The translations under genes were made by a program, and so were the position numbers. A stretch of DNA of 41,541 bases from Parvularia atlantis (lineage: Eukaryota > Opisthokonta > Rotosphaerida), in NCBI GenBank assembly GCA_943704415.1, contig CALSCO010001424.1, positions 1 to 41,541 of the forward strand, given 5' to 3'. The notes under the pieces are model-generated. The model saw only the letters and a program-made list of their open reading frames with translations, did no database searches and was not told the DNA's origin. Shown here piece by piece: positions 1 to 41,541 of this stretch (positions within the stretch are counted from its first letter, which is position 1; every line of letters begins with the position of its first letter).

Positions 1-224
1 CGCTATTTTACCAGCGCATCTACAGGGCGCTCTCGCAGGGCCAGGCCGACGCGTTCAACGGCACCATCGGCGCAGCGGCTACGGCCGCCTTGGCCGTGCT
101 GATCGTGCTTGAGGCGCTGGGTGGCGTGATGGTGCTGATCGCGTTGATGCTCTTCCTCAGCAAGTCAAGTGACGACGTGCTCCAGAGCGTGCCGTCTAAC
201 GACATGGAGATGTCGGGCAAGTGA
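1..224 (+). CDS. 3' end of a membrane protein gene (partial)
   Basis: The reading frame starts at base 3 and is open to TGA at 222-224, giving 73 C-terminal residues; the 5' part lies outside the window. A long hydrophobic stretch at about residues 22-52 of the fragment is rich in Ala, Val, Leu and Ile and looks like a single transmembrane segment. It is followed by a polar, acidic tail ending in SNDMEMSGK. No intron is needed in this piece. I do not recognise the family. It converges on the hydrolase gene on the other strand with 67 bp between the two stop codons. That it is a real last exon is inferred from the clean hydrophobic segment and the gene spacing. Confidence 0.6.
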   Translation, partial: LFYQRIYRALSQGQADAFNGTIGAAATAALAVLIVLEALGGVMVLIALMLFLSKSSDDVLQSVPSNDMEMSGK

Positions 225-291
225 GGGGCGCACGGGATGCGCTGTGTCTTATGCTGTGTGTGGAGTTGGGCTGTCTTTGTCCACATGTCGG

Positions 292-1400
292 TTACTTGAT
301 GTTGAGGAGGAACGTGCGCAGGTACGCGGCCAGTTTGTCCATGTGGAACGCCTCGATGTCGTTGTGCCCCGCGTCCGCCAGGAACAGGGGCTCGAGCTTC
401 TGCTTCGGCAGCATCGCCAGCCGCTGCATTCGTGCAAGGTCAGGGGCGCTGTCATTCTGCACACTGCATGCGTGCCTCTGTGTGGTGCCAGTCGATGACT
501 TCGTCGCGCTGGCCGTGCACAAAGCCGACGGGGCAAGCGACTCGCCCAAGCTGCGCGAGCAAGTTTTGAGTGGGCGCTGGGCGCTGCACGTCACCGGCAC
601 ACGCACCTTGTTCTGGTTGATGAAGATGTCGCCGAGGACCCAGTCAAAGACGGACAGGTCGACGACCACGCGCGCCGCCGAGGTGAAAGTCGATTGAAGC
701 ACGAGCCCGCGAACTGCGCGTGCGTTGGTGCGGCGGCACGCGAGGAAGCAGCGGGCACACCCTTGGGGAAGGTGATGGCGGCGTGCACGGCCGCACCGCC
801 GCCGAGACTGCGGCCGTACCTGCGCCGGGCGAGCGGTGCATCAGGAGCGAGCCGCAGGTAGTTGGCGCGCGCGCGTACAGGACGATGTTGCTGATCGGGA
901 TGCGGCGCACGGTCTCCAGCCAGCGCACCGCGGCCTCGACGCTGCGGTAGTTGCCGCTCTCGGACGGCTTTGTGCTGCGCACGGGCCCGTACCCTGCGGC
1001 GGCGGCCCGATGTCAGGCAGGGTGCACACGTGTGCGCGTTGTAGACAGACGTGCCGACGTAATCGTACGCGCACACGTTGACGCCGAGCGCGAGCGCGAG
1101 CTCGTCCATGAGCGGCATCAGCTGGCCGAGATCCTCCGCGTTCCCGTGGCTGTAGACGATGGTGACGGCCTGGCTCGCGTCGGTGCTGCGCGGACGTGTC
1201 AAGAGCGCTCGCGTTCCGTATTCGCCCGATGGGACGCACAGCGACCGGCCCGGCGCGCGCGCAAAGTACACGGGGATGCGCGGCCCGTCCGGGCCGTCAG
1301 CCCGCAGCGGCACCCACGACAGGCGCGGGTCGCGCTCGCTGTAGGCCGCGGGCGTCGGCGGCTGGAAGGCGATCGACTCGATGTACGACCGGAAGGCCAT
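292..1400 (-). CDS. ABHD17/BEM46-like alpha/beta hydrolase (probable protein depalmitoylase)
   Basis: A serine hydrolase of the family that includes ABHD17, which removes palmitate from membrane-anchored proteins. Reading down the minus strand from ATG at 1400, the exons give the oxyanion block YSHGNAEDLGQ, then CAYDYVG, the nucleophile elbow YGRSLGG (Ser in G-x-S-x-G), the acid strand HGQRDEVID, and the catalytic His in GHNDIEAF, ending in LRTFLLNIK. All three triad residues are present in family order. The parts lie in different frames joined by short introns, including one just before the nucleophile exon. The N-terminus MAFRSYIESIAF lacks the Cys cluster that anchors animal ABHD17, so membrane attachment is uncertain. 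The gene shares a 40 bp divergent interval with the GNAT-like gene. Substrate is inferred from family only. Confidence 0.85.
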
Positions 1401-1440
1401 TTTGACTCAGCCAGGCGAAAGACGTGGCCGCGTGTCATCA

Positions 1441-2959
1441 ATGCTGTCGGCGCGCGTCGTCTCGATCCAGGAGACGCGCCGTGCGAGGTGCCGCGGGCGC
1501 GCGTGTCTCGCGTGGATGCTGTGCGCTGACGGCATGCGTGTTGGTGATCGTGTGCAGCGGCCTCGATCCGCCGCTGGCCAGCAAGCCCGTCGCAACCGCG
1601 CCGATGTGCGTGCTGGACGTGCGCGTTTGGCGCCAACTGACGGCGCGGCAGGGCGGCACCGGTGGCGGCGAGCGATCCGGGCGGCGTGCTGACCGTGCCG
1701 CGTGTGCGCGTAACGCTGGCCGATCTGACGGCTGCGATGCCGGCCGAGCCGCGCGTGCGCGTGACGCTGGCAGACCTGGTCGCGGTGCAGCCCGCGGTGC
1801 AGCCCGCGGTGCAGCCTGCGTCGTCGGCACGGCCACGGGGCGCAGCGGCACCGGTGAAGCCTGCGGAGGCACGGCCTTTGCCGCCGGCACGAGCGGCCCG
1901 AGCATCGGGTAAGGGCGCATCGGCGAGTTCGCCTGGCAAGCCGTCGCCATCACCTACTGCTGCTTCTGCCGCGCCTACGACTGCCCTGGCCGACGTCAAG
2001 CCTGCTGACAGCAAGCGCAAGCCCGATCCGGCCGACAAGTCCGCGTCCGCGACCAACAAGCCCGCAGCCGCACCAGCCGAGAAGCCCGCAGCCGCACCAC
2101 TGGCAGCTGAGAAGTCTGCGCCCGGGCCGGCTGAGAAGACCGCGGCCGCACCAGCCGAGAAGACCGCGGCCGCACCAGCCGAGAAGACCGCGGCCGCACC
2201 AGCCGACAAGCCCACGGCCGCATCAGCCGACAAGCCCGCTCACGCTGACTCCAAGTCGGCCCTGCCCGCACCCGAGCCGTTTACGTTCGAGCTGCTGCGG
2301 GAGACGCGCGACGCCGACAAGCCCTTCGTGAGCCTGGTGCGCACACACCCTTGCTGGCGCCCAGCGAATGTCCTCACACGGCGGCCACACCGCAGCTGCA
2401 GCTGCCCGTGCACACCCCCGTCAAGGGCGAGCCGGTCGCTTGCCCGGCCGAGGTGGTGCAGCACGACTATGAGCAGTCGGCCGGCTACCGCATGCGCATT
2501 ATGCGCGCGCTGCCGTCAGGCGCTGCGGCGCCGTCGCTGGAGGACGAGGTGTCTGTCATGAGCTTCAAGTTCTCGCTCTGGCACAACCACTTCTCCAACA
2601 CGGTGCTGATCGTGTCGGCCTTCACGCTGAGCAACTACCGCAGGGTGCGTGTCCCTTGCGCTTTGGTGTGCGACTGAGCATGCGCACTGACGGGTGCGGT
2701 GCGGCAGCGCGGCTGGAGCGCGCTGCTGTACAGCTGGCTGGGTACAATGTGCCGCCATCGCGGGATCGAGACCGTGCAGGTGAGCGTGCACAGCGAGAAC
2801 ACGGCGGGCAAGGCGTTCCACAAGCAGCTTGGCTTCCGGGTCGTTCGGCAGGCGCACGGGTACCTTGAGCAGGTCCTGTACCTGAACGGCGACCCGGACG
2901 CCGAGGCGAAGGAGCGGCGCGCGCCGCCCAACGGCAATGCAGCGAGAGGACCGAGCTGA
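1441..2959 (+). CDS. GNAT-like N-acetyltransferase with a repetitive Lys/Ala/Pro N-terminal region
   Basis: Four exons join cleanly across introns at 1488-1557, 1606-1651, 2337-2395 and 2645-2707. The N-terminal half is low complexity: PRVRVTLADL occurs twice, VQPA three times, then EKTAAAPA-type octapeptides. It is probably disordered. The C-terminal part has the GNAT signature: the acetyl-CoA loop YRRRGWSALL, then VSVHSENTAGKAFHKQLGF, where the Asn and the closing LGF strand are typical of motif B. Substrate cannot be inferred. The start at 1441 is chosen because splicing from it gives an open frame, but the first exon has no conserved sequence to confirm it. The last intron falls inside the acetyl-CoA loop and the join restores the motif. 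Confidence 0.72.
2133..2228 (+). repeat. Tandem 24-nt coding repeat (EKTAAAPA units)
   Basis: Three identical 24-base copies at 2133-2156, 2157-2180 and 2181-2204 are followed by a diverged fourth. Each encodes EKTAAAPA. Looser copies (NKPAAAPA, EKPAAAP) lie just upstream. The unit is a multiple of three, so copy number can change without breaking the frame of the GNAT-like gene. Confidence 0.9.
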
Positions 2960-3039
2960 CTGGGGCGTGTCATTTGGTGTGAGGCGGAATGGAACGTAAG
3001 TGGAGAACACAGAGAGAGAGGCCTGGCACTTGCTGCAGC

Positions 3040-6000
3040 TCACGCCCAGTCCTGCAACGGCCGCGTCAGTTTGGAGCGAGGTCCGCGCATCGTGCTGCAC
3101 AGTTCACCTCCTTGATCAGGTCGGCAGCCCGCTCGCCGATCATAATGCTTGGGGCGTTCGTGTTGCCGCTCATCTGCCGCCGCGGGCGCGGGCGCGGGCG
3201 CGTGGGCACGGGCACGGGCGGCTGCGCGAGGGCTACGCACGACGTTGGGCATGATGGAGCAGTCGACGACGCGTAGGCGGTTGACGTATTTGACCTGCAC
3301 GCGACCGCGTGAGCGAGGACCGCTGTGGGGGGCACACGGCGCGCAGACGGCACGCACGCGGCACCGAGCGTCCACGACCGTCGTCGGGTCATTCGGTGCG
3401 CCCATCTTGCACGTGCCCGCTGTGCGAGGCCGAACGTCAGTCAGCGTGCACGCCGGTGTCGAGCGCGCGCCCACCAGGATGGTACACGGTCAGGGCGTAC
3501 TTGCGCACGTACTCGCGCATGTACTCGTCGCTCTCTGGCGGGTGCTTGATGTCCTGCGCGCGCGCGCGCGCGGCCGCCCGTGCGTGTGAGCGCTGCGGAG
3601 CTTCAGCGTGTGGCCGCGCACACCCGGTCGACCATCTCGCGCGTGATGCGCTCCTTCAGAGGCGTCATAGCGGCGATCTTGCGGGCCAGCTTCATGCCGT
3701 AGACCATGAGGTCGAGGTCATACTTCGCTGCGCGTTCAGCACGTGCGACGTCGATGTGAGTCGCGGGCGCGCACGGGGTCCTCGAGGTAGTGCGGGTCGA
3801 TCAGGGGGTAAGCGAACGGGTCGGCGGACTTGATACGGATCTCGCCGACGCTGCGCGGATGCAGCAGCGTCGGCATGATCTGGTGGGGCGCATGAGCTGT
3901 GCGCGGCGGTCGTGCTCGCATGCGCCACGCGTGCCACGCACGTTCACGCCGTAGATGCCCCACGGCGCCTGGCGGCCGTTACCGAACGGTGACGGGAAGG
4001 GCGCCTTCTCGGCCAGCTCGGGGCTGAGCGCCTTGAGCGGTACAAAGTGCAGCTGTGCGCACCGCTGGTCAGCACTTTGGCCGCCGAGCTGCACCGCGCC
4101 GCACTTGCAGGTCCGGCGCGCCGTTGAGGTCCGGGCGCATGCCCGACTGGACAAACGCAGTTCCCTGTGTGTTGGCGCGTGCGTCTTTGTGAGCGGGCAC
4201 GCGTCACGTGCTGCGGGCCAAACCAGACCTCGAGCCCGCACGTGGCCAGGGCGCCGCGGCGCGTGCGGAAGTAGTACGCCATGAGGCCGACGAGGCGTAG
4301 GAGCTCGTACGGGGTCTTCTCGCGCGAGTACGGCAGCGCATCCTTGACCTCGAACGTCTGCGCATGCGCGCCGCCGCCGCCGCCGCCACCACCGCCGCAG
4401 CCTCAGCCAGCCGCACGACAGCGCGTGCCGCGGCGCACGTGGAACAGGAACAAGTGGTCCTGCAGGTTCTTGCCGACGGGCAGGTCGGCCACGACCGGGA
4501 TGCCGAGCGGCTCAAGCCACTCGCGCGGGCCGATGCCTGGGGCCACACATACCGTCAGCGCACAAAGCGATAGGGCGGCGGGACTGCGGACCCGACAGCT
4601 GCAGCAGCCACGGCGAGTTTACAGCGCCCGACGAGACAATCACCTGCGCACACCCGGCGGCGGCGTCTGGTGCGAGGCGACGCACTCAGTGGCAGGCGCA
4701 CCTCACGACGCGCGCGCACGACGCAGAGCGGCTTGGACTTGAGCTCGGTGATGACTGTCGAGCCGCGCTTGTACTGCGTGCGCGTGCCGGGCGTGAGCCG
4801 CACGCTGCGCGACGACGCACGGCACGCTGCGCGCGCTACCTCGACACCGACGGCGGTGTTGCCCTGCACGAGCACGCGCGTGACGTGCACGCTCGTCGCG
4901 ATCGTCAGATTCTTGCGCGTGTAGCGGATCGGGTCCAGGAAGGCATGCGCGGTCGAGCTGCGGATGCCGTTGGCGTCGACGGTCGTCTGCGTAGTGCGGG
5001 GACGTCCAATCAGCCGTGGCGCAGTGGTGCACGGGGCCGCCGCCACTTGGCCCATGAAAGCGCCGATCTGCGACGACCCGTTGTAGTCGGGCGGCGTAGG
5101 AAGACCCGCAGCGCCAGCCGCCTTCACAAAGAGCTCCGTGTACTTGTTCGGCTGGTGGCGTGCGGCCGTTTGTCAGCCGAGCACGAAGCCGCGCGGGCGC
5201 GGGCGCACCTCGCCGTTGCTGGCCGGGCCGACCTGCATCGGCCCGCCCTTGCCATGCAGGTCCTTCTCGACCCAGGGCACGGTGCAGTTCTCGCTCTTCT
5301 TGAAGTACGGCAGCACGTCCTTGTACGACCAGCCGACGCAGCCTGCACGCCGCGTGAGCCAGGGCCGTCTGTGTGCCGCCCTGGGTTCGCGCGCACCGTT
5401 GCGCGCCCACGAGTCGTAGTCGTCGGCGTTACCGCGCACGTAGAACATGGCGTTGATGCTTGAGCAGCCGCCGAGCACCTTGCCTGCACACAGCGGATGG
5501 CTCAAATGCGAGGCCGGGAGGGGTGGGCCGCCCGTGCGCACCGCGCGGCCAGTACATGAGCCGGTTGTTCATGTGCTTGTTGCTCTCGACGCGGAAGTTC
5601 CAGTCGTACGGCGACAGCTGCAGATCCGCGTAGCCGGCCGGCACATTGATGTTCTGCGCGCGTCTCGTGAGCGCGCCGTTCGTCGCTGGCGCGTCCCACG
5701 GCGCGCACGAAGACATTGCCGTGCTCCGGGCCGGCCTCGAGCAGCAGCACCGACACCTTGGGGTCCTCGCTGAGGCGCGCGGCGACGACGGCGCCGGCCG
5801 ATCCCGCGCCGACGACGACGACTGCGGCGTGCGCGGCGTGTGCGAGGGGGATGAGCCGCGCGCTCGAGGCGCGGCACCACGCACAGTCGTACTCGTCGTC
5901 GAGCGGCACGGTCGCGCTCGAGCCGGTCCACGCGCCCGAGCGCGGCAGCGGGTGCGCGGCTGTGTCGTGCGGCGCGCGGCGTGAGCGAGAGACGCGACCG

Positions 6001-6061
6001 GGCGAGAGAGACGACGCGCAGAACCGAGGTGCGCCGCGATGGTCGACACTCGAGCGGCCAT
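3040..6061 (-). CDS. GMC oxidoreductase, choline-dehydrogenase-like, possibly mitochondrial
   Basis: An FAD-dependent GMC-family enzyme that would oxidise an alcohol; the closest resemblance is to choline dehydrogenase. On the minus strand, EYD joins across an intron to [10 protein letters not shown], the FAD-binding Rossmann loop, followed by VLLLEAGP. The GMC signature block [21 protein letters not shown] comes next (20 residues: [20 protein letters not shown]). Near the C-terminus YHPAGTCKMG carries the active-site His, and [19 protein letters not shown] carries the second conserved polar residue. A final mini-exon adds DWA and the stop. The 5' end is the weak point: ATG at 6061 opens a basic, Ser/Arg/Ala-rich stretch ([20 protein letters not shown]) like a mitochondrial targeting peptide, but I cannot fix the intron joining it to the [15 protein letters not shown] exon. 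Convergent with the GNAT-like gene (80 bp between stops). Confidence 0.85.
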
Positions 6062-6089
6062 TGTTCGAGCGTCGAAGTGTGACGGCGGC
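6062..6089. promoter_or_regulatory. 28 bp divergent interval between two start codons
   Basis: The proposed ATG of the GMC gene (minus) and of the small orphan (plus) lie only 28 bp apart, so promoter elements must overlap 5' leaders or coding sequence. This depends on the GMC start, which is not certain. Confidence 0.4.
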
Positions 6090-6803
6090 ATGTCTGGTGC
6101 GTTGCTGACGCTGACGGCGCGCGCTGCGGCTCCCGATACGCGCTGAGCGGCCTCGTCTGGTGGTGGTGGTGACGGCCGCCAGGACCGCTCACGGTCGAGC
6201 TTAAGGTCGGCGTCGTCGGCGGCTTCGCGCCCGCCGTGCTCAAGCAGCACGTCGTCATCCGCGCCGACGACGCCGCTGGCCGCGTCCGCGTCGAGCGCAC
6301 GCGGCTCAAGCCCGGCAAGAAGACGTTCCACCCGCAGGACGACGACTACGAGCGCTTCGCGGGCGACGTGGCCGTCGGCGCCGAGCAGTGGACGGCCGTG
6401 GCGGGGTGCGCCGCGGCCCACTGCCCGCTAACGGCGTCCGTGACAGTGGCCGCGCGCGCCAGTGTCCTCGAGCACATCTGGAGCCTGCCGACCGAGACGC
6501 CGCCAGGCGCCGAGGACATCTACCGGCAAGGTGGCGGCGGCGGGGCACGGTGTGGTGCGGCACAATGACCGCGCCCGCAGACACGATGATACGTGTGCAG
6601 CGCGACGGCCGCGAGTGGGTGAACAACTCGCCCGCGGGCTGCGTGCACGCGCAGTCGGCGACCGAGACGACCGCCGAGCAGCGCAACCTGTTCAAGCGTA
6701 TCGCGACGGTGCGGCTGCGGGCGCCAGCGCGATGCGCGCCTCTCACCCGGCCCGGCAGGCCATCACCGAGCTCGCCGACAAGGCGGCGACGGCGCCTGCG
6801 TAG
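6090..6803 (+). CDS. Small protein of unknown function
   Basis: I do not recognise this gene. ATG at 6090 gives a two-codon first exon, then an intron at 6097-6182 (GTGCG donor) leads to MSGPLTVELKVGVVGGF. Three further short introns join exons reading VRVERTRLKPGKKTFHPQ, AGVLEHIWSLPTETPPGAED, VQRDGREWVNNSPAGC and EQRNLFKRIATAITELADK, to TAG at 6801-6803. The product is about 155 residues, soluble, with no signal peptide or transmembrane segment. Every join keeps the frame and uses the same donor and acceptor style as neighbouring genes, which is the main support for it being real. It converges on UQCRB with 115 bp between stops. Confidence 0.65.
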
Positions 6804-6918
6804 GCGCGTGGCGCACGCAGCGCTGCACGAGCAGCGAGCAGAAAGCAGTGATGTGTACGTCTGCAGCTCCCACAAAGAGGCACGACACGGATGAAACGCG
6901 CGCGCGCCCGTCAGCGGC

Positions 6919-7712
6919 GCTCACGCAAACAGGCCCTTTGGCTTGGGGTGGTCGAAGGCGTCGCGCTCGGCCTTCTCGAGCAGCACCTCGTTCCACGCGT
7001 CCTGCAGGTACGGCACGTCCTGCACGGCCGCGCGTCGCCGTCAGGGCACACACACGCAATGCGCCGCGCCCGTGCCTGGTCCTCGGGCGTCTGCTGCTCC
7101 TTGGGCAGGATGGCCTTGGTCACCGACAGCTGGAAGGCGTATTTGTGGCGGAAGTGCCGCTCGTACGCCTGCGCCCTGCTCAGCCCAATACACGCACAAG
7201 GAGGCCATCGCGGCGCACCAGCTGGCTCGGCAGGCGGCGCAGCGCCTCCTGCATCTCCGGGTTCTCCTCCATGAGGATGTCGTCGTACTTGAGCCCTGCG
7301 TGTCGGCGGCGGGCGCGGTCGTGTTCGCGCGGGCCGTCAGCGCTCGCGCTGGGCCGCCTCGCACGTGAAGGGCGAGCGAGAGAAAAAAGCACGCGCGGCG
7401 ACGGGCAGCGCGGGCAGGGGTTGGTCAGACGTTCTGTATTGGTGAGCAGAGTGTTTGTCTCACGGGCGCGCGCGAGGCGCGCCTCTGAAGTAGCAAATAT
7501 GAGTGTGAAGGTCATCCGGTAGGGCTGCCCGCGACGGCGGCCGGCGGTGCGCAAACGACTTTTTTTTTTTGGGGGGGGGGGAGCGGCGCAGCGCGAGGCG
7601 ACGCACCGTACTGCCGGTGCGTGACCGCGCCCATGTACCACTTGCTGACGGGCACGAGCAGCGCGCTCAGCGAGCGGCTCTTGAGGATGAAGCTCGCGAC
7701 GGCAGCCTCCAT
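6919..7712 (-). CDS. UQCRB: Cytochrome bc1 complex subunit 7 (QCR7/UQCRB family)
   Basis: A small matrix-side subunit of mitochondrial complex III. Splicing the minus strand from ATG at 7712 gives about 125 residues, the usual size. The family blocks are in order: VSKWYMGAV, QYGLKYDDILMEE, EMQEALRRLP, a basic FRHKYAFQLS stretch, AILPKEQ, and a C-terminal charged helix YLQDAWNEVLLEKAERDAFD, ending in KPKGLFA. These match the animal protein (WYYNAAGFNKLGLMRDD, AIRRLPE, QILPKEQW). The first intron (7296-7606) is 311 nt, far longer than any other in the window, and holds a T11/G11 tract. Its presence implies respiring mitochondria, which argues against an anaerobic amoeba. It is divergent with DECR2. 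Confidence 0.9.
7560..7581 (+). repeat. T11-G11 homopolymer pair inside a UQCRB intron
   Basis: Eleven T are followed directly by eleven G on the plus strand, within the long first intron of UQCRB. On the transcribed strand this is C11 A11. The length is unusual for this window and could be a true microsatellite or a sequencing or assembly artefact. Confidence 0.85.
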
Positions 7713-7803
7713 CCGCGGCGGCGACCACGAGGGACGGCGCGGTCGAAACTATGTACGCCCCACCGCTGCCATTTGTTCGGCACATGCTGCCAGTACATAG
7801 CAG
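7713..7803. promoter_or_regulatory. Divergent promoter interval UQCRB / DECR2 with an 8-bp inverted repeat
   Basis: Only 91 bp separate the two divergent start codons. CTATGTAC at 7749-7756 is matched by its reverse complement GTACATAG at 7793-7800, with 36 bp between. The right arm ends three bases before the DECR2 ATG. The arms are AT-richer than their surroundings. A role as a shared regulatory site is inference. Confidence 0.45.
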
Positions 7804-9241
7804 ATGCCGCCGCGCGTCCAGACATCGCCCTTCCGCGCCGACACGCTCCGGGGCCGCGTCGCGGTGGTGCGGCCGGCCGCGCGCGCGAGGCGGGGGGCGG
7901 CAGCGTCTGAGGCCGATGCGCCTCGGCAGGTCACCGGCGGCGGATCGGGCATCGGCTACGAGATTGTCCGGCAGCTCGGCCTGCACGGTGCGCGGCAGCG
8001 GCCGATGTGTGTTGCGCACGCGCGGCTGACGCGCGGGTGGCGCAGGCGCCAAGGTCGCGATCATGGGCCGCCGCGAGGGCCCGCTCAAGGCGGCGATCGA
8101 GGTGCGCCCCGTCTGCGCGGAGCATCGGGCTCACGCCGATCGGCACAAAGGCGCTCACCGTCGAGGGCGTCGACGCGCTGGCCGTGCCCGGCGACGTGCG
8201 CCTGCCCGAGGACTGCGCCAAGCTGGTCGAGCAGGCCGTGCGCCGGTGCAGCAGATCGGCCGGCCGGCGCGCACGCGCTCACGGCCGCGCAGCTTCGGCA
8301 AGGTCAACATCCTCGTCAACAACGCCGCCGGCAACTTCCTCTCGCCCGCGGAGGACCTGCAGCCCAAGGGCTTCAAGACCGTGCTCGAGATCGACACGAT
8401 GGGTGCGGCGGGCGCGCGCGCGCGCGGACGCGACACGTACTCACTCGCTCGTCGGCGCAGGCGTGTTCAACATGTGCCACGCGGCCTTCCCGGAGCTGAA
8501 GAAGGCGGGCGAGGCGCTGATCGTGCACGCGTGGCTCTGCCTGCGCTCGGAGGCGTGCGGCTCACGTGGACCGCATAGGTCAACATCAGCGCGACGTTGC
8601 ACTATAGCGCGACGTGGTACCAGATCCACGCCTCGGCCGCCAAGGCCGCGATCGACAGCATGACGCGCACGCTCGGCCTCGAGTGGGGCGAGTACGGCAT
8701 CCGCACGAACGGCATCGCACCGGGGCCCGTCGGCGGCGCGTCCGCCGCGCACACAGAGGCGTGTCCGGCGTCTGACGCGCCGCCGTCGTACCGCAGACAC
8801 GCCCGGCCTCACGAAGCTGTCCGGTGGCGCGGGCGACGACGTGATCGGCCAGGCGGTCGTGCCGCTCAAGCGCGTCGCGTCCAAGTTTGACATCGCCATG
8901 TCGGTCGTGTTCCTGGCGTCGTGCGTGCGCGCGCGCGCTCGTTCCCGCTGCGATCGTCGCTGATTGGGGCGCGCGCGCCAGGCCCGCGGGCGACTACATC
9001 AACGGGCACACGATGGTCGTGGACGGTGTGCATGCGCCCTAGTGCTTGTGTGCTGCTGACGGGCTGCGCAGGCGGCGCGTGGCTCAACAGCGTCGCGCCG
9101 TCGGACCGCGACACGATCCGCGAGTTCTCGCGCGGGTGCGGCCGGTCACGCGCGCGACACCGGCCGTGCTGACGGCGGCCCCCGCCCCGCAGCGTCGAGA
9201 AGAAGAGCCGCGCGATGGGCATCCCGAGCGCCAAGCTGTGA
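7804..9241 (+). CDS. DECR2: Peroxisomal 2,4-dienoyl-CoA reductase (SDR family)
   Basis: An NADPH-dependent reductase needed for beta-oxidation of polyunsaturated fatty acids. The exons give the dinucleotide loop VTGGGSGIGYEI, then AKVAIMGRRE, VNILVNNAAGNF, FKTVLEIDTMGVFN, NISATLHYSATW, HASAAKAAIDSMTRTLGLEW, GIRTNGIAPGPV, KRVASKFDIAMSVVFLAS, YINGHTMVVDGGAWL, and the C-terminus GIPSAKL. The ending AKL is a type 1 peroxisomal targeting signal, and human DECR2 also ends in AKL. The usual SDR Tyr of YxxxK is absent, as in other DECR2 proteins, while the Lys is kept. There are about ten short introns. The one after APGPVG appears to have a GC donor (8736-8796). The start at 7804 aligns with the family N-terminus. 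Confidence 0.93.
8736..8796 (+). other. Probable GC-AG intron in DECR2
   Basis: Removing 61 nt that begin GCGCG and end CCGCAG joins APGPVG to DTPGLTKLSGG, which matches the family length exactly (APGPISGTEGLRRLGG in human DECR2). A CTGAC branch-like motif lies inside. An alternative GT donor at 8763 gives a 34-nt intron and eight extra residues, which is less likely. Confidence 0.7.
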
Positions 9242-9327
9242 GCCAGTGAACGACGTGTCTGTCAGTCAGGACGCCGACGCCGTTCGCGCGCACTTTTTCG
9301 CGCCGCCTTCCCCGGCCGCGCCGCGCC

Positions 9328-12300
9328 ATGTCGATCCACAGCTACGTTGTGAGCGCGCAGAAGCCGACGGCGACCAACGTGCGCGCCCGCTGCCGCCACC
9401 GCCGCCACTAGGGCAGCCCACGTGAGCGCGCGCGGCGCAGGCCGCCGTGACGGGCGCGTTCACGGCCGCGGGCGACCGCAACCTGCTGGTCGCCAAGTAC
9501 AACCGGGTCGAGGTGTACGTGATGACGCGCGAGGGCCTGAGCCTCGCGTGCGAGGTGCCGTTCAACGCGCGCATCGCGGCCGTGCACCTGTTCCGCGCGC
9601 AGGTGCGGCGCCGCGCGCTGTTCGGTGCGGGTGACGGCTGATGCCGCGCCATCCCGCCCGCGGCACGCGCAGGGCCAGGACAAGGACTGGCTGCTCGTGT
9701 GCACCGAGCGGCACCAGTTCGCCGTGCTCTCGCACGACCCCGACAAGCGCCAGGTCAAGACGGTGGCCGCGGGCACGGTGCGGCGCGGCGTCCGTGCGGC
9801 GGCGGCCGGCTGCTGACGGCAGTGGCGGTGGCGGCGGCGGCGGCGGCGCGCCCCCCTCAGACCAAGAACGACGTCGGACGCCCCACGCCCGGGGGCCTGC
9901 TCTCCGCCGTTGACCCCGACGGCCGCCTGTTTGTCGTTCACGAGTACGTCGGCATGCTCAAGGTGCGCACGGCAGCGTGGCGGCGCACGTAGACGCTCAG
10001 ACGACGGCGCTCAGGTCGTCCCGATGGACAAGACCGGGCGGCTGCAGGAGGCCTTCACGCTGCGGTGCGGCGCGTCTCCCCGTGTGCGCCCAAATGCTCA
10101 CGCTGCTGCTGCGCGCTGCGCCAGGCTGGACGAGCTCAACGTCGTCGCGATCGACATGCTGCACGGCTGCCCGCGGCCAACGATCGCCGTGCTGTACCAG
10201 GTGTGCAAAGCGCGGGCGGCGTCGGGTAGCGCACGCGACGCTCACCGCCCCGTCGCGCCGCGCAGGACACGAAGGACGAGCGCCACCTGAAGACGTACGA
10301 GTGCTCGGTCGCGGACCGTGCGCTGGTCGAGGGCCCGTGGAAGTTTGACAAGATCACGAGCGACTCGCTGCTCATCCCTGTGCCAAAGCCCGCGGGCGGC
10401 GTCGTCGCAGTGGGCCCGCAGAGCATCACGTACGGCAAGGGCCAGACGAGGCTGTCGATCATGATCACGCCCGGCGAGGTGCGTGCGCACTCGTCCGCGG
10501 TTGCGTCGTCGGTGCTGACCCGCCATGCGCGCAGATCGTCGCGCACGGCATTGTCGACGCAGACGGCCGACGCATCCTCTTGGGTGACAGCAACGGCTCG
10601 CTCAGCGTGCTCACGCTCACGATCGAGAACGGCAACGTGGTCAAGCTCGACCTGGAGAAGCTCGGCACCGTGCGCGCTCGACCTGCCTGCACGCACCCGC
10701 TCACGCATGCGCATGATGAACAGACGTCGCGGCCGTCCTGCCTGTGCTACCTCGCCAACGACGTCGTCTACGTGGGCTCAAACGGGGGCGACTCGCAGCT
10801 GATCAACCTGAGGCAAGGCTCTCAGTGCTCGCGTGCACGCCTTCTTCGCGTTTACCGTGTCGCTTGCACAGGCAAGAGCCTGGCGAGGACGGCAGCAAGG
10901 TGCAGCTGCTTGAGGTGTACACCAACATCGGGCCGATCGTCGACTTTGCCATGATCGACCTCGAGCGCCACGGACAGGCACGCCCGTTGCACGCGACTCG
11001 TCGCTGCTGCTGACGGCGCCTGCAGGGCCAGATGATCACTTGCTCCGGCATCGGCAAGGACGGCTCGCTGCGCGTCGTGCGCAGCGGCGTCGGCATCAAC
11101 GAGGCCGCCTCCATTGAACTGCCCGGCATCAAGGGCATCTGGCCGCTGCGCGCGTCGTCCGCGAACGAGTGTGTCGCCGCACCCGCCGCGTGCAGGCCAG
11201 GGCTCACCGTCGCGCACGCAGTGCCGACTCGATCCTCGCCGTGTCGTTCATCGGCCAGACGCGCTTCCTGGCCTTTGACGGCGATGACCCCGTCGACTCG
11301 GACATCGCCGGCTTCACGACCGAGGAGCAGTCGCTGCTCTGCGCCAACCTGCGCGACGATCTCCTTGTGCGCATCGCATATGGCCGCTGTGTTTGGCCCG
11401 CTGACTCTGTGGCGGTGCACCCAGGTGCAAGTCACGGCCGCGGGCGTGCGCATCGCCGACAGCAAGACACACGCCTCGCTCGACCTCTGGTCGCCGCCCG
11501 GTGCGCGTGCTGGCAATGCACGCGACGGTGTGCGTGGGCTGACGCGCGTTGCCGTGCGCCGCCGCAGCCGGCGTGCAGATCTCGTTTGCGTGCGCGACCG
11601 CGTCGCAGCTGCTGCTGGCGACCACCGGCGGCCACGTCGTGTACCTCGAGGCGCAGAGCAAGCGGCTGCGGGAGATGCGGTGAGACAGCGGCCGCGTGCG
11701 TGCTGCGCGCGGTCGTTATTGACGCGCGCATCGTACAGGACAACAAAGCTGCCATCGGAGATTTCGTGCATGGACGCTGGCCCCGTGGGCGCGGACGGCC
11801 GCGCCGACATCTGCGCGATTGGCCTGTGGGCTGACATGTCTGTGCGGCTGCTGCGCCTGAGCGACTTTCACGAGCTGACGAGCGAGCACATGGGCGGCGG
11901 TGCGCGTCTCAAAGTACAAGCGTGCGGTGCTCATGCGGGCGCGCTCGGCAGACTACATCCCGCGCTCGGTGTCGCTCACGGCGTTCGAGAAGCAGGCGTA
12001 CATGCTCGTCGGCCTGGGTGCGCGCCGCGTGCGCCTTGTCGATGCGACGCGGGCGGCTCATGCGGCCGGCTCATGCGGCCGGCGGACGCAGGCGACGGCC
12101 AGCTGTGCACGTTCCAGGTCGACCCGACGTTGGGCGCGCTGAGCGAGCGGCGCAAGGTGGCGGTCGGGACACAGCCGATCTCACTCAACACGTTCAAGAC
12201 AGCCAAGGTGCGCAAAACAGCGCAAGATGCGTGAAACTCACGCGCTCTCGCAGGCCAAGCACGTCTTTGTGGCCACCGACCGTCCGACAATCGTGCACGA

Positions 12301-14387
12301 GTCCAACGGCAAGCTGCTCTTTGCAAACCTGAACGCCAAGGTGCGCCCGGTGGTGCCGGCAGCGCATGCAATGGCCGCTGCTGAGTGTGCGCGCGTGCAG
12401 GACGTCAACTTTATGGCGCCGTTCAGCTCCGAGGCGTTTGCCGACTCGATCGCGGTCGCCAGCGACTCGGGCCTGACGATCGGTGCGCGCGGGACGGCGA
12501 CAACAGCTGGGGGCTGACGTGCTGCGGGGCGCGCGGCAGGCACGATCGACGGCGTGCAGAAGCTGCATATCCAGACCGTGCCCCTGGGCGAGGAGCCGCG
12601 GCGGATCGCGTACCAGGAGTCGTCGCTGACGCTTGCGGTCGGCACGGTCGCGGTGCGTGCGCGCGTGGGTGCATTTGTGGCGACTGACGTTTCCGTGCCA
12701 GCCTTCCGATAGCACCAGCATGGACAATTCGGAGGTCGGCAGGGTGCGGCTCATCGACAGCCAGACGTTTGAGAGTGCGGCGCAAGCGGCCGACGCACGG
12801 TCGCTGACGCCCACGACGGCGCGCCAGTGCTCGACACGCTCCAGCTGGATGCCGACGAGCACGTCACGTCCGTTATGTCAAAGACGTTTGAGAACGGCGA
12901 CGCGCTGTACATCGTCGGTGCGCGGCCGCCCAGCCTACCGCGCGCAGCGGTTGGGGTCTGACGGCACGGGCGCGCAGGATCGGCGTTTGTGCTGCCGAAC
13001 GAGGACTTCCCGACGCATGGGCGCATCCGTGTGCTGCAGACGAACGAGGCGCGCAAGCTGCGACCCGTTGCGAGCACCGACGTTAAGGGCGCCGTGTACT
13101 CGCTCGCGCCTCTCAGCGGCAACAAGATCGTGGCGGGCATCAACAGCTCGGTGCGCAGGCGTGCTCGCCCAACCTTTGTGCAGGCTCACGTGCCCGCCGC
13201 GGCGCAGGTGGCCGTGTACGACTGGTCGGAGCCGGCGCTGACGCGCGAGTGTGACGTGCACGCTTTCGTGTACGTGCTCGGCGTCAAGACGCGCGGCGGT
13301 GCATGCGCACGTGCGCGGCATGCGCGGCAGTCGGCTGACGGCGCCGCACAGACTTTGTCGTTGCGGGCGATCTTCTCAAGTCCGTGACAATGTACCGCTA
13401 CAAGGCCGAAGACAAGGCGCTGGAGGAGGTGCGCGGCGTCAATGCCTGCTGCGCGCGGCTGAACGCGTCCTCAGATCGGGCGCGACTCGAACCCGGTATG
13501 GACGACGACGTTCGACATCATCGACGACGAGACGTGCGCACATCGCCCCTAGCCGGCTTGGGCCATGAGGCTGACACGTGGCGCGCCGCCAGGATCATCG
13601 TCGCCGACAATGACTACAACCTGTGCACGCTCAAGAAGAACGTCGACTCGATCGCGCCCGAGGAGTCCAACAGGCTCGAAGTGGCCGGGCTGTTCCACTT
13701 TGGCGACCAGATCAACCAGTGCCGCGAGGGTGCACCTGCGGCGGCTCGTCGCGCCTCCCACGGCCGCCTGACGTGCCTGCCGCCGCCCGCCAGGCTCGCT
13801 GGTCATGAAGTCGCTCGAGCAGGACGGGACGCCGACGCCGACGCGCATGTTTGTGACGGTCTCGGGCGCGATCGGCGTGATCGCGTCCGTCTCGCAGGTG
13901 CGCACGGCAAGCGGCGGCGGCTGGTGCTGCAGAACGCTCACGCGCGGCGTCGCTGCAGGAGCGGTACACGTTCTTCAAGCGCGTGCAGGACAACATGTCG
14001 CGCGTGATCCACGGCGTCGGCGGCTTTGAGCACGCGACGTGCGTAGTTGCCGCGTCTCGTCCGTGCGGGGCTCGCGGCTGACGACGAAGGGGCAGCTGGC
14101 GCAATTTCAACAGCGAGTACCGCTCGCCCGACGCCTTCAACTTCCTCGACGGCGACCTGATCGAGCAGTACCTGCTGCTGGACGAGCCGTACAAGGAGGT
14201 GCGCCGCCGCCGCGCGTTGTCTTTGGCTGAGCGTGCGCGCGATTGCCAGGCGGTTGTGACGGGCCGCGCCGTGACGAACGACCACGGCGGGCCGGCCGGC
14301 GAGGGCGCGGCGAAGGGCGGGCAGCCGCTGCCCAAGACGGCGGCGGAGCTGACGCGGGAGATCGACGAGCTCGCGCGGCTGCATTGA
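9328..14387 (+). CDS. DDB1: DNA damage-binding protein 1, CUL4 ubiquitin ligase adaptor
   Basis: A three-propeller adaptor that links substrate receptors to the CUL4 E3 ligase in the nucleus. The N-terminus [17 protein letters not shown] matches MSYNYVVTAQKPTAVN of animal DDB1. Conserved blocks follow in order over about 5 kb and some thirty introns: [212 protein letters not shown], and the tail [12 protein letters not shown]. The helical C-terminus and all propellers are represented, so the gene looks complete. TGA at 14385-14387 lies 65 bp before the GST start. Confidence 0.96.
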
Positions 14388-14452
14388 TGAGCAGTGTGTG
14401 TGTGCTGTCATCAAAAATCCGTGACAGCGCTCGGCGGCTGCTGCTGCTGGAG

Positions 14453-15583
14453 ATGGCCCACGCCCACGACTGCTCCTGCGGCGCCGACTGCGCGTGCCCG
14501 CCCGGCCAGTGCGAGTGCGGTGCGCCGTCGACGTCGCCGCGCGCGGCCGAGACGCACGCCGCCGACTGCGGCTGTGGCGCGGGATGCCGCTGCCCGGCCG
14601 GCCAGTGCCGCTGCCGCGTCGGCCGCGCCATCAAGCTCTACTACTTCGACATCCGGTGCGGCGCGTGCCGTCGTCCCCTCGTCGGCTCGCTCACGTCGCG
14701 CGGCACCACACGGGCAGGGGCCTCGCCGAGGCCGCGCGGCTGCTCCTCGCCGCCGCCAAGGTGCCGTACGAGGACGTGCGCCTCGCGTCGGCCGACGAGC
14801 TCAAGCAGAGCGGCAAGCTCGCCTACGACCAGGCGCGGCGCCCGCTCGCCTGCGGGGATCCCCGCGCCGGCCGTGCTGACGACGGCAAACGACGCGCAGC
14901 TGCCGCTGCTCGAGTACGACGGCCACCTCATCGTCCAGAGCCAGGCCATCTATCGCTTCCTGGCGCGGCAGTACGGTGCGCACCGCGGGTGCTGGGCGAT
15001 GCGGGTGCTCAGCCGCGCCGCCGCCCCTCACAGGCTTCTACGGCAAGAACGCGATCGAGGCCGCGCACATCGACCAGGTCATCGAGGTGCGGCTCGGCGC
15101 GAGCCCAGCGACGCAGGGCACATACCGCAACGACGCGCGCAGGGCTTCAACGACATCCGCGCCAAGTTCGGCCCGATCCGCAGCATGCCCGACGGCGACG
15201 CCAAGAACGAGGCCAAGACCGCGTTTGAGCGCGAGATGCTGGCCATCTGGCTCGGGTGCGAGCGCGAGACGGCGTGAGCCGGCGCAGCCGTGCTCACCCC
15301 GCGTGCACGCAGCCACCTCGACAAGCTCCTGCTCAAGAACAAGAACGGCACGTCGTTCTTCGTCGGCGACCGGGTGCGACCATCCTCGGCTCGCTCGCAG
15401 CACTCTGAGCGCAACGCGCGCCGCACGCAGCTCTCGCTCGCCGACATCTACACGTTCAACGTGCTCGACTCGTTCAAGGACTTCTTCCCGAGCATGCCCA
15501 GCTACGCGCCGAACTTGCAGAAGCTCGCCGAGCGCGTGGCCGAGCAGCCGGGCGTGAGGGAGTGGCTGGCCGTGCGCGGGTGA
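14453..15583 (+). CDS. Metallothionein-like domain fused to a sigma-type glutathione S-transferase
   Basis: The first 54 residues after ATG at 14453 hold twelve Cys in two copies of CxCx3CxCx4CxC (Cys 7,9,13,15,20,22 and 39,41,45,47,52,54), linked by a Ser/Ala/Glu/His spacer. This is a metallothionein-like thiolate pattern. The GST starts at IKLYYFDIR (residues 60-68, catalytic Tyr expected at 64) in the same exon and continues GLAEAARLLLAAAKVPYEDV, LPLLEYDGHLIVQSQAIYRF (glutathione-site SQ), GFYGKNAIEAAHIDQVIE, and the C-terminal helices LSLADIYTFNVLDSFKDFF. The order and size fit sigma or prostaglandin-D-synthase-like GSTs. One intron (14833-14899) uses a GC donor. An in-frame ATG at 14387, overlapping the DDB1 stop, could add 22 residues. 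Joint metal binding and thiol detoxification is inference. Confidence 0.9.
14833..14899 (+). other. GC-AG intron in the GST gene
   Basis: The exon ending KLAYDQ and the exon starting LPLLEYDG lie in different frames. Removing 67 nt that begin GCGCGG and end GCGCAG joins them in frame at the expected GST position. No GT lies near the exon end; the only nearby one would leave a 27-nt intron. CTGAC sits about 20 nt before the acceptor. Confidence 0.82.
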
Positions 15584-15648
15584 CGGGCGCGGGGTGACGG
15601 GCGCGGCTGTGTCGGCTGCATGATGTGCGCAATGGCAATGCTCGCTCA

Positions 15649-18322
15649 TCAGTACTCGTTGGCCATGTGCTCGGCCAGCTCCTCCGCGGTCATCACTCGC
15701 CTGCACGCGAGCAGTAAGTGTTGCACGCGGAGCCTGCGCAGGCGGCGCACCGGACGACTTCTGAGGCCGCAGCCGCGACCGTCTGGCGTGTTGGTGCGGC
15801 CTGGGTCTGCGCTGCCACCTGCGTTTGCGCGGCTTGCATCTGCACGGTCTGTGTCACCGCGGCCTGTGTTTGAACCACGGCGGCTTGCGCCACTGGGGCT
15901 TGCGTCTGCGTCTGTGCCACGGCGGCTTGCGTCTGCGTCTGCGCCACGGTAGCGGCTTGCGTCTGCACGGCGGCCGGCTGGGCCGCTTGAATCTGCGCAC
16001 CCACCTGAGCTGCCTGGGTTTGCACCGCTACCTGGGCCACCTGGGCCGCTTTGGGTGGAGCCAGCGTGGCTGCCTGCAGCGAGGGCAGGCGGCTCGGCTG
16101 CATGGGCGGCTCAACAAGGCCCTCCACCCGCGCGCACGGGCGGGCGCAGAGCGTGTGCCAGGGCTGCGCGGCGCGCGTGAGCAGCTCGCGCGCACACTGA
16201 GCAGCGGCTCAGGCCCACCTTGGCCTTCACGTTCAGGTACGCGTGCTTGGGCGACTCCTTGTAGATGGCCTCGTTGATCGGTGCGCCACACGTGGCCGTC
16301 GCCGCGCACTCGTACGACCACGGCGCGTTGGTGTCGTGCTCGCGCAGATCCTTGTACCGCGCCATGAAGATCTGCAGCGCAAAGCTGTACAGCTCCTGCG
16401 GTGCGCGTGCGCGCATCAGCAACGCCGCCCAGCACGGCCGCATGCCGCACCTGATCGAGCCGGTTGTGCTGCCGGATCAGCTCGACCTCGGCTGCCGTCG
16501 GCGTGATGGTCGTGCGCACGATCGTCGTGATCTGCCCGCGCGCGCGCAGAGCAGAGCACTCAGCAGGCGAGCCAGCGCGGGCGGGGCGCACGTACGCACC
16601 TCGTCAAACTTGTCAAACGGCACACGCAGCACCTTGTTGAGCATCAGGAACGACTTTTCGACCTCCTCGGCGATGCCGACAAAGTGCATGCGCCGCAGCG
16701 CCTCCTTGGCCGACTCGAGCACCGTCTGAGCGCCCGGGTGAGCACGCAGCGCGTCGGCACAAGCGGGGCGCACCTGCCCAAACTCGTCCGACGTCAGCAC
16801 GGGGTCGTTAAGCTCGAGGCCGGGCGCCACGCCGATCGTGTACGTCTGGCGGTTGTTTGGCGACTCTGCGCCGGCCGCGCGGCGTGAGCGCTGCGCTGGG
16901 ACGGGGCGCGGCCACCCTGAGCCACGCACTCGACGAGTGCTTGTGCAGGACGTACTCGAGCAGTGACATGGTGCCGTTGGCCATGCGCAGCTTGAGCTCG
17001 AGGTCCTCGCAGTTGGAGTGGTTGCAGTCGAACGACGGTGCGCCCGAGGCTGTGGTGGGCTCGATCACGCGCTTGAGGCCCGCCTCGTACTCTGCGTGCA
17101 TGCGCGTCAGCCGGCGGCACAGGCGCGTCAACGACCGAACGACGCACCGGCCAGCACGCGCGTCACGGGATCGCGCAGGATCGTCCCGAACGCGTGGCAC
17201 GTGAGCCCCCGCGCGCGCTGCGCCTGGCCGTCAGCAGCGTGCACGACGCACGGCGCGCCGCCGCACCGTCTTATGGTACTCCTCCAGCAGCGACATGAGC
17301 GAGCGGTGGCCCGCCGGCGGGATGACGCGCACGTCGGACACACGTCGGAGGATGTTCTCGCACGTGCGGCCGTTGGCTGCGTGCGCGTGCCGCGTTGGTG
17401 AGCCTGGGCCTGAAGAGTGCGCACGTCGCGCCACGCACCCTCCTGCGGCTGCGCAAACCAGAAGTGCAGCGGGTCCGTCGTGCCGCTGCACTGCATGGGC
17501 GCCGGCAGCTTGTCGAAGGGCGTGGCGAGGGCCGGCATCAGGTCCGGCACGGGCTTGGCCTGCACCGCGCGCGCGCACGGAGGGGGCCATCAGCACGGTG
17601 CATCGACGTGCGCGCGGAAGGCCCGCACCTTGGGCACGGTCGCGGCAGGAGGTGATACGGTCGCGACGACGACGGCCGCCGCCGGCTGCTGCTGCTCGTT
17701 GCGCATCGCCCGCGCCGCATCGCGCTCGGCCTCCTCTTGCGCAAGCGCCCGCAGCCGCTCCGCGCCGTCGGGCCCGTCGTACGGGTTCGCGCCGTTCTGC
17801 CGCCGTGCCGCGCGTCACGCACATCATTCAACGCGACAGACGTACCCGCGACCCGCCCGTCTCGACTGCCGCGCCGGCCGCGCCGCCCGCCACCGCTAGC
17901 AGATCCACGTCCCTGCGCTGCCACGGCGCCCCCGCCGCGCCGTCCGCCTTGCCCGCGCCGTCGGGCTGCGCGCCGCCCGTGTCGCCGCGTGGCACGTTGT
18001 TGTCCCCGCTCGCGCTCGCACCCGTGAGCACCGGGAGGAGCGGATCCAGCGTGCCCGTGACGGCGCCCGCGGCCCCCTGCGCACGGCGGCGGCCGTGCCC
18101 GTGGCGGCCCGGGCGCAGGACGGCGAGCACGAGGTACGACAGGGTCGCGACCACGAGGACGAAGCCGACCATGCGCACGACGGGCGAGCGCGCGAGGCGG
18201 ATGCGGAGGCTGCGCAGCGTCGTGCCCAGGTCGCCCGGGCCACTGCCCGCGCCCCCACCGCCGAGCGTGCTGCCGACGCTGACGGGGCGCTTGCGGCCGG
18301 CCGCGGGCGTCGCGCCGAGCAT
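15649..18322 (-). CDS. Type II membrane sulfotransferase (HS2ST-like family), Golgi
   Basis: A carbohydrate sulfotransferase-like protein. ATG at 18322 (MLGATPAAGRKRPVS) precedes a single transmembrane anchor, MVGFVLVVATLSYLVLAVL, at about residues 50-70, then a Gly/Ala-rich stem, the layout of Golgi type II enzymes. Luminal blocks are DPLHFWFAQPQE, RTCENILRRVSDVRVIPP, TILRDPVTRVLAEYEAGLKR (the 3'-phosphate-binding R-D-P-V-x-R motif), LLEYVLHKH, NNRQTYTIGV, and MHFVGIAEEVEKSFLMLNKV. These match the family in order. The canonical PKTGG-type 5' loop with its Lys is not obvious at the expected place, where my splice gives PQEANGRT. The C-terminal region is a long Gln/Thr/Ala/Val repeat ending MTAEELAEHMANEY. 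Convergent with the GST gene (65 bp). Confidence 0.78.
15850..16060 (-). repeat. Gln/Thr/Ala/Val coding repeats in the sulfotransferase tail
   Basis: Imperfect short units encode QTQAA, VAQTQTQA and similar peptides over about 70 residues. The DNA shows recurring GCTTGCGTCTGCG-type hexamer-rich blocks on the plus strand. The tail is probably disordered. Confidence 0.8.
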
Positions 18323-18383
18323 TTGCGCGACGAGGAAACGTGGGACCGCTTGAAACACATGTCGCGCTCCACGTTTCACTTTT

Positions 18384-20652
18384 CAGCGTGCGGGCGCCGT
18401 GGCCGGCCCGGACGACGCCAGGCGCGCGCGCCGCTGCGTCTCCAGCAGGCGCAGGTACTGCCAGCGGGCGGGCGACAGACCGGACTCGCCAAAGCTGAGC
18501 GCGGCGAGGCTGGCGGCGCGGGTGAGCACGTGCCGCACGCAGAATGAGGGCGCGCACCGCGCCATCGTCAAGCGCAGGTACAGGTCCTGCTGCGTCATCT
18601 TGGGCTCGTGGTTGGCCGCGGCCTGCTGGCGCTGGCTCACAAAGTCGTCCTCGACAAACTGCGCGCGGGGCGGCCAAGTGTCGGCTCGTGCACCACGGCA
18701 CACGTGGCCGCACCTTGCTCACGTCCTCCTCGATCGCGTACGGCGCCTGGCGCGCCACGGCAAGGTACAGCCGCGCGCGGTCGAAAAAGTCGGGCGCGGG
18801 CAGCATCATCGCCTCGGAGGGCAGGGGCACGTGCGACTGCAGCGGCACCACGCAGTCGACCTGCGCGCGCACAGTTGAGGGGGAGACGATGCGAGCGGCG
18901 CGCGGCCAGCGCACCGGCATCATAGAGCGACCCTCGGAGAGCACGATGGCCGGCGCGTCTAGCTCAAACTCGAGCGCCTGGAAGGGGATGTCGTACGTGA
19001 CCGTCTGTGCCTCGATCACCTGCCGCACGGCCTGGATATTGATCAGGCCGAGCGCCTCGAGCTTGCCCTCGTGCAGCGCCGTCTCGTCCACGAGCATGTG
19101 CGTGCCGTTGCTCAGCTGCAGCGCCGTGGCCTGCAGGCGGCCGAGGTTGGCGTCGCGCGAGGGCTGCAGCTGCGCGCGTAAGAACGTCAGCAAACGATGC
19201 ATGCAGTAGGCCCGCGTCGGCCCACCCGGCTGCCGTTGAGGAACGTGAGCGAGAGCGGGAGCACGCAGCTCTTGGGCACGAGCGCCGACACAGCCGCGTG
19301 CAGCGACGCGCCAAAGGGGCTGCAGCCTGCTCGGCACGCCGTCAGGGCGAGGCGCGGCGACGCCTGCCAGCGCAAGACGCACGCGACGCGCTGCTGGGCG
19401 CGGCGGCGGGTGCGCGCGGACAGCCCGCGAGGTTGAGGCTGAGGCGGCCCAGATGCGTCACGTCCACGCGCTTGTACCTGACCGTGCCGCGCGTTGAGAC
19501 CACGCCACGTGCACACGCTCGCGGGAGGACGCACACGTTCGAGAGCAGGTTGAGCAGCATGAACTCGGCCGCGAGCAGGTCGCCGCCGAGCACGGACGCG
19601 AGGTACTGCACGACCATGGGGCGCACGAGCGTGGCCTGCGCGAGCGTCTGCTGGGCGACCACTGCGCGCGAGTGCAGCGATGAGCCGTTGCGCACACAGC
19701 GGCTACAAGTCGCGCGGCGCGCACGTGGCTGGTCAGCCCAGGGGTTCTCGGTCGGCAGGAGCGGGTTGTTGTGGCCAAGGCGCGCAAACGCGATGCTGTG
19801 CACGCGCGGGATGAGCGCGGACGGGTGGCCGGCCATGAACTCGCGCAGCAGCAGCTCCTGCATGGACGCGACGCTGCGAGCGCGTGAGATGCCCCGGTGT
19901 GCAGCGTGCGCGGCCGGCGACGCACTCGTTCGGCACGGCGTGGCTGCTGCTGCCACCGAGCGAGCCGCCGTCGAACGTGAGCACGCCGAAAAACTCGACG
20001 ACCTCGTTCAGCTTGAGGCCGTGCGCGCCGTGGTACACCTGGTGCGCCCCGCCGCGCATCAGCTGCCGGGGCCGAGCCGCGCAGCACACGGCGCACGCGC
20101 CTTGACGACGCAGTTGGGCTGCGTGGTGCTCGAGAGCGGGTGCCGCAGATCGCCCTGATGGCCAACGGCGGCCATCGTCATCGTCGTCGCTGCACCGTCG
20201 CTCTGCTGCCGCGAGCGCTTCGAGGCGGACGACGGCGCGTCGTCTGCGCGCGCGCACGGTTGTCAGCGATGTGCCGCCGGTCTCGGGTGGGCGCGGAGGC
20301 CGCACCGGTCTCCATCTCCGCTGCCTCGTCGCCGTCGCCGTCGCCGTCGCCATCGACGTCGACGGGGCGCTTGCCGCTGGCCGGCGCGGCGCCGTCGAGC
20401 CCGGGGACGGGCGGGTGCTGCGCCGCGAAGCCCGCGGCGGCCCAGGGCGTCTCGGCCGGGACGGGCACGCAGTAGAGCACGTGGCGCTCGTGGGTCGCCG
20501 TGTGCGGCGAGTCGTCCCTCACGGCGCCCTGTGCAAACGTCACGCCTCACGGCCACTGGAGGCGCGTCGTGTGTCGCGCGCACCTCGGCCGCGTCCTGGT
20601 ACAGCCCGCAGACGACCTGCGCCGCCGCCGCCGTGAGCCGCCGCGCACCGCG

Positions 20653-20686
<34 letters not shown>

Positions 20687-21072
20687 CACGCGGCCCGACG
20701 GCGCCAGCTCGTACACGCCCAGGAAGTACTCGGGGTCGAGCATGTCCTGCACCATGCAGCGCACGCGCACGAGGCTGTTGGGCCGCAGCAGGTGCAGCGG
20801 CGTGTGCGCCAGCGACGGGATCTGCGCGCGAAGGCCTGCCGTGAGACTCCCTCCACCGGGCCGGCCGCGTGGCCCTCACCCGCTGCCGCGCCGCCGCGTC
20901 GGCGAACGTGCGCGCGAAGAGCCCGTGCGCGCGCGCCGCGAGCGTGTCGGCCGCGCCCGGGTCGGCCTCTGCCGCGGCGCTCAGCGAGGGGGGCGGCGGG
21001 CGCGTGGGGGCCCGCACCGAACAGCGCCTGCACCACGCGAAGCGGCTCGTTCACCAACGCCTCTGCGTCCAT
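18384..21072 (-). CDS. MCMBP: MCM complex-binding protein
   Basis: A nuclear protein that binds MCM helicase subunits and aids their loading, unloading and stability (ETG1 in plants). ATG at 21072 gives [19 protein letters not shown], matching the family start, followed by [169 protein letters not shown], and [20 protein letters not shown]. Nearly the whole family length is covered. There are about ten short introns; one holds a CTG/CAG triplet run. The stop is 61 bp upstream of the sulfotransferase ATG on the same strand. Confidence 0.94.
20658..20684 (+). repeat. (CAG)9 triplet repeat, intronic in MCMBP
   Basis: Nine uninterrupted CAG units on the plus strand read CTG in the gene's sense. 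With a GTGCGC donor just upstream, the run falls inside an intron of about 78 nt. Splicing gives [17 protein letters not shown], which matches the family and avoids an improbable poly-Cys stretch. Confidence 0.8.
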
Positions 21073-21136
21073 CTCTGCTAAAGTCTCGCTCTCACACCAC
21101 CGCGCAGCGCGCGAGCCGCCACTAGCACTCTCACTG

Positions 21137-23226
21137 TCAGTTGAACTTCTTGAAGTCGCTCTCGCCCGAGCGCGACACGGCCACGTAAACGACGATGCTG
21201 ATGACCAGCACGCCGATGACGATGAGCAGCCCGATCGTGAGCGGCGTGAACACGCTCGCGTCCGCGTCAGCCGCCGCCGCCGCGCCTTTTGTTGCCGCGC
21301 TCCCCTGCACTAGCTGCATGATCGCGCGCACGTCGGCCTGGATCCGCCGGATGTCGTTGAGCTGGGCCTGGACGTGGTTCTGCGGCGTGTGCGCATGAGC
21401 CGCTGTTGCCGTGAGCTGCACGGCGCCGCGCACCTCGATAGTCTGCAGCCGCACGTCGTTCACGGCGGCACCGCCGGCGCCACCTTGCGACGGCCCGCCG
21501 CTCTCCATCAGCCGCTTGATGGCGGCGTCCACCTCGCCCAGCTTGGCCGTCAGGCGCTGCTGCTCCTCCAGCACCTTGTTGATCTGCGGCAGCCCGGCAA
21601 AGTTGAGCCCGGCCGGCCCGGCGCCCGGCACGCTCGGCGCGGCCCGTGCGGTCGCCTGGAGCTGCTGCGCAAAGTCGCGCTGCAGGGCGATGAGCGCGTC
21701 GATCTTGACCATGACGGCGTCCTGCGGCAAGCGCTCGCGCCCGTGAGCGCCCGTCCGCACAGGGCACCGCAGCGCCGCCGCACAAAGTTTGGCACGAACG
21801 ACGAGTACGCCGCCTCGCCCGCGCTGCCGACGCCGCCCGACTGCGCCTGCTCCTCCTTCACGCGCATTTCCTGGCGACACATGCAGAGCGCGAGCGTTAG
21901 GCTTGCGCGGCAGCGGCCATGCCGTAGCGCTCGCGGCCGCACCTGCACTTTGTGCTGCACCGTGTCCAGCTTGGCCTGCTGCTCGGTCGACACGGCGGCC
22001 TGCTCGATCGACGGCGCGTCCTTCTCGGCCGCACCGTACAGCCGCGTGACCTCGAACGAGAAGATGTCGTGATCGTCTGCGCGCACGCTGAGCACGCGGA
22101 CACGGCGCACAAGCGAGGCACGCGCACCCGCCAGCCCGCCCGTCGCCGCCGACACGCCGAAGAAGTAGCCCTGCGGCAGCTTCAGGTTCTCAAGCTGGAA
22201 GCAGTGCGTGTAGGCCTTGCCCGACTCTGACGTGTCGACGCTGATCTGCACATGCACCGCCCGGCCGTGAGACGCCGCGCCAAGTGACGACAGCGACGGC
22301 AGCGCACCGAGAGCGTGCTGTCGAGGTAGTCGATGCGCACGGCTGTCGGCTTGGACGGGTTGCGGAAGTGGCGCTCACACGACGCCGCGGCCTGGCCCGA
22401 GCCGTCGGCGTTGTGGTTGAACGAGACCTGGCCGTCGTTGACGATGGCGAGCACGGTCGGGTTGTTGTTCTGCGCGGCACGTGAGCGATCGGCGGCGGCG
22501 ATCATCGACGCAGCCGCAATCAGCACCTGCCCGTCGTTGTCGTATGTGTCGAAGATGACGCCCAGGCCGTCCCACCGATCCTTGCTGCCGTAGACGCCGC
22601 CGATCTGCTGCGACTCCTTCGTGTACCAGAACGCGATGCCGTCGCCGCCGAGGCGTCCCCTGCGCCGCCCCGGGCCGTGGTAAGTGTCACGTGCGGTCAT
22701 CCATGTGGCGCACCGGCCCGAGATGAGGAACTTGATCTCGATCGACCAGTTGCTGAAGTCGGTCGGCAGCGTGGACCAGACGGCGCCGCGCTGGCTGCGC
22801 ACGCTCGCGGCGAGGCGGATGTAGTCGGTCGAGAGGATCACGTCTTTTCGAGTGGCGGCGCGCAAGGGGATCAGTGGCGACGACCGCGGGAGCGAACGGC
22901 GGCCGAAGCGCGACGCACCGCCCACGACGGCAAAGTGCGGCAGCTTTTGCTCGCCGTCGACCGTCGGGAGGAAGTAGGGCTTCTTGAACGAGCGCCGGTA
23001 GTCGTACTTGCCAGGCACGACCACGGGCTTCTCTACCGCGCGACCACGCGGCACACGTGCGCGAGACGGCCGCGTCAGCGCCGCACGCGCGCGCGCCGAC
23101 CGCACAGACGCGGCGGTGTCACGCACGCATCACGGTCCCCTGCGCGTGCACGAGCGCGCCCGCCAGCAGCAGCAGCAGCGACGCCGCGCCGCCGAGGCCG
23201 CCGCGCAGCATCGACGCGCCCGCCAT
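21137..23226 (-). CDS. LMAN1: ERGIC-53-like L-type lectin cargo receptor
   Basis: A mannose-binding cargo receptor cycling between ER and Golgi. ATG at 23226 starts a signal peptide with core [19 protein letters not shown]. An intron joins it to [20 protein letters not shown]. The legume-lectin fold follows: [101 protein letters not shown] and [15 protein letters not shown]. The Asp/Asn residues of the Ca2+ and sugar site are present. A coiled-coil stalk follows, then one transmembrane segment ([20 protein letters not shown]) and the cytosolic tail SDFKKFN. KKFN fits the KKxx retrieval signal and resembles KKFF of animal ERGIC-53. An upstream in-frame ATG at 23265 is possible but would bury the signal peptide. 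Confidence 0.92.
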
Positions 23227-23576
23227 GCCTGCCAATCTCACGTCGCACATAGGCGCGTCCGCCATGCGCGCATTTCACGGGCCGCACCCAGGCGCGTCGC
23301 GTCGTGGGTCTTTGCTCTCTCTTCTCGTGCGCGGCGGCCCGTGCCCCGGCCGCTGCTGCGCCTGTCTCTCGCGCGGGGCGCGCGTGCGGCGTGGTCGGGG
23401 GCGTTGCAGCGGGCGGGCAGCGTCGGCGCGGCGTGTGCGCGGGACACAGGGGGGGGGGGGGGGGGGGGGGGGGAGGGCGCCCCCGTGCAGCGGCGCGCAC
23501 CGATGAGGTTCGGCACGAACAGGTACACGTTCTCGCTGCCCATCGTTGGTTCTGAGTGAAAGTGTGTACATATGTT
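23227..23576. other. 350 bp intergenic stretch between ERGIC-53 start and WDR33 stop
   Basis: No supportable gene. It should hold the ERGIC-53 promoter and the WDR33 3' end. The main visible structure is the long G run at 23449-23473. An AT-richer patch (about 23555-23580, around GTGTACATATG) overlaps the WDR33 end. Confidence 0.7.
23449..23473 (+). repeat. G25 homopolymer
   Basis: Twenty-five uninterrupted G on the plus strand in the interval upstream of ERGIC-53. It could form G-quadruplexes and is a likely site of length error in the assembly. Confidence 0.9.
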
Positions 23577-25719
23577 CTAAGCCCACCCACCGCCTCTCCC
23601 GTCCCCGCCGCGCCCGTCCCCGCCCACGCCGATCGCCCACGCGGCCTCGCGCGCCTGCGGGATGAACGGCCGGTTCTCGTTGTAGCGGTCTGTGCCTGGC
23701 GTGAGCGCCCGGCCGCCCGCGCGCACACGGACGCACCCGACATCGGATCGCCCGGCCGGTTGCGCGCCCAGAACTTGGTCATGTGGTCGTTCGAGCCCGA
23801 CGTGAGGATGTGCCCGACCGGGTGCCACGCCAGGCTCCACACGTTGGACTCGTGCGCGGTCTCCATCGCCGCGACCTCGTTTGGCGTCCTGCGTGGGCAG
23901 TCAGACGCCGCCGCCGCAAGCGCACGCGGCCGCGCTCACCCGATCAGCCAAAACAGGATCGAGCCCTCGGACCCGCCGCTCACGAGCAGCGCCTCGTGAT
24001 GCGGGTGCCAGCTGAGCGCTGCGCACGGGGCCACCGTCAGCGCGTTTGCCGAGCGCGCACGCGATCAACCCGCACATGAGACCTCGCGCTTGTGCCCGCG
24101 CAGCGTCGCCAGGTCGCGCATCGCACGTCTGTGCCGCTTCGCAGTCAGCCACACGCGCGTGCACAGTACGCGTGCGGGCGCGCGCACAGGTCGTGGACAA
24201 AGATCTGCGAGTCGCGCGAGCACGTCGCGAGCCAGTTGCCGTTCGTGTTCCAGCGCACGCTCGAGATCGCGTTCTTGTGCGAGTAGCTGCGCCCGCGCGC
24301 GCGCGGATCAGCCCGCAGGCGCACATGACACCTGCTCGCAGCGCACAAGGTGTGCAGCGCCTTGCCCACGCGCGGATCCCACAGCTTGACGAGGTTGTCG
24401 CGCGCCCCGCTCGCGATCAGCCCCTTCTGCGGGTGCCACGAGATGCTCTTTACGTCCGAGCCGTGGCCTGCGCACGCTCCTGTCAGCCCGGCGCAACGAC
24501 CGCTGCGACGACCGCGGCGCACCGCGCAGGGCGCGCTCCTCCGACGTCGTGCTAAAGTCCCAGATCTTGATCAGGCCGTCGTCCGAGCATGACGCAAACT
24601 TGGTGTTGGACGGCGCAAAGCTGACGCCCCGGGCCCGTGCGTCAGACGCGACGGCGCACCACCAGACCATGCGCGCACGAGAGATCGCGGATCGGGTCGT
24701 TGTTGTGCGCCGTGAACACCTTGACGTTGTTCATCGTCGACTGCCAGTACTTGATCACGCCCGTGTGGTCGGCCGTGACCAGCCAGTCGCCGTTGGGGCT
24801 CCACGTCATCGCGCGCACGGCGCTCTCGTGCGCCTGGCCGGGGGGGCGTCATTGTCAGCGGCAGCGGCGCCTCGGCGCCAGGCAGTCGGCACCTGCAGGA
24901 TCGTCTCAAAGTTGAACGTCAGCCCGTTCCACAGCGTAAACTCGCCCGTGGATGTGCCTGTAATGAGCCTGCGCCCCTCGGGCGTCCACTGCTCGCGCGC
25001 GCACACACGCGTCGGCGACGCTGGCCGACCGCAGCGCGGGCGCACCACAACGGCGTTGATCGGGCAGCGGTTCTTGTTGGTCGACGTGTGCACAAACTGC
25101 GTCGTGACAGCCGACGCGGGCGTGTCGACCATGCCCGGCGGCGCGACCATCTGCGCGAGTGCGCAACGTCAGCTGCCATCGCATGCGGCCGGCTCAGGCA
25201 ACGCACGTCTATCGCAAAGACGTCCTCCGGCAGGAGCACGACCGCGTCGATCCCGCTGCGCTGCCAGATGCGCCGCTGATGCACGTAGCCACAGCAACAC
25301 AGCGTGAGGAGTGTGCCCGTCGCGCGCCCGCTGCGTTCGCGCCGCACCTCGACCCAGTTGAGCACGCTGCTGTTGTAGTCGACCGTCTTGCGCTGGACGG
25401 CGCGGCGCACGGCGCGCGCGTTGAACGGGTCGATCGCTGTGCGCCCGCACCGTGAGCCCGCGCGATGCCCCACACGGCCGCCCGCACGCACCCATCCCGG
25501 GCTGGGCACCGCGCTGGCCCTGCATCTGCTGCTGCATCTGCTGCATCTGCTGCATCTGCTGCTGCTGCGGCTGCGAGCCGCCCGGCCCCACCGGCCGCCG
25601 CTGCGGGTACACGCCTGCATCGCGGCCACGGCGCGCCTCTCAGCCACCGCGACGACAAGCAAGCAAGCAGGCGGCGCCCGCGCGGACGCACTGGGAGGCG
25701 GACCGGGCCACACGGCCAT
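23577..25719 (-). CDS. WDR33: WDR33/Pfs2, poly(A)-signal-binding subunit of CPSF
   Basis: A WD40 protein of the mRNA cleavage and polyadenylation complex that helps read the AAUAAA signal. ATG at 25719 ([10 protein letters not shown]) splices to [12 protein letters not shown], a Gln/Met repeat ([13 protein letters not shown]), then the family hallmark [192 protein letters not shown], and DRYNENRPF. All seven WD repeats are traceable. It ends in a short Gly/Arg/Asp tail without the long collagen-like region of animals, so it resembles yeast Pfs2 in length. Confidence 0.95.
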
Positions 25720-25846
25720 GCTGGCAATTTGACTTGGCTACCGCGGCTGAACCGCGCGCCTCGCGCCGCTCGCGCCGCCCCGCCCCGCCGCCACCGCCAC
25801 CGCCGCCGCCGCACCCGCCCGCCCCGCTGCCCGTGCGGACCGCGCC
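25720..25846. promoter_or_regulatory. Divergent promoter interval WDR33 / RhoGEF
   Basis: 127 bp separate the two divergent ATGs. The WDR33-proximal part has a short AT-richer patch (GGCAATTTGACTTGG) and the RhoGEF-proximal part is nearly pure CCG/CCAC repeats on the plus strand. No TATA-like box is seen. Confidence 0.5.
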
Positions 25847-28800
25847 ATGTCCAACGACGGCAACTTTACCATCGCGCGTCAGGTGCGCGCGCGCCCGGCG
25901 CCGGTCGTTGATTGCTCGCTCAGCCCACTATGTGCGCCCCCTTCCCTCTCTCGTCTCGTCTCGCCTCTCCCGCGTCCGTGGCGCCGCGCACAGGCCGTCC
26001 GCTCGCGCGTGTTTGACGCCGTCGCGGTCGAGTTTGCCGAGTGGGTCGAGCGCACGACGGGCGAGCCGCTGCCGCCGCCGGGCCACGAGAACGTCGTTGA
26101 GGCGCTCAAGGTGGGGCGGCTGCGCCTCCCGTGCACGGCATCCCGTGTGACACGCGGCGCGCGGCGCGGTGCAGGACGGGATCGCTCTCTGCAAGCTCGT
26201 CAACGTGATCCAGCCAGGGATCGTACCCAAGTTCAAGGTCGCACGCAGCGCCTTCGCCGCCGCCGAGAACGTGAACCAGTTCCTCGTCGCCTGCGAGACC
26301 CTCGGCGTGCGCCGCACGGTGCGGCCCCGGAGGCCTGGCACGCGCGGCGCACGTGCGCGCTCAACGATGCGCGCCCGCACAGGACCTGTTCCTCCCGAGC
26401 GACCTCATCGGCGACAAGCCCGAGCCGCTCAAGATCTTCGGCCTGCTCGAGGCCTTGCGCACCCTGACCGAGGCCAAGGACAAGGACGCGAGCGACAAGA
26501 AGAAGCGCTTCGCGTCGATTAACGACGTCCACAAGCGCGTCGTCTCCAACGCCAACGGCGACGCACCGCAGTCGGCGACGCCCAAGATCGACCCGCCGAT
26601 CCCCGTCAAGACCCGCAACGCCCTCCGCTCAACCATCTCGCCGCGCAGCGCGGTGCGTGCGGGGGCCGCGGTACTGGCATGCGCCGCCGTCTCACACCCA
26701 AGCCCGCGGCAGCTCTCGGCCGTCGACTGGGGTGACTCGCCGTACGCCAAGGTGCGTGCGCCGCGCCTGCCGATCGCGCCAGGCTGACACCCTGCCCAGC
26801 CGGACGACAAGAAGCTCGCCAGCAGCGACAGCGAGCCCAAGTCAGAGTCGCCGGTCACGCCGCCCGCTCCCGCTCCGCAGCCCGTCGCGCAGCCCGTACA
26901 GCCCGCCGCGCAGCCCACACCACCCGCCCCGCTGGAGCGCCAGCTGTCGCAGCCCGACAAGCTGCCCACGCCGCCGCCGCCGCTTGTCAGCGCCCAGACG
27001 TCGTCCAAGGCGTTCGAGCGCCAGCCGTCGCAGTCGATCATCGCCACACCCCCGCCACCTCTCGCCGCCGCCAAGCTCGAGCGGCAGCCGTCGCAGCAGA
27101 CCGTCTCAGACGCGAAGCGCCTCTCGGCCGACAGCAGCACCGACAAGCCCGCGCCGCTGTCACGCGGCGGGTCTCGACCCGTGCTCGACATGACGAGCGG
27201 GTCGCCGCCCAAGGCCGCCGCTCAACAACTCTCGGTGGACGCGGCGGCGGAGCCCGCAGCACGCCGCTCGTTCGCCCGCGGATCGAGCGACTCTGGTGTG
27301 AAGCTCACGCCGCCCTCGGGCAACGCGCACCACGGTGCGGGGACAGAACCCTCGCCGTGCCGTGCTAACGCGGCCTGCACGCAACGCAGCCAAGGAGGAC
27401 ACCGGGGCAGCTCACATGCACGTGACGCCGCAGAGCGTCCACAGCTCGGCCACGGCGGTCATCAGCGCACGCAAGGCCGTCAACGTCGAGGCATGTGGGC
27501 TGCCGGACGCGCACGCGGTCTGACAAACATGCCCGTAGGAAACCGAGACGGTCAAGCGGCAGCCGGACGGGTCGCTCGCGCGCAAGTACATTGACATGAT
27601 CTCGGTGCAGGTGCAGGTCATTGCGCACGCTTGCTGCAGCCCCAACTGCGGCCGACACTGCACCGCAGAGCTCGACCGGCAACTCAACCACGATGATCGT
27701 CGACACCAAGCGCGCGGTTATCAATGACGCCGGCGTGCTCAACGTGCACTCGCCCGACTCGCTTGACGCCGACTTGGTGCGCACCGGCCGCCTGCCTGCT
27801 TCTCTGGCTAACGTGCGCGCAGCATGACCTCATGACCGAGGCCGAGGAGCTCGAGGCCCTCGCGCAGCGCGCCCAGGATGAGCAGTACCTGCGGGAGCAG
27901 CAGGAGCTGCTGGAGCTCGAGATGGAGAACGACGCCAAGTTCAGCGACGTGCGCTGCCTCCCGCGCCAGCGTCGCGCCCACAGAGGCCGCTCACGATGGC
28001 GCGCGGCGCAGCTCATGAGCGGCCTGCAGGCAGAGCCGAAAGTCGCTGCCACGAGCGGGGCGCCGCCGATCCCGCCGCGCCCGGCCAAGCTCAAGCGCGG
28101 TACGCACCGTGTCCCTGGCCCGGTGGACGCCACCGACGCCGCTTCGCAGGCATTCTCGACCTCATGGAGCACCAGAACACGCCTGACTTTGACTCACCCA
28201 CGTCCCCGCAGGAGGACGCAAAGCTCCAGCCGGGCACCAAGTGCATGGCCAAGTTTGACTTCAAGGCGCGGCAGGACGACGAGGTGTGGCTGCGCGATAG
28301 GCGATGCGCGGCGGCGTTGACGGACGCCGCGCGCGCGCACAGCTGTCGTTCCGTGCGGAGGACATCGTGTTGCTGCTTGAGGCGACCTTTGATGGCAACT
28401 GGTGGTTTGGGCAGATCCAGAACCACCGCGGCTGGTGCGGCCGTCGCGGATGCTTGACGGCGGCACGCTCACTCACTCCCACGCCAGGTTCCCGTCCAAC
28501 TACGTCGACGTCATCCAGTCGAGCTCGTCGCGCACATGGTACCGCATGTACAAGGAGGTGCGCGCATCGCAGACGCGCACGGGCTGGCGCTCACGCATGC
28601 TACTGCCGCGCAGAAGGGGAGCCGCTCGGGCTCGCTTGAGGAGGTGTCCGTCCCGCTCGTCGCGTCGGCAGGCGGCCCGTCGGCGCAGTCGATGGCGCAG
28701 CTGCAGGGCTTCAAGTCGCAGACGCTGACGCCCAACCGGCCCAAGGCACAGCATCGCGGGCGCAGCAGCAGCAGGCCGCTGACGTGCGGTCGTCCGCAGA

Positions 28801-31800
28801 TCTCGCAGCCGTCGCCGCAGTCGCCCAGCGCGGCAGCGACGCCGTCGGGCGCGTTCCTCACGCGCTCCTCGACCACGGGCGCAGGGCCAGCGCCGTCGCC
28901 AAAGACGGCCGAGGGGTGCGCGGGCGCGGGCGGCCACCTCACACCGGTTCTGACACGCACACGATCGCCACACAGGCACAGCCGCATCGTGCGCGTCGAG
29001 AGCATGCCCACGCCGACCAAGGGCACAATGAAGCGCGACCCCGCGTCGTCACCCGTCGTCATGCGTGCGTGCCTGCACGATCAGCGCCGTGCGCCAGGTG
29101 CTGATCCGTGCGGCAGAGGGCGAGGCTGCCGTGCCGCTGCTGTGGAAGGACACGGTCGACGTGGTCGTCTACGAGTCGCTGTCGGAGAAGGAGCGCAAGC
29201 GGCAGGAGGTTGCGTGGGCGCCGTACTCGGCGCGCGTGCGTGCTGAGCGCGCCTCGCAGGTCATCTACGAGCTCATCCGCACCGAGAAGGACTACTTGAA
29301 GGACATCAACTTTGTGATCGAGGTGCGCGCCCGTGCTGTCCGCTGCGTTCGGCTGACACACGGCGAGCGCAGAACTTCCTCAAGCCGCTGCAGAACAAGA
29401 AGATCCTCTCGCAGATCGAGATCAAGTCGCTCTTCTCCAACATCGAGCAGCTGGTGCCAGTCAACTTTGAGCTGCACAAGGGTGCGTACATTGTGTTGTG
29501 CTGACGAGCCGCGCCAGCTGACGCGACCGCGGACGCAGAGCTCGGGCACAAGCAAAAGGCTGGGCCCGTGGTCGAGACCGTTGGCGACTGCTTCCTCAAG
29601 ACGGTTCGCGGGCGTGCTGAGCGCTCGTGAGCCGTCACCCTCAAACACGGGCGCGGGCGAGCAGAAAGACTACTTCAAGATGTACAAGCCGTACTGCCGC
29701 AACCACCCGTACTCGGTGATCGCGTATCAGAAGATCCGCAACGGCAAGTACTCGAAGCCGTTCAGGAGATTCGAGGAGGTGCGCGGGGGCCTGCGGTGCT
29801 TCGCGCGGGGCGCCGCTGACGCACTTCGCCGTGCCCGCGCGCTGTCTGCAGGAGATGTTCAAGCGGCCCGAGTGCCGCCTGATGGAGCTGCCGTCGTTCC
29901 TGCTCAAGCCCGTGCAGAGAATATGCAAGTACCCGCTGCTTCTCAAGGTGCGCCCGAGCGCACGCACTGGCAGCCGCTCACCCCTTCGCGCGTGCTGCAG
30001 GAGATCCTCAAGTACACGGAGCCAACGCACCCGGACTACACGCAGCTGCAGAAGGCGTACCAGGTGTTTGAGGAGCTGGTCGCGGTGGTGCGCTTGCGTG
30101 CTTGCTGTCGCGCGGACGTCGCGCGCCTCACCCGCGACGCGTCGCGTCGCACACAGGTGAACGAGGACGCGCGCCAGGGCCAGAACGAGCGCACGATTGT
30201 CGAGCTGCAGAAGCGCTTCCCAGACGTGCGTGCCCCTTACCCCCTCGCCGACACGCGTTGTGTGCCCGTGGCGGGCGGGGCTCACACGCCGAACGCCAGA
30301 AAATGGAGAGGCTCGTCACGCCAACGCGCGTGTTCCTGCTCGAGGCCAACGTCAACACGCTCGAGGTGGAGGCCGGCAAGGTGCGTGCGCGCTCCGCCCC
30401 AGCGGTGAAGGGGCGTGGCCTGAGCAGCCCCGGCGCAGCGCAACGCGGGCGAACCGCGCATCATGTTCCTGTTCAGTGACATCCTCATCCTGGCCAAGCC
30501 AACGGAGAAGACGCCGGAGAAGGTTCGGGGCGCGGGCGCACGCGCCGCGGGCTGCGGCTGAGCGACTGTGCCGTCGCAGGTGGAGCCACTGGCCAAGTAC
30601 AGCATCGACGAGATCGCGTGCCGAAACGTGCCCAGGAGCGACGGTGCCGTGTCTGCTCACGTGCCGCCCTCGTGTTGCTGATGCGAGATGATGCGGCCGC
30701 CAGACACGCTGCAGCTTGTGCACGTGCCGCGCGCGATCGCCGGCGCTACGCCGTGGACGATGCAAGGCTACATGAACGTGATGCTCGTGGCCAAGGACTC
30801 GAGCTACCGCGACACGTGCGTGTGCAGCGCCGTACGATGCGCGCACGCGGGCTGACCGTCGCGCGCTGACCGCAGCATCGTCAACATGGTCGAGCGGGCG
30901 CGGCAGAAGTACATCGAAGACCAGCAGACGATCTGTGCGCCGCGAGAGATGGCGCGCGCTCGCACGCAGACGCTGACACGGGCGGTGCAGCACCGGTCGA
31001 GGAGCCGCCTGCACGCGTGTCGACCGAGGTGCGCACGTCCAGCGATGGGCCACCGTCGGCCGGGAGCCCAGTCGCCGCGTGCGTCTGGTTGCCCCGTCTG
31101 GCCGCTGCAGCACGTGCGCTGACTGCAGTGCCACAGGTCGCCCGCCGAGCCGCCGAGTACCGCCGGGCCGCGCGAGGTCATGCTGCCGCGCAACATCCAG
31201 CTGCCAAGCCCGCTTGGTGCGCACCCTTCGCTGCTGCTGCGACACACGCGCTGATCGGCTGGGCGCACCGCAGGCGAGGTGATCCAGTGCCACGTGACTG
31301 ACGTTGTGCGCCGCGGCGGCCTCACGTCGCGCTTCAAGCGCTTCTCTTCGACGCAGGGCCTTGTGCGCGGCCTCTTGGCTGGGCTCGCGGCGGGCTGACA
31401 CGGCGCGCGCGCGCAGCTGTACATGGTGACGGTGCAGCGCAAGCCCGAGAATCAGCCGTTCAACCACGAGGTGTACAAGGTGCGTGGCGTGCCGCCGGCG
31501 GCCGTGCGCGTGCACGCGTGAGGCTCACGTCGGCGGCGACGCCATCAGGGCATCGACGACTTTATCGAGCTGCACATCTTCATGATGAAGAAGACGCTGC
31601 CGCTGATCAAGGACGAGGCTGAGCGCAAGAAGCTGCCCGATATGCCGCCGAGCCGGATGGTGCGTGGGCGCTGGCGCGGGTGTGCGGCATCACTCACGCG
31701 CGGCGCTGCAGCTCACGACCGAGGCCGTGATGAAGCAGGCGGTCGCGGAGCTCGAGACGTTCATGCAGGTGCGCACCTGTGGCGTGGTGCATGCGCGCGG

Positions 31801-32090
31801 ACGCGTGGCTCACAATGGGGGCGTGCAGAAAATGACGCAGCTGCAGCACACCTACCCCGTCGTGCGCGAGCTGCTGAGCGACTTTTTGGCGCGCGACACG
31901 CGGGGTGCGTTTCGGCGGCGCGGGCGCGGCTTGGTTGTTGCCTGACAAGCGCGCACGCCGTGCAGCCGAAACGACGGCGCCGGTCGCGCGCGGCACGGTC
32001 GAGGCGAACGCGAAGCAGGCGCGCTCGTCCAACTTTGAGTCGCTCCTGGGCTCGGACAACACGCTCAAGATGTCGCTCTCGGCCGACTGA
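25847..32090 (+). CDS. Multidomain RhoGEF: CH - SH3 - DH - PH - PX
   Basis: A Dbl-family exchange factor that would activate Rho/Rac GTPases at membranes and actin. ATG at 25847 leads into a calponin-homology domain (VFDAVAVEFAEWVE, DGIALCKLVNVIQPG, AFAAAENVNQFLVACETLG, DLFLPSDLIGDKPEPLKIFG). A long Pro/Ser/Gln-rich linker with repeated LERQPSQ/LSQP motifs and a short acidic coiled coil (EAEELEALAQRAQDEQYLRE) follow. The SH3 is AKFDFKARQDDELSFRAED through WWFGQIQNHRGWFPSNYVDV. The DH domain has IYELIRTEKDYLKDINFVIE, LFSNIEQLVPVNFELHK and LPSFLLKPVQRICKYPLLLK. The PH domain includes IMFLFSDILILAKP. The C-terminus (LYMVTVQRKPENQPFNHEVY, GIDDFIELHIFMMKKTLPLI, VVRELLSDFLAR) fits a PX domain. About 25 short introns. 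The exact linker exons are less certain than the domains. Confidence 0.88.
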
Positions 32091-32173
32091 GCCCGCCGTC
32101 GCGCTTGCTTTCTCTGTGTGAGAGTAGTGTGTCTCTGTTGTTGTTTTTTCGCCGTCGGCTGTCGCGCGAGGTC

Positions 32174-33569
32174 TCACGCGGCAGGCCGGCCGGCGATGCG
32201 CTGGCCGGCGCGGAGCGTTGCTTGGACGTCGGCTGGCGTGATGCGCGAGACGATGGCGGCGACGACGTCACGCGACCAGCGCAGGTGTGGCTGGTCAAAG
32301 TCAAACACGACGAGGTCGGCCGGCGCACCCTCCGTCTGCGCGCGGTGTAAGCGGGCTCCGGTGCGGGCGAACGGCACGCGAACGCACAATGCCAAAGGGC
32401 GCGTCGCGGTCGAGCTGGTCGCTGTGGACAAAGCGGCGGAGGAGGCGCGCGCCGTTGATCGAGGCCATGCGGAGGATGTCGCGCGGGGCGACGTCGAGGC
32501 CGCCATGGGCGCGCGCGACGCGGAAGGCGGCGTCCATCTCGGCGAGCATGTTGGGCGCGTTGAGCATGACGTTGTCGGTGCCGAGGAGGAGCGGGACGCG
32601 CGCGCGCAGCAGCGCGGCGATGGGCGGCAGTGGCAGGCCGAGGCCGCCGTTGGCGCGTGGGCAGACGACGGCGGGGCGGCCGCTGCGCGCAAGCAAGTCG
32701 ATCTCGTGGGACGACGCGGCGCTGAGGTGCACGAGCAGCTCGGCGTCGTACAGGTCGCTGTCGAGCGCCCGCTCGATATCGCCGCGGCCGCTGTGGCGCA
32801 CGCTGTTGGTGCGGTACGCGTCGCTCTCGAGGCAGTGCACGGCGCGCAGCGGGCGGCGGCGCGGCGCTTGCTCGAGCGTGAGGCGCCGGAGCGTGCGCCA
32901 GGCCGGGTCGGTGAGGTCGGCGATGGTGCTCTCGGAGACGCCGTCGGGTGCGCCGCTGTCGATCTCGTCGTCGTCGTCCGCGCTCAGCAGGCGCCGCACA
33001 TCGGCCACGACGGGCGGCGGCAGGTCGGCGGCGTTGGCGCACAGCGCCGGCTCGTCGAAGGGCACGGCGGGCAGCTGCGAGCACACGACGGCGCGCACGC
33101 CCGGGGCCGCCGCCCGCTCGGCCGCGCGCATCGCCCGCACGCCGGCCGCGCCCAGCTCGGTGAAGTCGCACGTCGCGACGGCGCCGCAGCGCGCCATGAA
33201 GCGCAGCGCGTCGGCCGCCGCGCGCTCGAGCGTCGCTGGCGCGGCGGCCGCGAGGGCGCGGTACTTGAGCCCAGCCGGGCGGAACACGGCGGCCTCGAGC
33301 GAGAGGCCCGTCGCGGCGTCGGCGAGGAAGGCGTCGAGCGTGTGCGTGTGCGCGTTGTACAGCGCCGGCACGACGACGGAGGCCGCCGCCGCCGCGTCTG
33401 CATCGAGCTCGGCGAGGCCCGTCAGCGGCCGCACGCGGTCGATGCGCGTGATCAGGCCCGATGAACTGTCCCACTCCAGTCGCGTGCACAGCGTCGGCAC
33501 CAGCTCCTCGCCGAGCACGGCCACGCACGGGCCGAGCGACGTCGCGCTCGGCGATGCGGCCGCGGGCAT
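32174..33569 (-). CDS. Amidohydrolase / aminohydrolase family enzyme
   Basis: A metal-dependent deaminase or hydrolase of the amidohydrolase superfamily, of the kind that includes guanine, S-adenosylhomocysteine and cytosine deaminases. From ATG at 33569 (MPAAASPSATSLGPC) one long exon carries VVVPALYNAHTHTLDAFLAD (HxH metal motif), CGAVATCDFTELG, LRAVHCLE, ELLVHLSAASSHEIDLLARS (metal His region), AVVCPRANGGLGLPLPPI, and VPLLLGTDNVMLNAPNMLAE (catalytic/metal Asp). A single intron near the 3' end joins RDAPFGI to TEGAPADLVVFDFDQ, ending GQRIAGRPAA. The substrate cannot be told. With one intron in about 1.4 kb it is far less interrupted than its neighbours, which may suggest later acquisition. 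An upstream in-frame start at 33665 is possible but overlaps the OSBP 3' end. Confidence 0.85.
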
Positions 33570-33648
33570 TCGCAGACACGCACTGTTCACACAGCAGACA
33601 AGGAGGAGCGACTCACACCGCGCGCACGCGCAACTGACGGCCGGCCGA

Positions 33649-35454
33649 TCACGCGGTGAGCGCACTGCGCATGACCGTCAGCCAGCCCTGTGCCTTGGCC
33701 GGGTTCGTGAAGGCGTCTGGGCGCATGTTCCTGCATCCGGCCCAGGCGACGTCAGAAGCGTGCATTGCTAGTGTGCGGGACGCACCACTCCTGCCCGTCC
33801 TCGCTCTTCGCAAAGTACAACGGCGTGTGCTTGAGCGTGCCCTTCTCGACCTCCTCGAGGTACTTGCGCTGCACGCGGGCGACGGCGGCGTGTGAGCTCA
33901 CGCGCGGCAGCGGTGCGTGCAGTCGAGCGCACCTGCATCGCCTCGATCTGGTTCTTGGCCTTGTCGGCATCCTTGAAGTTCTTGTTGGTGATGTGCTTCC
34001 ACACCTCCTCCCACACGCTGCGTGCGCGCGCAGGTGAGCAGCAGGCGTCACGCACGCTCGGGCAACGCACGCGGTTGCGAGCATGTCGCCAGCCTCGTCG
34101 CGCGTCGACGCCTTGTACGGCACGGTCGCAATGTTGGAGTCAAACAGGACCGACTCCTCCTGCGCAAGGGCGTGAGCACGGCCGGGCGCAGGCAGCGCGC
34201 CGCACCTTGGTAGCGGCGTGGGTGATGTACACGACGTCGTCCCAGTAGCCCTTGATCGTGTGCGTCTGGTCGCCCTTGGGTGTCTGCACAAAGCCCTCGA
34301 CCTTGCGGTACTTGCCGAAGAACCACGGCTTGGGCTTGAAATAGATCTCGCACAGGAAGCCCGTCTTGGGGCAGTTGATGACCATCGTGCCGTTGTAGTC
34401 GATGAAAGACTTGCCCCAGAGGATGCCGCGGAGGTACCACGTCTGCGCGCGCGCACGCGCGTTGGTGCGCTGCGGTCGCGAAGAGCGGTCGCGCGGCGTA
34501 CCGGCATCGTCACAAGGTACTGCTCGTCGTGCTCGCCGACGGTGAGGACAAACGGCGTCTTCTGCATCTTCATCTTGAGCGCTGCCGCGCCAAAGGGGTG
34601 AGCACGGCCCGCGGCACCGCAGCCGGCGCGCACCGACGCCCGTGAAGGAGCCCTCGGGCGACATGATCGCCTGGTAGCGTAGCTTGCGCGCCGTGTTCTC
34701 GTAGCTGAACGCACCGATGGGCGGGTGGTGCTCGAGCTGCTCCGCGACGAACCGGATGGCTGTCGGCGCCACGTCAGCCGAGCGCACGCGGGAGACCGGC
34801 GGCCGCGCGCACTCTCCGCGTCCGAGCTCGCCGGGTACACGCCCGAGTAGGTCTCGCCAATGACCGGGTTGAAAGGCTTCTTGCGCGAGAGCTGGGCGGG
34901 CGCGGTGTGAGCGGGACGGGCGAAGCGCAGCGCGCTCACCTTGTCGTTCTGGGTCATCGACAGCATGAGGCGCGCGACGGCGATCATGCGGGCCTCGGGC
35001 GACTTTTCGTCGGCGATCCTGCAGCGCGCAGCGGTGAGCGGTATGCGCGCGCGCGCACGGGCGGGCCACGCGCACTGGTTGAAGAGCGCCGGCTGGGTGA
35101 GCGCGACGAAGCGCATCACGGTCGAGTCCGTGTCGTGGATGAAGGCGGGCGCGCTGAAGCGCCTGCGATCGCGCGCGCACAACGCCGTGTCAGCCGCGTC
35201 GCTCCCGCGTCACCGTTGTGGGGCCGCGCACATGGCGTCGAGGTCCTTCACGCCGACCATCGACCGCACGAGCTTGCTCATCTCGGTCAGCTGGCCCGCG
35301 TCTAGGTCCATCTTGGCCTTGTCGCCGAGGTCGTCCTTGGCCTCGCCGGGCGGGGCGTCTGGCGGCGGCGCGCGCGCGTGTCAGCCGAGCACGCCCCGGC
35401 ACGGCGAACAGCCGCGCCTCCACCGTCGACCTCGGGTTCACGCGCGAGCGGCAT
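33649..35454 (-). CDS. Oxysterol-binding protein-related protein, short (no PH domain)
   Basis: A lipid-transfer protein of the OSBP/Osh family that moves sterol or PI4P between membranes. ATG at 35454 (MPLAREPEVDGGG) splices to DLDAGQLTEMSKLVRSMVG, MRFSAPAFIHDTDSTVMRFV, SRKKPFNPVIGETYSGVYPA, RFVAEQLEHHPPIGAFSYEN (the family fingerprint, usually EQVSHHPP; both PI4P-binding His are kept), LRGILWGKSFIDYNGTMVIN, EIYFKPKPWFFGKYRKVEGF, TIKGYWDDVVYI, KHITNKNFKDADKAKNQIEA, and a last exon NMRPDAFTNPAKAQGWLTVM. There is no PH, ankyrin or FFAT segment, so it is of the Osh4/Kes1 type. It has about eight short introns and is divergent with the TRIM-NHL gene. Confidence 0.93.
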
Positions 35455-35550
35455 TACACGTGGAGCCGATCGGCGAACAGAACAGATGATCGCGGTCACG
35501 CTACTCGGCCCGGCTAAACCCGGCTAAACCAAATTACCCCGCACGACCCC
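35455..35550. promoter_or_regulatory. Divergent promoter interval OSBP / TRIM-NHL
   Basis: 96 bp separate the two ATGs. It is less GC-rich than coding flanks and contains the tandem decamer described at 35511-35530, followed by AAATTACCCCG just before the TRIM ATG. Confidence 0.5.
35511..35530 (+). repeat. Tandem decamer CGGCTAAACC x2
   Basis: Two exact adjacent copies of CGGCTAAACC, 21 bp before the TRIM-NHL start codon. The TAAACC core resembles telomere-like promoter boxes of other eukaryotes, but two copies are too few to call it telomeric. Confidence 0.8.
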
Positions 35551-38500
35551 ATGACGCTCGCGGCGGCGCGCGCGCGCGAGGGCCGCGTGCTCGAGTGCCC
35601 CGTCTGCGACGACGAGTTCCGCGGCGGCACGGCGCGCCTGCTGCCGTGCCTGCACACCGTCTGCCGCCTGTGCGAGCGCGACCTGCTCGAGCACGGCCCG
35701 CGCGGCGTCTGCCCTGTCTGCCGCGAGCCCTTTGCCGACGGCGACGTGCTGCCCAGCTACCTCGTCGAGGCCGCGCTGGCGGCGCGCGCGGCCGGCCAGG
35801 ACGACGACGGCGGTGCGGACGGCGCGGGTGGCGCGGGCAGCAGCGGCGCGACGGCGCCGGGCGGCAGCAGCGGCAGCAGCGGCATCAGCGTCGCCCGCCC
35901 AGTTCCCGGCACACGCCCGCCCGACGCCGAGGCCTCGGCCGACTCGGTCGCGGCGTCGTCACCGTACTACACCTTTGGCGGGCCGCCGAGCCCGCCGGCC
36001 GCGGGCGCCGCCGTCGCGTCGGCGTCGTCGGCGTCATGGCGCATGCGTCTGCACCAATGGCCCGCGCCCCTCCCCACCGCCGTCTGCGCTGAGCACCCGC
36101 GCCTGACCGTGACGATGTACTGCGAGCAGTGCGAGCGCGCGGTCTGCCCGCAGTGCTTCGCGGGCGGCTCGGTGGCGGCGCACAAGGGCCACCCGCTGCT
36201 CGAGCTGGACGCGGCCGCCGCCGTGCTGGCCAAGGCGCTCGAGGGCGAGGCGGACGTGCTCGCGGCGCTGCTGCAGCGCCTCGCGGCCGCGATCGCAGCG
36301 CTCGACTTGTGCGTGGCCGATGTACGTCAGCGCGAGCGCGACCTGCGCGAGGAGGTCACCGAGGCCTACGAGGACGTTGCCGCGAAGCTGCGCACGCACA
36401 TCGACGACGTGCAGCAGCGCCTCCTGAGCGAGCAGGACGACGAGCCCGGCTCGCCCGACGCGGCGTCGTCGAGCGCGGGCACGGGCGGTACCAGCCAAGC
36501 GCGGCTGCCGGCCCTGCTCAGCGGGCTGCAGCGCCTGCTGTCGTCACTCTTTAGCTTTGCGTCGCCCTCGTCCAGCACCACTGCCGCGCCCGCAACGCCG
36601 GGCCCTGCCGCGGCGAGTAGCGTGGCCGCGACCGCGCAGGCCATCGCCGCCGTGGGCCGCCGTCTCACTGGCATGCAGCCCCCGCAACAGCCGCAGCAAC
36701 AACAGCAGCAGCAGCCGCACCAGCAGCAGGCGGGCCCCGCGCAGGCCGCGCAGATGCCGCTGCCACCGCTGCCGGGTCGCGGCCTGACGCGGCCAGACAG
36801 CCGCAACGACCTGCGCCGGTACGGCGGGGCCGGGCGCATGTTTAGCGACAGCGACTCGGAGCGCAACAGCGCGGACCAGCTGAGCGTTCTCAGCCGGCAC
36901 CAGATCTTTGGCGGCGGCGAGGACTTTCGTGCTGACGCGGGCGTGGGCGACACGCCGCGCGACAGCGGCTCGGAGGTCGACGACGAGGCGTCTGTCAACG
37001 GCGACGGCGACAGCACGGCGAGCAACGACGGCGACGACGACGCGGGCCCGACGATGCGCAGCGGGCGGCGGCGCGTGCCTGTGGCATGGGCGAGCGTGGG
37101 CACGGCAACACGACCGGGGGCAGCCACGAGCAGCAGAGGCGGCGGGTATGACGGGAAGGCGCGGTCGGCGTCGCTCGACCTGTCGCGGCCGCGGACGCGC
37201 AGCCGCGCTGAGTCGATCAGCACGGTGCTGAGCGAGCTGCAGCGGCGCGTGTACCAGCTGGGCGGGCGGCGTGACGCGGTGCTGGCGGACGCGCACACGG
37301 CGCTGGACGCCGACATCAAGACGCTCGTGCTGCAGCGCGACGAGCTCGAGCTGTGCCGCGACAAGATGGCCAACGCGCTCGAGCAGGCACGTCGACTGCT
37401 CGACTGCTCGTACCCGGTCTCGCACGGGGCGCGGATCGCGGCGCGCAAGGTCGCGCTCACGTTCATCCGGCGCATGGCGCGCGCGTACCCACTCGAAACG
37501 CCGCTCGTGCTCGACAACCTGCGCTTCTGTCGCCCGCCGCCGTTTTCCGCGACCGACTCGCTGCGCGTGCCGCTGCAGCGCATGGGCAAGCTGTACCGCG
37601 AGCGCGACTTTGCGGCGATCGATGCGCCTGTGGCCGTGATCGACCTGCGCGCGGCGGGGCTGACGCGGCCGGGCGGCGTCGCGGTTACGCTCGCGGGCGA
37701 CTTGCTCGTGGTGACAGGCCAGCGCGACCTCGTGGACGAGGACGGGCAGCACACGGACGGCGGCGGGTGCGCGGTGGCGGTGGACCTCGAGGGCCGGCGC
37801 ACGCACATGTTTGAGGGCCTGACGCGGCCGGCCGGCGTGGACATCTTGCTGAGCGGGGAGATCTGCGTGGCCGACCGCGAGACGAGCACACTGCGCGTCT
37901 ACGCGTTGGCCAAGCGCGCGCCAAACGGGGCCGAGGCCGCGCCCGTGACCGCGCCCGTGCGCACGATCGCGTGCCAGAGCCCCGTCGGCGTAGCGAGTGT
38001 CGTGACGGGCGAGATCGTGGCGACGCTCTCGGACGCGCACGTGCAGCTGTTCAGCGCCGACGGCCGCGAGCGGTGGACGTCGTCGGTGCGTGCGCCCCCT
38101 TGCGCGCGTGCCTCTGCTGACATGTGCGGCAGGGCGACGGCTCCGAGCACGTCTTCTACGGCACGCACATCGGCGGCGTCGCCTACTCACCCGCGACCGG
38201 CGAGCTCGTGATGGCTGACGCGGCCAACTCACGGCTCAAGGTGCTCTCGGCCGCGACGGGCTCGTTCATCCGCTACATCGCGCCGGGCCAGCTCGACTGG
38301 CCGATTGGGGTCGCGTGCACGCCGAGGTGCGCGCCGGCCGCGCTGGCGGGCGTGCAAGCGGGTGACTGACGCGGGCGCGGCGCCGGCAGCGGGCACGTCG
38401 TCGTGAGCGAGACGTTCGGCAGCCGCGTGTCGGTATGGACGATGCGGGGCGAGCGCGTCGCGTTTTGGGGCACAAAGGGCGACCAGCCGGGCCAGTTCAA

Positions 38501-38582
38501 CCGGCCGCTGGGCGTGGACGTACTGCCGGACGGGCGGATCGTCGTGGTCGACCACGTCAACGATAGGTTGCAGCTGTTTTGA
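35551..38582 (+). CDS. TRIM-NHL protein: RING, B-box, coiled coil, NHL propeller
   Basis: A predicted RING-type E3 ubiquitin ligase. After ATG at 35551 comes a C3HC4 RING (CPVCDDEF, LLPCLHTVCRLC, VCPVCREPF, about residues 16-62). A Ser/Gly linker follows, then a B-box (CAEHPRLTVTMYCEQCERAV then CPQCFAGGSVAAHKGHPLLE) near residues 180-220, and a helical coiled-coil stretch with a Gln-rich segment and an acidic Ser/Asp region. The C-terminus has repeated propeller strands of NHL type: LTRPGGVAVTLAGDLLVV, LTRPAGVDILLSGEICVADR, IGGVAYSPATGELVMADAAN, and the last, FNRPLGVDVLPDGRIVVVDH, ending NDRLQLF. A single exon of about 2.5 kb is followed by only two short introns near the 3' end. RING-B-box-NHL order is that of animal TRIM2/TRIM71/Brat-type RNA regulators. 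RNA binding here is inference. Confidence 0.9.
36675..36731 (+). repeat. Poly-Gln-rich coding tract in TRIM-NHL
   Basis: Mixed CAG/CAA codons encode QPPQQPQQQQQQQPHQQQAG between the coiled coil and the acidic linker. Codon mixing suggests a stable tract. Confidence 0.85.
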
Positions 38583-39765
38583 GTCATGTGCGCTCTAGAA
38601 AGGGCTGTCGTGAAACGAGCATGGCGTGACAATGCGATCGGCGATCGCTGGCCACGATTGGCGCACACATTGTTTTCCCCGCTTCTTGCCGCGGATCGGC
38701 CGCGTGGCGCGTGGCGCGCTCTCAGCTGACCTTTCACACTTTCTTTGCGCGTCTCTCTCCCTGCGGCGCGTTGCCGCGTGGCGTGCGTGCTGCGGTTTGG
38801 CGTGTCCGCGGGCAGCGGCGCGGGCGGTCGGCGCAAAAAAAACCCGACGGCGGGCGGAAGTTCCGGCGGCAGTTTTCTTTCGCTTCCGTTTGTTCTGCCG
38901 CACACCCGCGCTCTCGTGCACGCGCTCGCGAGATCTGCCAGCACGGACGCGGTGTGCGCGCGCAGATCTCCCGCCTCGCTGACAGTCCACCCGCCGCGCG
39001 GGTTCTGGACCGGAGTGTTCCCGGCGGTCCAGGCCGCTGCAGTGCTGCCGCACTTTCTCTTTCCAGCCTCCGCGCTGCCCGCTTTTGCCGCGCGCGCACG
39101 CGCCGTGGCTGGCCCGCGCGCACACGTGCGGACAGCCCCCCGTTCTGTCCCGCGGGCCGCGCGCCGGGCTGTGATCTCTGCGGGCGGGTTGGGTGATTTC
39201 CGTCTGCGGTCGCCGCCGCGCCCTCAAAAGGGGCCCCGCGCGCCGGCGGCTGATCTTGTTGCTTTTCGGCTCTCTCTGTGCCTCTGCCGCCTTCGGCCCT
39301 CTGAGCCAGCTGCGGGGCCGCTGGTGGCCGCGCGGGTCTTGGGCTGATGCCGTTCGCGCGGCCGCCATGCCGTTCGCTCGCGACCGGGCGCCTGCCGGCT
39401 GCGCACCTGCTGCGGATCTGCCGCGGATCTGCGCCGCCGCGGGTCCCGCCCGGCGCGGCGCCGGCCGCGGATCACCCCGCGGCCGTACGCTGACGCGGGG
39501 TCACGTCTCGCCTCTTGTCTTGTCTCGCCTCTTTTTTTTTTTTTCGCCGTCGCCTGTGTCATGCACCAGGCCGGTCGAGGACACATCGCCGCTACGTCAC
39601 AGCCGGCGCGGTGGGGCGGGGTGACCGGGCCGTGGACGGGCGTGGACGGGCGTGGGCCGCGCGTGACGTGGCGGGGTGGAGCGCGTGGCGCCGTTTTTTG
39701 CCGTGTCGCCAATCGCTGACATTCGCTGCCGCAGCCGCTCGCCAGCGCAGCCCACCGCCGACAAC
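38583..39765. other. 1.18 kb intergenic region upstream of the GATA factor
   Basis: This is the longest stretch without a gene. Open frames on both strands here are Arg/Ala/Pro-rich, lack domains and cannot be spliced into anything recognisable. Visible features are pyrimidine-rich runs (38725-38765, 39500-39545), an A8 run near 38827, short repeats of GCGGATCTGC (39413-39433) and T13. It most likely holds the GATA promoter and a long 5' leader, possibly with a leader intron. Confidence 0.6.
39532..39544 (+). repeat. T13 homopolymer
   Basis: Thirteen T following a CTTGTCTCGCCTC pyrimidine run in the GATA upstream region. It could be a nucleosome-excluding tract or part of a leader-intron polypyrimidine tract. 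Confidence 0.85.
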
Positions 39766-41508
39766 ATGAGCCCCTACGTCGACGACCATCGCACACACGA
39801 CATGGACACCGTTGTCGTCGTATCCGACCACGCCGCGCACGCCGGGAAGAGCAGGCGCAAGGCCCTCCTGCCCCTCCGCTCGCCGCGTCACAAGACCGTC
39901 ACGGGCGACGCGCCCGGCATCGTCTTCCAGGTGCGTGGCGGACGGGACGCAGTGGCTGCGGGCGCGGCGTGGCGCGGCGTGGCGCATCGGGGCCGGCGCT
40001 GCGCGGATTGCACAGATCGCGATCGGCCATCGTGATCGGCCTGGGGTCGCCGATCCAGATCGCGACGGCGGTATCTGACGCTGGCCGCGCAGTTTGCCTC
40101 GCCTGAGGCCGTCAAGGACAACAAAGACGACGCGCTGCCTCAGTGCAACATCATCCACTACCCGCAGCCGCACCACCACGCCAAGGCCGACGAGCCCAAG
40201 GCCGTCGCCGCCGCACCCGTCGCCTCGCCCGCGGCCGCCACTGCCCCCGCCGCCACCACCGCCGAGCGTACAGACAGCTCTGAATCGACGCGCAGCACCT
40301 CGCCCACGACGGCCGCGCTGCAGCAGGATGTAACGGCTACGCTCGTAGCCCTACAGAACGCCTACGTTGCGCCCGCGACCCTGCCCGAGCCGCAGCAGCA
40401 CTCGCCGCGGCAGCAGTACGCGCATCAGCAGGCGCAGTACGCCCACGCCGCCGCGCCGCACTACCAGCCGATCCAGCCAGCCGTGCTCCCGCTTCAGTAT
40501 CAGCAGTTATTCGCGGCGCAGGCGCAGCAACAGCAGCAGCAGCAGCGGGCGCACGAGCAGCCGCGTGCCCAGCAGCAGCATCAGCAGCAGCAGCACGAGT
40601 CGATGTTCTACAACTTCAAGCTGAGCGCGCCGTTCCCGGGCCAGCCGCAGCAGCAGCAGCAGCAGCAGCCCAACGCCTACGCCTATAGCCTGCTCTCGCT
40701 GCGCAACGACCAGCCGGGCTACTACCCGACTGGCGCGGTGATGCCGCAGCAGATGGCGTTCTACGGCCTCGCGCCGATGCAGCCCATGCCGACCCTCCCG
40801 CCCGGCTTCTCGCACTACAGCGGCGCCAACGACGCGACCAGCAAGGACGCAGCCAGCATGTCGCCGCAGGACCACGAGCAGTGGTCGTCCGAGTCGGACG
40901 ACGAGGCCGCGGCGGTCGTACCCGGCCACTCGGCCGCGTCGTCGTCGTCGTCGTCGTCGCGGCGCGCCTACGACGCGTCCGACTTTATCTACGGCCACCG
41001 GTTTGTCCCGTCGCGGCCGCGCGGCGACCGCGAGCGCACACGCGAGCGCCTGCCCCTGCCCAAGCTGCCGCGGCAGCCGCGCATGGAGCCGTACGAGAAG
41101 CGTGCGTGGCCCGCGGCAGTGTCGCTCGTGATTGTGCTGACGCCGCTCGCGCGCCCCGCAGCCGAGCCCCAGGGCAAGCAAAACAGCATGGGCGGCAAGA
41201 AGCGCTGCTTCTCATGCGGCACCAACAAGACACCGTACTGGCGTGATGGCTGGGACGGCGTGGCGCTGTGCAACGCGTGCGGCATCCGCTACGTGGTGCG
41301 TTTTTGCGTCGCCTCGCTTTGCTGTTGTGTGGTGCTCACCCGGCCGCCCGCCGTCCTGCAGAAGTACCGCACCAAGTGCAACAACTGCCTGTATATTCCG
41401 CGCAAGGACGAGAAGCACCTGCTCAACTGCGTGCACTGCAACGCGCCCATGCCCGTCGTCGCCTCGCCGCCCGCGGGCCCCGGCACCCACGCCGTCTCGA
41501 CGGCATGA
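39766..41508 (+). CDS. GATA-type zinc-finger transcription factor
   Basis: A predicted DNA-binding regulator of GATA-core sites. ATG at 39766 gives MSPYVDDHRTHDMDTVVVVS. Splicing over the first intron (about 39931-40100) leads to FASPEAVKDNKDDALPQCNI, a long Pro/Ala/Gln-rich region with several poly-Gln tracts, then an acidic Ser/Glu patch and SRRAYDASDF. The finger reads CFSCGTNKTPYWRDGWDGVA then LCNACGIRY, that is C-x2-C-x17-C-x2-C. A short intron splits it from the basic tail KYRTKCNNC. A second CxxC pair (CNNC then CVHC, 13 residues apart) follows within 20 residues of the finger and may bind another zinc. The stop is at 41506-41508. The extended upstream region suggests elaborate control. 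Confidence 0.92.
40518..40680 (+). repeat. Poly-Gln coding tracts in the GATA factor
   Basis: CAG-dominated runs encode [26 protein letters not shown] and QPQQQQQQQPN in quick succession. Such Gln-rich segments are typical of activation or phase-separating regions. Mostly pure CAG runs make length variation likely. Confidence 0.85.
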
Positions 41509-41541
41509 CCGCTGTCCCGCTCACCCACCCATGCAACCCCC

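Follow-up and report, generated by a model that had tools for sequence, protein, structure and literature searches.

The locus raises the question of whether the frame that starts at the ATG at 14453-14455 encodes a glutathione S-transferase (GST) carrying a metal-binding head of its own, and whether the two parts might work together. Thiolate-based metal buffering and glutathione chemistry usually reside in separate proteins that meet via free GSH/GSSG, and a protein joining them would, if real, make it possible to test directly for a role of glutathione enzymes in loading or unloading metal-thiolate clusters. Our analysis covered the whole stretch of 41,541 bases (hereafter the window). We consider it fairly probable (roughly 60%) that a single eukaryotic gene specifies a Tyr-type GST of the sigma/alpha group preceded by a 58-residue head, whose two metal-thiolate modules would provide buffering beside the glutathione site.

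Exon 1, read from the ATG at 14453 to 14655, translates as MAHAHDCSCGADCACPPGQCECGAPSTSPRAAETHAADCGCGAGCRCPAGQCRCRVGRAIKLYYFDI(R) and contains two exact fits to the spacing CxCx3CxCx4CxC, namely CSCGADCACPPGQCEC at 14471-14518 and CGCGAGCRCPAGQCRC at 14567-14614. The two start 96 nt, i.e. 32 codons, apart, and a search of the whole window in six frames returned no third match. Nor did the spacing arise in any of 300 Markov simulations (150 first-order, 150 second-order), which serve as a control for composition only, as coding constraint was not kept. The earlier note had described two perfect copies 32 residues apart. This holds for the Cys spacing and the distance, but not for the sequence: the 20-residue units HAHDCSCGADCACPPGQCEC and HAADCGCGAGCRCPAGQCRC are identical at 14 of 20 positions and differ at 6, while retaining all six Cys and sharing a leading H-A-x-D-C. 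Two of the codon differences between the units are synonymous and six non-synonymous, and the sole change in a Cys codon is among the synonymous ones; the corresponding dN of 0.28 against a dS of 0.40 is, over just 20 codons, a weak figure that proves little. Cys density as such is unremarkable in this GC-rich window (about 70% GC overall; 0.67-0.74 in 2-kb blocks), since Cys-rich frames also occur elsewhere. The densest of them, on the minus strand at 36785, has 16 Cys per 50 residues, and for the most part they consist of runs such as CCCCCCC, without the CxCx3CxCx4CxC spacing.

From the Cys repeats, the frame remains open into IKLYYFDIR. The fusion thus lies within a single exon with no intron in between, as had been proposed, and the only amendment concerns the end of that exon, which our splice model places at 14655, one base before the 14656 given previously. 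Third-position GC content (GC3) indicates that the head is coding. In frame, the first half of the head has a GC3 of 0.97 and the second one of 0.93 (55 of 58 codons overall), and at the GST start all 8 codons end in G or C; in each stretch, the value exceeds the GC3 of both alternative frames. The frame-specific GC3 of the head is as high as that of the GST part, and the same check gave no sign of a frame-breaking error between the Cys-rich part and IKLYYFDIR. Directly upstream of the ATG, GC3 is 15/22 codons, as compared to 55/58 in the head (Fisher p 0.0035). An in-frame ATG further upstream, at 14387 (MSSVCVL...), opens this 22-codon stretch and overlaps the stop codon of the neighbouring gene; we judged it to be untranslated and rejected it as the start. 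Besides, the first Met after M1 in the spliced predicted protein is M164, so that a headless GST could not be made from a later in-frame AUG.

What follows the head is confirmed as a GST. The predicted protein belongs to the cytosolic GST superfamily, with both domains above the curated Pfam cut-offs: GST_N (PF02798) scores 46.7 bits against a cut-off of 20.9 (E 4.1e-12) and GST_C_3 (PF14497) 70.1 bits against 21.6 (E 2.1e-19). The match to Tyr-type GSTs of the sigma/alpha group spans its residues 60-256. In a phmmer search of the PDB, 142 distinct solved sequences matched at E 0.001 or better, led by 4q5f (Glutathione S-transferase 1), which we take to be a nematode sigma-like enzyme, with 114 bits, E 9.6e-32 and 38% identity over the aligned segment. 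The GST identity that had been assigned to the part after the Cys repeats is thereby borne out. The label "sigma-type" is plausible given this best match, yet alpha-class chains are near: among the best 60 of the 142 matches they reach up to 97 bits, as against 114 for 4q5f and 81 for 1gsq.

An alignment of four rows (the predicted protein and three solved comparators) shows Y64, the Tyr of KLxYF at the end of strand 1 and presumably the catalytic one, to be invariant in 4/4 rows, as are K61, L62, F65, R68, G69, Q106-L107-P108, Q119-S120, D145 and D153, among others. In the stretch of exon 2 that precedes the QLP motif, E95 (14797-14799, +) and S99 (14809-14811, +) replace a Trp and a Lys present in 3/3 comparators, two residues which we assume to contact GSH in this GST group. 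The replacement suggests that the glutathione site is altered, and GST catalysis may be weak or changed; because of these two substitutions, ordinary transferase activity should not be assumed.

We then consider whether the head has relatives. Our scans were seeded by short exact peptide patterns or tblastn, which for a short Cys-rich stretch reach close relatives only. Within this range, the scan with exon 1 gave 28 pattern stretches in viral contigs and 562 in prokaryotic genome contigs, none of which was confirmed as a relative. Viral contigs likewise contained no relative of the whole protein (6 pattern stretches) or of the GST alignment (52), phages none of the whole protein, and the head alone had no match in plasmids at E 10. 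The whole protein did match 10 plasmid records, all from residue 60 or later and hence through the GST part only. Among 58 pattern stretches from prokaryotic genomes, the GST alignment identified 21 loci with 22 strand matches (one locus having two). Each of the 22 has a Met 3-6 residues ahead of its strand and lacks CxC in the same-frame residues upstream, of which up to 60 were covered; 15 of the 22 offer fewer than 60 such residues, nearly always owing to a stop codon. The head is absent at 20 of the 21 loci; the remaining one (L016) is cut by the contig end, with only 5 residues between that end and the strand, and was left out of the verdict. Another locus (L021), for which a match to query residues 6-222 had been reported, was examined as a second fusion and discarded: there is a stop near the start of the matched frame, no CxC in the 60 residues before the GST strand, and a Met 4 residues before the strand.

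As no head relative was found in these viral, prokaryotic, plasmid and phage sequences, conservation across species lends no support to a function of the head. The same result would suit the most probable alternative, namely that the GST has a passive or species-specific extension at its N-terminus and that this head would bind some metal in vitro owing to its Cys-richness while having no selected role. N-terminal extensions of GSTs do exist, as evident from 1m0u (GST2 gene product, PDB), a chain of 249 residues well inside which the GST part aligns, and insect sigma GSTs, with their non-Cys N-terminal extension, offer a model. However, the duplicated motif keeps all six Cys and the HAxDC lead in both copies, and the frame-specific GC3 of the head is as high as that of the GST part. 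We therefore regard this alternative as unlikely.

If the head has a role, the next point is what kind of module it represents. High Cys content in CxC motifs, a trait of metallothioneins (MTs), is found here as well (12 Cys, alongside 3 His, and six CxC pairs per 58 residues). The other trait, that of a small free protein, is not, as the head frame runs on into the GST. All 12 Cys of the predicted protein fall into the head and none into the 199-residue GST part; the latter is not special in this regard, since the three comparator GST segments have 1, 0 and 4 Cys. Searched on its own against Pfam and NCBIfam, the head had 0 family matches at E 1. The whole protein scored 15.2 bits against Metallothio_2 (Pfam), below the cut-off of 23 (E 0.042), and the sole PDB match to the head at E 10 was wheat Ec-1, with a non-significant E of 3.3. 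"Metallothionein-like", the term the earlier note had used, is thus apt for Cys spacing and density and not for family membership, no metallothionein model of Pfam or NCBIfam reaching its cut-off. Judged by these Pfam, NCBIfam and PDB comparisons, the head falls outside the MT families described so far, although it may work like a thionein. Either way, the combination of a Cys-rich head and a GST is confirmed, at the level of the predicted protein, as a real and unusual architecture. In agreement with the previous remark that this domain pair is unfamiliar from standard GST classes, neither a natural metallothionein-GST fusion nor a thionein-like head on a Tyr-type GST appears among the matches listed, in excerpt, from open-access literature on metallothioneins, GST fusions and Cys-rich GSTs.

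The same cysteines could also serve a structural purpose. The head would then bind zinc structurally or mediate interactions with partner proteins or nucleic acid, instead of buffering metal, and the GST would act as a dimeric scaffold or ligand binder. In favour of this, E95 and S99 stand close to the glutathione site in place of the Trp and Lys that the comparators have, and excerpts of a study on wheat Ec-1 mention that certain yeast transcription factors also hold Zn2Cys6 clusters (PMC4813231). However, the head is rich in CxC and in Gly/Ala/Pro, has almost no hydrophobic core residues and so appears more thionein- than finger-like, and the families it fails to match at E 1 include Pfam models of any kind. 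This makes a structural module quite improbable to us.

The complete gene model predicts a protein of 257 residues from seven exons, ending at 15583, with six introns of 56-67 nt, of which five would be GT-AG and one GC-AG (Table 1). The splice junctions were picked by frame continuity and GST similarity. A GC donor is credible in a GC-rich protist, given that GC-AG accounts for 56% of 241 junctions in the hand-curated set from Emiliania huxleyi, according to the accessible portion of that report (PMC4028052). Short introns and one predicted GC-AG donor out of six, in DNA of about 70% GC, bear some likeness to haptophytes, but the higher GC-AG share in E. huxleyi leaves this as no more than a hint. 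That the fusion is an artefact of the model, which was built from DNA alone, and that the Cys-rich part is in truth a separate small thionein gene or a portion of the exon skipped in the mature GST transcript, for which AG acceptors exist within the head (e.g. CGGCCAG followed by TGC, in both copies), is highly improbable, as the head and GST start share a single exon with no stop and no internal Met, and the 65 nt upstream are too short for an exon plus an intron of 56-67 nt unless these overlapped the neighbouring gene.

Table 1. Coordinates of the predicted head-GST gene and its upstream gap within the window.
Feature	Position	Strand	Basis or remark
65-nt gap from the neighbour's stop (14385-14387) to the GST ATG	14388..14452	+	GC 0.585
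Exon 1: Cys-rich head and first GST strand	14453..14655	+	Residues 1-67 and two bases of codon 68; open frame, ATG, GC3
Repeat 1, HAHDCSCGADCACPPGQCEC, six Cys	14459..14518	+	Core motif starts 14471
Cys-free 12-residue inter-repeat linker, GAPSTSPRAAET	14519..14554	+	Direct reading
Repeat 2, HAADCGCGAGCRCPAGQCRC, six Cys	14555..14614	+	Core motif starts 14567
Intron 1, GT-AG, splits the Arg68 codon	14656-14717	+	Predicted splice model
Exon 2: GST N-terminal (thioredoxin-like) domain	14718..14832	+	Predicted splice model, alignment
Intron 2, predicted GC-AG; splicing would join ...AYDQ to LPLLEYDG	14833..14899	+	QLPLLE match to GSTs
Exon 3: LP and QS motif region, GST N-domain	14900..14975	+	Splice model, alignment
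Exon 4	15034..15086	+	Splice model
Exon 5: GST C-terminal domain	15143..15255	+	Splice model, Pfam
Exon 6: GST C-terminal domain	15313..15373	+	Splice model, Pfam
Exon 7 and stop codon: end of GST C-terminal domain	15431..15583	+	Splice model, Pfam

As for the surroundings of the gene, a DDB1/CPSF1-type gene with short introns (11014-14387, +) lies upstream, its end separated from the GST ATG by 65 nt. Three pieces of this gene were tested and two have Pfam matches, Beta-prop_RSE1_2nd at 11014-12231 and CPSF_A at 13339-14004, and its last piece (14082-14384) has none. The gap between the two genes is overlapped by an AT-rich patch at 14387-14426, the sole one with a GC content of 0.45 or less per 30 nt from 12895 to 19179, and may represent a promoter or 5' UTR. 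Just past the GST gene, the opposite strand contains a repetitive open frame rich in Gln/Ala/Thr/Val (15696-16208, -; VAQTQTQAA-like repeats). The window has 263 frames of at least 110 aa, and a sample of 10 was examined for domain matches. Those elsewhere in the window include a single open frame of 897 residues that resembles a TRIM-NHL protein in its matches to RING, B-box and NHL (35518-38208, +), a Legume-like (L-type) lectin domain (22185-23129, -; E 3.6e-40), and matches to RhoGEF (29032-30405, +), amidohydrolase (32304-33677, -) and a GATA zinc finger (40036-41505, +). Rfam returned 0 matches in the 41,541 bases.

Returning to the reading we prefer, a GST with two metal-thiolate modules, the head would consist of two duplicated His-plus-six-Cys modules separated by a Cys-free and presumably flexible linker. 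In the reducing cytosol, each six-Cys module would fold round a metal-thiolate cluster, predicted to be of the M(II)2Cys6 type for Zn or Cd, or else a small Cu(I)-thiolate cluster. A single chain is predicted to carry about 4 divalent ions in this way, and a GST dimer about 8. For the gamma-domain of wheat Ec-1, the available excerpts describe that six Cys suffice for an M(II)2Cys6 cluster and that its Zn can be replaced by Cu(I) (PMC4813231). Loaded in this manner, the head could buffer metal and soft electrophiles beside the glutathione site, where GSH/GSSG might be able to load or strip the head thiolates. Zinc transfer from metallothionein is controlled by GSH/GSSG, with GSH stabilising the protein and GSSG promoting release (PMC3634463, as excerpted), and a thionein module beside a glutathione site would therefore make chemical sense. 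Whether head and GST are functionally coupled in a direct way, as opposed to merely being co-localised, is nevertheless the least certain element of our proposal. In its strongest form, which we consider doubtful at this stage, the protein would be a natural thionein-GST in which the two metal-thiolate modules and the glutathione site of one dimer act as a unit. Soft metals or electrophiles would be captured by the head, and the GST domain would supply glutathione to strip, reduce or hand on this cargo as glutathione complexes. E95 and S99, in the altered loop, would then be the mark of a glutathione site that has changed.

How does such a protein compare with known systems? Sigma-like GSTs (best chain 4q5f) likewise comprise GST N- and C-terminal domains, a presumed catalytic Tyr and the QLP and QS motifs; in contrast, the matched segments of the three comparators start at the first strand and retain the Trp and Lys. 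A thiol-based N-terminal head on an enzyme is known from mercuric reductase, in which the metal bound by the head is taken over by the thiol/redox enzyme attached to it, yet both the enzyme and the fold of the head are different ones. For diatoms, dinoflagellates and haptophytes, a 2020 review, as excerpted, reports that predictions of MTs had been limited to a single dinoflagellate and a single diatom (PMC7216689); were the host an alga of this kind, a thionein-like module in a GC-rich protist would help to close that gap. In the moss Physcomitrella patens and the lycophyte Selaginella moellendorffii, hemerythrin GSTs (GSTH) also combine a GST and a metal-binding domain in one chain. According to the excerpted description, they differ in being Cys-type GSTs, about 510 residues long, that carry the hemerythrin domain at the C-terminus, and the word "metallothionein" has 0 occurrences in that paper (PMC4138524). 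Finally, wheat Ec-1, a plant MT (PDB 2kak, gamma-domain), is described in excerpts as having Cys-rich regions parted by Cys-free linkers, much as in the head (PMC4813231), with which it forms a weak local alignment; in contrast to the head, Ec-1 is a free-standing, unfused protein of 81 residues.
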